Virus record (IMG/VR): IMGVR_UViG_3300029319_000077 | Coordinates: 1 to 51,907 of that record | Direction: 5' to 3' (one strand) | Length of the DNA: 51,907 nt | Source of the DNA: a virus | Shown here: positions 1-51,907 of the stretch, piece after piece | How the letters are laid out: each line of letters begins with the position of its first letter | How positions within the stretch are numbered: position 1 is the first letter of the stretch | Made by a program: the position numbers and the translations under genes | Notes under the pieces: generated by a model | Told to the model about the DNA's origin: nothing | The model's database searches: none | What the model saw: the letters and a program-made list of their open reading frames with translations, nothing else

Positions 1-160
1 CATTTTTGGAAAAACATTGAGCCTTACCAACAATGGTTACGAGATCTTTGTAATCTCGGTCCGGGTTAGTTAAGCAAGGTGAAATATATTTCCAGTGCGC
101 TGCACAACTAGCCAAACCCAAAATCGCCAATAGGAATAGTAATTGTCGTAGTTGTATCAT
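1..160 (-). CDS. csgG: CsgG curli secretion channel, N-terminal part (cut by window edge)
   Basis: Fifty-three codons read from an ATG at 160 to the left edge. The peptide starts MIQLRQLLFLLAILGLASC, a textbook lipoprotein signal with lipobox LASC, so Cys19 would be lipidated and the protein sent to the outer membrane. It was not obvious as an ORF because it is truncated and overlaps the 3' end of csgF by about 50 bases. The last residues, FSKN, reappear as the first four residues coded at the right edge (51212-51907), where the body of CsgG lies. Joining on this overlap gives about 280 residues; E. coli CsgG has 277. CsgG forms the nonameric outer-membrane pore that exports curli subunits. 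I infer one gene cut by linearisation. Confidence 0.8.
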   Translation of the reverse strand, partial: MIQLRQLLFLLAILGLASCAAHWKYISPCLTNPDRDYKDLVTIVGKAQCFSKN

Positions 161-566
161 CTAAGCTGTTATAAATTTCTAAAGTTATTGTAGACCCGTC
201 TGAGGTCCAGGTTATTATATTATCAAATAAAGTAAAAGAACCTTCCGTTGCTGGGTTTTCTCCAAACAATTGTTCTACTATTTGTCTGCTTATTTGAGCA
301 AAAATGCGCGACTCAAGGTTTTTAGTAAATCTACTTATAACAGAATTTTCTTCATCTCTTTTTCTTTGTTCTTCCAAGGCCCGAAGATCTGCAAGAAGTT
401 GTTCTTTCCGGGTGAACTCTTGGTTCTCAATAGTCATATAATGCGCGGATGTTCCAATACCGCTAAAACTAGGAGACTTAAATTGAAATTTTATTTCATC
501 TGCTTGTAAATTATTTACACAAAAAAGTGTAATTAGTAAGGTCCAATTAATCTTTTCGTTGGTCAT
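108..566 (-). CDS. csgF: CsgF-like curli assembly factor
   Basis: About 152 residues from the ATG at 566; an in-frame start at 584 would add six residues but gives a poorer signal peptide. The N-terminus has a hydrophobic stretch ending LQA before DEI, a likely Sec cleavage site. The mature start, IKFQFKSPSFSG, matches the conserved CsgF segment (FQFRNPNFGG in E. coli) that plugs into the CsgG pore. The C-terminal beta-rich region with ITLEIYNS and TTTITIPIG also fits the family, and length is close to E. coli CsgF (138). It directly precedes and overlaps csgG, the same order as in the bacterial csgEFG operon. No csgE is visible. Role inferred: couples subunit secretion to extracellular nucleation. 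Confidence 0.85.
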   Translation of the reverse strand: MTNEKINWTLLITLFCVNNLQADEIKFQFKSPSFSGIGTSAHYMTIENQEFTRKEQLLADLRALEEQRKRDEENSVISRFTKNLESRIFAQISRQIVEQLFGENPATEGSFTLFDNIITWTSDGSTITLEIYNSLDDTTTTITIPIGDFGFG

Positions 567-897
567 CTCTTTCTGCTTTTGCAATTTTATTAGTATCTAT
601 TAAATTTGGAACACCTAACATTGTTTTTAACAATGTGTCTTGTCTTATTATTTCGTTGTCGACAGATCTAACCCGATCTATAAGAGCAACTAAAATACTA
701 TGTTGAGCCGCAATCTTAGATTGCAAACGTTCTTCCATTGCATCTATTTTAGCATTAATTGACTCATCGGTTGTTGAGATAGCGGTTTCTATACCACCCA
801 TAATTTTATTAAGTAATTTATTAAGCAACCAACCCAACCCAATAAGGCCAGTTACAGGCACCCCAACCTCATTTATAAGCTGTATAACTGTTTCCAT
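547..897 (-). CDS. Small membrane protein with coiled coil, possibly holin-like
   Basis: 116 residues. The N-terminal third contains one hydrophobic segment (about residues 12-33, VPVTGLIGLGWLLNKLL), followed by a charged, probably coiled-coil region with heptad-like spacing (MEERLQSKIAAQHSILVALIDRV). The 3' end overlaps the csgF start by 20 bases, suggesting translational coupling. One membrane span plus a coiled coil occurs in phage holins, antiholins and tail-associated proteins, but I do not recognise the family. Its place directly before csgF could mean it belongs to the secretion module or to the preceding structural block. Confidence 0.6.
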   Translation of the reverse strand: METVIQLINEVGVPVTGLIGLGWLLNKLLNKIMGGIETAISTTDESINAKIDAMEERLQSKIAAQHSILVALIDRVRSVDNEIIRQDTLLKTMLGVPNLIDTNKIAKAERDDQRKD

Positions 898-900
898 TTA

Positions 901-1209
901 TCACCACTTAACTTTGTCAGCCCACCAGGCAGCAGACATTTTACCTTTTGCAATATTTTTTCTATGCCTTGCTTTGAAAGATTTTCTTTTAGCTTTCATC
1001 CTAGCAGACTCGCCTTTTTTGGGTTTACCGGATGTGCCTTTTAGAGTGCCAACCTTTTTACCTTGTTGTCCAAATCTAATCGTTTTAATTTTGTCACCTT
1101 CTTTGGCAACAACTACATGAGATTTTGTTGGGTGTTTTGGCGTTCTTTTAGGTTTATTGTAACCGCTTACTCCAACTCTCGCTAATCTTGGATCTTTTTT
1201 TTTCGCCAT
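901..1209 (-). CDS. Small basic conserved phage protein
   Basis: 102 residues, rich in Lys, Arg and Gly. The core, KSHVVVAKEGDKIKTIRFG, and the end, KGKMSAAWWADKVKW, are patterns I associate with a conserved family of unknown function in marine phages (DUF6321-like, from memory). No membrane segment or enzyme motif. The strong positive charge suggests binding to DNA or to the acidic capsid interior, but this is inference. It sits three bases downstream of the next structural gene, so it is part of the late operon. Confidence 0.7.
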   Translation of the reverse strand: MAKKKDPRLARVGVSGYNKPKRTPKHPTKSHVVVAKEGDKIKTIRFGQQGKKVGTLKGTSGKPKKGESARMKAKRKSFKARHRKNIAKGKMSAAWWADKVKW

Positions 1210-1211
1210 AT

Positions 1212-2015
1212 TTATTCAGGATAAGGTCTGTTCTCTATATATATAATATCCATAGCAGCAGATATTGCAATATTGGCACCTGAACTGTCGCCTATACATC
1301 TAAATTCTAAATCAGTTTTTTCTTCAAACTTGAGGGGTGTGTCGTATCGTTGATGGTGTGAGCTTTCAGCTTTTACAAATTTATCTTTGACTTGAAAAAC
1401 ACCACCATTTTCTCTAGCAACAAAAGTAACTGTTGCATATTTATTATTTTGTGTTGTCGCAGCAGTAACATCTGTTTGTGTTACAAAAGCGGTATAACCC
1501 CTTGGTACTGTCCACAAAGCCATTAGAGTTTGATTATCTCCAATAGCTATTGTTGCGTACTTATTGCTAGGTACACCACTGGTGGGGGACGCTTCATCGC
1601 CAACGTAAATTACTCCAGCGTTTTGACCGCCACTTCCTGCTGTATTAACAGTCACCCTGTTAACTCTAATCCAATTAGAGGCGCTTCCTAATTGCACACC
1701 GTTTTGCCCATCTAAATCGACAGTAACCGATACCTCGTCGTAATTAGCATCTAAGCCTGAAACAGTAGCGGTTCTTGCGCCTGTTCCCGCCGCATCGTCT
1801 GCGGTTGATGAGCTAGATATGTAAAGAGTAGTAGCTGAACTTAGGTAAGAATACAGACCACCCTGGGCCCATATAGTCTCTAAAGAGTCATCAATATCCG
1901 GGTTAAAACCAAACTTAAATATACTTTTATGAAAAGCAATTTGTCCTCTTGCAACCTGAAGCTCAAAGGGTTCAGAAGTCCCAACTCTTGAAATTGATGA
2001 AACTTCTTGTGTCAT
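1212..2015 (-). CDS. Putative virion structural protein
   Basis: 267 residues, beta-rich, high in Ser, Thr, Gly and Ala, few Lys clusters, no signal peptide. Stretches such as TATVSGLDANYDEVSVTVDL and WTVPRGYTAFVTQTDVTAA look like a beta-sandwich structural protein. It lies in the head gene block two genes downstream of the jelly-roll-like protein, with spacings of a few bases. I infer a capsid decoration or head-associated protein. No enzyme motif seen; family not recognised with certainty. Confidence 0.65.
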   Translation of the reverse strand: MTQEVSSISRVGTSEPFELQVARGQIAFHKSIFKFGFNPDIDDSLETIWAQGGLYSYLSSATTLYISSSSTADDAAGTGARTATVSGLDANYDEVSVTVDLDGQNGVQLGSASNWIRVNRVTVNTAGSGGQNAGVIYVGDEASPTSGVPSNKYATIAIGDNQTLMALWTVPRGYTAFVTQTDVTAATTQNNKYATVTFVARENGGVFQVKDKFVKAESSHHQRYDTPLKFEEKTDLEFRCIGDSSGANIAISAAMDIIYIENRPYPE

Positions 2016-2018
2016 TTT

Positions 2019-2321
2019 TTATGAATGAAAAACAGTTACACGATCTATATTAGATAAAGTTGCATGAACGCCGTTTTCAAACAAAACGCCTGAGTCAGGA
2101 ATATTTAAGGTTTCGGTATCGTTGGCGTTACAAGGAGCAATAAATATTGTGTCTCCTGAAGCAGAGCCATTTCTAAAAGTTACGGTTCCATCAGCAGCGC
2201 CGCCTGCTATTACATATCCCCTGAGTCTTGATCTATGGGACGTTAATGCAACACCACCAGTTGCAGTGCTGGTGGTGCTAGCTGTTTTTACATCAGATCC
2301 AGTAATTTTGCTGAATGACAT
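2019..2321 (-). CDS. Putative virion protein, small beta-rich
   Basis: 100 residues. Thr/Ser/Gly-rich with alternating hydrophobic residues (SRLRGYVIAGGAADGTVTFR, ESGVLFENG-like turn), typical of a single beta-sandwich. Such short proteins are common next to head proteins in marine phages and may decorate the capsid. It ends three bases before the next gene and directly follows the gene at 2322-3038. Function inferred only from position and composition. Confidence 0.6.
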   Translation of the reverse strand: MSFSKITGSDVKTASTTSTATGGVALTSHRSRLRGYVIAGGAADGTVTFRNGSASGDTIFIAPCNANDTETLNIPDSGVLFENGVHATLSNIDRVTVFHS

Positions 2322-3038
2322 TTATCTCTCTATTAAAACATTAACATAATCTATGGTCATAGTTTTTGCTGCTGCCGCACCATTTTGTATACCAAAAGAT
2401 ACTGTTAATTCTTCATCATCAGGAAGATTTGTGTTTACAACACCAACTGGCTCGCCGTTATTTATTGAGTAATAAACCTTTGAAGCATCCGGATCTATAT
2501 ACCAGGCTACAGTTACAAAAGTATCGTCTTCCATAGTGTGAACGGCTGTTGTATCTGTTGATGTGCTATCTTTTTCAACGATAAAGTCTAAATTGGTATC
2601 ACCATCGTCTTTGATAAAGAAAACTCCATCTGAGACTGCAAGTGGTGATGTGTCTGTTATTTGTAGACCCATCACAAAATCAGATTGTGTTGCATCAGAA
2701 ACTTTAAATCTAGCTGAGAAATATGCTCTTTTGCTTGATGATAATTTAAATGACTCTCCTTTTAGATTAAAAAAGTCAGCATCGTTATCAGCGTCATCAT
2801 TTGTTATAAGCAAAGCACCGCCAGCTTGAGATGTGACTGCCTCTGAAGCATTACCTGATCCTGCCTCTGTTGTAGTGATAGTCCAGTCACCTGCATTATA
2901 AGTCATAAAATCATTGAAGTAACCGTAATAGGTTTGATCAGACGGATATGGTTGAAACATTGGTAAATCTTTTTTTGATTTACTTGCGACAGTATTACCT
3001 GCCCATAAAATTAAATTTTGAAAATGTGGGTTAGCCAT
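2322..3038 (-). CDS. Virion protein with LamG/concanavalin-like jelly roll
   Basis: 238 residues. The middle region (about residues 65-235) has the layout of a lectin-like jelly roll: SSSKRAYFSARFKVSDATQ, then VAWYIDPDASKVYYSINNGE, ending MTIDYVNVLIER. Such domains in phages form head fibres, decoration proteins or carbohydrate-binding surface proteins. It is the first gene after the capsid gene's terminator and has a good ribosome binding site (AAAGGAG, seven bases before ATG). A role in surface or glycan binding is inferred. Confidence 0.65.
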   Translation of the reverse strand: MANPHFQNLILWAGNTVASKSKKDLPMFQPYPSDQTYYGYFNDFMTYNAGDWTITTTEAGSGNASEAVTSQAGGALLITNDDADNDADFFNLKGESFKLSSSKRAYFSARFKVSDATQSDFVMGLQITDTSPLAVSDGVFFIKDDGDTNLDFIVEKDSTSTDTTAVHTMEDDTFVTVAWYIDPDASKVYYSINNGEPVGVVNTNLPDDEELTVSFGIQNGAAAAKTMTIDYVNVLIER

Positions 3039-3111
3039 TATGAACTCCTTTAAAAATAATGGAACGCTTCATTGCGCCTCATTAGCTAATAGTTAATATC
3101 ATATCATAATT

Positions 3112-3137
3112 AAAAAAAAGGGGCCAAAAGGCCCCTT
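3112..3137 (-). terminator. Rho-independent terminator after the major capsid gene
   Basis: On the minus strand the sequence forms an eight-base-pair perfect stem, AAGGGGCC with GGCCCCTT, closed by a TTTT loop and followed by a run of T. It lies 19 bases after the stop of the major capsid gene. It should end or attenuate late transcription after capsid, helping set capsid expression above the downstream genes. Strand and geometry are clear from the sequence. Confidence 0.9.
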
Positions 3138-3155
3138 AGAAAAGATCGTTATTGG

Positions 3156-4073
3156 TTATGCACCTTGTGATCCGTAAATTCCTCTCCAGTTTGAGAAACC
3201 AAAGCTATATCTTTCTCTAGCTTTGTATCTGATATTACCGGTTGAGAACTCAGGTTCCATTGAAGTTTCCATAGCGGATCTTTGGAACATTTTAAGCCCT
3301 TCACCTTGATCATTTACTGAAGTTAATAGGAAGTAAGCATCAGGGTCATTTAGATAATGATTGACACTATAACCGCCAGGTAAAACACCTGTATTTCTTA
3401 TAGCGTTAACATCATTATCTGATGTTCCTGATCTTAGCGGAGAATTTAAAATTCTATCAGCAACAAATACTAATTGTGGTGGCACAATTAATTTTGTGGC
3501 TTGAACAGAAATTGTTAATCCTCTGTCATCCTGGAATGTTGATATATCAATCAAAGCATCCTCAAGCGAAGTTTCGTTTAAGTCTGCCATGGTTGTAGCT
3601 CTGTTGGCCTGATTGCCACCACCAGCTGTTGGGTGAGCAGTGTTAATTAATGAAACACCGTCCCCACCAGTGAAGTCTGAGCTGAATGCGTTGTTTAAAA
3701 CATCCGCGCCTTTTACTTCTTTAGTGTGTGCCATTGATCTTGCCAAGGCTTGTGTATATCTACGTCCAAGTGCATCGTAAAGGTTATCTTCAATTGCTTC
3801 TTCAGTTAAAGCGAAAGCTAAAGCTATTGTTTCGTGATTATATCTTGAAACAAAGCTCTCTGAAGAGTTATCGAAAACAACGCCTTGACCTTCTGATTTA
3901 GAAGGTGCTGCACCAAAACCAGTCACTAAAACTTCCTCTTCGAAAGCTCTTTGTGAGTCTTCAATCGCAAAAATTTCTTCATACTCTTTTGAATATTCAT
4001 CATAAGATAGTCCGAAAATTGCGTTCAAACCTGGCTCGAGTTCTTTTGCTAGTTGTGCTCTTGAAATTGCCAT
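3156..4073 (-). CDS. Major capsid protein
   Basis: 305 residues. The start QLAKELEPGLNAIFGLSYDEY and the central blocks (NHETIALAFALTEEAIEDN, INTAHPTAGGGNQANR, ATKLIVPPQLVFVADRILNS) resemble HK97-fold capsid proteins of the Mu gpT type. The end, RYSFGFSNWRGIYGS, is a typical capsid C-terminal strand. It is preceded by scaffold and two small head genes and followed by a strong terminator, the usual arrangement for the most abundant virion protein. It overlaps the upstream gene's stop by one base (TAATG). Confidence 0.85.
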   Translation of the reverse strand: MAISRAQLAKELEPGLNAIFGLSYDEYSKEYEEIFAIEDSQRAFEEEVLVTGFGAAPSKSEGQGVVFDNSSESFVSRYNHETIALAFALTEEAIEDNLYDALGRRYTQALARSMAHTKEVKGADVLNNAFSSDFTGGDGVSLINTAHPTAGGGNQANRATTMADLNETSLEDALIDISTFQDDRGLTISVQATKLIVPPQLVFVADRILNSPLRSGTSDNDVNAIRNTGVLPGGYSVNHYLNDPDAYFLLTSVNDQGEGLKMFQRSAMETSMEPEFSTGNIRYKARERYSFGFSNWRGIYGSQGA

Positions 4074-4660
4074 TATGCTAATCCTCCTGATCCTTGACCA
4101 AAAATATGATTTTGTATTACAACTAATACGTTTGTATTCGCTGACGCTACATCATCGTTATCGGGATCCTGGGATATATCTATTGCCTTGAGTGGTAATG
4201 TGTTGGTGGTTGCACCAGTTGTCACATCTAGCTCAAGATTAGATTGCCCACTTTTTACATCTCCTGTAGTCGATTGATCAACAATATCAAAGTTACCAAA
4301 CAAGTCAGCTACTGGAAAAGCAGCGTCTGCCTGAACTTCAAATACTACTCTAGGATCATCGATTACAAAAGCAATTATATCATCCGCAGCAATACTGCCA
4401 GGATAATGATTTGAGAATACCTGTTCGCCTGAAGTTGGATCAGTGTATTGGACTCCGTTAAAAACGCCCACAAGTGGAACGGTGTTAGAAGCTGCTGCTC
4501 TCTCGATCCCTCCGCCGGTGACTTGTTTTACTAAGTCTCCTTGGAAAATCGCACCGCTTAAATTGTTAGCAATTCTATAACGGCTTTGTCCGCCACTATA
4601 TGGAGATCCACCTACTTGCCTAACAGGTTTTAGCCCGAAGGCTGCATCCTTATTTGCCAT
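4073..4660 (-). CDS. Putative head decoration/structural protein
   Basis: 195 residues, start MANKDAAFGLKPVRQVGGSP, Gly/Ser-rich, mostly beta. Proteins with an AFGL-PVR start are frequent next to the capsid gene in marine podoviruses and cyanophages, and appear to be virion proteins (from memory). The stop overlaps the capsid ATG by one base, so the two are translationally coupled. A capsid stabilising or decoration role is inferred. Confidence 0.7.
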   Translation of the reverse strand: MANKDAAFGLKPVRQVGGSPYSGGQSRYRIANNLSGAIFQGDLVKQVTGGGIERAAASNTVPLVGVFNGVQYTDPTSGEQVFSNHYPGSIAADDIIAFVIDDPRVVFEVQADAAFPVADLFGNFDIVDQSTTGDVKSGQSNLELDVTTGATTNTLPLKAIDISQDPDNDDVASANTNVLVVIQNHIFGQGSGGLA

Positions 4661-4683
4661 TATTAGTCTCCTAAAAAATTAAA

Positions 4684-5160
4684 TTATTTATCTTGTTTTC
4701 CAAAGCTTACACGAGAGTCTCTGCTCGGATCATACTTAACGTATCTACTGTCCCTGGAGGCATCTCTAAACATATTATTGTCTAAAGCTGCATCTCTATC
4801 GGCTGTTTTTGCAGCATAATACTGTCGCCTTTCTTCAACAGTTTCAACGGGTATTTTCGCTAACAATAAACCTTCGTTGTAAACTACACCAGTATGTCTG
4901 CCTGACTCTAGTGTCGGAAGTTTCCACTCTGCTGGAAGTTCTTCGCCTCTTACAAGGTCCCAACCTTCTCTAAGCCTATAGCTCACATTGTTTCTATCTT
5001 CTTGTCCTAAAATACTTTCCCTTATCCAGCGATATTCATAACCAGCTGGAGGTGGTGGAGTATCAAGCTTCTTTACCGGCTTCCACGGTTTTCTTCGAGT
5101 TTCTTTATCGTGCATCTCGGCCGCACGACTTGTTCTATTGGTGTTTTTTTTATCTGACAT
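4684..5160 (-). CDS. Conserved head-region protein of unknown function
   Basis: 158 residues, highly charged, with a Pro cluster (LDTPPPPAGYEYRWI) followed by RESILGQEDRNNV and REGWDLVRGEELP. This looks like a soluble structural accessory protein seen between scaffold and capsid genes of marine phages. It overlaps the scaffold gene's 3' end by 11 bases. No catalytic motif visible. It may be a minor capsid or assembly factor. Confidence 0.65.
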   Translation of the reverse strand: MSDKKNTNRTSRAAEMHDKETRRKPWKPVKKLDTPPPPAGYEYRWIRESILGQEDRNNVSYRLREGWDLVRGEELPAEWKLPTLESGRHTGVVYNEGLLLAKIPVETVEERRQYYAAKTADRDAALDNNMFRDASRDSRYVKYDPSRDSRVSFGKQDK

Positions 5161-6091
5161 TTTGCGCCTCCTTAGATTGAACCTTTACTTTTTCTTTAGC
5201 AACCATTTTTAACCATTGCTCTTCCGATAAGTTATGTGGTTTTAATCCTCGAAGTCTTTCAACCTCAGCTTTAGAAAAAGACACACCGTTCTTCTTACCT
5301 TGTGTTTGTTGTCGACTTCCAGCAGAAGTAGAGGCGACTCTTTGCACAGCGGGCCTGCCCTCATTTTGTCCGACATTCCCCGAATTTACTAAATTCGGAT
5401 AAACTTTTCCAACTCTTGTATTGAGTTCTTCGTAGTAATCATCAGAGTCTGCTTCAAAACCCTCATTCACTAAATTAAAGTGAGTAAAGTAAGCAAATTG
5501 TGTTGCTTGAGCATTTTCAGGATTATCCTGATCTCCATACCACTTATTCTGTTCGTGCCAACTAAGAGCTTCTTTAGTAGGCTCAATTTTTTGTGGTTGA
5601 GCCTGCTGTTGAGCTGGTTGTTGATACACTGGTTGCTGATAATTATTACCAGCGACCTGTTGTCTTTGTTTAGCAACTCTTATTTTTTCTTTTTGAATTG
5701 CTATATCGTTTTTCAGCGTATCTGCTTTTGACAAGGTATCAGCATCATTTGCCTGTAATGCTTGTCTATAAATATCTTCAACTTCTCTTTGCTTCGACTC
5801 CAAGGCTTCTTCTTCTTTATCAAGATAGCTTTGGCCAAGAGAGACCGTTTGATTTTTAAGGACAAGGTTCTCTTGTTCTTTAGCTTGAAGTTGTTGCTCT
5901 AAGTAAGCAGATTTTTCAGCTTCACGTTTTATTTTATCATTTAATTTGTTAACGCGTTTTGAAACTGACCTGGTATATTTTTCCAGTTCGTCATCAGACG
6001 AAGCTTCAACTGTTTCTTGTTCAGTAATATTTACTTCAACTTCATCATTGGCGTTGGTTTCTGCGTTTTGGTTTTCAATTATATCAGTCAT
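5150..6091 (-). CDS. Capsid scaffolding protein
   Basis: 313 residues. An acidic N-terminus (NDEVEVNITEQETVEASSDDE) is followed by a long coiled coil (about residues 45-145), a Gln/Pro-rich linker (YQQPVYQQPAQQQAQPQ) and a basic C-terminal end (WLKMVAKEKVKVQ). This is the usual layout of phage scaffolds, in which the basic C-terminus contacts the capsid protein. It lies between the portal/co-chaperonin genes and the capsid gene. Function is inferred from composition and position; no protease domain seen. Confidence 0.75.
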   Translation of the reverse strand: MTDIIENQNAETNANDEVEVNITEQETVEASSDDELEKYTRSVSKRVNKLNDKIKREAEKSAYLEQQLQAKEQENLVLKNQTVSLGQSYLDKEEEALESKQREVEDIYRQALQANDADTLSKADTLKNDIAIQKEKIRVAKQRQQVAGNNYQQPVYQQPAQQQAQPQKIEPTKEALSWHEQNKWYGDQDNPENAQATQFAYFTHFNLVNEGFEADSDDYYEELNTRVGKVYPNLVNSGNVGQNEGRPAVQRVASTSAGSRQQTQGKKNGVSFSKAEVERLRGLKPHNLSEEQWLKMVAKEKVKVQSKEAQNVR

Positions 6092-6529
6092 TTATACACT
6101 CACTATATCATCAGGATCTAATATGGTTCCGATTACTTCATCATCATTGATAATTCTAACCTCGGACCCATCTCCAAGTTTAAATCTAGCTCCAGCATAG
6201 CGACCTATTAAAACCCATTGCTTTTCAGCACACCAGGCCTTGCCATACTTTTCTTTATCAGAATAGCAAAGAGGTCCCATTTTTACAACATACGCAACCA
6301 CTGTAGCTAAAGAGTCTTTATCAATTGTCTCTTTAGTTAATACAATTCCTCCTTCCGTCACGCCTTTGCCTTTATAAGGTAAAACAAGAATACGCCAACC
6401 GGTTGGTTGTGGCATTCTCTCAAGTATCGATTTGTCATCAAGCAAAGATGGATCTAGGACTCTTTCATTTGCACTTACATAAGCATCTTCAAGAGATAAA
6501 TCTTTTTTCTTTTCTTTTTTTTCTGACAT
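6092..6529 (-). CDS. GroES-like co-chaperonin (Cpn10)
   Basis: 145 residues. After a charged extension of about 40 residues the Cpn10 fold is recognisable: PTGWRILVLPYKGKGVTEGG resembles the first strand and mobile-loop region, then IDKDSLATVVAYVVKMGP, WVLIGRYAGARFKLGDGS and EVRIINDDEVIGTILDPDDI match the remaining strands and the C-terminal end. GroES caps the host GroEL chaperonin. Phage T4 gp31 is a classic phage-encoded version needed to fold its capsid protein. Its position between portal and scaffold suggests a role in folding this phage's capsid protein. No GroEL gene is present, so host GroEL would be the partner. Confidence 0.85.
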   Translation of the reverse strand: MSEKKEKKKDLSLEDAYVSANERVLDPSLLDDKSILERMPQPTGWRILVLPYKGKGVTEGGIVLTKETIDKDSLATVVAYVVKMGPLCYSDKEKYGKAWCAEKQWVLIGRYAGARFKLGDGSEVRIINDDEVIGTILDPDDIVSV

Positions 6530-6711
6530 TACTTTTCTCCAAAGAAATCTTTTATCGACTCTTCCACATAGTATAAAGCAGTCAATTCACCTTGCAAGTA
6601 TTTATATTGATCCATATTTTCAATACCACCATCCATAAGGGTATCTCGGATCTGTTCACGCCGACTTTTTATCGTTCTTTTTATTTTGTCAGCTAGATCT
6701 ATAGAGTCCAT
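6529..6711 (-). CDS. Small helical protein of unknown function
   Basis: 60 residues, mostly helical and charged (DLADKIKRTIKSRREQIRDT, ELTALYYVEESIKDFFGEK). Its stop overlaps the start of the GroES-like gene (TAATG), and its own ATG overlaps the stop of the upstream gene, so it is part of a tightly coupled operon. Similar short helical proteins lie next to portal genes in other podoviruses; function unknown. Confidence 0.65.
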   Translation of the reverse strand: MDSIDLADKIKRTIKSRREQIRDTLMDGGIENMDQYKYLQGELTALYYVEESIKDFFGEK

Positions 6712-6962
6712 TAATAGGTGATTTTAAAATCAAAGCCTTTAATTGCTGCACCTGCACCTCTTGCTTTTACAACTTGAGGTTTTTTAGGTTTTTTATACGG
6801 CTTTACTTTTGGTGCAACCGCTCCGCCTTGAGCCATTTTTTTAGCTTTGCCAGCAGATTGTAGTGAAATAGCTACTGCTTGTTTTCTTGGTTTTCCTTCT
6901 TTCATAAGTTTCTCTATATTTTTTGATATTGTTTTTCTTGATGTTCCTTTAAAAAGTGGCAT
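6711..6962 (-). CDS. Small basic protein with M-x-x-G-G motif
   Basis: 83 residues, rich in Lys. The first half, [20 protein letters not shown], then [15 protein letters not shown], resembles a small helical family that recurs in phages (DUF6496-like, tentative). It is followed by [19 protein letters not shown], containing the M-x-x-G-G motif shared by several virion proteins here. It follows the portal gene by one base. Positive charge suggests it is packaged with or binds DNA, but this is inference. Confidence 0.65.
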
Positions 6963-6963
6963 C

Positions 6964-9447
6964 TTAATTTCTAAGTTTACTTTGTAATTCTAACAGTTTC
7001 AAATCAGCTTGTTGCTCAAGCCTCTGTAGAGCAAGGTTTAATTTGTCGTCAGCAATAACTTTTTGAGTATCAATTCTCTCTTTAGATAATTCATTCTCAA
7101 GTAATTGTTCTTGTTCTCTTTGCTCAGTTTTGACTCTAAATTGTTCCTGGTCTATATCTAACTCTTTGTCTTTTAGATCTAATTCTTTTTGTCTTATTTC
7201 AACCAAAGGATCAACTTCATTTGATTGACCTATGGACTGTAAAAATTCAGACGTGAGTTGAGCCAAGATCGGTGAGCTAAATTGCTCAACAACCATGCTT
7301 ATCTGTTGCTGTATCATTTGCGCTTCTTGTGGTGATAATTGTGCAATTTGCCCTTGTGTTTCTTGAATGCTTTGCATGATTTCAGGAGGCATTTGATCTT
7401 GTGCAATTTGTGTTGCCAAGAATTGTAAATGCTGCATTATATGTGCAATTATTACTGATTGTATTGCTGGATTTTCTTTTACAACATTTGTTAAAAATAA
7501 CGATCTATGCGCTTCTATGTGTGCTTGATGATTTTGCTCAGGAAATGCCTGGGCTGGCATTCCTTGTAATAAGCCAGCGTTTTCTAGCCCCGCATCAATA
7601 GGCATTGGTGGTTGTGGTTGCGCTGGAGGCTGAATAATTGACTCAATGTTATCTATTCCAAGAGCTGAATACATTCTTCTATAGGCCTCATATATTCCCA
7701 TTGGCCCGTGTATTTCAGGATTGCTCTGCACCATTTGCAATAACTCTTGAGCCATAGTAATTCTTTGACTTTGTGAAAAAATATTTGGATCTGACACTGG
7801 CACAACATCAACCCGATCATCAAAGTCTTGCGCCATAATTTCAGACGGTCCTGATCCGCTTTCAAAAGTATAAACTGGTGGTAAATATTCTTGAAATACT
7901 TTTGCCAACAATCCAAATTCTAATTTTTGCGAATAATGTAATCTTTTGTGAATTGCTGACATGACTTTAGTTCCTCTTTCAAGCAAAGCAACAGTTGTGC
8001 CTACAGGCATTGCTTGGTTCATATCGCCAACATTCATATCTGCTATGGAGGCAAACCTTTGGCCTGATTGAACCAGTAGACCTAGCAAGTTATATAAAAC
8101 CCCGCTTGGTTCTTTTACAGGTAATGGAACAAGATTTTCTTTTAAAGATCCTCCTGTTGTATCAATGTCTCTAAACTCTCCAGGCTGTAAGGGTGAGGCC
8201 TCGTCCCTAATCCTCATCCCTCTAGCCTTGAAACCTGCTGGTAAATTTGCAAGTGTTCCTGCATCTATAAGTTGTCGCAAAATAGATGTAGAACTTTTAG
8301 CTAATCCGCCAATCATGTGTGATAGACCCAATCCATAAAAACCTAATCCAGGCAAAAATTTGTATTGGATAAAGTAATTAATTTTTTGCTTGAGTGGATC
8401 TTCTTGTTTGTAATTTCTACGAATTGCTAGAATTTTTTCTGACTGCTCGTCAATAGTAATAATGTAAGGAACTTTGAGTCCAGTTTGCTCGCCGTCTGCG
8501 TCTGCGTCCTCGAAGCCCTCAAGATCCATAACCGTATGCACCTCATAAATGGTACGGTTTCTATCTTCGGTATACGAAGGTTTGACGCCTTGTATTTCGT
8601 CTATTTCATCGTCAATTTCATCTTGTTGGTATTCGGTATTGTTAGGTATTTCAATGTCAGCATAAAAACCTGAAAGTTGTTGTTTTTTAATTTCATTTGT
8701 CGACATACTAATTACGTGGGATACCCTTTCCGCTGAAAATAAATCTGTAGCCTCGTAAGGAACAATTAGATCTTCAGGTGCAATAAACTTAGAAACCGCT
8801 CTTTGTAGAGTGCTGTCATAATAAACTTTTTTAAATGCAGATCCCGCTAGTGGTAAATAAAATAAAAGTTGATCAAGCTCAGGATCATATTCTTTCATTT
8901 CATTCATTATGTAGTAATTCATAAAATCTTTGACCCTATCTGCCTGGTATTCAATCTCAGGCGTTCTTTGTCCAATTATTTGCGTTTTTACTGGTCCTTG
9001 CGGTGGCAGCATTTCTTTATATGCTTGAGCTTGGAATTGCGTAACAGACTCAGCCAGTATTGGGTGTACAACACCGGTTGAACCCTCGAACGGCTCAGAT
9101 CTTGAGTTGTCAAATTTCATTCCTAAATACTTAAGGCCATCGGTGTAAGTTTCTTCCCACTCTTTGCGAGAAGTTTTATCAGACTTTATTGATTGCAGTA
9201 AGTCTTTAGCTATTATTGCTAACGTTTGTGGGTCAATAAATTCAACTAAATTATCGTAAAATCCAGCTTGTGGAATTTGTTCATCAACCAAATTATCACC
9301 GACAATAATATTTTCTTCATCGACAATTATTTGCGCTGCATCGGATATTTCTTCTTGCAAAGTTTTTTCAGGAAATACTTCCATAGATTTTGCTTGATTA
9401 TTTATATTGGGATCGTTTTCAGTCCCTAATTTTTTCTCAATGGCCAT
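6964..9447 (-). CDS. Portal protein (P22 gp1-like)
   Basis: 827 residues. The first two thirds contain motifs of podovirus portals: [52 protein letters not shown] and [16 protein letters not shown]. The C-terminal third is Gln-rich and strongly coiled coil ([20 protein letters not shown] onward), as in the long barrel of P22-type portals. Length fits that group (about 725 in P22). The portal is the dodecameric ring through which DNA is packaged and ejected. It follows TerL by 26 bases, the classical order. Confidence 0.9.
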
Positions 9448-9473
9448 GCTTTAAATTATACCTTGTTTTATGT

Positions 9474-10955
9474 TTAGTAATAAACTGTTCTATTTTTTTT
9501 CATTAATTGTACTTCATCTTGATAATCGCCAGTCAAAGAAACAAAGCCACCCTGGCGGAAACGCATAAGAGCCATGGTGCTACTGTCGCACAAGTCATCA
9601 TAGTCGCCGTACGGAAAGCTTGCCATTTCTTCAATAACATCATCAGCAAAATCTCTATCCGGGGCCCACACCATGCCGGACTCAAATATCGGTGCAACAG
9701 AGTTCATCCTGGCTATTTTGTCTTGACCTTTTGATGGCGAGTATTGCGTAACAGGTATGCCCATTCTTTTGAGTTCTTGCGCTAAAGGTGTGCCGGAAGC
9801 TTTGGCTTCAATTAAAACGCAATCAGGATCCCAATATTTGTATTCTTCCATAGCTATTCTTTTCAGGTCAGGAAAATCAACTCTAAATTTTTTGGCATCA
9901 AGCAATATGATGTTTTCGCCCTCGCCCTCAACCGGCTCAAAAATACCCCAGGTTGTGATTGCCGAATAGTCTGCTGTTTCTTTTTTTGAAAAAGCTGTAT
10001 CCATTGACATAATCACATAGGAGTGACTGGGCACATCTTCATGCCACTTATTCCACCACTCTCTTTTGACGATAGAACCCTCTTCAGCTGTAGGATTTTG
10101 TTGCCACTGCGCGTTCCACTTACCGACAGGAAGTGAGGCTTTAACCGACAGCAATTCATCTTTTTTCCAAAATTCAGGCCATAAAGGTTTTTTTGACTCG
10201 GGCATAATTGCGGGAAACTCGACTATATCCCATTGATCTGCATGATCCTCAGATTGTTTTTTTAACAACTTACCCACAAGATCTTTTGTACTCCAACGAG
10301 TCATTACAATTACTATGGATCCTCCAGGCTGTAGACGCTGTCTAGGTCCGGATGTATACCACTCATAAGCTGACTCCATTGCTTTCGGAGACAGGGCATC
10401 TTGTTCTGAGTGTGGATCATCTATAATTAAAAGATCAGCACCACGACCTGTTATTGCTCCACCAACACCAGCATAAAAAGCTTCCCCACCCATATTTGTT
10501 GTCCAACGCCCAGCTGATTTATTGTCAGCCGATAGACTTACTTCCGGAAAAACAGTTTTGTAATCAGGGCTGTCCATAAGGTTTCTGACTTTTCTACCAA
10601 AATTAACAGCAAGCTCTGCGGTGTGTGTTGATTGAATTATTTTTAAATCACCTCTGAGGCCCATCATCCAGGCCGGTAGATAAATAGAAGCGAACTCAGA
10701 CTTTGAATGTCTAGGCGGTAAACAAATCATAAGTCTTTTAATTTTGCCTGTTGATAACTTATTAAATTTATCTGCAATAATTTTATGATGACGACCTTCA
10801 ATAAAGTTTGGCCACATATGATTTATAAAATTTAAAAAGTCATTTCGACAAGTATCTTGTTTTTCTAATTTTTCGTATCGATCTAAAAGAACAAGGGCTT
10901 CATTTTTTTCCTGGTCGGAAAGTATGTCAAAATCTTTTAAGCTCCATTCAGGCAT
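9474..10955 (-). CDS. Terminase large subunit (TerL)
   Basis: 493 residues. The ATPase part shows a Walker A-like motif PPRHSKSE at residues 80-87 and Walker B LLIIDD at 175-180 followed by PHSEQDA. A coupling-type segment IVIVMTRWS follows. The C-terminal nuclease half has the three acidic sites expected of a RNase H-like fold: SMDTAFSKKETADYSA, VLIEAKASG and YGDYDDLCDS. TerL drives DNA packaging and makes the cut. Its small subunit partner is not adjacent but about 14 kb away (25065-25601). Confidence 0.95.
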   Translation of the reverse strand: MPEWSLKDFDILSDQEKNEALVLLDRYEKLEKQDTCRNDFLNFINHMWPNFIEGRHHKIIADKFNKLSTGKIKRLMICLPPRHSKSEFASIYLPAWMMGLRGDLKIIQSTHTAELAVNFGRKVRNLMDSPDYKTVFPEVSLSADNKSAGRWTTNMGGEAFYAGVGGAITGRGADLLIIDDPHSEQDALSPKAMESAYEWYTSGPRQRLQPGGSIVIVMTRWSTKDLVGKLLKKQSEDHADQWDIVEFPAIMPESKKPLWPEFWKKDELLSVKASLPVGKWNAQWQQNPTAEEGSIVKREWWNKWHEDVPSHSYVIMSMDTAFSKKETADYSAITTWGIFEPVEGEGENIILLDAKKFRVDFPDLKRIAMEEYKYWDPDCVLIEAKASGTPLAQELKRMGIPVTQYSPSKGQDKIARMNSVAPIFESGMVWAPDRDFADDVIEEMASFPYGDYDDLCDSSTMALMRFRQGGFVSLTGDYQDEVQLMKKNRTVYY

Positions 10956-10973
10956 GGATTTATTGTAAAAGTT

Positions 10974-11402
10974 TTATGAGCCTTCAACTATCATTTTTTC
11001 AAGTCTTTGACTTCTTTCGCCAACTTGTTTAGCCCAACGACTATCTAGCATTTCAACACCAGCAGTTTCGTAATCTTCAGCTTCCATTGCCGCTAAAAAT
11101 TTTTTGAATTGTAAAAGTCTAGTGAGACCAAGATTAAAACACATATTGATAATAGCTCTTTGTCTTACGTCGTTTAAATTATTAAACCAGGGAAATGTTG
11201 ATCGCACTTCTTTTTCGCATTCCTCTATATCATTGGCAAGCATATATTCAGCTTCGTCTTCAGACAATCCTCGAGAAAATCTATCGTCACATAGACGCCC
11301 TATGCCTATTGTCCAGTATCCTTCGCTGTCTTGGTAGCAATTAGCACGGAACCCTTCGTCCCTTTTTAACTCTGCTACAAGTTTATTTTTATCATAACTC
11401 AT
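10974..11402 (-). CDS. Endolysin, GH24 (T4 lysozyme-type)
   Basis: 142 residues. The start carries the GH24 signature: Glu16 in LKRDEGFR, Asp25 in YQDSEGYW and Thr31 in WTIGIG, with the same E-x8-D-x5-T spacing as T4 lysozyme. The C-terminal half (VRQRAIINMCFNLGLTRL, WAKQVGERSQRLEKMI) also matches. No signal peptide or membrane span, so it needs a holin for access to peptidoglycan. The ATG overlaps the holin stop by one base, a typical lysis cassette. Confidence 0.93.
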   Translation of the reverse strand: MSYDKNKLVAELKRDEGFRANCYQDSEGYWTIGIGRLCDDRFSRGLSEDEAEYMLANDIEECEKEVRSTFPWFNNLNDVRQRAIINMCFNLGLTRLLQFKKFLAAMEAEDYETAGVEMLDSRWAKQVGERSQRLEKMIVEGS

Positions 11403-11878
11403 TAGTCTCCATCCTTGCCATTTGAGGCACCAAAATAAAAAGATATAACAGCGCTGGCCAAACCTCCAAGATAACCTAACACAAGGTTAATTAATGCTTC
11501 AGAGTTTTGCTCCGGTGGCTGTAAAGTTACAAGAAATATATATCCTAAAAAACCTGCAAGGGTGGCAATACCCATTATCCTGGTTGTCCAATCTTTAGAA
11601 AAATTTTTTCTTGCGTCTTGTGTATCTTCAACTTCAAGTTTGAAAATATCAACCTCAAGCTCTTTCATTTGCAATTCAAATTCGTTTTCTGCTTCTTTGA
11701 GTTTAAGCATTTCGGCGGGTGTTGCTTCTCGGACTGCCTTTTCAATAGCGGTAGGATTATTAGGCACTCCAAGCTTTTCAGCAATCATGCTGGCTGCCGC
11801 TCCTCCAAGAGGACCACCAAGAGCCTGTCCTAAAGTTGGTGCTAAGGTGCCAACCAACCCCTTGATTTTATTTAACAT
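11402..11878 (-). CDS. Holin, 3-TM type family
   Basis: 158 residues. A Gly/Ala-rich N-terminal segment (TLAPTLGQALGGPLGGAAAS), a central charged helix with Asp-Ala-Arg-Lys-Asn (DTQDARKNFSKDW), and two strong C-terminal membrane segments (ATLAGFLGYIFLVTL and LVLGYLGGLASAVISFYFG). This matches the GTA/phage 3TM holin family I know by its DARxx-x-W signature before the last two spans. It is coupled to the endolysin. Role: forms the inner-membrane hole that releases endolysin. Confidence 0.8.
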   Translation of the reverse strand: MLNKIKGLVGTLAPTLGQALGGPLGGAAASMIAEKLGVPNNPTAIEKAVREATPAEMLKLKEAENEFELQMKELEVDIFKLEVEDTQDARKNFSKDWTTRIMGIATLAGFLGYIFLVTLQPPEQNSEALINLVLGYLGGLASAVISFYFGASNGKDGD

Positions 11879-11890
11879 AAAAAAATTATA

Positions 11891-12130
11891 TCAGACGAAT
11901 GTGCGAATGATAAGTGTTATGAGTGAGGCTATAAGGGCAACTAAAAAAGATATTATTACTTTAGAACCGTTATCAAACTTATCTCTAATATGCCCTATGT
12001 CAGATTGGAGATTTTTGATGTCGTTGTTAAGATCATCAAATTTAGAAAAAGCTGTCTTCCAACGCTCAGAGCATTGTGCCTCATGTGATTTCAAGTCCGT
12101 GTGGACGTCTTGTGCAGTAACTCTTGCCAC
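11891..12130 (-). CDS. Tail-anchored coiled-coil membrane protein, XhlA-like
   Basis: 79 residues: a soluble, probably coiled-coil N-terminal part (SKFDDLNNDIKNLQSDIGHI) and one C-terminal membrane span (VIISFLVALIASLITLIIRTF). This architecture resembles haemolysin XhlA, which works with a holin in some phage lysis systems. It lies directly upstream of the 3TM holin and endolysin, so a holin-accessory role is likely. A spanin role is less likely: no lipobox or periplasmic domain. Confidence 0.65.
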   Translation of the reverse strand: MARVTAQDVHTDLKSHEAQCSERWKTAFSKFDDLNNDIKNLQSDIGHIRDKFDNGSKVIISFLVALIASLITLIIRTFV

Positions 12131-13044
12131 TAGACCATTTGTGGGACAAATCCTCTTTGAGATCTTCCAGCAAGTAAGGATCCTATACCACTCATTCCCA
12201 TAAAGGGTGATAGAGGTAATCTACCTGAAGGCATTCCCATAAAAGGTGATGGAGATATTCCCATAAAAGGCATTCTAGGTCCTGCTCCAAACATAGGGAA
12301 CATAGACGTATCCATACCTCTGACACTACTTAATCCCGTTCCAAGCCCACTTAAGTCAGGCATTCTAGGTCCTGATCCAAACATAGGGAACATAGACGTA
12401 TCCATGCCTCCGCCTCCGACATTGCTTATTCCTTGGTCTTGTATTGAGCCAGGATCAAAAGTTGGTGCTTGTAAATTTGCTAGCCTTGCTTGCAACCGCT
12501 CGTTTAATGAAAGGCCATCGCCAAGCCTTTGGCTAATACTCATATCGCCTGTCATTCTTCTTGCAATACCTTCATCAACAGGACTTATAGGTTGAGCGCT
12601 ATCTGAAATATCGCTTAATCTTCTTCTAAGGTTTGCAAGCCTGCCCTCAAGTGCCTGAGCTCTTTCGCCTTCAGCACCTTCAAGTCTTGATGAAACTCTA
12701 TCAATTCTGTCTTGCAAATTTGTTGCACGATTTGGTCTTGCTCCTTGTAGTCTTGCAGCATCCATTGTTTGAGACATAATGTTTGGCTGTTGTCCTGGGA
12801 ATGGCCTAATAGGTTGTACTGATGGTTGTGGTACTGGTTGTGGTGCTGGAACTGGTCTGCCAATTGCCGTGCCGCCGCCTGGTCCACCTATTGAAATTGG
12901 TGGTACTGGTCTGCCAACCGCCATGCCAGGACCAAAACTTGGTCCAGTTAGTGAATAACCAGGTCCTGGAAAGGGTTGTCCAGTTCCTGGGCCACCTGGT
13001 GCGTAAAAACCTGGTGTTCCGCCTGCATACATCATTTCATCCAT
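12130..13044 (-). CDS. Gly/Pro-rich virion-type protein with internal repeats
   Basis: 304 residues. The N-terminal 100 residues are extremely rich in Pro and Gly (GFYAPGGPGTGQPFPGPG). A short helical part follows (NLQDRIDRVSSRLEGAEGER). The C-terminal third contains two copies of GMDTSMFPMFG-x-GPRMP spaced 30 residues apart, then SPFMGM-type repeats. No enzyme motif. Composition suggests a disordered or fibrous structural protein. The family is not recognised. Its stop overlaps the next gene's start. Confidence 0.6.
   Translation of the reverse strand: MDEMMYAGGTPGFYAPGGPGTGQPFPGPGYSLTGPSFGPGMAVGRPVPPISIGGPGGGTAIGRPVPAPQPVPQPSVQPIRPFPGQQPNIMSQTMDAARLQGARPNRATNLQDRIDRVSSRLEGAEGERAQALEGRLANLRRRLSDISDSAQPISPVDEGIARRMTGDMSISQRLGDGLSLNERLQARLANLQAPTFDPGSIQDQGISNVGGGGMDTSMFPMFGSGPRMPDLSGLGTGLSSVRGMDTSMFPMFGAGPRMPFMGISPSPFMGMPSGRLPLSPFMGMSGIGSLLAGRSQRGFVPQMV
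12269..12410 (-). repeat. 52-bp direct repeat, 90-bp period, inside a Gly/Pro-rich gene
   Basis: Bases 12269-12320 and 12359-12410 are the same except for two positions. The 90-bp spacing equals 30 codons, so the duplication keeps the reading frame and makes the protein repeat GMDTSMFPMFG. Near-identity at DNA level suggests a recent duplication or gene conversion. Confidence 0.85.
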
Positions 13045-13097
13045 TGTTCTATCCTTTGTTAAAAAGTTGTAATTATTATTCTATCACAAAAAAAAAT

Positions 13098-13322
13098 CTA
13101 GCTTTTGATTACGGGCTCTTCATCTTTTTTAAAAGATCCTATAAGAGCGCTTTCAAAACCACCTAAGGCTACCTCCAATTGTTGTAGCTTAAAATTGATT
13201 TGATTTTTTTGTAATTTCAAATCTTCAATTTGGCGGCAAAAATACTTTTGTTCATCCGTCAAACTATCAACATCAATATCCTTACCATCAATGGTAAGGT
13301 ATTGTTTTTTCTCCTCAGACAT
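13098..13322 (-). CDS. Small conserved protein, DUF6447-like
   Basis: 74 residues. The start KKQYLTIDGKDIDVDSLTDE resembles a short family found in marine phages and cyanophages (DUF6447-like, from memory), then a helical part, RQIEDLKLQKNQINFKLQQL. Ribosome binding site AAGGAG is present upstream. It lies between tail genes and the Gly/Pro-rich protein. Function unknown. Confidence 0.65.
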   Translation of the reverse strand: MSEEKKQYLTIDGKDIDVDSLTDEQKYFCRQIEDLKLQKNQINFKLQQLEVALGGFESALIGSFKKDEEPVIKS

Positions 13323-13331
13323 AATTTCTCC

Positions 13332-13415
13332 TTACTTATTAATTTTGCTCCATAAATATTTTACACTATTTACAATTTTGTCTTTACACACTTGTAACCA
13401 TTCTAAAATTTTCAT
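13332..13415 (-). CDS. Possible 27-residue small protein
   Basis: The frame MKILEWLQVCKDKIVNSVKY ends in WSKINK and stop. It has a good Shine-Dalgarno sequence (AGAGGA, five bases before ATG) and fills the gap between two genes of the same operon. The sequence is amphipathic with Trp residues. Too short to assign to a family; could be a real microprotein or chance. Confidence 0.4.
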   Translation of the reverse strand: MKILEWLQVCKDKIVNSVKYLWSKINK

Positions 13416-13425
13416 TTAATTCCTC

Positions 13426-13794
13426 TTAACTGTTTATTGTTTTACCTACAGAGTCGGGTGTTATTTGTTTTGCAATTTTTGCATCTATCAACCTTTTATA
13501 TTCTGTAACTTGATCTGCGCCGATTGCGGCTTCAGCCCAACCTTGCACTTGTGCTTGATTTACACTTGCAAAACTTGTAAAGCTTGCAAGGTTAGAAACG
13601 TCTAACCCGATAGATCCATAAACGTCAGCTTTTTGCGGGTTGCCATCGGCATCGTTATTTACATCATCTTCACCGGTCAAACGCCAGTGCACTAAATAAA
13701 TTACATCAGACTCAGTGTTTGCTGGGTCTTGACTATCGGTGTGGGAGGGATATGTTTCCACCTTTTTTACATCCCAAGTATAAGAAATTGCCAT
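13426..13794 (-). CDS. Conserved small phage protein, tail region
   Basis: 122 residues. It starts MAISYTWDVKKVETYPSH and contains DVIYLVHWRLTGEDD and ADVYGSIGLDVSN. Short proteins beginning with this 'ISYTW' strand follow tail fibre genes in many cyanophages and marine podoviruses. Function unknown; probably a virion or fibre-associated protein. The ATG overlaps the stop of the tail fibre gene. Confidence 0.65.
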   Translation of the reverse strand: MAISYTWDVKKVETYPSHTDSQDPANTESDVIYLVHWRLTGEDDVNNDADGNPQKADVYGSIGLDVSNLASFTSFASVNQAQVQGWAEAAIGADQVTEYKRLIDAKIAKQITPDSVGKTINS

Positions 13795-15938
13795 TATGCA
13801 TTCTCCAAAGTTTCAATTCTTGCTGTCAATGCATCTATTTTATCGTCTGCTTCTTGTAAAGCTTTGATCAGCATTGGAACAAAGACAGAATATTTTACAC
13901 TTTTTTTGCCTTCATCGTCTGTCTTTACAAGACCTGGAAAAACACTTTCTAATTCTTGAGCTATGACACCTATCTGTTTGTGATCACTCCCAATAAAATT
14001 AAAGTTTCTTACTTGCACTTGATTTATGTCGGCAAGTTTATCTGTAGCATCTACTATGTTTTCTTTCAATGTTTGATCTGATATAGCCCCGTAAGAGTTA
14101 TTAGTGTTTTGCAAATCTCCATCGCCTTTAACCCTAAACTCTCCAGCATTACCAAACATTTGAGTTACATTACCGCTTCCACCAACATCTATTGAATTTT
14201 TGAACCTACCATTTGATCCATTTAATAAAAGCCCAAAGTTGCTGGAGTCAATAGTTGTGGAGGTCGTTCCTATTAATACGGATTGAGAGTTAGTTATTCT
14301 CATGGCTTCTGTATCGTTGGTTTCAAAAGTCATTGGTTCAGAGGTAGAAGTTTTAATGGCTAGGCTGTTGTCTTCAGCATCTATAATGCAGCCCTCACCG
14401 GAAGTAGAAGCTTTTAATTCTAAATGGCTTCCTGCTCCTGTTCTTGCTATTCGTATAACTTGAGTGGTAGAACCTTCGATGTCTAACTCAGCTGCTGGGG
14501 AAGTTGTTCCAATACCTAAGTTGCCTGATGAGTCTATGACGGCTCTTTGAGTTGCAGCGGTGAAAAATCTCATTTCATCCGTACCAGTACCGTGCACATA
14601 TCTAATTTCACCAGCAGCAGAATTATCATCTGCAAATTTAATTGAGCCATGATTAGCTGCATTACTCAAAACGGTTACATGACAGTCGCCGTTTCTTTCA
14701 AAAATACCTACTGTTTGTGCAGTTGCGCTATTGGATGTATCGCTTGTCATTGCGTGGAATGTGACATCAGGGCTTGTAGTACCTACCCCAAGCCTGGTAT
14801 CACCAGTTACCCTGGCCTGTTCAGAGCCATCCACTAAAAATTTGATAACCGAGCCTGCGCCCTGATCGTTGTTATCGGCTGCTAACTCCAAATTATCAGT
14901 AGCGCCTTTTATGAAATTATCTCTATCGGATCCGTCTTGTTCAAGCTTGATACTGGGATTAGAAGACTTGATATGCAAGGTTCGGTCAATTGCGGCTGAA
15001 CTAAAGTCGCCGATACCAACTTTTTGTGCGTCATCTACTTGTACCGCCTCGGTTAAGGATCCGCCTGCTTTCAAAGTCTTAATAGATAGATTACCGCCGG
15101 TCGTGTTTGTGCGGGTACCTGTTAAAGTAACTCTATCGGTATTATTGGTTTGTAGTGTTAATAAAGTTGATCCGCTTGCGTTACTGTTGGAGGTTCCTAT
15201 TCGCAAGCCATCGCCAGTCGCAGCAGCGCCTTGTAAATTAATTAAATTGCCCGACGGGTTCATAACTCCGATTGTTGAGTTATCAATTTTGAACTGAATT
15301 GTGGTGCTGGAGTCAGCATCGTCCGGGTCAGCGTTAATTTCAACACCTGAGTTATCTAAACTTCTTATCTCAGAATAAGAGTTACTTACACCGCTGCTAT
15401 CTTCTAGTCTAATATTTGCTTCCGTGCCAAAAATGTGTAACTCAGCTTGTGGATTTGTGGTTCCAATCCCTAGTGTTGTATTGACGATTACATTGTCTAT
15501 TTGAATGTTGTCAAGCGCATCGTTGATAGCGCCGTTGGTACCGCCAGCTCCGTCTGCATAAATCATTGCAGTTTTACCATTAGCTATAGTTTTTGTGCTT
15601 CCTGAAGATCCTTGTTTAAAGGTTAAAGACTGGCTGCCTGTTGTGGCATTTTCTATCATCCAAATCTTTTTACTGTCTGAGGGTGCAAGTGTAATAGTCC
15701 TGGTGGCTGTCAATGAAACCGAGGAAGTAAATTTAATGTAAAAAAACCTTGCATTGGAGGCTGTGCCTTCAGAAACAGTAAGTGTTGCGTCTGCATCAGA
15801 AGCAAGATCATTAGCTACATAAGAAAATGCATTATCAAATAATTCATATTGTGTATTGGTTTCCGTACCCCAGGTTCCGGATCTTGTGCCGGACTCTATT
15901 TGTCGTATTCCTAAACTTGTTGTAAATGTGTCAGCCAT
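13794..15938 (-). CDS. Tail fibre/spike with C-terminal S74 autochaperone
   Basis: 714 residues. The N-terminus (TTSLGIRQIESGTRSGTWGT) is a typical virion attachment region, followed by long beta-rich repeats of the form LGIGTT-P-AELHI, common in trimeric fibres. The last 90 residues are an intramolecular chaperone of peptidase S74 type: SDQTLKENIVDATDKL with the Ser and Lys of the cleavage dyad, then FNFIGSDHKQIGVIAQELE, KYSVFVPMLIKALQEADD and a terminal coiled coil. The chaperone trimerises and cuts itself off, leaving the host-binding fibre. Confidence 0.9.
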   Translation of the reverse strand: MADTFTTSLGIRQIESGTRSGTWGTETNTQYELFDNAFSYVANDLASDADATLTVSEGTASNARFFYIKFTSSVSLTATRTITLAPSDSKKIWMIENATTGSQSLTFKQGSSGSTKTIANGKTAMIYADGAGGTNGAINDALDNIQIDNVIVNTTLGIGTTNPQAELHIFGTEANIRLEDSSGVSNSYSEIRSLDNSGVEINADPDDADSSTTIQFKIDNSTIGVMNPSGNLINLQGAAATGDGLRIGTSNSNASGSTLLTLQTNNTDRVTLTGTRTNTTGGNLSIKTLKAGGSLTEAVQVDDAQKVGIGDFSSAAIDRTLHIKSSNPSIKLEQDGSDRDNFIKGATDNLELAADNNDQGAGSVIKFLVDGSEQARVTGDTRLGVGTTSPDVTFHAMTSDTSNSATAQTVGIFERNGDCHVTVLSNAANHGSIKFADDNSAAGEIRYVHGTGTDEMRFFTAATQRAVIDSSGNLGIGTTSPAAELDIEGSTTQVIRIARTGAGSHLELKASTSGEGCIIDAEDNSLAIKTSTSEPMTFETNDTEAMRITNSQSVLIGTTSTTIDSSNFGLLLNGSNGRFKNSIDVGGSGNVTQMFGNAGEFRVKGDGDLQNTNNSYGAISDQTLKENIVDATDKLADINQVQVRNFNFIGSDHKQIGVIAQELESVFPGLVKTDDEGKKSVKYSVFVPMLIKALQEADDKIDALTARIETLENA

Positions 15939-15972
15939 AAAAAAATCCTAAAAAAAATAATTATATCAAATA

Positions 15973-16740
15973 TTATGCAGCGGCATCTTCAATCTCTTCG
16001 TAATTCGGAGTCTGCGTATCATCTATCTCACTCCATCCAGGAGTTTGACTGTTATCTATATTACTATAGTTTGGTGTTTGTGTATCACTTAATGGCGACC
16101 AGCCTGGTGTTTGGCTGTCATCAATCGGTGCATAGTTTGGAGTTGATGTGTCAGGTATCAGTCCCCAAATAAAAACTTCTCCACTGCCGCTAGTAATATC
16201 CAAGCCTGTCAAATTAACAGTGCCCTTGGCATTTGTTGTTATGCTTCCTAATCCTGAGGTGATTGCTTGGCCTGTAACGCTGACATTAATTGACAAAAAG
16301 ATACTTACCGTGCCAAGAGCAGAGGTTACACCTAGCCCCGTTAAGGAAACATTAGCGTCGGCTGTTGTGGTAAGTGTGCCCAGGCTTGATGTTATTTGTT
16401 GACCGTCCACATTATATGCAGAGTCAAAAGTAGGTGTTCCTAATCCTGAGGTTATACCTTGACCCGTTGGTGTAATATTTGCTTTTGCAATTACTGTTGG
16501 AGTGCCAAGCGCTGAGGTAATGCCAAAGCCAGCTACAGTTATGTTAGCGTCTGCGGTAGTGGTTGGTGTACCTAAAGCCGAGGTTATGCTAAAACCGGTG
16601 ACGGTAATATTAGCATCAGCATTGATGGTGAGAGTACCAAGACCTGAGGTAATTTGTTGACCACCGACATCTACGCCAATAGGTTCGTTCCAAGCTCCTT
16701 GACCAAAAGTGCCGCGGCCCCAACCAGTAATATTAGCCAT
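15973..16740 (-). CDS. Repetitive tail-associated protein
   Basis: 255 residues built of two repeat arrays. The first (about residues 27-185) repeats G-x-x-ITSALGTPT followed by ADANITV-type strands, at least seven copies. The second (about residues 195-255) alternates TPNY and TPGW with acidic linkers (DDSQTPGW, DDTQTPNY). It starts with GWGRGTFGQGAWNEPIG, a Trp/Gly segment. I infer a fibrous tail protein, perhaps a connector or glycan binder; the repeats could vary in number by recombination. Confidence 0.65.
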   Translation of the reverse strand: MANITGWGRGTFGQGAWNEPIGVDVGGQQITSGLGTLTINADANITVTGFSITSALGTPTTTADANITVAGFGITSALGTPTVIAKANITPTGQGITSGLGTPTFDSAYNVDGQQITSSLGTLTTTADANVSLTGLGVTSALGTVSIFLSINVSVTGQAITSGLGSITTNAKGTVNLTGLDITSGSGEVFIWGLIPDTSTPNYAPIDDSQTPGWSPLSDTQTPNYSNIDNSQTPGWSEIDDTQTPNYEEIEDAAA

Positions 16741-18089
16741 TAGTCATCCTCAAATATATCTATTTCATTTAGGTTGTAGTTTTTTGTATATTTTTGTATA
16801 CTAGGGTTGATGGAAAAAGATACATTATATTTTGCTTGGGAAGATGGTCCTGCTGTTGTTGCTCCAGTTGAAGCTGGATACTTGGGATATTTTATATCAC
16901 CAGGTAAAACAGGTTGGACTCTTGCAGATCCAGGCCAATTAGTTGACTTTTTCGTCGACGGTCTAAAAATGTCTAAAACATCATTTGAAAGTAGATTTGG
17001 TGTGATTGGTGAAGCATTACCAGTATTGCCAGCGGCTACATAGCCTCCCATTGCAAACTTTTTAACGTCTGTTTTATAAAAACCTGGGTCAATTTGTTTT
17101 TGTGCGTCGCCAAAAGACTTTGCCATTTTTCTCTTCAATGCTTCGCCTTGTTTGACTATATCGTCACCAATTTTTGCTAATTCATTAATATCTTCAGGCA
17201 TACCTTTAGGGAACAGGCTTCTAAACTGCTCAAACAGTTTGTGGTTTTTATCAGAGGCTTTCCACATAGGTTCAGTTATAGCAGATATTTCGCCAACAAT
17301 AGGTTCACCTCTTGAGTTGGTAAATTTAATAATAAGTTTTCTGTCAACAAAACCTTCAGGTTTTACAAGTCTGCCTTTGTCAAAGACCTCATAATTTTGT
17401 TTAATAGCCAGGACTAATTTTTCTTCATCATTTGGGGTTTTGACTAAAACTCTTGTTCTGATTGGGTCAGTAAGCTTGCTTACGTCGTTGCCATATTTTG
17501 TGCGTGACTTTTCTACTATTCTAGGTATCTTTTTTACTTTTCCAGCTGGAGCTAAAGTTTCTGCATCTATCTTGATGGTTTTGCCAGGCAAATTTGTTTG
17601 TAAATTCAGCTGGGCTGCAATATTGTCAATTTGTTGATTAAACTCAGGCGCGGAGCGTTTTGCCCTATCATAGATTTTTATTGAGTCTCTTACAGGATCG
17701 CCACTAAAAATATCAGCTTGATGTTTAACTACATCATCAACAGTGTTGGATGTCGCTAAGCTGGTAATGCCTTTTTTTAAAACTTCCTTACCTGGGCGAA
17801 ATAATTCACCAATCAGAGGTATAGCTCCTAAGGTTGAGAGTCCTGCAATACCTGCATACATTAAACCTGGTTTGATATTACCTTCTCTAAACTCTTCAAT
17901 TGCATCTCGACCATATTTACCACCAGCTGCAATATCCAGGGCCATTCCTGGTGGAGTAAACCCAGCTAGTATTTGTGCTGGTAATGGAACATTTTGTTCA
18001 TAGCCTTCAACGAAAATATCTAATAAATCTGCATCGGCTGCTCCGCCGGATTGAAAAATATCTATGTTGTCGAGCAATCTTTGGTTCAT
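16740..18089 (-). CDS. Virion-type protein with RelA/SpoT-like domain
   Basis: 449 residues. N-terminus MNQRLLDNIDIFQSGG carries a tag shared with neighbouring and other virion genes. Residues about 75-97 are hydrophobic. Residues about 130-292 resemble the RelA/SpoT synthetase-like domain of polymorphic toxins: KIPRIVEKS, DVSKLTDPIRTRVLVKTPND, GFVDRKLIIKF, GEISAITEPMWKA and KNHKLFEQFR line up with the R-x-K, D-x-x-R-x-R, strand, E-x-Q and H-x-L-Y-E blocks. The E-x-Q-x-R site reads GEISAIT, so activity is uncertain. The C-terminus has FAMGGYVAAG and ends LNEIDIFEDD. It may be an ejected effector or simply a structural derivative. Confidence 0.6.
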   Translation of the reverse strand: MNQRLLDNIDIFQSGGAADADLLDIFVEGYEQNVPLPAQILAGFTPPGMALDIAAGGKYGRDAIEEFREGNIKPGLMYAGIAGLSTLGAIPLIGELFRPGKEVLKKGITSLATSNTVDDVVKHQADIFSGDPVRDSIKIYDRAKRSAPEFNQQIDNIAAQLNLQTNLPGKTIKIDAETLAPAGKVKKIPRIVEKSRTKYGNDVSKLTDPIRTRVLVKTPNDEEKLVLAIKQNYEVFDKGRLVKPEGFVDRKLIIKFTNSRGEPIVGEISAITEPMWKASDKNHKLFEQFRSLFPKGMPEDINELAKIGDDIVKQGEALKRKMAKSFGDAQKQIDPGFYKTDVKKFAMGGYVAAGNTGNASPITPNLLSNDVLDIFRPSTKKSTNWPGSARVQPVLPGDIKYPKYPASTGATTAGPSSQAKYNVSFSINPSIQKYTKNYNLNEIDIFEDD

Positions 18090-18103
18090 AACAATATTGT
18101 ATC

Positions 18104-19828
18104 TTACTCTTCCTTCAAGCTTGCTATACCTGCAACGCCTGCAACTGGTATAAAAGAAAACATTTGATCTTGGAAATGTTTTTGTCGTGCTTTAGTTTTG
18201 AAAAAATCTTTTTCAAAGTCGGCATCGGTTTGCTTAATAACCTTCAAGCCGCGTTTTTGTAAAATATCGATGACATCTTGGCTAGCATTTTTAGGCACAA
18301 TAGCACCTGCAAATTCATCAAAGCCGACAGCTCGGGTTGGTTTAGCCTCAAAGTATTCAACATTGCGGGTAGCATTCTTGATAAATATATCTTCGAGATC
18401 ATCTAAAAAACCATATGGAGGGTCATTGTATTTAAACTCATTGCGCGTAAATTTTTCTAGCTCGTCAAAGTCAATGTTTTGATTGTAAACATCTTTTAAT
18501 AATTTTTGGTCAAATTTTTTGCCATCTTCAATGGCGATACCAATATCGTTAAGCAAGTTATTGCCGACGCGTGAATAAAATAGGTTGTCTGATCCAGGGA
18601 AGTTATATTGAACCAGCAAATCATCAATTTGCTCACCTAAATCCATTGCGCTAGGTGGTTTATCAGTTAATCTTCCGCGTTCAGCTCTTACGGCTGGAAA
18701 ATCGGCAAACTCTTTAGACATAATCGCTTTCATACGAGCTGGCGAATAGCCACCAGCAAAACCTTCGCCACCGCGTTGCGTTTCTTTTATCATGCTATTA
18801 ACTGCGTTCTCAAGAGTGTAGGGTTTGGTAACTATGGTTTGTTCAAAGTCGTCAAAGTATTGCAGCACGCCGTCTTGGGAGAGAAAACGATCTTTTTCTT
18901 TTTGTCTCCATTTATAAAAATCTTTGGTTATTTTAAACCCAGGATCAGCGGTAGCTTGTTTGAAGAATGGCGAGTTTGGATTAAGTGCAGCCAAGCCGCT
19001 GTCAAAATTAACCATAGCCATGCTTCTTGGTCCCTCAAGAAAGTCGTCTACTTTAAATCCTTGATCTTCTAAAAACTTAAGTTTTGCTAGATCCGAGTCA
19101 AAAAACCTGTCAAGCTCATCTATTCTGTTTTGAGGTTGAAATAAATTATTTTTTTGTAGATTGCGTAAAGCATATTGACCTTGTTCAAGTGTTTCAGTTT
19201 TGTTGTATTTATCAGATAAAGCTTTGTACTCTTTGGTTAGTTTCGACTCAGATCCTTCTTTGGCTAAACGAATTTTCTTTGGCGCTCTAGGTGTGTAGGC
19301 GTCAGCTGAATATATTTTATTGCGAGGATCTATACCTGGATCAAATTTTTCCGGCTTGCCAATAAGTTGAATTTTACCAAACCCTTTGAGCGGAATATCA
19401 CTTTCAGTTACCGCTAGACTTGGTGAGGGTATTCCTCCCATTGCATCAAAACTGCGGATTGCTTCCTCGGAGGTATTGTGAATGAACATTAGGTTTTTTT
19501 TATCTATATTGTCAGCAAGTGTTTCAATACCTTTTTTAGCAACTGCTTTAGCTGGTGCTCCCGCCGCTCCAAGAAAATCTAAAGAGGATAAAAGCATTCC
19601 GAGTTTGTCGCCCTCCGCTTTCGCAAGTTCGCCACCTAGAAAAGGCACAAAAGAAGCAATGTTGCGTAAAACATCGCGTCGACGCATAGCGGGAGATGGC
19701 ACCATTGGCCTGGTAAGATAAGACATAACCGGACCAAGTCTTTCACTTGGTGCTTGGGGCGGTAGAATAGCGCCAAGATCAGGAGATGGTTCAAATATAT
19801 CTATGTTGTCGAGTGTTTCTTGGGCCAT
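18104..19828 (-). CDS. Large protein with polyvalent-protein-type module
   Basis: 574 residues. N-terminus MAQETLDNIDIFEPS repeats the tag of the next gene. Residues about 113-185 contain FIHNTSEEAIRSFDAMGG, PSPSLAVTESDIP, GFGKIQLIG and YSADAYTPRAP. The C-terminal part has YFEAKPTRAVGFDEFAGAIV and VIDILQKRGLKVI. This combination is one I know from the N-terminal region of large polyvalent proteins carried by phages and conjugative elements and thought to be delivered into the recipient cell with DNA. Exact domain name not certain. A hydrophobic end (FIPVAGVAGIASL) could aid membrane contact. Likely an ejected protein. Confidence 0.65.
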   Translation of the reverse strand: MAQETLDNIDIFEPSPDLGAILPPQAPSERLGPVMSYLTRPMVPSPAMRRRDVLRNIASFVPFLGGELAKAEGDKLGMLLSSLDFLGAAGAPAKAVAKKGIETLADNIDKKNLMFIHNTSEEAIRSFDAMGGIPSPSLAVTESDIPLKGFGKIQLIGKPEKFDPGIDPRNKIYSADAYTPRAPKKIRLAKEGSESKLTKEYKALSDKYNKTETLEQGQYALRNLQKNNLFQPQNRIDELDRFFDSDLAKLKFLEDQGFKVDDFLEGPRSMAMVNFDSGLAALNPNSPFFKQATADPGFKITKDFYKWRQKEKDRFLSQDGVLQYFDDFEQTIVTKPYTLENAVNSMIKETQRGGEGFAGGYSPARMKAIMSKEFADFPAVRAERGRLTDKPPSAMDLGEQIDDLLVQYNFPGSDNLFYSRVGNNLLNDIGIAIEDGKKFDQKLLKDVYNQNIDFDELEKFTRNEFKYNDPPYGFLDDLEDIFIKNATRNVEYFEAKPTRAVGFDEFAGAIVPKNASQDVIDILQKRGLKVIKQTDADFEKDFFKTKARQKHFQDQMFSFIPVAGVAGIASLKEE

Positions 19829-19851
19829 AATAGATAATTATAGCCCAAACT

Positions 19852-20649
19852 TTAATTTGATTTTTGAAACGTAAGGCCCTGAACCTTTCTGTTTAAGATG
19901 TTTCTTACTTTCCAATAAGGGAAGTCTGCAAAATCCGGATGATACGCCTGAACTTGTTTAGCAATTTTTCTCGGGCCTAGTCCTCTCTCTCTGCATTTTT
20001 CGATTGTTTTTAAAACCTTTTGTTCTGCAGGGATCTCAACCAATTTCCATCTTGTTTTTCGGCCATGCTTTTCTTTCACTTTTTCATAGCCAAACGGAGC
20101 TGACCCACCAACTGCATAAGACTTCGCAGCCCAGTCAAGTTTGCCGTCGTTAAATCTATCTTTAATGTTGCCGTGTTCTATCTCGGCTACCGCAGATAGC
20201 ACCATCAACATAATCTTATTGGCCATTTCATTCATATCAAATTTTGATCGTAAACCTTTTTCTTCTTTAGGTTTTGGATAAGCAATTGGTATGTCGCCAA
20301 ATTGTTGACAAAAATATAAAGTCACACCGCAGTCTTCAAGGTGCGGAATGATGTTCAGTAGATCTGATGATGTTCTTGATAATCTATCTAAACGAGTCGT
20401 GACAACAATATCGTGTTCGTCAATAACATCGGTCATTGCTCGAGATCCTGTCCTGGTTAAAATAGGCACGGTTCCTGGTTCTCCAGCATCTTCAAAAAAA
20501 TGATCAACCGGTCTATTAAACTTTTCCTGGACAAACTCCTGGATTAATTTTTTTTGCGTTTCAAGTGAGCAGCCACTGGTTGCTTGTTCATAAGTTGAAA
20601 CACGCACATAGCCATAAATATTATTAATTTGTTTTTTTGGTGCGATCAT
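19852..20649 (-). CDS. Serine recombinase (resolvase/invertase family)
   Basis: 265 residues. The catalytic domain shows YVRVSTYEQ with nucleophile Ser18, the TTRLDRLSR motif at residues 84-92, and VLSAVAEIEHGNIKDR (the long E helix). The C-terminal part (GLGPRKIAKQVQAYHPDF, YWKVRNILNRK) is a helix-turn-helix type DNA-binding region. The size is that of resolvases and invertases rather than large serine integrases (over 450). It has a strong ribosome binding site (AAGGAGGG) and its own promoter, divergent from the early genes. Roles: site-specific integration, multimer resolution or fibre inversion; no att sites could be identified. Confidence 0.85.
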   Translation of the reverse strand: MIAPKKQINNIYGYVRVSTYEQATSGCSLETQKKLIQEFVQEKFNRPVDHFFEDAGEPGTVPILTRTGSRAMTDVIDEHDIVVTTRLDRLSRTSSDLLNIIPHLEDCGVTLYFCQQFGDIPIAYPKPKEEKGLRSKFDMNEMANKIMLMVLSAVAEIEHGNIKDRFNDGKLDWAAKSYAVGGSAPFGYEKVKEKHGRKTRWKLVEIPAEQKVLKTIEKCRERGLGPRKIAKQVQAYHPDFADFPYWKVRNILNRKVQGLTFQKSN

Positions 20650-20672
20650 GGTCCCTCCTTTTTCATTTCTCT

Positions 20673-20701
20673 ATATTAAGGTATTTTTATTTTTTTGTCT
20701 A
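20673..20701 (-). promoter_or_regulatory. Promoter for the recombinase gene
   Basis: On the minus strand a -35 box TAGACA (20696-20701) and a -10 box TAATAT (20673-20678) are separated by 17 bases, close to the sigma-70 consensus. It lies just upstream of the recombinase ribosome binding site and may be the first promoter of the whole minus-strand late block. Confidence 0.6.
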
Positions 20702-20716
20702 GTTTTGTATAAATAT

Positions 20717-20744
20717 TTGCATATTTGTGCAATTTATGTATAAT
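20717..20744 (+). promoter_or_regulatory. Early promoter with internal palindrome
   Basis: A -35 box TTGCAT (20717-20722) and a perfect -10 box TATAAT (20739-20744) are separated by 16 bases. Between them sits the inverted repeat TTGCA-N6-TGCAA (20717-20732), a possible repressor site overlapping the -35. It drives the plus-strand genes from 20784 onward and faces the recombinase promoter. Confidence 0.7.
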
Positions 20745-20783
20745 TATAAATGTGGTTATTAATTTTACAAAAGGAGGTTGTTA

Positions 20784-21257
20784 ATGAGTGCATTTTTAGT
20801 TAATCCAAATCATGTTGCAGAGATAGTTAAGTTCGCAAGCAATGAAAGACTTGACTATGCCTACAACTGTTTTACCAAAGAGAGAATAAATTGCGAGCCT
20901 AAGAATATGGTCAAGCTTTTAGCTCAAGCCAATATCGATAGCCTGGTCGCAAGATATGACGAGGATCCAAATGATTATGCGGGTTATGTTGATCAATGTT
21001 TAGAAAACCTTCCGTATGCTACGGATGGTGTTGGCGTCAGCTTGTTGGACGGCGTTGGTTATTGTCAGCTTGGAGCTGACGACATTTACAACATGCTTGC
21101 CTGTTGGAATTATCAGTGTTGCGAAGTTGACAACTGGTTCGAGACTGACGCTTACTGGTTGCATGTTTATTTGAAAGATTTGGCCGCTAGAAAGATGGCT
21201 AAAGAAGCTAACGTGCAGTGGGAATATGTTCCAAACAACGATAAGGAGGTTGCGTAA
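20784..21257 (+). CDS. Conserved phage protein of unknown function
   Basis: 157 residues from the ATG at 20784, six bases after a perfect AAGGAGG. Segments AFLVNPNHVAEIVKFA, ANIDSLVARYDEDP, ACWNYQCCEVDNW and ending WLHVYLKDLAARKMA resemble a family of small phage proteins with a 'SAF-V-HI' start and a 'C-YQ-CE' core. I know it only as hypothetical. Its position as first gene after an early promoter suggests a host take-over or regulatory role. The stop overlaps the next ATG. Confidence 0.75.
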   Translation: MSAFLVNPNHVAEIVKFASNERLDYAYNCFTKERINCEPKNMVKLLAQANIDSLVARYDEDPNDYAGYVDQCLENLPYATDGVGVSLLDGVGYCQLGADDIYNMLACWNYQCCEVDNWFETDAYWLHVYLKDLAARKMAKEANVQWEYVPNNDKEVA

Positions 21258-21403
21258 TGGAAATGATTGGTGGATATACTTTGGTTGAAAGACTTGAAAT
21301 GACTATTGAAAATATCAAGTTTCAAAAAGGTAAGGTTTTTTGGGACGATCTTGAGAAACTTGAGTTGATACTTGAGGCGCTTAAAAAGAAGGAGGTGGCG
21401 TAA
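21257..21403 (+). CDS. Small early protein, 48 residues
   Basis: The frame starts MEMIGGYTLVERLEMTIENI and ends ILEALKKKEVA. It is preceded by AAGGAGGTTGCG and its ATG overlaps the upstream stop (TAATG). The C-terminus KKEVA resembles the ends of the two flanking genes (KEVA), because each encodes the next gene's ribosome binding site GGAGGT(T/G)GC in frame. Helical; function unknown. Confidence 0.75.
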   Translation: MEMIGGYTLVERLEMTIENIKFQKGKVFWDDLEKLELILEALKKKEVA

Positions 21404-21540
21404 TGGAACTAATAGATAAAATTAAAGAATGGTTAGAAAATGAAGTCAAGGCAAACAACAAATATGGAGATGATCCTACTAACACTGCCGAAGACTTGCT
21501 AACAAAAATTAAAGATTGGGAAGCGAAGGAGGTGGCGTAA
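21403..21540 (+). CDS. Small early protein, 45 residues
   Basis: The frame starts MELIDKIKEWLENEVKANNK and ends WEAKEVA. The ATG overlaps the preceding stop (TAATG) and the strong site AGGAGGTGG lies just before it. Acidic and helical. Part of a chain of stop/start-coupled early genes; function unknown. Confidence 0.75.
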   Translation: MELIDKIKEWLENEVKANNKYGDDPTNTAEDLLTKIKDWEAKEVA

Positions 21541-21908
21541 TGGGATTACACGTAAACATTTATAAGCAAGACAGAACCGACAGTTGGTTAGGTGACGTTG
21601 ATTGCACGAAGGGTGGATTATCTTCTAAGGTGAAGGGTTTTACAGTGACTAATTGTGAGGGCCCATTTGAACCTTGTGAGGATTATCCTGCTGCTCAAAT
21701 CCTGAAGCAAACGTTTGGGTTTGGGTGTTCTTTGAAACTCGTTCCTGAGTCAAAGATTGATAACAACATGACAGCGTTTGGTGGCAACTATGCATCAACA
21801 TCTGACTCAAGGTTCGGTGAGGCTTGCAGAGAGATAATGGGTGAGGACATTGGGAATGTATACAGTCTTGGCCCTGTTGCAATACATGATAGGGTGTTAA
21901 ATGACTGA
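21540..21908 (+). CDS. Conserved hypothetical early protein
   Basis: 122 residues from the ATG at 21540, which overlaps the upstream stop and follows AGGAGGTGG. A longer frame start at 21516 would read through that ribosome site and is unlikely. Text: MGLHVNIYKQDRTDSWLGDV, later FTVTNCEGPFEPCEDYPA, and GNYASTSDSRFGEACREIMG. Several Cys (not a clear metal site). No family recognised with confidence. Confidence 0.75.
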   Translation: MGLHVNIYKQDRTDSWLGDVDCTKGGLSSKVKGFTVTNCEGPFEPCEDYPAAQILKQTFGFGCSLKLVPESKIDNNMTAFGGNYASTSDSRFGEACREIMGEDIGNVYSLGPVAIHDRVLND

Positions 21909-22392
21909 TAAAAAAATATTTATTGATATGGACGGGGTCCTGGCTGATTTTATCGCCGGGATCGAAGGTCCTGATTATTTAGATGGCATGTTGTTGGGCG
22001 AGGAAATGTATGACGACAGAAAATATGAATTTATTCACAAAAGACTGTTTAAAAACTTGCCACCTATGGAAGATATGTATGACTTGATGTTGTATATCAA
22101 AAAAACCAAGCTTGATTACGAGATCTTAACTTGCACCGGGCAAATTGAAAGACAACTCGTGCACTATGATAAGGTTGCTTGGATTAAAGAGCATGTTGAT
22201 CCTTTTGTGATTGTAAATTCTACTCTGAAGGGTAAACACAAAGCCGCTTTTGCTGCACCCAATCATGTTTTGATTGATGATAAGGCTGCAAACATCAAAG
22301 CTTGGGAAGAGGCTGGGGGCAAGGGTATTTTCCATGTCAACGCTATGCAAACCATTCTTAAATTACATAAGTGGATCAATGATGAAAAATAG
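21901..22392 (+). CDS. HAD-family 5'(3')-deoxyribonucleotidase-like
   Basis: 163 residues. HAD motif I, IFIDMDGVLADF, gives nucleophile Asp9 and general acid/base Asp11. Motif II is the Thr in ILTCTG (about residue 77). A Lys in LKGKHKAAF may serve as motif III, and motif IV is LIDDKAANI with Asp126/Asp127. Length and DGVLADF fit the NT5C deoxyribonucleotidase group. It probably dephosphorylates nucleotides, adjusting pools during replication. It overlaps the previous gene by eight bases and the next by fourteen. Confidence 0.85.
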   Translation: MTDKKIFIDMDGVLADFIAGIEGPDYLDGMLLGEEMYDDRKYEFIHKRLFKNLPPMEDMYDLMLYIKKTKLDYEILTCTGQIERQLVHYDKVAWIKEHVDPFVIVNSTLKGKHKAAFAAPNHVLIDDKAANIKAWEEAGGKGIFHVNAMQTILKLHKWINDEK

Positions 22393-22582
22393 GCTCAGTT
22401 TTGACCAGGCACAATACAAATATAAATGTATTTGTTATGATGTGTTTCGGCAATCTAATGTCGAATACCCCGACAGGGAGAAAAGTTTTATTAACGAGTT
22501 TGGTGAATGGTGTTTGCGAAATCATCAAGGGGACCCTGTCGCTAAAGTTCAACCAAACGGCTATGTCAAGGTGGGATTATGA
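22379..22582 (+). CDS. Small early protein, 67 residues
   Basis: Starts MMKNRLSFDQAQYKYKCICY at 22379 (second ATG at 22382). It overlaps the nucleotidase 3' end by 14 bases and the next gene by four. Contains FGEWCLRNHQGDPVAKV. A frame running from 22274 exists but lies inside the nucleotidase gene. Function not recognised. Confidence 0.65.
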   Translation: MMKNRLSFDQAQYKYKCICYDVFRQSNVEYPDREKSFINEFGEWCLRNHQGDPVAKVQPNGYVKVGL

Positions 22583-22953
22583 ACACAAAATTTGAAAATA
22601 TGAAATCGCAAGAACTTTTACAATACGTTTTTGGTGAATATACCCCGGATAGGTTCGTACCCTTTATTGAGAGCTCAAAAAATGATCTAGGACGCACCAG
22701 CGGTTTTATTGATACAGCTACCAATAGTAAAGTTTATCGTAGAAACTTAATTGACAAGGCCATTGAGATCAGAATGCTAGAAATTTGCGAAATTGAAAAA
22801 GAAATGCTGGAGTCACAAATCAAAACAGCAGATCCAAACGATATTGATAAACTTACACGTCAACTTGATCAGTTAGATCATCTAATAGATGAAGTCAACG
22901 AAAATGCTTTGCGTATTATCGGCGAATACGAAAAACGTAACAAGGTTATCTAA
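22579..22953 (+). CDS. Helical early protein of unknown function
   Basis: 124 residues. Starts MNTKFENMKSQELLQYVFGE; the second half is a long, charged probable coiled coil (EKEMLESQIKTADPNDIDKL, LDHLIDEVNENALRIIGEY). It is the last gene of this plus-strand set and converges on the minus-strand gene at 22946, sharing eight bases. A 12-base palindrome GGTTATCTAACC lies at the junction but lacks a T run. Confidence 0.7.
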   Translation: MNTKFENMKSQELLQYVFGEYTPDRFVPFIESSKNDLGRTSGFIDTATNSKVYRRNLIDKAIEIRMLEICEIEKEMLESQIKTADPNDIDKLTRQLDQLDHLIDEVNENALRIIGEYEKRNKVI

Positions 22954-23401
22954 CCGCTTTAGCAATAGCTATAGCATTCTCCAGGGTTCCTATGGTGTTT
23001 TGTTTTTTTAAATAACTTAATTTTTTTTGAAAAGTTTTTCCAAGCTTGTGGTTGGCCACAAAAACTGCTTTATCTATGGGTAAGCACACAAAGGCGAAAA
23101 TATCGACGTCCTTAGGATCGTAGGTGCGGTATTCTTTGCTCCCGGTTTTTTTCTTTTTAATATCCCAACGCACCCATTTATCAGTATGATGATCAAACAC
23201 ATATTCGGTGGTTTTTACTTGAATTTTGAAATTTCCTTGTTCTGAAGTAACCAGGTAATCATAGCGGCAACTCTCTCCAGTGTGTAGAACCTCATCAAAG
23301 ATCCTGGCTAAGTAACTAGCTGCTAGATATTCACCAGCTTTTCCTATTTGAATATTTCTCGTTGGCACAAAGTTTACTTTTTTGTAATAAATAAAATTCA
23401 A
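22946..23401 (-). CDS. PD-(D/E)XK nuclease-like protein
   Basis: Up to 151 residues; start uncertain (TTG at 23401 or GTG at 23368, neither with a clear ribosome site). The core fits the PD-(D/E)XK fold: IGKAGEYLAASYLARIF with the helical Glu, then CRYDYLVTSEQGNFKIQVKT giving Asp and Q-V-K. This pattern resembles the small endonuclease-like domain found in intron and phage proteins (PF11645 type, tentative). Likely DNA cleavage or repair, unproven. One of three such proteins here, besides the exonuclease. Confidence 0.65.
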   Translation of the reverse strand: MNFIYYKKVNFVPTRNIQIGKAGEYLAASYLARIFDEVLHTGESCRYDYLVTSEQGNFKIQVKTTEYVFDHHTDKWVRWDIKKKKTGSKEYRTYDPKDVDIFAFVCLPIDKAVFVANHKLGKTFQKKLSYLKKQNTIGTLENAIAIAKAVR

Positions 23402-23408
23402 TCATACC

Positions 23409-23549
23409 TTATTTACCTTGACCACGATATTTCTTGAATGAACGCTTTTTGTGTTTGTTCATTGTGGATGTGTCCGGGCGTCTACCCTGGCTTGTGCCTT
23501 TTTTTGTGTATGTATGCTTTTGTGTAAAGGCTCCAGCTTTTTTAGCCAT
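23409..23549 (-). CDS. Small basic protein, 46 residues
   Basis: Starts MAKKAGAFTQKHTYTKKGTS and ends NKHKKRSFKKYRGQGK. Very basic, no acidic cluster. The C-terminal pattern N-K-H-x-R-S-x-K-K-Y-R-G-Q-G recurs, as I recall, in small proteins of marine phages. Its ATG overlaps the upstream stop (TAATG). Likely nucleic-acid binding; function unknown. Confidence 0.75.
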   Translation of the reverse strand: MAKKAGAFTQKHTYTKKGTSQGRRPDTSTMNKHKKRSFKKYRGQGK

Positions 23550-23641
23550 TATTTTTTACCTTTTTTTAAGACAAAACGCCATACTTTTTGAATACGGCTT
23601 GATTTCATAAGTTTATGGAAAGATTTGAAAATATCTATCAT
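23549..23641 (-). CDS. Small basic protein, 30 residues
   Basis: Frame MIDIFKSFHKLMKSSRIQKV then WRFVLKKGKK. It begins directly after the stop of the resolvase-like gene (one base between) and its stop overlaps the start of the next small gene (TAATG). This coupling on both sides makes it a likely gene despite its size. Amphipathic and basic; function unknown. Confidence 0.55.
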   Translation of the reverse strand: MIDIFKSFHKLMKSSRIQKVWRFVLKKGKK

Positions 23642-23642
23642 T

Positions 23643-24071
23643 TTAGGCACACACACTGCTGTAAATTTTTGCATATTTGTGCCAATTATTTTTTAAAATC
23701 TGTAACCAGTCGTTAATCGGAATAATTGCTACTGCATCATTGTTCGCTGGCCAATCAGTATTTATCGCATGCAGTGGTATGCAGACCTCTATAGGCTTGC
23801 GGTTGTATTTGTATACCAGGGCTGGAATGTTATCGCCTGCTGACTCACAAACTTGTTGCCACCAGGGCGACTTATAGCCACAACCCTCTTTGTAAAACTT
23901 ACATTCGACTGCATGAAACGGTATTGTGAGATCACACTCGTTTTTTGTTTGATATTGGTCCAGGTTTCTTTTGGTTTGGAAGTCAATATTGTTATCAGTA
24001 AAGAATGTGTTAAGAATTTTTGCTACTTCTCGCTCAAATTGAGCTCCTTTGTTTCTTGAATTGATCGGCAT
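23643..24071 (-). CDS. PD-(D/E)XK Holliday-junction resolvase-like
   Basis: 142 residues from ATG at 24071; an upstream TTG at 24098 would add nine. The start PINSRNKGAQFEREVAKIL matches phage resolvase-like nucleases (R-N-K-G-x-x-F-E-R-E). The active-site pattern continues with KNECDLTIPFHAVECKFYKE: Asp and E-C-K on adjacent strands. Role: probably cutting branched DNA before packaging or in recombination. It heads a minus-strand set of two small basic genes and another nuclease. Confidence 0.75.
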   Translation of the reverse strand: MPINSRNKGAQFEREVAKILNTFFTDNNIDFQTKRNLDQYQTKNECDLTIPFHAVECKFYKEGCGYKSPWWQQVCESAGDNIPALVYKYNRKPIEVCIPLHAINTDWPANNDAVAIIPINDWLQILKNNWHKYAKIYSSVCA

Positions 24072-24537
24072 TACTGTTGTATTGGATTGTTTGTTCAAAT
24101 TTGCATAAAAGTATAAACCAAATGTTAAAAAATTGCGAAAAATTTTTGTGGTTTACCTCCCCTAGGTTCATATATAGAAAAAAGGGGGGTAGGGCCTGGA
24201 GCAAGAAACCTTTGCTTTGTAAAAAAGTCATTATTATTTGCGTTCAACTTAGTTTTATACGCTTGCCGACAGCTGCAATATTATATAGGGGTGTGCGGGG
24301 TCCAAAAAAAATGCAAAATCCCTGTAAAAAAGGCATTCCATAGGGGTCCCTGGCAATAGTGTGACACCTCTGCTCAGAGCTACGCGTCTAGGCATTATGT
24401 TGTTCTTTGTATCCTGGCTCTTCTTAGTCCTTTGTTTATGGGCTTTTCCGCGATAGTGCACACTAACTTGTAATTTTTTGTTTTTTTTGGGGGGAGATTG
24501 GTCGAGAGGGGCGTTGTAAGTTTTATTGCTTACTTTT
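24072..24537. other. Gap of about 465 bases without a convincing gene
   Basis: Short frames exist on both strands (for example 24255-24461 minus, with SRGVTLLPGTPMECLFYRDF) but none has a ribosome site or a recognised family. The centre is locally richer in G and C than its surroundings and has two copies of GGGGTCC (24299-24305 and about 24344). Runs of T or A flank both sides. A possible -10 box TATACT lies at about 24111-24116 on the minus strand, ahead of the resolvase gene. No tRNA fold could be drawn. It may contain a promoter, a non-coding RNA or a decayed gene. Confidence 0.4.
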
Positions 24538-25065
24538 TTATTTTTCTTTGTCGAGGTATTTTACTTTGGAAAAATTTGCTGACCTATCTAATTCTTGTAT
24601 TGTTTGCAGAAATTCCATGAAGTCCTGCGGTATAAATCTTACTAAGGTTTCAATGCTTGATAAAACTGATCCTGGATCTTTCCCAAACTTCTTGGCAGCA
24701 GCTGGCACCTCGTGTTCAAAGATTGTGAGCAATATAATTTGTTCTCCATATTCAAAACAATGAATGTTTGGTTCTATCTTTTGATAACCGTTGTCATCTA
24801 ATTCTTGGGTAATAACAGTCCAGGCTCTTTGCATCATGTTAATGCAATTGACTATGTCTTTATTTGATTTCTTGTCCAAGGCATTTTTAAACATAGACTC
24901 AGCTTTGAGAAATTTACTCATAGTATCTGTTGAGAGTAGGTGCATTATTCTTGCGCGGCCACCCCAATCTGTATAAAAGTCTTGTTCTTTACTTCTATAT
25001 TCTTTGATAAGAGTTTTTGTAGAGTCCGTGATCTCTTCGTAACGTTTACGAACTCTTGATCGCAT
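24538..25065 (-). CDS. Conserved helical protein next to TerS
   Basis: 175 residues, mostly helical. Text: RSRVRKRYEEITDSTKTLIK, SKFLKAESMFKNALDKKSNK, then NGYQKIEPNIHCFEYGEQII. No catalytic motif. Its ATG overlaps the stop of the small terminase gene (TAATG), suggesting a related packaging or regulatory role. Family not recognised. Confidence 0.7.
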   Translation of the reverse strand: MRSRVRKRYEEITDSTKTLIKEYRSKEQDFYTDWGGRARIMHLLSTDTMSKFLKAESMFKNALDKKSNKDIVNCINMMQRAWTVITQELDDNGYQKIEPNIHCFEYGEQIILLTIFEHEVPAAAKKFGKDPGSVLSSIETLVRFIPQDFMEFLQTIQELDRSANFSKVKYLDKEK

Positions 25066-25601
25066 TACAGATCTGTTGGTTTTAGGTCATCGTCAACACC
25101 AAGTAATTTACCCAGGCGTTTTTTGATGTCATCCTTATTCATGGCATCTAAGTTAGCGTTGATGTTGAGATTTTGTGTTCTGTTTATGCTCAAACCAGCT
25201 AAATTGTTTAATTCTTTGATCGCAGAGACTGAAGCGTTGTAAGAACCGTTTTCAAAAGCCTCTTCAGCTAATTTCCAAAGCATTGTGCCGGTTTTTTGTG
25301 GTGTTATAGCGTATTTTTGGGCTAATTCGTCCTGTTTTACCCTAATTGCTTTCGTAACATGCGGCATATCTTTGCCGTTGAGCATTTTATTGGCCGCTGA
25401 GGCTGGAAATTCGTATCCAGCACGTCTTGCAGCTTCAGTTTGGGCGCAAGCGCCTTCAGTATAGTGCCAAACAAAGGCTGCTTGCATTTCAGTAAGCCCA
25501 AATTCGTCATCTTTGTTGAACATTTCAGGTGAAGTAGCTAAAGATCTCTTTTTTTCTTTCGTAGATCCTTTTGGGCGTCCTGGTTTTCTAGTTTGTGTCA
25601 T
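25065..25601 (-). CDS. Terminase small subunit (TerS)
   Basis: 178 residues. A Lys/Arg/Gly-rich start (RKPGRPKGSTKEKKRS, an AT-hook-like GRPKG) is followed by a helix-turn-helix typical of terminase small subunits: LTEMQAAFVWHYTEG, QTEAARRAGYE, ANKMLNGKDMPHVTKAIRVK. The C-terminal half (GTMLWKLAEEAFENGSYNAS, ELNNLAGLS) is the usual oligomerisation part. TerS selects the packaging site. It lies with replication genes, about 14 kb from TerL, an unusual separation. Confidence 0.85.
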   Translation of the reverse strand: MTQTRKPGRPKGSTKEKKRSLATSPEMFNKDDEFGLTEMQAAFVWHYTEGACAQTEAARRAGYEFPASAANKMLNGKDMPHVTKAIRVKQDELAQKYAITPQKTGTMLWKLAEEAFENGSYNASVSAIKELNNLAGLSINRTQNLNINANLDAMNKDDIKKRLGKLLGVDDDLKPTDL

Positions 25602-25809
25602 AGCTTTTAACCATAAAGTCTAAAACTTGTATTTTGTCATTAATGTTAGTGATCTTGTCAAGATATTCTTCAATTGTTTTCACAACATGTGTGTGATCAG
25701 GTAACGTTTGCAAATTGTCTAGGAATATTTCAAGTTCATTAGAAATACAAACACGTTCGCCTTCCAACTTTTGTTTAATGCCTTGCAACAATTTTATCTT
25801 TTCAGTCAT
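25588..25809 (-). CDS. Small coiled-coil protein
   Basis: 73 residues: MTEKIKLLQGIKQKLEGERV, EIFLDNLQTLPDHTHVVKTI, ITNINDKIQVLDFMVKSY. Good ribosome site (AAAGGAGA) and a promoter 30 bases upstream. Its 3' end overlaps the TerS start by 14 bases. Helical, function unknown; possibly a regulator or TerS partner. Confidence 0.65.
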   Translation of the reverse strand: MTEKIKLLQGIKQKLEGERVCISNELEIFLDNLQTLPDHTHVVKTIEEYLDKITNINDKIQVLDFMVKSYDTN

Positions 25810-25838
25810 AACATTCTCCTTTTGTTTGTGTTGTTGTG

Positions 25839-25866
25839 ATTATATACGCTTTTATACATTTGTATA
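25839..25866 (-). promoter_or_regulatory. Promoter with overlapping TATACA/TGTATA operator
   Basis: On the minus strand: -35-like TATACA (25861-25866), 16-base spacer, -10 TATAAT (25839-25844). The inverted repeat TATACA-TT-TGTATA (25853-25866) covers the -35 region, a good operator candidate. It matches the promoter at 33160-33187 at 23 of 28 positions. It would drive the TerS operon (25809 downward). Confidence 0.65.
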
Positions 25867-25870
25867 GAGA

Positions 25871-26150
25871 CAGGGTACAGTGTACAGGGTACAGCTACTT
25901 TAAACTTTCTATTTATTACACCCCTAAATACCCCATCCAGCACCTAATAACCAATAATCTAAATGTTTACCTATTTTAGGTACACTGTACCCTTTTATGT
26001 GGTAAAACCCTTATAAACAGGGGCTTTGAGGACAGGGTACAGCTCAGGGTACAGCCAGGGTACAGGGCACAACAGAATATCCATTATTGTATAAAAATAT
26101 AAAAACAGGTGCAAAAGTGTAAATAATTACAAGTTACCAACAGGGTACAG
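25871..26150. repeat. Iteron-like cluster of CAGGGTACAG; candidate origin
   Basis: Six exact direct copies of CAGGGTACAG start at 25871, 25885, 26033, 26045, 26056 and 26141. One near-perfect inverted copy (CTGTACCCTT) starts at 25985. The longer arm GGGTACAGTGTA (25873-25884) is exactly complementary to 25981-25992. Between the copies lies AT-rich sequence. Spacing of 11-14 bases within clusters is near one helical turn. The block fills the gene-free interval 25867-26165 upstream of the TerS promoter and downstream of the minus-strand primase set. I infer a replication origin or initiator-binding region. Confidence 0.75.
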
Positions 26151-26165
26151 CCACAAGCTATACAC

Positions 26166-26426
26166 TTAATGAATGGTCCCAAATAATTCTGTTCCGGACA
26201 TGGTGTTGACAAATAATGGCGTGTCGTCCCCCATCTTTATCTTGATCATGTGGTCGCGCATAAACTCATTAGCAGCCATCGCATCTAGTTGCGCCTGCTC
26301 TTGTAAAATAGCAACACATTTTTCGTAATCATACACAACTCTCGACTTATCAGTGAGCGGATCGGAAGCGATCCCCAGGATTGCCTCATCAAAGCCATTG
26401 GCAGTTATAAAAAGTTTATTTGTCAT
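26166..26426 (-). CDS. Conserved small phage protein
   Basis: 86 residues. ANGFDEAILGIASDP, SRVVYDYEKCVAIL, ANEFMRDHMIKIKMGDDTP and LFVNTMSG resemble a short family common in phages with 'GFDDAI-G' and 'G-TP-F' ends, function unknown. It lies next to the repeat cluster. A role in replication control is possible only by position. Confidence 0.7.
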   Translation of the reverse strand: MTNKLFITANGFDEAILGIASDPLTDKSRVVYDYEKCVAILQEQAQLDAMAANEFMRDHMIKIKMGDDTPLFVNTMSGTELFGTIH

Positions 26427-26444
26427 TTTTGTAGTATACAGTAT

Positions 26445-26636
26445 CTAAGACAAGACACCGAGTTGCCAATTCTCAACTATACTCTTGGCGTAATGTATGC
26501 TCTTGTCATGTATTTTGATCACACGCTTGCGCACTCCATGATCATAAAGATCGACTTCTAAGCCCTTGTCGACCTGAATTATCATTGCTGACTTATCAGG
26601 ATCTGCGACGGTCGGCATTTCATGTTTGTTATCCAT
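26445..26636 (-). CDS. Small protein of unknown function
   Basis: 63 residues from ATG at 26636; the frame extends to 26672, but that overlaps the upstream gene. Text: MDNKHEMPTVADPDKSAMII, VDLYDHGVRKRVIKIHDKSI. Starts just after the stop of the upstream nuclease-like gene. No family recognised. Confidence 0.6.
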   Translation of the reverse strand: MDNKHEMPTVADPDKSAMIIQVDKGLEVDLYDHGVRKRVIKIHDKSIHYAKSIVENWQLGVLS

Positions 26637-26638
26637 AG

Positions 26639-27076
26639 TTATACTGTAGCAAATCTTTGGATAATTTTGCAATCTTCAGCCTCTATTCGAAAAACAGGCT
26701 CAACGTCCATGACGTCACGAGTAGTTAAAGTGCGGCCGGAATACTCAAACTTGTATGCAGCGTCAAAGTCCCATTCGTGATAGCAAAGAACATCTTTGCA
26801 TTTGAAAACCAAAATGAATTTGCATCTTGAGGTCAGCGCCAATAATCTTGCAGCTTCGATCTTTTTGTACGAGATCATAAACGGATAATCACCAAAATTT
26901 ATATGTGCTCGCTTGATTTCACACCAGGAATATTTTTCGTCACGCTCCATTAAGTAGTCCACTTTGTATTTTTTTGCGGGTAGTTTGATAAATCGACACG
27001 ACCAAAAATCTGCTAGGTAGTCAGCGATTTTTTGTTCGCTATCTAAATCTGCTTGCGTTTCGTAATGTGACCGCAT
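26639..27076 (-). CDS. PD-(D/E)XK nuclease-like protein
   Basis: 145 residues from the ATG at 27076, which overlaps the primase stop (TGATG). The active-site pattern is visible: ADYLADFWSCRFIKLP, then YKVDYLMERDEKYSWCEIKR with Asp and E-x-K, then a conserved helix ISYKKIEAARLLAL. It resembles small VRR-NUC or resolvase-like nucleases. Coupling to the primase-helicase points to replication or recombination. Confidence 0.65.
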   Translation of the reverse strand: MRSHYETQADLDSEQKIADYLADFWSCRFIKLPAKKYKVDYLMERDEKYSWCEIKRAHINFGDYPFMISYKKIEAARLLALTSRCKFILVFKCKDVLCYHEWDFDAAYKFEYSGRTLTTRDVMDVEPVFRIEAEDCKIIQRFATV

Positions 27077-29229
27077 CAATCATTACCGAAAGATCCAAAG
27101 AACGGATCGTTGTCCGGCCCTCCTTCATAGTCCAGGTCATAGACCTTCTTGCCGTTTGAGCGTCTTGGTTGTAGCCCCATATTAGTAAGCACTCGTGCTG
27201 CTTCTTTAATATCGGGCATCCTCGGATTGGAGATACCCAAATCACGCAATAGCTGAGTTACTTGCACGGGAGCAACGGCAGTAGACCCAAATTTAACATG
27301 TTGCATGATTAGATCCTCCACCGAGGAATGCGTTCTGTAAAGTTCATTTGACTCATGCAGCATCTCTCTTTCGTCAGGGGAGAGATACCAATTCTTTTGT
27401 CCTGGGGTATACATAGTCTCAGCCACTTCGGCCCACAACTGTTGCATGTCCACCCCGTGATTTACATTGATGTCTTTAACAGAAATAGTCCAAAATCTTC
27501 TATTACCGCTGGTATCTGTTAAAAACTCCTTAGCATTAACAGAAGCAAAAAAGGCTGTTCGTCTTTGATAGATAGTAAATGCTCGATCGTAAGGTAAACG
27601 CAATTCATCGCTCTTGGCCGTCACAAACGCTTTGAGTTGATCGATATCTGATTTCTTGAAGGTAGACTCTATCTCACCCAACTCAACGATCCAGTGGCTT
27701 ACAGCGCGTTTGACTGAGTCTTTATCAGAGGGATTTAAAGTAGCACCCTCCAATAACCAACCCCGATCATAGTCAGCCAGGCGTTTGAACCATAAAGTTT
27801 TGCCCAACCCCTGAGCCCCCTGGAATACTAATATTCCCTCAAGCTCCACACCATTGGGCTCACAAGCAGCGGCAACACAAGAGATCAGCCACTTCTTCAT
27901 TAACATCTCTTTGAGCTCCTCACTGTCATCAGACACAATTGAGTCCAGGAACGTTTGTAGCCTGGATGTCCCATCCCAAGGCTTCGACTGGATCCACTCT
28001 TTAACTGGATTATATTCGCGCGCCAGGATCTTCAGATAGTCCCTCACTTTCGTGTGCGGTATTCCCATCTTGATACAGCGATCTTCGATCTCCACGAGCG
28101 ACGCCTCCTCTGCAAGGTCCGAAATAAATTGCATATCCGGGATCTGTATTTGCATACGTTTCTTAATGACGTTGTATCGCACATCAATATTGTTTTGCTG
28201 CAACACACCATTGACGTTGTCCTTAGTGTTGAGGAACCGCCCAGTGGCACTGCGCTCAAAGTCGGTGTCGACCGGGACCGTCACATTAGCTAACGCAACG
28301 GCATTGCCAGTACTGGTGCGGTGGTCATTGTAGTCCCCTTGCGTGGAGGGTAATAAAACCTCGGCCTTACCACCTTTTCTCTGAATGATCTGACACGCCT
28401 TGATAGCTTCATTCTCACCCGTCTTACTATCATCATTGTCGGCAATAAATATAAAGTTGTAATCTTGTAAAAATTCGTAAATGTTCTCTGCGACAGCGGA
28501 AAGATTGTAAGCATCAAAGCAGACTATAACGGGCTGCGAGAAATCTGCATATACGCTCGCTGCTGTTGCATATCCTTCTGCAAAGTAAATAGTGTCTGCT
28601 GATTTAACAATCTCTCGACCTAACATGAAAAAGCTTCCGCTTTTTCGAGAACCAGTGAGGAAACGCTTTTGGCCATCGGCAGAGATATACTGTATGCCAA
28701 CGATCGCCGATTGCTTATCGATCAGCGGTATCATTAATAGGCCGTCAGCACTCTCTCGTAAGCCATACGACAAAACTTCTTTTTTGGTTAGGTAGGGGTG
28801 CTTCTCACATTCACGCGCAGCATTCCAAAGAGTTTGGGCCCGCTCTGCTGCTTTGGCATGAGTAGCTTCCTTCTTGATCTCAGCTTCCTTTTGTAAACGT
28901 TTAATCTCAGCTTTTTCAGCCTGGGTCATTACATGGCGTTTACTATTCTCAGGTTTCCATGTAGCTGTTGGTTGATCCATAGAGATACGATAATCACCAC
29001 ACCTACCATAAGGCACACTCTGATCCAGCCACACCTGATACCAGCCACTCATTTTTCTTTTCTTACCGTCCATGACATAAGCACGGCCAATCGAACCATC
29101 AGTGACCAGGCCTTTATTAGGATCCGGCTCCAGTCCATGGTTGCTGAGAAAGTTTAAAAAGTCAGAGCGTGGATCACCGGAAAGAGGTCTGTCAAAATTC
29201 TTAGTGGGTCTTGAAATTTTTAAACCCAT
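27076..29229 (-). CDS. Replicative primase-helicase (Toprim plus VirE/SF3-like)
   Basis: 717 residues. The N-terminal half has a Toprim core: TIYFAEGYATAASVY with Glu218 and FIFIADNDD with Asp264/Asp266. The C-terminal half is a virulence-associated-E-type helicase: Walker A GAQGLGKT at 471-478, then HWIVELGEIES, ELRLPYDRAF, RRTAFFASVN and SGNRRFWTI. Linker 100-135 is a charged coiled coil. No DNA polymerase gene is visible in the window, so the phage probably uses the host replisome after priming and unwinding at its own origin. Confidence 0.9.
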   Translation of the reverse strand: MGLKISRPTKNFDRPLSGDPRSDFLNFLSNHGLEPDPNKGLVTDGSIGRAYVMDGKKRKMSGWYQVWLDQSVPYGRCGDYRISMDQPTATWKPENSKRHVMTQAEKAEIKRLQKEAEIKKEATHAKAAERAQTLWNAARECEKHPYLTKKEVLSYGLRESADGLLMIPLIDKQSAIVGIQYISADGQKRFLTGSRKSGSFFMLGREIVKSADTIYFAEGYATAASVYADFSQPVIVCFDAYNLSAVAENIYEFLQDYNFIFIADNDDSKTGENEAIKACQIIQRKGGKAEVLLPSTQGDYNDHRTSTGNAVALANVTVPVDTDFERSATGRFLNTKDNVNGVLQQNNIDVRYNVIKKRMQIQIPDMQFISDLAEEASLVEIEDRCIKMGIPHTKVRDYLKILAREYNPVKEWIQSKPWDGTSRLQTFLDSIVSDDSEELKEMLMKKWLISCVAAACEPNGVELEGILVFQGAQGLGKTLWFKRLADYDRGWLLEGATLNPSDKDSVKRAVSHWIVELGEIESTFKKSDIDQLKAFVTAKSDELRLPYDRAFTIYQRRTAFFASVNAKEFLTDTSGNRRFWTISVKDINVNHGVDMQQLWAEVAETMYTPGQKNWYLSPDEREMLHESNELYRTHSSVEDLIMQHVKFGSTAVAPVQVTQLLRDLGISNPRMPDIKEAARVLTNMGLQPRRSNGKKVYDLDYEGGPDNDPFFGSFGND

Positions 29230-29274
29230 TTATTGTTTGCTCCCGTCAAATTTTTTTACCGTTAAATTTCTATT

Positions 29275-29302
29275 TTGCAAATTGTATATCTTTGTGTATA
29301 AT
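29275..29302 (+). promoter_or_regulatory. Promoter for the SSB/exonuclease set
   Basis: -35 TTGCAA (29275-29280), 16-base spacer, perfect -10 TATAAT (29297-29302). Within it TTGTATATCT and TTGTGTATAA are repeated exactly 10 bases apart. Just downstream TTTTACAAAT occurs twice (29302-29311, 29316-29325). The layout suggests a repressor that binds successive helical turns. It faces the primase gene, which starts at 29229 on the other strand. Confidence 0.7.
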
Positions 29303-29342
29303 TTTACAAATCATATTTTACAAATTCTGAGGAGGATTAATT

Positions 29343-29984
29343 ATGAGTTTAACTGTAAGTTCAGGTGGTGGCGAATTTGAAGTAGTTCCAGCTGGTCAAC
29401 ATAATGCGGTGTGCTATCAAATCATAGACGCCGGGACCAGGGACGAACAATACAAAGATCAACCTGCAAAAAAACGCCATTGTGTTTTTATCTATTGGGA
29501 ATTGCCGGAAGCTAAGATGGATGATGGCCGTCCTTTTATAGTAAGTAAAAAATATACCTTGTCGTTAAATGAAAACGCGGCACTGTATAAAGATCTAAAG
29601 ACCTGGAGAGGTAAATCCTTCACTACTGAAGAACTTCGTGGGTTTGATCTTAATAATATTCTTGGCATCTCAGCATCGCTTGAAGTAGAACATACTGAAG
29701 AGGGCAGAGCGCGTGTTGTTAGTGTTTTTAAACCTGACGGCGGTGCCAAACCAAGTACAACAGAAAACGAACAGGTTGCTTTTGACCTTGATGTTTATTG
29801 CTCAAAGTTTTCAGACTCAGTATCTCCGGAAGCTGAGAAAATGAATGATATTTTTGAGAGCCTACCAACTTGGTTACAAGGCATGATAGAAGAGTCATAT
29901 GAATGGCTAGCAGCGCAGAAAAATGCTCCTGCACCAAAGCCAGTTAATTTTGAGGACGAGCAAGACGACCCCTTGCCGTTCTAA
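29343..29984 (+). CDS. Single-stranded DNA-binding-type protein
   Basis: 213 residues, strong ribosome site (GAGGAGGA). The body, EFEVVPAGQHNAVCYQIIDA, KKRHCVFIYWELPEAK and KYTLSLNENAALYKDLKTW, resembles a phage replication protein with an OB-like fold. The C-terminus, NFEDEQDDPLPF, is an acidic tail ending in aromatic Phe, like the SSB tip (DDDIPF) that recruits host replication proteins. A Phe-ended acidic tail in a gene next to replication genes makes an SSB function likely. No other SSB is present. Confidence 0.7.
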   Translation: MSLTVSSGGGEFEVVPAGQHNAVCYQIIDAGTRDEQYKDQPAKKRHCVFIYWELPEAKMDDGRPFIVSKKYTLSLNENAALYKDLKTWRGKSFTTEELRGFDLNNILGISASLEVEHTEEGRARVVSVFKPDGGAKPSTTENEQVAFDLDVYCSKFSDSVSPEAEKMNDIFESLPTWLQGMIEESYEWLAAQKNAPAPKPVNFEDEQDDPLPF

Positions 29985-29996
29985 CAGTTTGTAAGC

Positions 29997-30140
29997 ATGT
30001 CCATGTACCCCTCAATTGAAAATAATTATCCGTTTTCATTGGATGTGCTTGCAGCCTATTTGCGGGAAAAGTTCATTCCTCTTTGTAACCACGAAGCATT
30101 AACTTGCTTACAGCCTTTCCCGCAATTTTATGCAATATAA
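29997..30140 (+). CDS. Possible 47-residue protein
   Basis: Frame MSMYPSIENNYPFSLDVLAA, then YLREKFIPLCNHEALTCL, ending FYAI. It fills the gap between the SSB-like and DUF3310 genes and overlaps the next ATG by 11 bases. The ribosome site is weak and the region also contains a long inverted repeat (30060-30125), so it may instead be a structured leader. Confidence 0.35.
   Translation: MSMYPSIENNYPFSLDVLAAYLREKFIPLCNHEALTCLQPFPQFYAI
30060..30125. repeat. 10-bp perfect inverted repeat, 46-base loop
   Basis: TTGCGGGAAA (30060-30069) is the reverse complement of TTTCCCGCAA (30116-30125). GTAAGC (29991-29996) and GCTTAC (30106-30111) form a second pair nearby. The RNA could fold just ahead of the DUF3310 start codon at 30130 and influence its translation, or the DNA could bind a protein. 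Confidence 0.55.
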
Positions 30141-30417
30141 ATTTAAAGAGGATCAAACTCTGAAACAAATAAAAAAATATATCGATGAAACATATCGATC
30201 GCATTATGCACAAGATAAATACCAAGCTACAGATATTATTATTGACCAAGGGCTAGGGGAGGGTTTTGCCCTTGGCAACATAATAAAGTATGTAATTCGG
30301 TTTGGTAAAAAAGATGGTAAAAGTAAAAACGATCTAATGAAGATTGTGCACTACGCCATCATCGCTTTATTTGTTTTAGAACAAGAAGAAAAGGTGGGGC
30401 AACGACTTGAACGATAA
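30130..30417 (+). CDS. DUF3310-type protein
   Basis: 95 residues. The family pattern is clear: DETYRSHYAQDKYQATDIII, GFALGNIIKYVIRFGKKDGK, and NDLMKIVHYAIIALFVLEQE. DUF3310 proteins (SaV-like) occur widely in phages among replication and nucleotide-metabolism genes; their biochemical role is not settled. Consistent with its place between SSB and exonuclease. Confidence 0.8.
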   Translation: MQYKFKEDQTLKQIKKYIDETYRSHYAQDKYQATDIIIDQGLGEGFALGNIIKYVIRFGKKDGKSKNDLMKIVHYAIIALFVLEQEEKVGQRLER

Positions 30418-30425
30418 TCTGAGGA

Positions 30426-30465
30426 GAGTCAGTAAGGGGGTTTATTCCCGTGTTGCCCCTGACTC
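30426..30465 (+). promoter_or_regulatory. Hairpin ahead of the exonuclease gene
   Basis: GAGTCAG (30426-30432) pairs perfectly with CTGACTC (30459-30465); inside, GGG from the run at 30436-30440 can pair with CCC (30456-30458), leaving TAA bulged. No T run follows, so it is unlikely to be a terminator. It sequesters the only Shine-Dalgarno-like sequence (AAGGGGG) near the exonuclease, suggesting translational control. Confidence 0.5.
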
Positions 30466-30488
30466 AAATTATAACATGGTTAAAAAAA

Positions 30489-31262
30489 ATGGAATTTAAA
30501 ATTGGATACTACGAAGATATACCCTATGAGGACTATGCAGAAATAGAAGCTTATAGATCTCACGATCTTACAACAGCTATTAAATGTCCCTACACCTGGA
30601 AATATCAAAAACCATTAACAGAAACTCCAGCCCTGTTAGAGGGCCGAGTGCAACATACGGTGTTCCTGGAGCATCATAACTTTGCCAAAGAGTTTGTGAT
30701 CGAACCTAAGATCGACAAACGCACCAAAGCCGGTAAAGCAGAATATGAAATATTTAAAAAAGAAATAGGTAATCGCAGAGCTATTAGTGTAGATCTTTAT
30801 GACACCTGCATGGAACGTCGATCAGTAGTCCAGGAATACATACCAAAGAAAACCGACAAGATTGAGCTGACGGTTTGTTTCGAGTTTTGCGGACAACCTT
30901 TTAAATCAAGATTTGACTGGTATGACAACGAACAAATATGGGATTTAAAAACATGCCGAGACGCATCAAGTCGTGGGTTTATTGCGGCCATCAACAACTT
31001 TAAATATCATATGCAAGCTGGGCTCTATGTCCATGCTGCAAGAAGCGTTGATTTGCCGTGTAAAGGTTTTTCTTTCCTAGCGCAAGAAAAAGTCCATCCC
31101 TATTGTTATGCTGTTTATGAAATGGCTCCTGAAGCATTAGAGTATGGGTTAGCACAATGTGAACAAGCCCTGGATAGAATATTGCGTTGTGAAGCAGACA
31201 ATGAATTTAAACCGTTTGGGTATAAAGAAAAACAGGTAATCGCTTTAGAAAATCTTTATTAA
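30489..31262 (+). CDS. RecE/DUF3799-like PD-(D/E)XK exonuclease
   Basis: About 257 residues from ATG at 30489; a GTG at 30450 with AAGGGGG upstream is the alternative. Motifs: EAYRSHDLTTAIKCPYTWKY, then ALLEGRVQHTVFLEH (the G-x-x-x-H motif), SRFDWYDNEQIWDLKTCRDA with the Asp and D-L-K of the active site, and FKYHMQAGLYVHA (Q-x-x-x-Y motif). This is the RecB-type nuclease layout of phage recombination exonucleases. It would resect DNA for strand annealing. No obvious annealing protein (RecT/Erf) accompanies it. Confidence 0.8.
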   Translation: MEFKIGYYEDIPYEDYAEIEAYRSHDLTTAIKCPYTWKYQKPLTETPALLEGRVQHTVFLEHHNFAKEFVIEPKIDKRTKAGKAEYEIFKKEIGNRRAISVDLYDTCMERRSVVQEYIPKKTDKIELTVCFEFCGQPFKSRFDWYDNEQIWDLKTCRDASSRGFIAAINNFKYHMQAGLYVHAARSVDLPCKGFSFLAQEKVHPYCYAVYEMAPEALEYGLAQCEQALDRILRCEADNEFKPFGYKEKQVIALENLY

Positions 31263-31972
31263 GGAGCCTGGGCCAGCTCAACGGCCCGCTCTTTATCATA
31301 CAACCAAAACACCAACAAATATCTATCACCACCTTCAACCGGTAAACCCCGGTGCATTTGTGAGAATGATGGAAATATTAAAGCATGGCCTGTTGGCAAT
31401 GGATTGACCTTACCGTAATTATGAAACTCAGTACCACCGCCTTTGTATTTACCTGTATTCAAAGGCACTACAACAGATATGTCTGCTGACTCATCATGGT
31501 GCCAGGCACCTTGTTTTTTGTCTTTCAAATTATAGTTAGCAATTTGAATGGTAGAGGCATGTGAAATTTTGCGTTGATACAAACTTATAAAAATTGGATT
31601 TAAGATTGTGTGTACTACAAACCACATAGATCTATAAAGCTCAGGGCAGTTATCACGCAAAGTTATTTCAGGTATTTGTCGCAACTTATCTTCATGTGGA
31701 TTTGGTGTAAACCCGATATGTTTTTGCATTTTTGGAATTTCGTCCATTAACATTTTGCAGAATTGTCTGCGAAACAATGGCACTCTAAAAATTTCAGGAT
31801 GTATTCTTTTTACGAGTTTATCTATTTTGGTTTTAGGCATTTTGTCCATTACACCGTCGTTAGTGCCAAAGGTAAGTAAATCGTTATAGGACTCTTCAAC
31901 AGCTTTAGCCAGGGACGGATTGACCATCCAATTGGACTGCATACTTAATAGATAATTTTTTAGCTTATACAT
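31259..31972 (-). CDS. 2OG-Fe(II) oxygenase
   Basis: 237 residues. The iron site is H158-x-D160 in GAWHHDESADISVVV and His207 in SQMHRGLPV; Arg217 in GGDRYLLVFWLY would bind 2-oxoglutarate. This is the standard double-stranded beta-helix arrangement of prolyl-hydroxylase-like enzymes. Such oxygenases are frequent in marine phages; substrates (protein, nucleotide or DNA base) are unknown. It converges with the exonuclease, sharing four bases. Confidence 0.85.
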   Translation of the reverse strand: MYKLKNYLLSMQSNWMVNPSLAKAVEESYNDLLTFGTNDGVMDKMPKTKIDKLVKRIHPEIFRVPLFRRQFCKMLMDEIPKMQKHIGFTPNPHEDKLRQIPEITLRDNCPELYRSMWFVVHTILNPIFISLYQRKISHASTIQIANYNLKDKKQGAWHHDESADISVVVPLNTGKYKGGGTEFHNYGKVNPLPTGHALIFPSFSQMHRGLPVEGGDRYLLVFWLYDKERAVELAQAP

Positions 31973-32012
31973 AGACTCTCTTGAGCCTATTTTACATGGA
32001 TGATAATTTACA

Positions 32013-32177
32013 TCAAGTTGACTTGTTTATCTCTTTTTTGTCAGAAACAAAAACATCTTGGCCCTTTAGTCTTTTTCTATTAGCACAATCAAGGGCGGAC
32101 CAGTTATCTCTGAACTTAGCAGTTCGCACGTACTCACCATCTAATTTTTCGTAAACATAATACTTAAGTTTTTTCAT
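32013..32177 (-). CDS. Small protein, 54 residues
   Basis: Starts MKKLKYYVYEKLDGEYVRTA and ends VFVSDKKEINKST. It begins inside the 3' end of the upstream gene (14-base overlap), so it is translationally coupled. Basic/charged; contains FRDNWSALDCANRKRLKGQD. Function unknown. Confidence 0.65.
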   Translation of the reverse strand: MKKLKYYVYEKLDGEYVRTAKFRDNWSALDCANRKRLKGQDVFVSDKKEINKST

Positions 32178-32475
32178 GTATCGCCACCTCCTGCTGATCT
32201 AAAAACTCTTGATAAATATCAGGGTGCTTTTCTATAAATGTATCTACTGCTTCTTTGAGATCACCAACTAAGAAAAATTTATGATATAAACATTCAACAT
32301 GTATTGATTGACCACCAATTCTAATTGGATGCTCATTTATAAAATCTGTTTTGCAAGTATCTATAAGATAACACATAGAACCTATACTATTACCTTTTCT
32401 CCCTCTTCCACTTTTTTTTCTTGACCACCACATTCGGCTATATTCAAAGCCCTTATAATTTTGTGTTTTTTTCAT
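32164..32475 (-). CDS. Hypothetical protein, 103 residues
   Basis: Start chosen at ATG 32475 (MKKTQNYKGFEYSRMWWSRK) because the longer frame to 32517 overlaps the upstream gene more deeply. Contains SKK/GRGRKG basic patch and CYLIDTCKTDFINEHPI, VECLYHKFFLVGDLKEAVDT. No family recognised. It is coupled to genes on both sides. Confidence 0.6.
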   Translation of the reverse strand: MKKTQNYKGFEYSRMWWSRKKSGRGRKGNSIGSMCYLIDTCKTDFINEHPIRIGGQSIHVECLYHKFFLVGDLKEAVDTFIEKHPDIYQEFLDQQEVAIHEKT

Positions 32476-32704
32476 TAAGCTGCTCCCAAGTAGTAAATTG
32501 TAAATATAACTTACCAAGTTTTAGTTGTGGACCATAGTGTTCACAAACTTCTAAATTAAAAAATGGTCTAGGATACTTGTAATTTCTTTTTGTAAAGTCC
32601 AACCAAACAAAAAATGACCAACAAGGTTTCCTAGAGTTTATTTGAAAACCATACTCCTTCTCCCTATTTGTAGGTCTTATAAGCTCCACAAAATAATTAG
32701 ACAT
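32453..32704 (-). CDS. Hypothetical protein, 83 residues
   Basis: Starts MSNYFVELIRPTNREKEYGF, with many aromatic residues (CWSFFVWLDFTKRNYKYPRP). The ATG adjoins the stop of the upstream gene. No recognised domain; may be an anti-host or regulatory early protein. Confidence 0.6.
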   Translation of the reverse strand: MSNYFVELIRPTNREKEYGFQINSRKPCWSFFVWLDFTKRNYKYPRPFFNLEVCEHYGPQLKLGKLYLQFTTWEQLNEKNTKL

Positions 32705-33121
32705 TTATTGGACCCCCTCCTCATCTGCATAAACAAACCCATCGATGTCAAAGTTGTCTATCGGCAGTGTTTGGCCATGAGTTTTGTAAAGCTCTTTGTA
32801 ATGTCTAGGACCAAGAGGAACCAAGAACCAGTGCTTGTCACCGTCAAACAAAACGTCACCACTTGAAGTAGATCTTAACCCCATAACGTTACCAGTTTTT
32901 TTGTTCACCGGAAGATCAGCTGTAATCTTTATCAAGTCACTGTAATCTTCGTTAACAACTGTCTCGCCATCGTAGACAAACTCGGCCTCTCTTGACCAAG
33001 AACCATTTAAGTTCTGAGTTAGATGAAAAGCTTCTCCTATAGAATTGACATTGACCTCAGCAACCTTTACATAGCCCTGGGTATTGTCACCAAATTTTTT
33101 TGCGTGAAATACTGTAATCAT
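32705..33121 (-). CDS. YodL-like phage protein
   Basis: 138 residues. The C-terminal part GLRSTSSGDVLFDGDKHWFL resembles the short RSTS-x-GD-V motif of YodL-type domains known from phages and large polyvalent proteins. Upstream: FHLTQNLNGSWSREAEFVYD. Ribosome site AAGGAGG. First gene of the minus-strand set driven by the promoter at 33160-33187. Function unknown. Confidence 0.65.
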   Translation of the reverse strand: MITVFHAKKFGDNTQGYVKVAEVNVNSIGEAFHLTQNLNGSWSREAEFVYDGETVVNEDYSDLIKITADLPVNKKTGNVMGLRSTSSGDVLFDGDKHWFLVPLGPRHYKELYKTHGQTLPIDNFDIDGFVYADEEGVQ

Positions 33122-33159
33122 TTATCCTCCTTTGTTAAAAATAAATTACCCACATACTT

Positions 33160-33187
33160 ATTATACACATTTGTATACTTTTGTATA
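33160..33187 (-). promoter_or_regulatory. Promoter with tandem TTTGTATA operator half-sites
   Basis: Minus strand: -35-like TATACA (33182-33187), 16-base spacer, -10 TATAAT (33160-33165). On the plus strand TTTGTATA occurs at 33170-33177 and 33180-33187, exactly 10 bases apart, and TATACA-N4-TGTATA spans 33162-33177. The nearest gene on the right encodes a ribbon-helix-helix regulator, which may bind here. Confidence 0.65.
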
Positions 33188-33240
33188 TATTTATTTAGCC
33201 TTATTTATAGATGAATATTTATTTGCAAATCATTGTAAAG

Positions 33241-33438
33241 ATGTATAAAATAACACCCAACATGAATGATAACGAAACAAATCTCAAAGGACGCAAAAGT
33301 CTTGCGGTAGATATTGATACCTATAAAATGCTGGAGGATATTTGCAGAACCGAGAGAAGAACCAAAATTGGCCAGCTTAGGCTGCTTATTGAGAGAGAAC
33401 ATAGTAAGATCAACGGTAGCGAATTACAGGCGGTTTGA
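33241..33438 (+). CDS. Ribbon-helix-helix transcription regulator
   Basis: 65 residues from ATG 33241 (alternatives 33211 and 33262). GRKSLAVDIDTYKMLEDICR, then RRTKIGQLRLLIEREH is a ribbon-helix-helix domain: a basic beta strand (RKSLAVDI) followed by two helices, as in Arc/CopG-type repressors. It lies right next to tandem TTTGTATA sites, so it may be the repressor of these and the related promoters. Confidence 0.7.
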   Translation: MYKITPNMNDNETNLKGRKSLAVDIDTYKMLEDICRTERRTKIGQLRLLIEREHSKINGSELQAV

Positions 33439-33440
33439 AC

Positions 33441-33782
33441 ATGAGCTATAAAGACAGGAACCTCATTGTATTTAATGAGACTTCCTCTCTTGATATGGAG
33501 CCCTGCATCGGAGTATGCACTCTTACATATCTACCTCACAAACGCTGTCAGGGTTGCGGATTATCATACGAAGATATGTATGGCGATGATAAAAAAGAAA
33601 TTAAATCCTGGATTAAAAAAACTGATGTTGAAAAAAAACTTGCAGTGATTGACGCTTGGACCGAGGGGTATTTCCCAAGACAGCGATTAGAGTATATCGC
33701 AGAAAAGAAAAACATCTCGCTCAATCAAGCACGAAAAATAATACAAGAGGAGATGATGAAAAATGCTAAACAAGTTATTTAA
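33441..33782 (+). CDS. DUF1289-like protein
   Basis: 113 residues from ATG 33441. The centre, EPCIGVCTLTYLPHKRCQGC, followed by GLSYEDMYGDDKKEIKSWIK, has the Cys-x3-Cys...Cys-x2-Cys layout and trailing helix of DUF1289 domains. These four Cys could bind a metal or Fe-S cluster. The C-terminal half adds an HTH-like helix pair (RLEYIAEKKNISLNQARKII). Possibly a regulator. Confidence 0.7.
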   Translation: MSYKDRNLIVFNETSSLDMEPCIGVCTLTYLPHKRCQGCGLSYEDMYGDDKKEIKSWIKKTDVEKKLAVIDAWTEGYFPRQRLEYIAEKKNISLNQARKIIQEEMMKNAKQVI

Positions 33783-34017
33783 CAAAACAAAACGAATACC
33801 TTCAACCTATCAAGAAAAACTACAACCGCAAGAAGTCATTGAACTTTACACAAGACTAACCCTGCATCAACAAGCAGCGATGATTAGACTTATGGCAAGA
33901 AACCTTGTTGTTAAAACTGACAATGAAGATTTATATGGTTATGAGTTAGACTTTGATGTCGTTGGCGCTATGATTGAAGCCAAGCCTTCAGGGTCAGACG
34001 ACGTTGTCGAAACCTAG
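33763..34017 (+). CDS. Hypothetical protein, 84 residues
   Basis: Starts MLNKLFNKTKRIPSTYQEKL, then QEVIELYTRLTLHQQAAMIR, and ends EAKPSGSDDVVET. Overlaps the upstream gene by 20 bases and converges with the late gene at 33994, sharing 24 bases. Helical, no known domain. It marks the border of early and late blocks. Confidence 0.6.
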   Translation: MLNKLFNKTKRIPSTYQEKLQPQEVIELYTRLTLHQQAAMIRLMARNLVVKTDNEDLYGYELDFDVVGAMIEAKPSGSDDVVET

Positions 34018-36456
34018 TCTTTGGGCTATCTCTCTATCTTTTTCATCCGGCAAAACACTGGGTGATAGAGCTAGCCCCAAGTCCGGCTCTGCAAACAAAT
34101 CTGCTTCTACATCAGGTATATCTATTTGATTGAGCCTATCCTGTAACGCAGCAATATTTATTTGTGGCTCCTCAACTATCGGCGCTTGTGGCACTGGTTG
34201 AAATACTTTATCCATTATTTCTTGGCTACCTATAGACTGCATAAATCTGCCTTGATTGGTCTGTAATTTTTCAGCTGGAACCTCTGATTTAGACTCATGT
34301 ATGTCAAGCGGCTCTACACTATCAGCTGTCAAGCCACTTACAACAGCTCTTACCTCTTCTCTTATGTCCGGATTAGCCTGGTATATTTGAAACAATCTTC
34401 TTGTATGTTGACCAAAACTTTGTGGATCGTATGCAGCTTTTTCTGCACCCTCAGTTAGCCAATCAACAAATTGTTTGTTTGTTAAAAGTTTTGCTGAAGC
34501 ATAAGGCCCAACCAGTCCACCCAGTCCATATTCAAAACCTTCTGATCCTAAAAATCTTCCGCCAAGCAAATCACCAGTCAAAAGTCCTAGCGTTCCTAAC
34601 GCATACCCTACTCTTGCAGTACCGGATGGATTAGCCATTTGTGCTGCTGACTTGCCAATTCTGTCAACAGTAAAGACAAGGTTGTCTAAAGAAGGAACCA
34701 AGTCTTGATATTCAGTTCCTTTGAATAAAGCTTCTTTGGCCTCTTTACTTAATTTGTTCCAATTAGTTAAAAATGTTTTTGGCGAAAATCCTTGTTCAGC
34801 AATATATTCAGCTCCATCTTTCAAAGCCTCCTCTCCTAGCTCTGCTGCGGTTGAAACTCCTGGAGTTGGTAATCCCATTCTACCAAGCATGTATCCTGAT
34901 AAAACGCTAAACTCTTCCGGCTTAAGTTCACCTCTTAATTTAATTAAATCTTCACCACCATCTCGAGCACCACTGAGAACATACTTTAAAGCATTGGTTG
35001 ATCTTACTTCACCCTTTTTGATTATTTCATCTATATATTTCATGCCACCAGCTTTTGCTGAATTTTCGCGCACAAACTTATTTGCAGACTTATACATCTT
35101 TAAAGCATTAGGATTTTCTGATCTAGCAACCAAAGCATCAAGATCTTTTGTAACATAGCCTACAAGCTCTTTTACTTTTCTTTGTGCACCTGAAAGAGCG
35201 CCCTGGCTTTCAGCCCTTCTTAGGTCATGCATTACTGAGGATCTAAAATCTTTTAGATTGTTATAACTTAACACACCCTCTTTTGCATCAGACAATACTT
35301 TTTCTGCTTGACGTAATGCTGTATGAAGCTCAGGTTTTCCGGTAGCTGTTTTAGATCTAGCTAAATATTTATTAACAAATTCAGTTGTGTGCTTTGCGTC
35401 AGAAACTAAATTATCAGGAATAAACTCGTTTACTTTGTTATACATACTTGTAACCTGGTTGTCGTATCTTACTCTTGCTGCTCTTGCAGAGTTCATTAAT
35501 CTTTCAGCAGCTTCAGAGGATGTTCTTACACCGCCATATTGTTCGGCCAACTCTTTAGCAAAATTGTCAATCTGATTTATAGTTTGTGTTGCATTGTCAT
35601 GCATAATTTTTGTTGAGGTCGGAGCTGCTGCTAACGCTGACTCAGCTAAATTTAAAACAGGGTTTGCAGTTACTTGTCCTGCTGTTGGATCTGTTATACC
35701 GGCTGACTCCATTCTTTGTTTTGCAATTTTTGCCTCAGGTGTTAAAGAACCAGTTGCATATCTGATAGGTTGTCCAGCAACATACTTAACGCCTTTTACT
35801 ATTTTATTTATAACAGGTCCACCAGCTGCATTTATTGTAGCTGTTGTGCCAACATCAAATAAACGCTCCATACCAGTTCTGCTATCTTCAGTCTCGCCAA
35901 AGAAATCTAAAATACCTATGTATGCCTCTCTTGCAGCAGCACTTCCAGCTCCTTCTCCAGCAACTACGCCAGCTGTCACACCAACCGGACCAGCGGGTGC
36001 GCCGACAATACCACCGCCAATAGCACCACCAATAGCACCGACAGTTTCAGCTATTTCAGGACCCACATCTAATAAATCTCTACCTGTTGGAAAAGGTATT
36101 CCAAACAATCTAAAGTCTTCATCAAATAAAGTAAGCTGTCCTGTTGCTGGGTTTGTAAAAACGAAATTACCTCTACCAAATTTTGCAGATCCATTTTCAG
36201 GATCTAAAATCTCAACGGGTAATGCGTCCGGAAAATACTGTTGTAATGTTGCTAACCTATCTTCAGGTTTTTGGGCTGCGCCAACAGCTGCCCGAACATT
36301 TGCGGGTGCACCAGTTCTTGTATCAACTGAATTTACAATTCGCTCCTGGGCGATTTGATCTATCAATGCATCCTCATAATTTTCTGATGAAGGTTGTTCG
36401 CCTTCAATCATTGAAAGCAAAATATCGTTGTCTAGTTGTTTAAAACCATCATTCAT
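33994..36456 (-). CDS. Large internal virion (ejection-type) protein
   Basis: 820 residues. Long helical regions (about 300-500: LHTALRQAEKVLSDAKEGVL, YNNLKDFRSSVMHDLRRAES) and a Gly/Ala-rich hydrophobic segment near residues 138-172 (TVGAIGGAIGGGIVGAPAGP) and another near 625-650. Such proteins in P22-type and pelagic podoviruses are packaged in the head and ejected to bridge the cell envelope. It is the last gene of the late block. Family inferred from position and composition. Confidence 0.7.
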   Translation of the reverse strand: MNDGFKQLDNDILLSMIEGEQPSSENYEDALIDQIAQERIVNSVDTRTGAPANVRAAVGAAQKPEDRLATLQQYFPDALPVEILDPENGSAKFGRGNFVFTNPATGQLTLFDEDFRLFGIPFPTGRDLLDVGPEIAETVGAIGGAIGGGIVGAPAGPVGVTAGVVAGEGAGSAAAREAYIGILDFFGETEDSRTGMERLFDVGTTATINAAGGPVINKIVKGVKYVAGQPIRYATGSLTPEAKIAKQRMESAGITDPTAGQVTANPVLNLAESALAAAPTSTKIMHDNATQTINQIDNFAKELAEQYGGVRTSSEAAERLMNSARAARVRYDNQVTSMYNKVNEFIPDNLVSDAKHTTEFVNKYLARSKTATGKPELHTALRQAEKVLSDAKEGVLSYNNLKDFRSSVMHDLRRAESQGALSGAQRKVKELVGYVTKDLDALVARSENPNALKMYKSANKFVRENSAKAGGMKYIDEIIKKGEVRSTNALKYVLSGARDGGEDLIKLRGELKPEEFSVLSGYMLGRMGLPTPGVSTAAELGEEALKDGAEYIAEQGFSPKTFLTNWNKLSKEAKEALFKGTEYQDLVPSLDNLVFTVDRIGKSAAQMANPSGTARVGYALGTLGLLTGDLLGGRFLGSEGFEYGLGGLVGPYASAKLLTNKQFVDWLTEGAEKAAYDPQSFGQHTRRLFQIYQANPDIREEVRAVVSGLTADSVEPLDIHESKSEVPAEKLQTNQGRFMQSIGSQEIMDKVFQPVPQAPIVEEPQINIAALQDRLNQIDIPDVEADLFAEPDLGLALSPSVLPDEKDREIAQRLGFDNVV

Positions 36457-37067
36457 AACAAGCCTCTCTCTTGTAGTTTTGCTTTGAGCTCAGGATCGGT
36501 TTTAGCTCTCTCTAACAATTCTTTAAGGGCATCCTCAGCAGTAGCAGAGCCACCAAATTTTTCAACTTCTTTTTTTGTTCTCTCATAAGCCTTACCCGCC
36601 TGGCCCTTCATCCCGGCATATGCATCTCTTCTTGCTTGTCTTTTAGCAAGCATGGTTCCTTCATCATCGCCAAACTCAGGAAAATAAGTTTTGTTAATCC
36701 AAACAATCTCACTGTCATTTATTACCGCACCAGTTTCTTGTCTAAGTTGAGCTGTTGAAAAATCTAATTTTGCTCTTTCGTATTGCTTATATTTTGGCGA
36801 GGACAGAAATCGTTCTATAGCATCGGGAACAAAAGGTAAATTATTCACTGCTATATCATAAACATTAACAGGGTTAAATCCGCTATCCTCCAACTCTTCT
36901 AACTGACGCAATGCATTCTCCATTCGAATAGCAAAGTTTGCTTGCCTTTTTTGTCCCTCAGTAAGAGGATCTTTTACTTTTTCAGTTCCAGGCAAAATTT
37001 CTGAAACTACTGCTGTAGTAGGCTCAGTCGCTGCAATCTCTTTTTCATCTATTTTTCTAAACGGCAT
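36453..37067 (-). CDS. Probable virion-associated protein
   Basis: 204 residues, helical and charged. Text: MPFRKIDEKEIAATEPTTAV, RQANFAIRMENALRQLEELE, LLERAKTDPELKAKLQERGL. It overlaps the start of the large ejection protein by four bases. Comparable middle-sized helical proteins accompany ejection proteins in podoviruses. No enzyme motif. Confidence 0.65.
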   Translation of the reverse strand: MPFRKIDEKEIAATEPTTAVVSEILPGTEKVKDPLTEGQKRQANFAIRMENALRQLEELEDSGFNPVNVYDIAVNNLPFVPDAIERFLSSPKYKQYERAKLDFSTAQLRQETGAVINDSEIVWINKTYFPEFGDDEGTMLAKRQARRDAYAGMKGQAGKAYERTKKEVEKFGGSATAEDALKELLERAKTDPELKAKLQERGLL

Positions 37068-37069
37068 AA

Positions 37070-37861
37070 TTATTCAAAAACTCCTTGGTTGCCCTCAGCA
37101 TCTACATAAACCGGTAATCCAGTCTTTGGATCAGTTTTTCCTGTATAAGTATAAATGACTCCGTTTTCTTCTACGGTTGATGGTATCGTTCCAACATTAG
37201 AGCCTCTCTTTTGTAGGATACCTTTTATGTCTATGCCAGGCTGCTGAACTTGTACAGTTCCTTGTTCGGTCTGTTGTAAAGTCACTTTTGGCTGTTCTGC
37301 TACAGCGACAGCTAACTCATACTCGGGTGTGTTTTTAAGATTAGGATTTTCTTCTGCTCTTAAAATAAAATTTAAAGCTGAAGCCAAAGTGCTTGTACCT
37401 TGGAACAGGCCGCCTTGTTCAATAGCTTGGTCAAACTGCATTTCTAAAATTTCTTTGGAAGTCTCAAGCTCTGCCTGCTTTTGTGCTTGTAATTGTTGAT
37501 AAGCAAGCATGGCTAGCTCTTGTCGCATTTTATCAGCGTCTGCTTTTCTTTTATTTACTTTGTCCGCAAAAGCATTGAAGCCCTGGGCTAATCCAAGACC
37601 TATAGAGGCCGGCCTGCCGCTTGCTGCTTGAGCAGATAAGCCAGCAGATAAAGAACTAGCTAATTCAAATATACTTGGTTTTTGATATTGAGGAAATAAA
37701 AAAGATAGCTCTTGCATTTGTGCTGCAATGTCATCTTGAGTAATAGGTGATTTTTGTAAGCCGCTATATAAAGCAATAATATCGTCCGCGCTTATTTCTG
37801 CTGTTCCACCATCTTGAAAAGCATCTATTTCTTCAGGTATCTGCGCTCTACCGATAGCCAT
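37070..37861 (-). CDS. Probable internal virion protein with F-Q-x-G-G tag
   Basis: 263 residues. N-terminus contains IPEEIDAFQDGG, a tag shared with three other late proteins. Helical Gln/Ala-rich middle (MRQELAMLAYQQLQAQKQAE) and a beta C-terminal end (NGVIYTYTGKTDPKTGLPVY). Overlaps the neighbour by 14 bases. Likely packaged or tail-lumen protein. Confidence 0.65.
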   Translation of the reverse strand: MAIGRAQIPEEIDAFQDGGTAEISADDIIALYSGLQKSPITQDDIAAQMQELSFLFPQYQKPSIFELASSLSAGLSAQAASGRPASIGLGLAQGFNAFADKVNKRKADADKMRQELAMLAYQQLQAQKQAELETSKEILEMQFDQAIEQGGLFQGTSTLASALNFILRAEENPNLKNTPEYELAVAVAEQPKVTLQQTEQGTVQVQQPGIDIKGILQKRGSNVGTIPSTVEENGVIYTYTGKTDPKTGLPVYVDAEGNQGVFE

Positions 37862-39248
37862 AACTGCCTCCGAACAAACTACCTAATCCACCGAACACAC
37901 CGAGTCCAGCTGCTAGTCCTGTTTGCAAGGGGCTAGGTGGAGGCGCATATTGGATTTGAGAGGTAAATCCACCACCCATTGGTACCGACTGGATGAAAGG
38001 CAACAGCGCTTGATATTGTGCGAGGGGTGCTTGTTGTGCTTGTAACAATGCTTCTCTCTGAGCATCTAGTCTCGCTTGATCAAGTGCTTGTTGTTGGCCT
38101 CCTATACCTAGCAACATGTTGACATCAGCAGCTTGCGATCCTTGTAATTGTTGACCTAATCCAGCTAAGGCACCAGCCCCTCCAAATAGGCCTGCTTGTT
38201 CTGCTCCGCCAAAACCAGCTAAAGCTTGGGCATATCTTTCTCCAGCCCCCAACCTTTGTTGTGCACCTCTTGCTAAAAACTCTGCTAAATTTTGTTGTGC
38301 GGCAAATCTCTGTTGCTCGCCTCCTCTTAAAAAATCTGCCAAGCTTGTTTGTGCACCCAATCTTTGTCCCAATAATCCAGCAATACCACTTGCAGCAAGT
38401 CTCTCTGCTTCTTTTTGTCTTGCAAATTCTTCCAATCCTAATTCTTGAGCTCTACCAAATCCTTGTGCTCTAATTCCACCTATTGCTCTAGTTAAACCTT
38501 CTCCCAAAGCTCTAGCTCTTTCCTCAGCTCCTAACCTTGCCCTAGAGCCAAACGCAGACTCGCCGCCTCTAGCTATATCTCCAGCACGAGCTGCAATATC
38601 TGCTTGAGCACCTTGTTCGACAATATCGCCTATGGTTTTTTGTATGACCGCCTCTTCAAACGGATTGTAAAATTGTTCAGTAAGTGAGGGGTCATATTCG
38701 CCCACGGTGCCTCTGACTAAATCAATTGCCTCACGCAAAGATCTACCAAAACCGCCAACATCTCTTTGCAGTCCCGACTCAATATCTTCTAAACCTCTAC
38801 CAAAACCGCGAACATCTCTTCCTAGTCTTGACTCAATACCACTCAATGCGGGATCAAAAGATCCAAAGGCGCCGCCATAAATATCTCTTGCTTGACCCAA
38901 GCCTCCAATAAGCGATCCTATTCCTTGCCCATATAATTGTTCTGCTTGTTGTAGGTAGGGCATATACGACCCGACTCCAGCTCCTGCTAAATTGAAAGCT
39001 TGTTGCTGGAACGGACTAAAGCCTGCAATTTCTCGCGGTATTACAATTGGGTTTCCTTCAGCATCAAAGAATGTTCTCTCAGCTGCTTGCATGGCGCCAG
39101 GAATAAATCCACCCTGACCACCAACACCAAATAACATTTGTTGAATTATGGGATCCATCCCCTGCAATGTGGTTACAGCTCCAGTTGCGTAAGGAGCTCC
39201 GCCTTCTTGCATTTCTATAACTTCTTTTTTAACTTCTTGGTCTTGCAT
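37848..39248 (-). CDS. Ala/Gln-rich virion protein with M-Q-x-G-G tag
   Basis: 466 residues. Starts MQDQEVKKEVIEMQEGG. The rest is highly rich in Ala, Gly, Gln and Leu with long helices (GIGGQQQALDQARLDAQREA) and repeated GRDVRGFGRGLEDIESGL-type units. It resembles internal or tape-like proteins of marine podoviruses. Overlaps the upstream gene by 20 bases. Role in DNA ejection inferred. Confidence 0.65.
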   Translation of the reverse strand: MQDQEVKKEVIEMQEGGAPYATGAVTTLQGMDPIIQQMLFGVGGQGGFIPGAMQAAERTFFDAEGNPIVIPREIAGFSPFQQQAFNLAGAGVGSYMPYLQQAEQLYGQGIGSLIGGLGQARDIYGGAFGSFDPALSGIESRLGRDVRGFGRGLEDIESGLQRDVGGFGRSLREAIDLVRGTVGEYDPSLTEQFYNPFEEAVIQKTIGDIVEQGAQADIAARAGDIARGGESAFGSRARLGAEERARALGEGLTRAIGGIRAQGFGRAQELGLEEFARQKEAERLAASGIAGLLGQRLGAQTSLADFLRGGEQQRFAAQQNLAEFLARGAQQRLGAGERYAQALAGFGGAEQAGLFGGAGALAGLGQQLQGSQAADVNMLLGIGGQQQALDQARLDAQREALLQAQQAPLAQYQALLPFIQSVPMGGGFTSQIQYAPPPSPLQTGLAAGLGVFGGLGSLFGGSYGYR

Positions 39249-40902
39249 AATTACTAAATAAGTCCATCATTTCATACATAAGATTAGTGCCTCTTTCGCG
39301 ATCCTCTTCAGCAGAAGGAATTAAAGAAACAATCCCACCGTCGTTTTTTTCTAATTTAAAAGAACCAGCTCCTCTCACGGCTTGGCCCGTCATAACAAAT
39401 TCTCCATCAGATAGCATAGCCGGTATATCATCACTTTTTTCTGTTCCAGGGCCGCCTATATATCCATTCATTCTTGGAAACTCTGCGGGAGCAACATTGC
39501 CGCCCTCTGCGTAACCCACTGGTTTTCCACCGCTTAACTCAGGAAAAGTGCCAGCTGGTAATAAACCAAACTCTACTGGGTCCGGAGCTTCTTGCCCCAT
39601 TCTTCTAGCAATCTCTGCTTCTATATTATATCTTCCTGTTGGACCCATTGTGACTGAAGGTGTTAATGGCACACCACGATCTCTTTCAGCTTCATCTGCT
39701 GCAAGTTTACCAATAGCGTATGCAGCTGCTCCTATACCTCCGAGTTTTAAAATATCTCCAAGGCCACCGCCGCCACCGCCTAAACCGCCAAGCAGTCCAC
39801 CGATACCTGAGCCGGCCATTTGTCCAAAGCCACCGCCCATACCAGTCATGCCGCCCATACCTCCCATACCTCCCATTCCTGGGATCATACCGCCAGCTCC
39901 TCCAGCAGCTATCGACTGTAATTGTTCTAAGGTATATTGGTTTCCAGCTCTATCTTGATACACTCCTGGTGCAATTTCTTGTACACCACCAGCCAAACCT
40001 TCAGTTCCAAATAAAGCTCCTTGAAGGCCTTGTGTATAACCTGTAATCATAGAGCCAGCTCTTGACATCAGCCCAGCATATTGATCTGCTGAAAGAACCT
40101 CTCCGGTTATTTTGTTAACAAAACTACCGTCAGCATTTTCAACGTAATCTGCTGGATTTTGTGATTTAAAAATGCCGCCAATTGTGCCAAGCGGGTCTTG
40201 AAACAAAGAACCTATGCCGCCTTGAAGAGCACCAGGAATATCTTTAAATGCTTGGCCTAGACCGCCAAAAAAAGTTCCTGACTGCCCCATTCCTTTCAAG
40301 GCGTTAAAGCTGTCACCAATACTAGGGCCAGTTCTTAATGGTCCTGCAACACTTAATAATGCTAATGGATTAGCGTCACCCTTTGCCACATCAACTACTG
40401 TTTTACCTTTCGTATAAAGAGCAGCAATGGGCTGCCAAGGCCCTGGAATAAATTGTGCAACTGGTGCAACTTTTTTTACAACCTTTTTAATTGATTTAAA
40501 AACTTTTTTGAAAAACCCAAATTCTTCTAAACCTGTTTGTGGATTTAAAGAAGCAATACCAGCACCTACAACTCTTGAAGCTGGATCTATGTCAAATTTT
40601 TCAAATTTAGTTTCTAAAAAACTTTCTATCTCAGGATCTTCCAACATCATAGTTGGTGGCACTATTACATCGCCAATCTCAGCATGCACTAATTGTGTGT
40701 CAGGTCCTCTACCACTCAAAGCTAATTCCTGAGCTTGAGCAGCCATTGGAGCTGATCCGATAGCGCCAAGTCTTTCCAGCTCTAAAAGCTCTTCTTCCGA
40801 CATTTGGTTTATATCGAGCGGAACATCGCCATAGTCAGCAGCTATTGCTTCAATAACTGGATCTCCGCCTTCTTGCATATTGATTGTGTTCTTATACATC
40901 AT
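39229..40902 (-). CDS. Tape-measure/ejection-like protein with M-Q-x-G-G tag
   Basis: 557 residues. Starts MMYKNTINMQEGGDPVIEAI. Middle: basic segment (FFKKVFKSIKKVVKKVAP), then Gly-rich region with repeated GMGG units and strings of Gly. C-terminus: YAEGGNVAPAEFPRMNGYIG, then DIPAMLSDGEFVMTGQAVRG, a motif (D-x-I-P-A-x-L-x-x-GEFV) common to tape-measure and virion proteins in phages. Possibly a tail-lumen protein. Confidence 0.7.
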   Translation of the reverse strand: MMYKNTINMQEGGDPVIEAIAADYGDVPLDINQMSEEELLELERLGAIGSAPMAAQAQELALSGRGPDTQLVHAEIGDVIVPPTMMLEDPEIESFLETKFEKFDIDPASRVVGAGIASLNPQTGLEEFGFFKKVFKSIKKVVKKVAPVAQFIPGPWQPIAALYTKGKTVVDVAKGDANPLALLSVAGPLRTGPSIGDSFNALKGMGQSGTFFGGLGQAFKDIPGALQGGIGSLFQDPLGTIGGIFKSQNPADYVENADGSFVNKITGEVLSADQYAGLMSRAGSMITGYTQGLQGALFGTEGLAGGVQEIAPGVYQDRAGNQYTLEQLQSIAAGGAGGMIPGMGGMGGMGGMTGMGGGFGQMAGSGIGGLLGGLGGGGGGLGDILKLGGIGAAAYAIGKLAADEAERDRGVPLTPSVTMGPTGRYNIEAEIARRMGQEAPDPVEFGLLPAGTFPELSGGKPVGYAEGGNVAPAEFPRMNGYIGGPGTEKSDDIPAMLSDGEFVMTGQAVRGAGSFKLEKNDGGIVSLIPSAEEDRERGTNLMYEMMDLFSNYARPRS

Positions 40903-41210
40903 GGTGTGTTTACTGTAATATTTCCTAATCCTACAACAGCTCCCAAACCAGTTAAATAAGTTCGGTGAGCGTATAAATCTCTAAACTCAGTGCCATCAAA
41001 AGCTTGATGGATTTCACGAGTGCTGTTAAATATTATAGCACCAGTTGCAAAACCAAGTGTTGTAATATCGCTATCTGTATAATGTTTGACTGTATCCGGG
41101 TCAAACATACCTAGGTTTATTTCTAATATTCTGACTAACCTATTGAATGTATCGGCATCTACTTTATCGCCTTGAGCAATTGGAAGCCTTGTTTCAAGCA
41201 GCTTTCCCAC
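40899..41210 (-). CDS. Small tail/neck-associated protein
   Basis: 103 residues. Starts MGKLLETRLPIAQGDKVDAD; contains LVRILEINLGMFDPDTVKHY and FNSTREIHQAFDGTEFRDLY. Stop overlaps the start of the upstream-facing gene by four bases; its ATG adjoins the gp10-like gene. Found in the same place in marine podoviruses as I recall; function unknown. Confidence 0.65.
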   Translation of the reverse strand: MGKLLETRLPIAQGDKVDADTFNRLVRILEINLGMFDPDTVKHYTDSDITTLGFATGAIIFNSTREIHQAFDGTEFRDLYAHRTYLTGLGAVVGLGNITVNTP

Positions 41211-43099
41211 TATCTTCTACCTGATTGAATTAAATCTAACCTCGTGTTTCCTAACCTAAATTTAAAATCCTTTTGATTGTCACCTGTATTATCGTCATCA
41301 GTTTCAAACCGCAAAACAAACTGTCTGCCACGAGATCTTACAAAAGCTTGTTTGCTTGTCGGAGTTATTTGCGATGTAGAGTTTGTTGTTAAAGTTTGAT
41401 TACTAAAATCTCTTGTTTTCAAAACTATATTGACACCAGGAGAATTATTAGCGTTACCTGTAAAAGATATATCAGGTAAAACTCTTTTGATAAAAGTAAA
41501 ACTTTCACCATTACCGATTTCTAAATCTGCTGACTCAACAAAGACATCAGTCATAGGGTTTGTATCATCGTTAAATCCTGACTCGTGATTATATAAAACA
41601 CTTGATCCATTTGCTGTTGCTGTTGCTTGAGGAGTGTTTTCTATACCAGCGTCAAGCCAAGCATAACGCACAAGTTTTCCGACGCTCCATAAATTTTCCT
41701 GATAATTATATATAACGTATCGCGATACTTCTCTTGTTCCATCTTCTATGGAGGGATAAAAGAACCACACTTCACCAAATTCTGCATTAAGGCCCGCATG
41801 TACTTTAAAAGCTTGTGTTAAGTCAAGATCAGAAAAAACAAAATCTTGAACAGTACACGGAAGTTTTTGCACCGAACCGTTGTAAACATAAAAAGAATTT
41901 TTGTCCATAAAGAACACCCCTGATGGCGCAGTAATAGCTGCCTTTGGTCCTACCAAACCGGTGTTCTCATTAACTAGGTTCATCCCAAAAACAAGAGGCG
42001 GACCAATAAACTGCATAGAATACAAAGATGTGTCTGTCCAAATTAATATTTCTTGCCTTGATTTTGTAGCGCCGATTATTTGTGATCCGGCAGACAAACG
42101 TAAAGATCCAGCTGTATTTTGTAAAGTTGGCTCAAAGTCAAGCTCATTTTCTTGATCCGAAAAAGCAACCAACATAGGATCGATTACACCAGTTCTTGAG
42201 CCTCCTGATATTGGATCTGCTCCTAATACAATCAAGTGCCTATCTACTTCTGAAACAATTACACCCAACCCTACAGTTGGAACTAAGTTTGCTCCAGTTC
42301 TTCCGGATAATTCTACTGCTCTTGTAGAAGTTCCGTCATTTTCAATCCACTCAAATATACCAGCGCCTCTTGCATTTATAATTAAGTTTTCTCCAAAATT
42401 ATCATGTGTCCAAGTTCTTAGCTGATTGGTTGCATCAAGCACGGTAACAGAACCATAACTTGAGGCGCCCCACAAACCAATACCCCAGCCCGTTGTTTGT
42501 ACATAATCATTCAGCCCGACATTAATTTGATAAGTGCCGACAGTGCTCGATCCGCCATTAGCCGTATCAGAGGCGTTTGCAGTGACAGTAGCACCTGAGC
42601 TATCTTTAGCTGTAATGTTGTATGAATTTGCGTCAACAATTTTATCAATTTGATATTCCTGATTAAGTACACTAGCTGTTATATTTCCGCCTAGTGTGGT
42701 TGCTCCACTAAAAGTGACTGAGTCGTTTGCTACTGCACCATGCGATGTATCTGAAACAACAATAGTCGAAGATCCGTTGGTTGCGGCGAAAGTTACATCG
42801 CCAGCACCTGTCGTTAGCCTTATAGGTGTTATGTCAAAAAAAGAACCGCCTGTATTGATATAGTATTTAAGCTCAGACCCAATACCCAAAAGCCTGGTGC
42901 CTCCTAACGACAACCATTCATGTAAAGCCCTACTAGTTCCTAAATAAGTGTTTTCTGAACTGTTTATCCAGCCGCCTATTTTTTCTACACGACTTTTTCT
43001 AAATCTAATTAAATTAGAGTCAACCCATCCTCCACTATTAGCGAGATCGGTTTCTTCTTTATTAATACCAGGGTTAAAATTAAAACTTTGTAAAGCCAT
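41210..43099 (-). CDS. Tail hub / packaged DNA stabilisation protein (P22 gp10-like)
   Basis: 629 residues. The start NPGINKEETDLANSGGWVDS and NLIRFRKSRVEKIGGWI is typical of P22 gp10-like proteins, which plug the neck and connect to the tail needle. Beta-propeller-like repeats follow (TRLLGIGSELKYYINTGG, DSVTFSGATTLGGNIT). Ends GNTRLDLIQSGRR. It is in neck order with gp4-like and adaptor genes. Function by homology pattern and position. Confidence 0.8.
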   Translation of the reverse strand: MALQSFNFNPGINKEETDLANSGGWVDSNLIRFRKSRVEKIGGWINSSENTYLGTSRALHEWLSLGGTRLLGIGSELKYYINTGGSFFDITPIRLTTGAGDVTFAATNGSSTIVVSDTSHGAVANDSVTFSGATTLGGNITASVLNQEYQIDKIVDANSYNITAKDSSGATVTANASDTANGGSSTVGTYQINVGLNDYVQTTGWGIGLWGASSYGSVTVLDATNQLRTWTHDNFGENLIINARGAGIFEWIENDGTSTRAVELSGRTGANLVPTVGLGVIVSEVDRHLIVLGADPISGGSRTGVIDPMLVAFSDQENELDFEPTLQNTAGSLRLSAGSQIIGATKSRQEILIWTDTSLYSMQFIGPPLVFGMNLVNENTGLVGPKAAITAPSGVFFMDKNSFYVYNGSVQKLPCTVQDFVFSDLDLTQAFKVHAGLNAEFGEVWFFYPSIEDGTREVSRYVIYNYQENLWSVGKLVRYAWLDAGIENTPQATATANGSSVLYNHESGFNDDTNPMTDVFVESADLEIGNGESFTFIKRVLPDISFTGNANNSPGVNIVLKTRDFSNQTLTTNSTSQITPTSKQAFVRSRGRQFVLRFETDDDNTGDNQKDFKFRLGNTRLDLIQSGRR

Positions 43100-43161
43100 A
43101 TTATCTAAAATTTATAAAACTAAGTTTACCATAATGGTGCTTAGTTCAATTATAGATATGA

Positions 43162-43593
43162 TTAGGCTAATCTAATAATTGCGCCTGTAGCTGTTGGGCT
43201 AGGAAATACAATCGTAAAGTCACCAGCAGTGGATGTTTTTTGTCCACCAAAACTAATCGCTGCTATCGCCGGATCACCAGTAGCCGTGTCATTAAAAAGC
43301 AAACAACCGCTTGCGGTTATTGTGGCTGAGGAAAAAGTCTCATCAGCAAAATCACATACAGCTGTAGTTCCACTTGCTACAGGAGTAACATTAGTTAGCG
43401 CTTGCCCTTTGGCCGTATAACCAGTGCCGGTAATTTCTCCAGTGGTTGTATATGCAGTAGTGCTTGCCCCCAAAGAAGCGGTAGCGCCAGCATACAAAGC
43501 AACGTTAATTGTATTTGCACCATTACTTAAGTTGTGAACGCCTTTTAAAAGCTCAACCTTGAAACTTGTGCATATTGCTGATGTTATTGCCAT
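43162..43593 (-). CDS. Putative virion protein, beta-rich
   Basis: 143 residues: KVELLKGVHNLSNGANTINV, YTTTGEITGTGYTAKGQALT, CLLFNDTATGDPAIAAISFG. Similar short proteins occur among tail genes of marine phages. No enzyme motif; beta-rich. Probably part of the tail or neck. Confidence 0.65.
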   Translation of the reverse strand: MAITSAICTSFKVELLKGVHNLSNGANTINVALYAGATASLGASTTAYTTTGEITGTGYTAKGQALTNVTPVASGTTAVCDFADETFSSATITASGCLLFNDTATGDPAIAAISFGGQKTSTAGDFTIVFPSPTATGAIIRLA

Positions 43594-43887
43594 TTATAAC
43601 TCCTTCATTATTTTAGCTAAATCTTCGTGTCCTTGCTGTTTTAATTTGTGTGACATAGTTAGTCTATGTGAACGCAAAGCACTTTTAATATTGCTTAATA
43701 TAATAACATAAATATTTTTTTTGAATGCCTCAGCTTGTTGTTTTATGTGTGGAGCTGCGTTTTCTGATATGCCACAAATTCTGTTTGTAGCTTGTTCCGC
43801 CCAAAATTCAGGGTCATGTCCTTTATTGTTTGTAGTATGCACCTGGACGCTGCCAAGATCCATTAAGTTGTCTTCGGTAAGTTTCAT
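43594..43887 (-). CDS. Conserved small phage protein
   Basis: 97 residues. VQVHTTNNKGHDPEFWAEQA, then ISENAAPHIKQQAEAFKKNI, resembles a small family widespread in marine phages ('T-DNRG-TPE-WAERA' type). Helical, likely virion-associated. Its ATG overlaps the next gene's stop by four bases. Confidence 0.7.
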   Translation of the reverse strand: MKLTEDNLMDLGSVQVHTTNNKGHDPEFWAEQATNRICGISENAAPHIKQQAEAFKKNIYVIILSNIKSALRSHRLTMSHKLKQQGHEDLAKIMKEL

Positions 43888-44603
43888 CCTTTTGAAGGCT
43901 CCGGTGGTTTTACATCTCCTGGTACATTTATGACTTGATCTAATTTTGCTTTTTGGAAATCAGAGTTCTTTGATATAACCCATTTACCTTTATTTATATA
44001 TGCGACCACTGGATCATTTAATCTATGATAACCATATAGCCTCTCCCTATAATCAACGTTTGAGTCTAATAAAGATGATTTATGACTAGCCCCTATTTCA
44101 ATACCGTCGCTTATACACTTTGCCAACCAAAACTCAACACAAGCTCTGCCAGCCTCAGCAAAATGTAAATTACCCGCGTATGAAAAATCTATACCAAAAA
44201 TATCTAATTTAGCAACTTGGTTCCAGTGTGCAAAAGCTACAGCATAAGCCACAGTGTTATTCAAATAAGCGCACTTAGAATAATTTATAACTTCCTCGAG
44301 AGGATACAAAACAGCGTTTGGAACCCTTGCATCTAATTCGCATGTATATACTGGGACATCTAATTTTGGCAGTAGTTTACGCATTACATCAGTCTGCATC
44401 CCCGCATCTTCAGTATCAAAAAACCTTGAGGCAGGATCAAGCATAAAAACTCTATCGCATTTGTAAGTTGAAGCAGTTGAGTTGATACCCCAAGTTTCAT
44501 CATACTCAATGCTATTTTGAAGAGATACTGCGTAATCTACCTGAGATCCGCCCATACCTATAAGGGCAATCTTTTTGCCTTTAAGACTTTTTAATTGTTT
44601 CAT
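43884..44603 (-). CDS. Rossmann-like protein, DUF115/MptE or glycosyltransferase type
   Basis: 239 residues. The opening KGKKIALIGMGGSQVDYAVS is a beta-alpha-beta with Gly-rich loop; DETWGINSTASTYKCDRVFM and LDIFGIDFSYAGNLHFAE follow, as in DUF115 family proteins, which share a fold with some glycosyltransferases and the pterin kinase MptE. An enzyme inside the neck gene block is unusual. It could modify a surface sugar or virion component. Specific activity not readable. Confidence 0.6.
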   Translation of the reverse strand: MKQLKSLKGKKIALIGMGGSQVDYAVSLQNSIEYDETWGINSTASTYKCDRVFMLDPASRFFDTEDAGMQTDVMRKLLPKLDVPVYTCELDARVPNAVLYPLEEVINYSKCAYLNNTVAYAVAFAHWNQVAKLDIFGIDFSYAGNLHFAEAGRACVEFWLAKCISDGIEIGASHKSSLLDSNVDYRERLYGYHRLNDPVVAYINKGKWVISKNSDFQKAKLDQVINVPGDVKPPEPSKG

Positions 44604-45250
44604 TAACTAACATCTATCCTCAAACTATCGTATCTATATTCATCTCTCTGTAATCGTCCTTCAGAGAGGTTCTTAGCTCTCATTATAGCTTCTTTGAAAC
44701 GGTTTTCAAAATTTGCTACAACGTCAGGTGTTTCTTTTAAAAAGATAGCACCTTCAGCCAAACATCCATACAACAGAGCATCCGAATACTCAGTGGATAA
44801 ATAAGTGGTCCCACTATCAGAACCAGCAGTTAATGAAGTTGGTTTTGCAAGATAATGCAGTTCAACCGTGTAGTTAGAGTCAGGCTTTGGGCCTAACTCA
44901 AAAGTATTTTCATCGAATTGTGAATAATACCTTGGCCTTCCATTTGTAGAAGTATTAGTCACAAATTGTTTTATAAAAGATGGGTGTTTTAATTCCAAGT
45001 AATGATAAGTTGTGCCATCTATTACAGCCAAAGAAAAAGCAGCGTTGTAATCAGAGGGTGTAGATAAAAACCTATTATTTGTTTCAGCCGTGCCCTGTAC
45101 ATTTTTTCTTTGATCAGGAAGTTGTACAAGTTTAAAAATTCTTTCTTCTGACTCTTTTATTATATTATCAAGATTATTTACAAAGGTTGTTTCACTTGAC
45201 TCCAAGTAATCTTGAATTGCAGTTTTTAATGTGCTTAGTGTAAAACTCAT
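44603..45250 (-). CDS. Head-tail adaptor protein
   Basis: 215 residues. STLKTAIQDYLESSETTFVN, NLDNIIKESEERIFKLVQLP, FENRFKEAIMRAKNLSEGRL and ending YDSLRIDVS match a neck adaptor family common in marine podoviruses and Bacteriophage groups with P22-like necks. All-helical ends with a central beta part. Start overlaps the upstream stop by four bases. Confidence 0.75.
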   Translation of the reverse strand: MSFTLSTLKTAIQDYLESSETTFVNNLDNIIKESEERIFKLVQLPDQRKNVQGTAETNNRFLSTPSDYNAAFSLAVIDGTTYHYLELKHPSFIKQFVTNTSTNGRPRYYSQFDENTFELGPKPDSNYTVELHYLAKPTSLTAGSDSGTTYLSTEYSDALLYGCLAEGAIFLKETPDVVANFENRFKEAIMRAKNLSEGRLQRDEYRYDSLRIDVS

Positions 45251-45561
45251 GTTGTTATTATAACCGAACCTACTTCGCTAGTTATTTCGTAAGTATCTAA
45301 AAGAGTTGGTATAAGACCATCTCCAAAATTAGTAATTACTTGAAAAGACGTGTTGTCATCTTTTTCTTGTGGCCTTGGATTTTTTAAAGCTTGAGGGTCG
45401 ACAACATTTCGCACTGGCGTCAATTGTGGATGTTTTGCATCCCATTGATCAGGTCCAACCAATAAACCATCCCAGGTTTTTTTCATGTCTTTCAGCCTAT
45501 ATCTGAAGCCAGTAATATCGCATATACCATAGGCTTTTGAGCCTTTTGCGTAACTTGTCAT
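45247..45561 (-). CDS. Conserved neck-region protein
   Basis: 104 residues. AYGICDITGFRYRLKDMKKT, then WDGLLVGPDQWDAKHPQLTP, is a pattern I know from podovirus neck genes, where many members have C-x-x-C pairs; here only one Cys remains. Function unknown, likely structural. Tight coupling on both sides. Confidence 0.7.
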   Translation of the reverse strand: MTSYAKGSKAYGICDITGFRYRLKDMKKTWDGLLVGPDQWDAKHPQLTPVRNVVDPQALKNPRPQEKDDNTSFQVITNFGDGLIPTLLDTYEITSEVGSVIITT

Positions 45562-46256
45562 TATGGACTGTTATATTGTGTAAGGTCAGGACTAATTCGA
45601 AAAGAAGCTCTTTCCTCGTCCTGGCTCATGGCCCTATTAAACTCTTCTTCATAAATTTGTTTCAATATGGCTGTTCTATCAGGCGCCTTCTTTAATGATA
45701 TGTGATACGCAAGACCAGCTGCTAAACAGGGATAAAACCTAAAAGGCATTTCAAGAGTATTGGTTGCTTCGTCTGCATCATCCATTCTTGACAATACATT
45801 TAGATATACCGTGTATTCGCTAGATTTGTCAGGAGCAGGATAAACTGTAATTGTTGGGCTTAGTGCCTTGTCAACAAAATATTGATTTGGTTTTCCAGTT
45901 GAGGCTTTATCGGGAACTTGCGAATATTCTGCGCGACTTATTCTTGTTAAAGGTAAATCGACCACTGAGTTATTTACAGTTTGTCTTATGTATGCGTCCA
46001 ATACATCAATAGTTGCCGTAGAGTTTGTTGTGTCTATTGTGTAAGCAGTGGTGTCTTTTACCATTGCTATACTTTTTTCAACAACAGTCCACTGATTAAG
46101 CCCACGATTAGCCCATTCAGCTAAAAGTAAATTCAAACTTCTTGTAGCGGTTTTTAAATCATAACCAGTTCTAAGTTCAAGACCGCACCTTTCAAAAGCT
46201 TCTTCAATAAACTCAACTACATCAGGCTCAAAATTTTTGCTATTGGAGACAGCCAT
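45561..46256 (-). CDS. P22 gp4-like head-completion / tail accessory protein
   Basis: 231 residues. DVVEFIEEAFERCGLELRTG, then TATRSLNLLLAEWANRGLNQ, WTVVEKSIAM and MPFRFYPCLAAGLAYHISLK match gp4-type proteins that extend the portal ring after packaging. In P22 gp4 also has muramidase activity; no catalytic residue can be claimed here. Sits at the head of the neck block. Confidence 0.8.
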   Translation of the reverse strand: MAVSNSKNFEPDVVEFIEEAFERCGLELRTGYDLKTATRSLNLLLAEWANRGLNQWTVVEKSIAMVKDTTAYTIDTTNSTATIDVLDAYIRQTVNNSVVDLPLTRISRAEYSQVPDKASTGKPNQYFVDKALSPTITVYPAPDKSSEYTVYLNVLSRMDDADEATNTLEMPFRFYPCLAAGLAYHISLKKAPDRTAILKQIYEEEFNRAMSQDEERASFRISPDLTQYNSP

Positions 46257-46260
46257 TTAT

Positions 46261-46557
46261 TTATTTGCCGTAAAGACCTTTGCCTTTGTTTTTAGATGGG
46301 CTCATGCTAAAACCAAATTTAAGAGCTTTTTTAGACATAGCTCCGCCGCTCATCATTTTTTTGACGCCAGCTCTACCGCCGCCCATCATTTTCTTCACAC
46401 CTGATCTGCCTCCTGGAACACCGCCAGCGTTCATTTTCTTCATGCCTGATCTACCGCCAGCAGCCATTTTCTTCATACCTGATCTTCCGCCAGGCATACC
46501 ACCAGCAGCCATTTTCTTCATACCAGCTCTACCGCCTTTTTTGTTTTTTTGTTTCAT
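46261..46557 (-). CDS. Repetitive basic protein, GGRSGMKKM repeats
   Basis: 98 residues from ATG 46557; a longer frame to 46584 lies inside the upstream gene. The core consists of five repeats of the type G-G-R-(S/A)-G-(M/V)-K-K-M-x-x-G-G, with no acidic residue across most of the length. This resembles condensing or DNA-binding proteins, or a set of repeated packaging tags. Five bases upstream of the gp4-like gene. Function unknown. Confidence 0.65.
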   Translation of the reverse strand: MKQKNKKGGRAGMKKMAAGGMPGGRSGMKKMAAGGRSGMKKMNAGGVPGGRSGVKKMMGGGRAGVKKMMSGGAMSKKALKFGFSMSPSKNKGKGLYGK

Positions 46558-47092
46558 TTTGTAAATGCCTCCGTTTTTCAACAAATTCGTAAAAAGTTTC
46601 TTTATCCCAATATTTATAATAGCCTTTTTCTTCTAACTCTTTTGAAGCAATATTGAGCTTATCAAGAGCTTGAATAAAAACCATCAAATATGGTTCATCA
46701 TAAATAGGTTCAAAGTCACTATCTACTATAGTTCCCTTGCTATCATGCTCAATGTGAAAACCCATGGCCCATAAATTTTGTCTGACCAAAAAATGATTGA
46801 GAACCTGAATTCTAGCATCAAAAACTTCACAAGAAGTTTCAAGGTTAAAATCACAATAAATTAAAACATCATTCTTTTTGAAATCTGTTTGATATATGTG
46901 ATCAACCAGGTCATCCCAATCTTCTTCACATCCGCTTTCTATTATAACTCTTTTTTGTTGCCAGGCTTTTTTTGCATAAGGACATACGGGCAAACCGTTG
47001 CAAAGTAAGGTTTTTTTCTCTATTACAGCTTTGGACCAAGCTCTTAATTCGCGGTTTAGTTCTTGTTGTTTTAATATCTTTACATACTTCAC
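46529..47092 (-). CDS. Hypothetical protein, 187 residues
   Basis: MKYVKILKQQELNRELRAWS, then EKKTLLCNGLPVCPYAKKAW and EEDWDDLVDHIYQTDFKKND. Several Cys in NGLPVCPYAKKA resemble a redox or metal motif ('C-P-Y/F-A') but are not diagnostic. Remaining part is alpha/beta. Position among small basic late genes. No family recognised. Confidence 0.65.
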   Translation of the reverse strand: MKYVKILKQQELNRELRAWSKAVIEKKTLLCNGLPVCPYAKKAWQQKRVIIESGCEEDWDDLVDHIYQTDFKKNDVLIYCDFNLETSCEVFDARIQVLNHFLVRQNLWAMGFHIEHDSKGTIVDSDFEPIYDEPYLMVFIQALDKLNIASKELEEKGYYKYWDKETFYEFVEKRRHLQNETKKQKRR

Positions 47093-47352
47093 TTTGATGT
47101 AAAGGTCTTTACATTAGTTGGTTTTCCACCAACACCTTGTTTCACTGACCTCTTTCTCCTTACTGCTGATTTTATCTGAGATTTGGTCATTCTGCTAGCT
47201 TTAGCAGCAGGCACACATTTTGGATAGCCTCTTTTTGATTTTTTTGCACCAGGTCTTCCGCATTTTTTAAAGCCGCCACCTTTTTTTGGAGCCGATATAT
47301 CAACCCAATTTTCATTAAACCATTTAGTAAGGCCACCTTTGGTTTTGGCCAT
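47089..47352 (-). CDS. Small basic protein, DUF5872-like
   Basis: 87 residues. KWFNENWVDISAPKKGGGFK, then KCGRPGAKKSKRGYPKCVPA and MTKSQIKSAVRRKRS match a small family widespread in marine phages and large viruses (DUF5872-like, from memory). Very basic with two Cys. Nucleic acid binding or virion internal protein suspected. Confidence 0.7.
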   Translation of the reverse strand: MAKTKGGLTKWFNENWVDISAPKKGGGFKKCGRPGAKKSKRGYPKCVPAAKASRMTKSQIKSAVRRKRSVKQGVGGKPTNVKTFTSK

Positions 47353-47696
47353 TATGAAATCCTTGTTTTTTTCCTTTTAGAATTAAGCATAGATCCGCAA
47401 CCTCTACCCTGAACCATTACAGCGCCACCATTTTTCATGTAGCCCATTTTGTTTCTGACTCTTGTCGGAAGCTTGCTAAGACCTTTATTTCCTTTAGGAA
47501 TTGGCTTTAAATTTTTTTTCACGGCTCCTCCGCTTGCTTTTGAACCCTTGTATTTACCACCCATTTTTTTGTATTCCTTAACCATGTAAGCGTTTGCATA
47601 AGCTGATGGGTAAACATCAAACTTTGCTTTTGCTTTACTTTTTGCTTTTTTATACAAACTTGGGTTTGCAACATTTTTTGGTATATTATCTGCCAT
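47352..47696 (-). CDS. Small basic protein with conserved SAYANAY motif
   Basis: 114 residues. NPSLYKKAKSKAKAKFDVYP, then SAYANAYMVKEYKKMGGKYK, is a conserved pattern in proteins paired with the 47089-47352 type. The C-terminus contains MKNGGAVMVQGRGCGSML, again the M-x-x-G-G motif. First gene after the cyclase (12 bases apart). Likely virion or DNA-associated. Confidence 0.7.
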   Translation of the reverse strand: MADNIPKNVANPSLYKKAKSKAKAKFDVYPSAYANAYMVKEYKKMGGKYKGSKASGGAVKKNLKPIPKGNKGLSKLPTRVRNKMGYMKNGGAVMVQGRGCGSMLNSKRKKTRIS

Positions 47697-47707
47697 AATT
47701 TATTTTA

Positions 47708-49459
47708 TCACTTTTTTACTGTCCATATTTCTACAAGTTCCTTTATACCCTTCATTGATATAGGTTGCAACTTTATTAAAGGCATGTTTGTTGCTTGTGC
47801 GGTGTTTTTAGCTATTACTATATTTTTGCCAACATCCTTGCAACTACTTTCGCATCTTGCAGCAAGATTAACGTCTGAGCCAATAGCAGTATAATCAAAA
47901 CGTGTATCGCTTCCCATATTACCTATTATCGCTTCTCCTGAGTTTATGCCTATACCTATCTCTATCCCTAGATCGGCTTTCTCCATATCTTCCTGTATTT
48001 TTAATGCTGCTGCTATGGCTCTATTCTCATGTTCAGGCAAATCTATAGGTGCCGAAAAAATTCCCATGCAGGCATCTCCAATAAATTTATCAATCATGCC
48101 GCCATTTTGCTGTATAGCATTTACTTGGATCGTTAATGCCTTGTTCATAATCTTAGTGACTTCTTCAGGCTCTAGTCTTTCTGACAAGGATGTAAAACCA
48201 CGCACATCGGTAAATAGAAAGGTGCAATACTTTCTCTCACCACCTAGTTTCAAAAGTTCAGGATTATCTTGTAATTGTTTGACTTGTCTTGGATCAAGGT
48301 AATGTTCAAACTGTTTTTTGATCTCTCGACGTAATTTATATTGTTTTTGGAAGTTTATATAGTATGCAATGGTCGAAACTAGTATTTCAGATACAAAAGT
48401 CCATGAAAAATCCAATAAAATACCTTTTTGAACGCTAAAAGCTCCTGAGAGGCCCGTGGTGAAGAGCAAAATTGCAACGAGACCTAAACCCTTCCCTATG
48501 CTAAGAAAATTGATTGTGAGCCAAACTGAAGCGACAAAAATTCCCAAAATCAATAATTCTGCCAATAAATGCCAATCAGGTATGTATGGGCTGTCTGCTA
48601 TTAAAATTGACTCAGCTAAAGCCGCTTGTATTTTATGTGCCTCTAACAATCCGACCGGAGTTGCAACTTTTGGATATACTCCTTTTGCTGTTACGCCTAC
48701 AAAAACAAATTTATCCTGGACATTCATTTCGCTTAAAGTTGTTTGTGGTGTATCGACCCAGCTAATCCATTTGCGGCCATAACTATCTGTTTTAACTGGA
48801 GGTATTCCTCTTATTGATATTTCTGATATACCATTATCATTAGTTTTTATAATATAAGTTTGCACACCAAATATAGCTTTATATACTTGTGTGCCAAAAC
48901 TTGGAACCCAGCCATCAGGCGTTTTATATAACAAAGGGATTTGTCTCAGTAAGCTATCGACATCAACAGGAGCTGACACAACACCCTGTTCAGTTGACGC
49001 AGCAATTTTTGGTATGTTTGGAAGGTGTCCTTGTAAATTTATGCCTGGAACATCTTTACCTAAAACCACTGTTCCTGTTGGTGTTGGATATTCCTGGTTT
49101 GCATATTCAAAGGTAGCAACAACGGCCGGCGGGTTGTTTTTAAGAATTGTCGCAAACTTATCATCACCGCCAAACCTATCTTCATCTACAAAACTTAATA
49201 CCCAACCTACGCCTATTGCTCCATTTTGCAAAAGTTGTTCATGTATTTCTGCTAGCCTGTTTCGCGGCAAGGGCCAACCGCCTTCAGATTGTATAAGCTC
49301 TTCTGTTAAATTTAAAACAACAAAATTTCCTGAGGGCGCTGGTTGTTCTATTAAGTAGTCAAATATTTTTAGTTTTAAAACCTGTAAAGGAAAAATTTGT
49401 AAAACAAGCGGTATGGCTAAACAAACATAAAGTAAAAAAGGCAGCGCAAATTTTTTCAC
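47708..49459 (-). CDS. CHASE2-domain class III adenylate cyclase
   Basis: 583 residues. A first membrane segment (FLLYVCLAIPLVL), then a CHASE2 sensor domain (about 30-285, periplasmic: FVVLNLTEELIQSEGGWPLP, DKFVFVGVTAKG), three further membrane spans (about 297-318, 324-343, 350-370) and a cytoplasmic cyclase domain (about 405-580). All catalytic residues are present: metal Asp418 (FLFTDVRGFT) and Asp462 (KFIGDACMG), Lys458 and Thr524 (DYTAIG) for adenine recognition, Asn531 and Arg535 (VNLAAR). Class IIIb type, so probably an active cAMP synthase. It follows the FecR gene with a four-base overlap. Confidence 0.93.
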   Translation of the reverse strand: MKKFALPFLLYVCLAIPLVLQIFPLQVLKLKIFDYLIEQPAPSGNFVVLNLTEELIQSEGGWPLPRNRLAEIHEQLLQNGAIGVGWVLSFVDEDRFGGDDKFATILKNNPPAVVATFEYANQEYPTPTGTVVLGKDVPGINLQGHLPNIPKIAASTEQGVVSAPVDVDSLLRQIPLLYKTPDGWVPSFGTQVYKAIFGVQTYIIKTNDNGISEISIRGIPPVKTDSYGRKWISWVDTPQTTLSEMNVQDKFVFVGVTAKGVYPKVATPVGLLEAHKIQAALAESILIADSPYIPDWHLLAELLILGIFVASVWLTINFLSIGKGLGLVAILLFTTGLSGAFSVQKGILLDFSWTFVSEILVSTIAYYINFQKQYKLRREIKKQFEHYLDPRQVKQLQDNPELLKLGGERKYCTFLFTDVRGFTSLSERLEPEEVTKIMNKALTIQVNAIQQNGGMIDKFIGDACMGIFSAPIDLPEHENRAIAAALKIQEDMEKADLGIEIGIGINSGEAIIGNMGSDTRFDYTAIGSDVNLAARCESSCKDVGKNIVIAKNTAQATNMPLIKLQPISMKGIKELVEIWTVKK

Positions 49460-50553
49460 GAGCCTTGTTTAATTGTTATTGTTGAAGAGGATCCGGAGTT
49501 AATTTGAATTATTTTAGAGACACCATCTTGTATAAAAATTACAGTGTACGCTCCATCGCCATCAACATTTACCTCAGCATAGTGTTGTACATTTCTTATA
49601 AGTTTTACATTGCCTCCTTGTAGTATGGTGGTTATCTGCGTGTCTAAGTCTTGACCCAGTTGCGTCCCCGTTATGTTTATAGATCCTACCATTTGAGATA
49701 ATTCGTCTTGTTCTTCTTGACTGTCAAGAGCGTCAATAGCATCTAACAAGTCTTCGAGAAAATCGCTTGCTAATAAATCAATGTCAAGCTCAGAAAAATT
49801 TATTGACTCGTCTTCAGCAAGTAAATCCTCATCTAAAAAATCAACTTCAAGATCTGCAAAATCAAGATAATTATTTTGTTGTTGTATTTGTTGCTCCTGA
49901 ACTTCTTCTATTTTTTTTGGTGGAGATACAATGAGCATGTTATCTATAAAGTCCAGGGTCAAATCTAACGTAACTGGTTTTGACGGGTTTTGCTCATAAA
50001 CCGTTGTTGTGGTTGCCTGATAAGGTTTATTAAGAACCACTTGACCAGTTGCGGTGGACACAACAATTTCTCCACTAGCTTTACCATCAAGACCTGGTAA
50101 AAGTATTATAAGACTGGCCCCAGTTTCTTCGACAACCGTGCAAGTAAAATCGGTTCCTCTTATAGCTATATCAGCGGTTGGTGTTTTTAAAGATATATTT
50201 TCTTTGTCAAGTTTGTTTATATTGCCGCTTACAAAACGAATAGTCCCGCTAGCAAACTTAAGAGCCATTTTACTCTTTGTTGGGTTTGGGTCGTATATAT
50301 ATTCATCTATAAGCAATTGTGAATTTTCGGTTAATCTAACTATAGACTCGTCCAAAAATGTTATTGCTATTCGACCTTTTCTTGTTCTTACATCATCGTA
50401 AGAATTTATGTCAAAATCTAAAACAGCCGGATACGGTTGATCTCTTAAGATTTGACCGTATCCTTTAAGCTCTGTAATGTCGCCTATATTGTCAGCATGA
50501 AGTGGTAGTACCACCATCATTTTGCACAATACAAATCGTAGAATTGCTCGCAT
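49456..50553 (-). CDS. FecR-domain periplasmic protein
   Basis: 365 residues. ATG at 50553 gives a signal peptide (MRAILRFVLCKMMVVLPLHA) cleaved before DNIGD; it overlaps the curlin gene by 62 bases. The FecR domain (about 50-155) shows DDVRTRKGRIAITFLDESIV, LTENSQLLIDEYIYD, KFASGTIRFVSG and TADIAIRGTDF. Residues 215-285 are extremely acidic. FecR-like genes next to CHASE2 cyclases are common in bacteria; the protein may be a periplasmic ligand or scaffold for the cyclase sensor domain. Confidence 0.85.
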   Translation of the reverse strand: MRAILRFVLCKMMVVLPLHADNIGDITELKGYGQILRDQPYPAVLDFDINSYDDVRTRKGRIAITFLDESIVRLTENSQLLIDEYIYDPNPTKSKMALKFASGTIRFVSGNINKLDKENISLKTPTADIAIRGTDFTCTVVEETGASLIILLPGLDGKASGEIVVSTATGQVVLNKPYQATTTTVYEQNPSKPVTLDLTLDFIDNMLIVSPPKKIEEVQEQQIQQQNNYLDFADLEVDFLDEDLLAEDESINFSELDIDLLASDFLEDLLDAIDALDSQEEQDELSQMVGSINITGTQLGQDLDTQITTILQGGNVKLIRNVQHYAEVNVDGDGAYTVIFIQDGVSKIIQINSGSSSTITIKQGS

Positions 50554-51211
50554 TTGTTGTAAGTGATAACCAATCTTTTGCTAGTGTTGAAGATTGTGTT
50601 ATATCAATAGTGTTTGAGCTACCATCTAAATCCAAATTAAAATAACCTGAGTCGCTTGAGGTTGTGCCTGCGTATCCGCTACCTGCAAAATTGATAGTGT
50701 TGCTATCACCGAAAATATCTAATATATTTGTAGCATTTTCATAATCAATATCAAAATTTAATGTATTGCTGTCACCATCAATAATCCAGTCAAGATCTAA
50801 ATAGGAAGCATTGTTTGCTTCAGCTATTTCAATATCAAAAGTGTTAAGTCCTCCAGTGACTTCTATATCTAGGTCAGCATAATCTGCTGCATAAACATCA
50901 TTGCTATTTAGTAAAATATCAAAAGTGTTACCGTCACCTTGAAAATCAAACAATCCATTTATGTAATCTGAATTGATACCGTCTGATCTAAAAATATTAT
51001 TAGAACCTATTTGGTTTATTTCGAGCGTCATGTTTAATCCGTCAAGCGAAAGAGCAGTCATTGTGTTTGATACAGCTGAAGTCCCTCCAATTAAGTTTGA
51101 CGATCCGAGCTGTTCTAAATTTATAGTCGCGTTAGATCCACTTTGATCTACATATATTTCGTTATCAGCTACAGCTGAAAGCGATAAAAAAGTTAAAAGT
51201 AATTTTTTCAA
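50492..51211 (-). CDS. Curlin-repeat protein (CsgA/CsgB-like)
   Basis: 239 residues. A signal peptide (MKKLLLTFLSLSAVA before DNEI) is followed by repeats of the curlin type: IYVDQSGSNATINLEQLGSS, MTLEINQIGSNNIF, then degenerate units with GDGNTFDI, GGLNTFDI, GDSNTLNF and GDSNTINF. The regular G-x-x-N spacing is that of curli amyloid strands. Later repeats have Asp in place of Gln. It starts immediately after csgG and overlaps fecR. Likely a secreted fibre subunit or nucleator. Confidence 0.85.
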   Translation of the reverse strand: MKKLLLTFLSLSAVADNEIYVDQSGSNATINLEQLGSSNLIGGTSAVSNTMTALSLDGLNMTLEINQIGSNNIFRSDGINSDYINGLFDFQGDGNTFDILLNSNDVYAADYADLDIEVTGGLNTFDIEIAEANNASYLDLDWIIDGDSNTLNFDIDYENATNILDIFGDSNTINFAGSGYAGTTSSDSGYFNLDLDGSSNTIDITQSSTLAKDWLSLTTNASNSTICIVQNDGGTTTSC

Positions 51212-51907
51212 TTATTCCTCCGTAAATTCCCAAAAACCTTTTTTTTGTCCTTGGTAAATAATATCAACCACCGCAGTTTCTATGGCTGCTTGTAAAGCTA
51301 TAGATTTACTTTCATTCATTACATTTCCACTTTCAAGCTCTACGAGCTGAGTTGAGTCTGCAACAAACCTAAAAAAATCATTAGATAAGCCAACTGATAA
51401 AATGGTTTTACTAGAGAGATTTTCCATTAAAATTTCTCCAGTGCTTACAGATACTATTCTAACAGAAATAGTAACAGAGTCCTCTCGGTATTGTTTTGAG
51501 TTGCCAATCCCTAACGTCCTGGCTCCCAAACCGCCGCTGAGAAGATTTGTATTATAGTCGACGACACCGCCTTCGAAAATAAGGCCAGCAAACAGTAGTG
51601 GCATTTGTTCAGTAGACTCATTAAATTTTTCTCGTGTAGATCTTATTATTTGTCTTTCACGAGTAACATGATCTATGCCACCTCTTTCAACAACTCTAAA
51701 AAATTTGCTTTGCTTAATAGCTCTAATCAAATAAGTTTCGGGAGCTTGTGTTATTGCTGTTGAAAAAGAAGCTACGTTATCTGCGCTTTTTCTTTGTCCT
51801 GTAAGATCGCCAAATTTATAAACAGCGACAACAGGCTTTTGTTTTGCAGTGGGTACATTTTTAATTGCTGAAGTAACCGGCTCGTTTATAAAAGCATTTT
51901 TTGAAAA
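51212..51907 (-). CDS. csgG: CsgG curli secretion channel, main part (cut by window edge)
   Basis: 231 codons read from the right edge. FSKNAFINEPVTSAIKNVP, KPVVAVYKFGDLTGQ, VASFSTAITQAPETYLIRAI, SKFFRVVERGGIDHV, RERQIIRSTREKF, GGLGARTLGIGNSKQYRED and VSTGEILMENLSSKTILS match E. coli CsgG throughout. The constriction Phe (Phe56 in mature E. coli CsgG) is kept in ASFSTA, while its Asn55 neighbour is Ser and the Tyr51 position appears changed. Joined to the left-end part (1-160) it makes a full outer-membrane lipoprotein channel of about 280 residues. Confidence 0.93.
   Translation of the reverse strand, partial: FSKNAFINEPVTSAIKNVPTAKQKPVVAVYKFGDLTGQRKSADNVASFSTAITQAPETYLIRAIKQSKFFRVVERGGIDHVTRERQIIRSTREKFNESTEQMPLLFAGLIFEGGVVDYNTNLLSGGLGARTLGIGNSKQYREDSVTISVRIVSVSTGEILMENLSSKTILSVGLSNDFFRFVADSTQLVELESGNVMNESKSIALQAAIETAVVDIIYQGQKKGFWEFTEE

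Follow-up and report, generated by a model that had tools for sequence, protein, structure and literature searches.

What is the role of a cluster of near-identical ten-base repeats in a gene-free gap of a phage genome, with the small terminase gene on one side and the replication genes on the other? The window analysed here, the whole 51,907-base viral record IMGVR_UViG_3300029319_000077, carries genes for portal, large terminase, tail-fibre, serine-recombinase and replication proteins. The repeats lie in an intergenic gap of 356 bases (25810-26165), which is without a conserved gene and is kept in relatives. A first-pass annotation had proposed an iteron-like replication origin or, given the nearby small terminase (TerS) gene, a packaging recognition (pac) site. 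Sequence comparison together with structure modelling makes it highly probable that the gap is a phage replication origin of the P4/SaPI kind, at which the primase-helicase of the same element would bind and replication would start. The array would then add to the known origins of this type, and would not represent a new kind of system.

The repeat unit, CAGGGTACAG, which reads CTGTACCCTG on the strand that encodes the primase and TerS, is present in six exact plus-strand copies (25871-25880, 25885-25894, 26033-26042, 26045-26054, 26056-26065 and 26141-26150). All six fall inside the gene-free gap, as the first-pass annotation had it, and no exact copy was found outside the gap across the 51,907-base record. 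One further plus-strand unit with a single mismatch, CAGTGTACAG (25878-25887), overlaps the first two exact copies, and the inverted copy that had been described is indeed present on the minus strand (25985-25994), but with one mismatch (AAGGGTACAG) rather than as an exact match. The exact copies form two groups, 25871-25894 and 26033-26065, with an outlier at 26141. Between the groups lies a core of 138 bases (25895-26032), which we propose as the unwinding region, and a second A+T-rich spacer (26066-26140) precedes the outlying copy. Start-to-start distances are 14, 148, 12, 11 and 85 bases; the clustered copies are thus 11-14 bases apart, and their spacing is not strictly helical, contrary to the earlier description. 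The claim that the array exceeds chance stood: when the gap was shuffled 2000 times under a first-order Markov model, no 10-mer was present more than three times, and at up to one mismatch the record contains the unit 10 times, where 1.5 occurrences would be expected. The spacers are A+T-rich as stated, albeit modestly so (65% in the core and 73% in the second spacer, compared with 61% for the record). A helix stability scan of the record did not place the gap among its least stable stretches, other stretches being less stable, and the suggested check by GC skew proved uninformative, with no clear switch at the array and a skew that largely tracks gene strand.

The gap is bordered by two minus-strand open reading frames, of 86 amino acids (26166-26426) and 73 amino acids (25588-25809). 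TerS (25065-25601, minus strand), which we consider an unlikely ligand of the repeats, had been called the adjacent gene; it is close by, but the 73-aa ORF comes first and TerS second past the array. A promoter-like TATACA-16-TATAAT sequence (25839-25866, minus strand), picked by consensus scan alone, may serve the operon of the 73-aa ORF and TerS, and four bases separate it from the first iteron. In the window, the array lies 0.93 kb downstream of the gene for a 717-aa primase-helicase (27076-29229, minus strand) with Toprim_3 and VapE-like (PF05272) domains, and three small genes stand in between. Beyond the primase, a 213-aa protein of the NGO0469 family, possibly an accessory replication protein, is encoded at an SSB-like position (29343-29984, plus strand). 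The large terminase gene (9474-10955) and the small one (25065-25601) are ~14 kb apart, although these genes are adjacent in many phages.

Searches against sequenced phages, by megablast with 20600-33500 and by protein search with TerS, gave zero matches. A search of viral contigs with the primase-helicase, in turn, yielded 80 relatives. Where the contigs are long enough, the exonuclease and SSB-like genes lie on one strand, and the primase, the gap and TerS on the other. The expectation that related phages would share the repeat unit was borne out for the place, but not for the exact sequence: CAGGGTACAG itself is not repeated in the relatives, whose unit has diverged to TRTACMCTR; copies of this unit occupy the same gap. 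When any clustered word was allowed, many of the relatives' gaps returned CAGTGTAC/AGTGTACC, ACAGGGTA or GTACCCTA. In relatives whose primase is 64-78% identical, pairs of TRTACMCTR bracket a conserved A+T-rich core, a unit-core-unit layout to which the window also aligns. Across 16 aligned loci the order is an iteron pair, a TTTATAAGG-like block, the A+T-rich core that includes an AGTGTAC element, GGTTATAA, GGGGTTTATA and a second iteron pair, whose units are ~14 bases apart. The core of the window contains, in primase sense, the conserved blocks TTTATAAGG, AGTGTACC, GGTTATTA and GGGGTATTTAGGGG, and its inverted iteron is the counterpart of the AGTGTAC element.

The TRTACMCTR motif had been picked on the first loci and was therefore tested in a second scan on 32 held-out loci. 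Their primase-TerS intervals (41 kb) contained 71 matches, against 4.7 expected and at most 12 obtained from shuffles, compared with 3 matches in the remaining 238 kb. Only duplicates with an identical interval were dropped, and these counts do not equal independent lineages. In larger related records, the majority of unit matches likewise fall at one place. Two features of P4/SaPI-type origins are accordingly found here: short repeated sites clustered in noncoding DNA, and iteron groups flanking an A+T-rich region, the latter with a core that is kept in 16 loci and a modest A+T excess. This conserved arrangement supports the origin reading of the first-pass annotation.

Does the array belong to the primase or to TerS? 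Within the close clade the two assignments are indistinguishable, the genes being adjacent; the array there even lies closer to TerS (mostly within ~0.7 kb) than to the primase (0.2-3 kb), which, like the three small genes between primase and array in the window, counts against the origin reading. A scan centred on TerS does not discriminate either, because the sequence upstream of TerS reaches only about as far as the primase: the records that show an array but lack a primase extend just 3-4 kb upstream of TerS, which is approximately the primase distance in the records they resemble. Other repeats were seen 3' of TerS at three loci: 14 copies of CCTACTGC in ~350 bases (L053:4732-5085), tandem units containing GTGTACCTGTGGATAACTCTGTGGATAACTT immediately 3' of the gene (L063:5064-5167), and noncoding DNA with the repeated words TCGTCACA/ATGTGACG (L075:5819-6052).

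More distant phages, with primases that are 30-34% identical, separate the two genes. Each of several such phages has its own iteron array in a noncoding gap 3' of the primase: eight copies of GGTGACCA in Klebsiella phage KA2-1, a GGTGACCA/GGTGACTA array in Escherichia phage ep3, seven copies of GGTGACA in Burkholderia phage Mica, and six copies of AGTGCAACC in Acinetobacter phage Alexa. For several distant relatives the array is directly 3' of the primase, within ~0.4 kb. In ep3 and Alexa, TerS does not follow until 2.0-2.5 kb past the array, with activator and lysis genes in between. No clear iteron array was found in the loci examined of FoX1, PPpW-3 and Mano; the A+T-rich gap before the late activator of Pseudomonas phage PPpW-3 (L089:13493-13828) holds ATACAGGTAT palindromes instead.

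The same association recurs at primase loci in bacterial genomes. In 11 of 34 such loci, the 600 bases past the primase stop outranked every other part of the locus for repeat clustering (~0.5 loci would be expected were all windows alike); in the other 23 they did not rank first. A Tatlockia element has nine copies of CAGGGTAT 3' of its primase, a Stutzerimonas element a GGTGAAC array, and a Burkholderia element nine copies of AGGGACC (iteron CAGGGACCA); other bacterial iterons in this position include AGTAGAG (Thauera) and TGTCACA (Dysosmobacter). Among the tested downstream ORFs of the Tatlockia, Stutzerimonas and Burkholderia elements there were zero terminase matches, and the matches obtained were to histidine kinase, Arc-like, ribbon-helix-helix and antirepressor proteins. 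Terminase genes are nearby at two other bacterial loci (L169 and L172). In Pseudomonas luteola, twelve copies of ATCCACC (L158:9236-9521) lie 1.6-1.9 kb 3' of a VapE-type primase, farther away than at the other loci.

On these comparisons the array goes with the primase and not with TerS, because distant phages and bacterial elements keep clade-specific arrays 3' of a homologous primase with no adjoining terminase. The pac proposal, or a set of cosB-like repeats bound by TerS, fares poorly by the same evidence: the array does adjoin TerS in the window, where TerS is the second gene past it, and in the close clade the two stay within ~0.7 kb of each other, but where the primase lies apart from TerS the array does not stay with TerS. 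In ep3 and Alexa it remains 3' of the primase while TerS is kilobases away, and the three bacterial elements have primase-linked arrays with no terminase match among the downstream ORFs tested. We regard a packaging site as extremely unlikely.

The downstream genes raise a different question, namely whether the repeats are operators through which a phage regulator or TerS controls the operon of the 73-aa ORF and TerS. The promoter-like sequence beside the first iteron would suit such an arrangement, as would the distant phages, in which the array is likewise ahead of a late gene: in ep3, KA2-1 and Mica, a late transcriptional activator directly follows it. However, the layout, with an iteron group on each side of a conserved A+T-rich core of ~140 bases, is unlike that of a simple operator, and the genes downstream of primase-linked arrays differ widely and include host-like ones. 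Control of the operon as the sole function of the array is very unlikely.

If the array is an origin, which protein reads the iterons? A full-length model of the primase-helicase, from a shallow alignment, reached a pLDDT of 62 and was of insufficient quality in the helicase region; we used a second model, of residues 330-717 (mean pLDDT 86). Its C-terminus shows the element order of a winged helix (helix, strand, helix, helix, strand, strand), and this predicted domain (approximately residues 636-701; 27127-27324, minus strand), aligned to 7pds, is our candidate iteron binder. Among solved structures the model comes closest to PriRep1, determined together with double-stranded DNA (7pds; Foldseek E 1.6e-19), which VIA-align superimposes with Z 25.7 across 362 residues, the winged helix included; scores were clearly lower for NrS-1 (Z 15.1) and for the SaPI5 primase-helicase (Z 13.1). 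In a sequence search against the PDB, 7pds was also the sole match. Judged by domain match and fold only, the initiator would be a primase-helicase with a C-terminal DNA-binding domain, and both this modelling and the arrays 3' of homologous primases add to the case for an origin.

It is also conceivable that the locus is an origin but that the iterons are read by another protein, either the 213-aa NGO0469-family protein or a host initiator. The NCBIfam name of the NGO0469 family is phage replication initiation protein, and its member here, encoded divergently from the primase, is conserved beside it in the close clade. The family was nevertheless not found in four complete reference phages with arrays 3' of the same primase, in a search for which the window's own record served as the positive control, or in the examined loci of bacterial elements with such arrays. 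We consider this protein the less likely ligand because it was not found in the four array-bearing reference phages. A host initiator is disfavoured by the lack of any TTATNCACA DnaA-box-like site within 25.5-26.5 kb. Recognition by either is quite unlikely.

For the primase-helicase as initiator, a simple sequence of events can be envisaged. Its winged helix would bind the CTGTACCCTG iterons on either side of the A+T-richer core, and helicase hexamers would load there, open the core duplex and then travel outward, giving a bidirectional start. The Toprim primase domain of the same protein would prime synthesis; Toprim and helicase are joined in one protein and, therefore, a separate helicase loader may be unneeded. 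It is possible, though rather doubtful, that the origin has a second role, with the bound initiator turning the downstream operon on or off through the iterons that adjoin the promoter-like sequence (25839-25866). If true, the start of replication would be coupled to packaging or late genes, and the distant phages with an array before the late activator would provide a second case of such coupling.

For most uncultured phages, to our knowledge, the origin of replication is not known. Once recognised, a single site of this kind is ordinary, and its value lies mainly in comparison. A rule for finding origins could be to inspect the noncoding gap 3' of a VapE-type primase-helicase for an array of short repeats. 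In addition, primase C-terminal domains and their iterons form a paired series (CAGGGTAC, CAGGGTAT, CAGGGACC, GGTGACC, GGTGAAC, TGCAACC and CTGTCACA), which could reveal the recognition code of the primase winged helix.

How does the locus compare with known systems? Like the window, P4 combines a primase-helicase (alpha) with short noncoding repeats, and its crr type 1 repeats, TGTTCACC as read from the annotated P4 record, lie directly 3' of alpha; a near-P4 repeat, GTTCACC, is found 3' of a VapE-type primase in Stutzerimonas (L161). The likeness of alpha to the window primase is one of gene and repeat plan. One array was found in the window, whereas in P4 the cis-acting sequences are split between crr and an ori some distance away; P4 is also a satellite, while the window element carries its own structural genes and has CTGTACCCTG as its unit. 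The SaPI protein PriRep1 is closest to the window primase in solved structure, C-terminal domain included, and SaPI iterons are located 3' of the helicase gene and recognised by the C-terminal domain (PMC7581432). The primases of SaPIbov1 and SaPI5 are of the AEP family (PMC7581432), whereas the window protein has a Toprim domain; the iterons differ as well, and the window array is 0.93 kb from the helicase gene and does not directly follow it. The Jilinvirus phages (ep3 and KA2-1-like), Mica and Alexa share with the window a homologous primase-helicase (30-34%) followed by an intergenic iteron array, which has no origin annotation in the sequence records examined. Their iterons are GGTGACC/GGTGACA or TGCAACC, in both orientations, and their arrays precede activator and lysis genes, while that of the window precedes TerS. 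Taken with the window, these phages would extend the initiation mode of the P4 and SaPI satellites to ordinary tailed phages.

Follow-up and report, generated by a model that had tools for sequence, protein, structure and literature searches.

The locus analysed here raises the question of what a phage could gain from a curli export pore, a fibre substrate and a membrane adenylate cyclase. The window is a phage record of 51.9 kb (IMG/VR record IMGVR_UViG_3300029319_000077, 51,907 nucleotides in full), and the cassette lies on its minus strand, across the joined record ends. On balance we slightly favor the reading that the cassette is a horizontally mobile, late-strand phage curli (type VIII secretion) module with a FecR–CHASE2 sensor arm. 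Its genes, all on the minus strand, are as follows.

547-897, minus strand: sixth cassette gene, 116 aa, with a hydrophobic N-terminal segment followed by a coiled coil, directly upstream of csgF
108-584, minus strand: csgF (PF10614, E 5e-17; phrog_35372, E 4e-35)
1-160, minus strand: 5' part of csgG, with signal peptide and lipobox (phage CsgG HMM match at 2-160), across the circular junction
51212-51907, minus strand: main part of csgG, the outer-membrane curli export pore (PF03783, E 4e-45)
50492-51211, minus strand: curlin-like export substrate, 239 aa, with a conserved C-terminal cysteine (Curlin_rpt in the family)
49456-50553, minus strand: FecR-domain protein, predicted periplasmic (PF04773, E 5e-12)
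47708-49459, minus strand: CHASE2 class III adenylate cyclase (PF05226, E 2e-28; PF00211, E 3e-17)

The order csgF, csgG, curlin-like, FecR-domain, CHASE2 adenylate cyclase is tightly packed: the csgG and curlin-like genes abut, the curlin-like and FecR genes overlap by 62 bases, and the FecR and cyclase genes overlap by 4 bases. An initial annotation, made from the letters alone, had proposed these five closely spaced minus-strand genes, lying between head and neck genes and continuing over the window ends. Coordinates and family matches bear this out, including the profile matches of CsgG and CsgF, but the set has a sixth member in the 116-aa gene. The cassette sits between head and neck/tail genes, and its strand suggests late expression.

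The record ends overlap imperfectly over 13 bases (12/13 match), and csgG itself spans them, running from 51212-51907 on to about 1-160. Merging the overlap placed csgG in a single frame with a lipobox (LGLASC), and the corresponding stretch is uninterrupted in two relatives (L140 and L146). A second, frameshifted csgG was rejected in favor of this single gene. The assembly is not chimeric, because an independent contig (L343) has the same upstream junction, with a homologue of the gene at 901-1209, the 116-aa gene, csgF, csgG and FecR in succession; the block is present in more than 130 contigs. A scan of viral contigs for the 901-1209 gene found curli genes in 2 of 80 loci.

The terminase is 57-64% identical to those of HTVC023P, HTVC027P and 023Pt_psg01, and where compared with the same phages, the portal is 48-53% and the major capsid protein 57-62% identical. 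These homologies show that the phage is related to the HTVC023P-type pelagiphages. Judged solely from the cultured relatives, its host is probably SAR11, which is among the most abundant cells in the ocean.

The linked gene set had been thought undescribed, which is incorrect, since Wittmers et al. (2022, PMC9599517) described the module csgF-csgG-csgA/B-FecR-(csgA/B)-adenylate cyclase in podo- and myoviral pelagiphages, including the HTVC023P-type podoviruses, with a small "HK" gene preceding it, and reported its metatranscripts. The record has the same genes in the same order and belongs to the same phage group, but it lacks the second curlin gene between FecR and the cyclase, and family searches do not identify its leader protein as a histidine kinase. 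Its placement also differs from that in 35 HTVC023P-type relatives, where the cassette stands just upstream of terL. Pelagibacter phage HTVC008M and Methylophilales phage Melnitz, both T4-like, likewise carry csgF-csgG-curlin-FecR-[extra gene]-cyclase on one strand, downstream of two homologues of the 116-aa gene. Their backbone is unrelated to that of the record, their cassette proteins are 30-45% identical to its own (36-42% for CsgF), and the extra gene before the cyclase, absent from the record, is of the curlin type. Fibre display, superinfection exclusion and uptake, named as possible roles in the initial annotation, had already been suggested (PMC9599517, PMC7029224 and PMC9004378). What is added here beyond PMC9599517 is the near-invariant order, the non-kinase 116-aa leader, the lysis-locus placement, the HMO-2011-like lineage, the separate history of the cyclase, and the conserved active site without a canonical receiver.

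The co-occurrence of the genes was examined in related contigs. The order csgF-csgG-FecR-cyclase on one strand was near-invariant, being found in 133 viral loci, with the cyclase inverted in place in 3 more; absence of the cyclase from other loci is explained by contig ends, except in three. The cassette also occurs in a third phage lineage, HMO-2011-like. Sequence comparison shows that the genes for the pore, the coupling factor, a substrate rich in repeats, the FecR-domain protein and the CHASE2 cyclase stay together in one order on three or more phage backbones, and that the cyclase active site is conserved. Within the record, cyclase and csgG have had separate histories. Among 147 Pelagibacteraceae genomes, CsgG was found in 2, both times on contigs bearing the phage-type cassette. 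A scan of bacterial genomes, which used narrow peptide patterns that bound its failure to find a full bacterial operon, gave cassettes mostly on short contigs resembling binned phage DNA (such as L206 and L219), and none was accepted as a bacterial operon with the full set. One cassette (L210), from a Sphingobacteriales MAG, lies on a contig of 142 kb, a size like that of a T4-like phage genome, and the clear non-cassette bacterial hits (L217 and L218) have no FecR or cyclase gene nearby. A csgG match in the "Salmonella phage" OR851715, a 1.5-kb unannotated contig labelled UNVERIFIED, was excluded from the count of phage cassettes.

Both the export pore and the coupling factor of type VIII secretion are present; the export pore is complete, as first proposed, and a profile of phage CsgG matched, at E 1e-69, CsgG pores of the E. 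coli type whose structures are known (3x2r/6l7a). The phage cassette has CsgG, CsgF and a putative curlin-repeat substrate in common with E. coli curli (csgBAC/csgDEFG), and differs from it by the addition of FecR and the CHASE2 cyclase and by the accessory periplasmic gate CsgE (PF10627), which was found in 0 of 8 phage records while the E. coli control gave a match. The missing CsgE counts against the export reading and would suit a pore that stands open for the uptake of nutrients or cofactors during phage replication, with FecR reflecting iron or siderophore import. Such a role for uptake has been suggested (PMC7029224, PMC9599517), but it needs no CsgF, curlin or cyclase, yet all are conserved, and FecR-domain proteins beside CHASE2 sensors need not regulate iron (PMC5192318, PMC9239204). 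We consider uptake improbable.

The curlin-like gene is present in all 158 of the 158 loci that have csgG and FecR. The Curlin_rpt score of the record's own protein is 15.5 bits, below the Pfam cut-off of 20.7; in the family as a whole, Curlin_rpt is recognised in 22 of 39 proteins, with a best value of 6e-6. An AF2 model (pLDDT 82) shows beta strands at regular repeats; compared with the PDB, it gave nothing significant, and the E. coli CsgA fibril appeared only at E 1.5. The weak score of the single protein and the lack of a significant PDB match count against the export reading. A curlin repeat at the FecR C-terminus was also considered, and was unsupported in profile comparison.

The AF2 model of the FecR-domain protein matches the cell-surface-signalling domain of PupR (6ovk, prob 1.0) and also resembles a "cell surface anchoring domain" (5ix9, 66 columns, 1.2 A). 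The second resemblance allows a structural role, in which the FecR protein would replace CsgE as a periplasmic gate or tether the fibre at the pore, rather than act as a sensor. The missing CsgE would suit such a plug or anchor, as would the nearest bacterial FecR domains, which are mostly within very large open frames. We regard this role as unlikely given the PupR match and the overlap of the FecR gene with the cyclase gene in the record and most relatives. Bacterial precedents pair the same domains: in Campylobacterota, FecR-domain proteins are encoded in clusters with CHASE2 cyclases (PMC9239204), and Burkholderia has a FecR/LysM protein alongside a CHASE2 kinase (PMC5192318). These clusters likewise place a FecR-domain extracytoplasmic protein beside a CHASE2 membrane sensor; unlike the phage cassette, they have no described link to curli export, and the cassette in turn shows no cAMP phosphodiesterase or TPR partner. 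Among the alphaproteobacterial neighborhoods of the nearest FecR domains, 5 of 20 contain a cyclase matching the phage model.

The cyclase has a hydrophobic segment at its N-terminus and as many as three in its central part. It contains the two metal-binding Asp residues, the Lys/Asp base selectors and the Asn/Arg transition-state pair of class III cyclases (D418, D462, K458, D522, N531 and R535), which are kept across 150 phage homologues, each function being conserved in 97-100% of them; in the Melnitz cyclase, Ser occupies the positions of the transition-state Asn and of the base-selecting Asp. The active site is intact, as initially annotated. For the accompanying proposal of cAMP signalling to the host, a canonical receiver is missing: of 147 Pelagibacteraceae genomes, 138 gave no match to a cNMP-binding domain (9 did, 3 of them convincingly), nor did 20 of 20 phage records searched, and a cAMP receptor within these phages was rejected. 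This scarcity also counts against the export reading. Class III cyclases are essentially absent from Pelagibacteraceae genomes outside binned phage contigs. Reprogramming of host transcription by raised cAMP through CRP-type regulators, to which the almost invariant active site lends some support, is very improbable in view of these two findings. It could still hold in other hosts, such as OM43. In the SAR11 genomes tested, curli are missing, cNMP-binding domains are nearly so, and class III cyclases are essentially absent, so that the phages import a secretion-and-signalling capability that the host does not have.

Under the favored reading of an export module with a sensor arm, the phage would, late in infection, equip a host that lacks such a pore with CsgG–CsgF in its outer membrane, and the curlin-like protein would be secreted to form a surface fibre that is probably amyloid. 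The state of pore or fibre may be read by the FecR domain in the periplasm, in the way that domains of the FecR/PupR type monitor outer-membrane receptors, and be passed to the CHASE2 domain through putative FecR–CHASE2 and FecR–CsgG contacts, switching on cAMP synthesis. S. meliloti offers a precedent in its CHASE2 cyclases, which respond to a signal perceived by way of NsrA, a barrel of the outer membrane (PMC13001267). The fibre would most likely change the surface or aggregation of the infected cell near lysis, blocking competing phages or keeping new hosts near. Against this reading speaks the lack of visible clumping among cells infected with Melnitz, as reported by Buchholz et al. (PMC9004378).

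The 116-aa gene precedes csgF in 148 of 148 testable loci, often as two tandem copies, and from its position and copy number is probably the "HK" of PMC9599517. Neither Pfam nor NCBIfam gave it a match to HisKA/HATPase or to another kinase family, and a histidine kinase at 547-897 was rejected as being without family support. Its relatives gave weak YvrJ matches (3 of 12) and, in one case, a weak PHROG holin match. Two further genes of the record bear on lysis.

10974-11402, minus strand: phage lysozyme, or endolysin (PF00959, E 5e-19; phrog_7 endolysin)
11402-11878, minus strand: holin-like protein, 158 aa, with two TM segments and no Pfam match, adjoining the lysozyme gene

Both lie about 10 kb from the cassette in the record and adjoin it in relatives. 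Of 77 complete cassettes, 41 have a lysozyme gene, a holin-like gene or both within 1.5 kb on the same strand, a count that is not phylogenetically independent, and no such genes were found elsewhere in the 806 kb of these loci. In the 35 HTVC023P-type contigs the cassette stands at the lysis locus, 1.2-2.5 kb upstream of terL. An M15 peptidase was sought beside the cassette as an alternative lysis gene, and none was found.

This placement, the weak YvrJ and holin matches of the 116-aa family and a role proposed for Melnitz (PMC9004378) speak for lysis control, in which CsgG–CsgF would be a gated outer-membrane or pinholin-like pore that helps to time or complete cell opening; the 116-aa protein would assist it in the manner of a holin, and FecR–cyclase would serve as timer. 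We hold this to be rather unlikely. It leaves the universally kept curlin-type gene unexplained, the record's lysis genes are distant, and CsgG is an outer-membrane pore, whereas depolarisation requires the inner membrane; the lysis locus may also be a tolerated insertion site rather than a sign of function. A circuit joining the two ideas, in which the state of the CsgG pore or fibre would pass through FecR and the CHASE2 cyclase to a non-CRP cAMP receptor of host or phage and coordinate fibre display with lysis, the cassette moving among phage families and favoring the lysis locus, seems quite doubtful.

The question of phage curli function is narrowed by the near-absolutely conserved cyclase site without a canonical receiver, the universal non-kinase small membrane protein and the recurrent lysis-locus placement. 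Among homologues of the 158-aa holin-like protein, 68 of 70 lie within 800 bases of cassette genes, on the same strand.

The cassette in the window consists of six consecutive minus-strand genes, given here in order of transcription with the neighboring genes:

Upstream of the cassette, from 3156: major head protein
Upstream of the cassette: phrog_8198
Upstream of the cassette: phrog_7595 gene
897-547, minus: 116-aa gene, first
584-108, minus: csgF, second
About 160-1, then 51907-51212, minus: csgG, third, spanning the joined record ends
51211-50492, minus: curlin-like gene, fourth
50553-49456, minus: FecR-domain gene, fifth
49459-47708, minus: CHASE2 adenylate cyclase gene, sixth
Downstream of the cassette: DUF5872-like genes
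Downstream of the cassette: virion structural/tail proteins

The record ends (1-13 and 51895-51907) overlap by 13 bases with one mismatch, and the window record contains no exact end repeat. Merging the ends gives a single csgG open frame with a signal peptide and lipobox, and the matching stretch is unbroken in two relatives (L140 and L146). Given this, the record behaves as, and probably is, a circular or circularly permuted genome. The terminase shows 63.7% identity to that of 023Pt_psg01, a genome from Wittmers et al. 2022 (PMC9599517), 59.1% to HTVC027P and 56.6% to HTVC023P. Portal and capsid comparisons agree, placing the phage by sequence as a relative of HTVC023P-type podoviruses. Cultured members infect Pelagibacter, which by analogy would be the host.

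To assess conservation, viral contigs were scanned, giving about 200 loci; the best-scoring 80 per scan were kept, which biases the sample towards close relatives. Scored with phage-specific HMMs, csgF, csgG, FecR and cyclase occurred in one order on one strand in 133 of these loci, and a curlin-type gene lay between csgG and FecR in all 158 testable loci, bearing out the linkage suggested by the initial annotation. FecR and cyclase genes overlap or almost abut in most loci, with a gap that could hold a second gene in about a quarter. All but three FecR-positive, cyclase-negative loci are at or near a contig edge. In three further loci from the same best-80 sets (L073, L060, L058) the cyclase is inverted yet still beside FecR, suggesting that the linkage outlives a shared transcript.

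The initial annotation regarded the linked set as undescribed, which is wrong, because the module, including FecR and adenylate cyclase, is known from nine HTVC023P-type genomes and myoviral pelagiphages, and was detected at all 65 GOV2.0 stations; transcripts of it have been reported as well (PMC9599517). Myophage csgF/csgG were described by Zaragoza-Solas 2020 (PMC7029224) and Buchholz 2022 (PMC9004378), with proposed roles in sibling capture, uptake or a pinholin-like lysis function.

A homologue of the 116-aa gene precedes csgF in 148/148 loci with room, often as a tandem pair, and also in the T4-like phages HTVC008M and Melnitz. Its position and copy number make it the probable counterpart of the "histidine kinase" leading the module of Wittmers et al.; however, no tested family member gave a kinase family match. 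Weak YvrJ matches (3/12 members) and one weak PHROG holin match were found. The product looks from its sequence like a short membrane-plus-coiled-coil protein, the hydrophobic segment of the window copy falling below the strict transmembrane threshold.

The window also encodes a lysis pair:

10974-11402: phage lysozyme (PF00959)
11402-11878: holin-like gene, 158 aa, two TM, adjoining the lysozyme gene

Of 77 complete cassettes flanked on each side by 1.5 kb or more of sequence, 41 (45 at a laxer threshold) had a lysozyme and/or 158-aa homologue within 1.5 kb, up- or downstream on the same strand; these counts ignore kinship among loci. No such homologue was found in the other 806 kb of the same loci. 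Lysozyme, holin and endolysin go unmentioned in the text of Wittmers et al. (PMC9599517). The cassette of 35 HTVC023P-type contigs lies 1.2-2.5 kb upstream of terL, whereas the matching site in the window holds the lysis pair without a cassette, so the window cassette has changed position relative to its relatives.

Alphaproteobacterial affinity of the module and its transfer between phage families have been reported (PMC9599517). In approximate ML trees, the window cyclase groups with the lineage of a 54-kb cassette contig, G153 (support 0.935), whereas the window csgG and FecR fall among other contigs, so the window cassette is itself probably mosaic. The G153 portal is nearest those of CRP-3/HTVC033P/HTVC115P-type phages, which we take to be the HMO-2011 group, and the contig also matches a T7-like internal virion protein family; these matches make it a third cassette-bearing backbone, beside T4-like and HTVC023P-type. 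The bacterial genome scan for the cassette was narrow, so an ancestral bacterial operon is possible.

Across 150 homologues, each of the six cyclase catalytic positions is conserved in 97-100% of sequences, which argues that enzyme activity is under selection. The Melnitz cyclase (L003, 11499-13550), unique among the 150 in having Ser at the transition-state Asn and base-selecting Asp positions, may be inactive. The curlin-like protein model (pLDDT 82) has regularly repeating strands; Foldseek returned no significant solved-structure match for it, and Curlin_rpt was recognized in 22/39 family members. The FecR-domain model matches the PupR signaling domain. Bacterial FecR-domain proteins are paired with CHASE2 sensors (PMC5192318, PMC9239204), and in S. 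meliloti an outer-membrane barrel feeds CHASE2 cyclases (PMC13001267). From the active site, models and precedents, we infer a chain in which the pore or fiber would signal through FecR to CHASE2, raising cAMP.

cNMP-binding domains were matched in 9/147 Pelagibacteraceae genomes, in six of these weakly, and in 0/20 phage records. Pelagibacteraceae csgG and class III cyclase were essentially confined to cassette contigs binned into two MAGs. Among GTDB species genomes, complete or partial phage cassettes were seen in Pelagibacter MAGs (L206, L219) and a Maricaulis MAG (L207-L208); these contigs are probably binned phage DNA, and automatic annotation would credit the bacteria with curli and adenylate cyclase.

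Elsewhere in the window, an 820-aa protein (33994-36456) belongs to phrog_36512, with no match in a Pfam search. A 107-aa small basic repeat protein (46261-46584; units GGRSGMKKM / GGRAGVKKM) is encoded near the DUF5872-like basic proteins at 47089-47696. A 574-aa late-strand protein (18104-19828) carries a nuclease domain of the barnase/EndoU/colicin-like type, PBECR5 (PF18814, E 2e-21), and is possibly a virion-borne effector.
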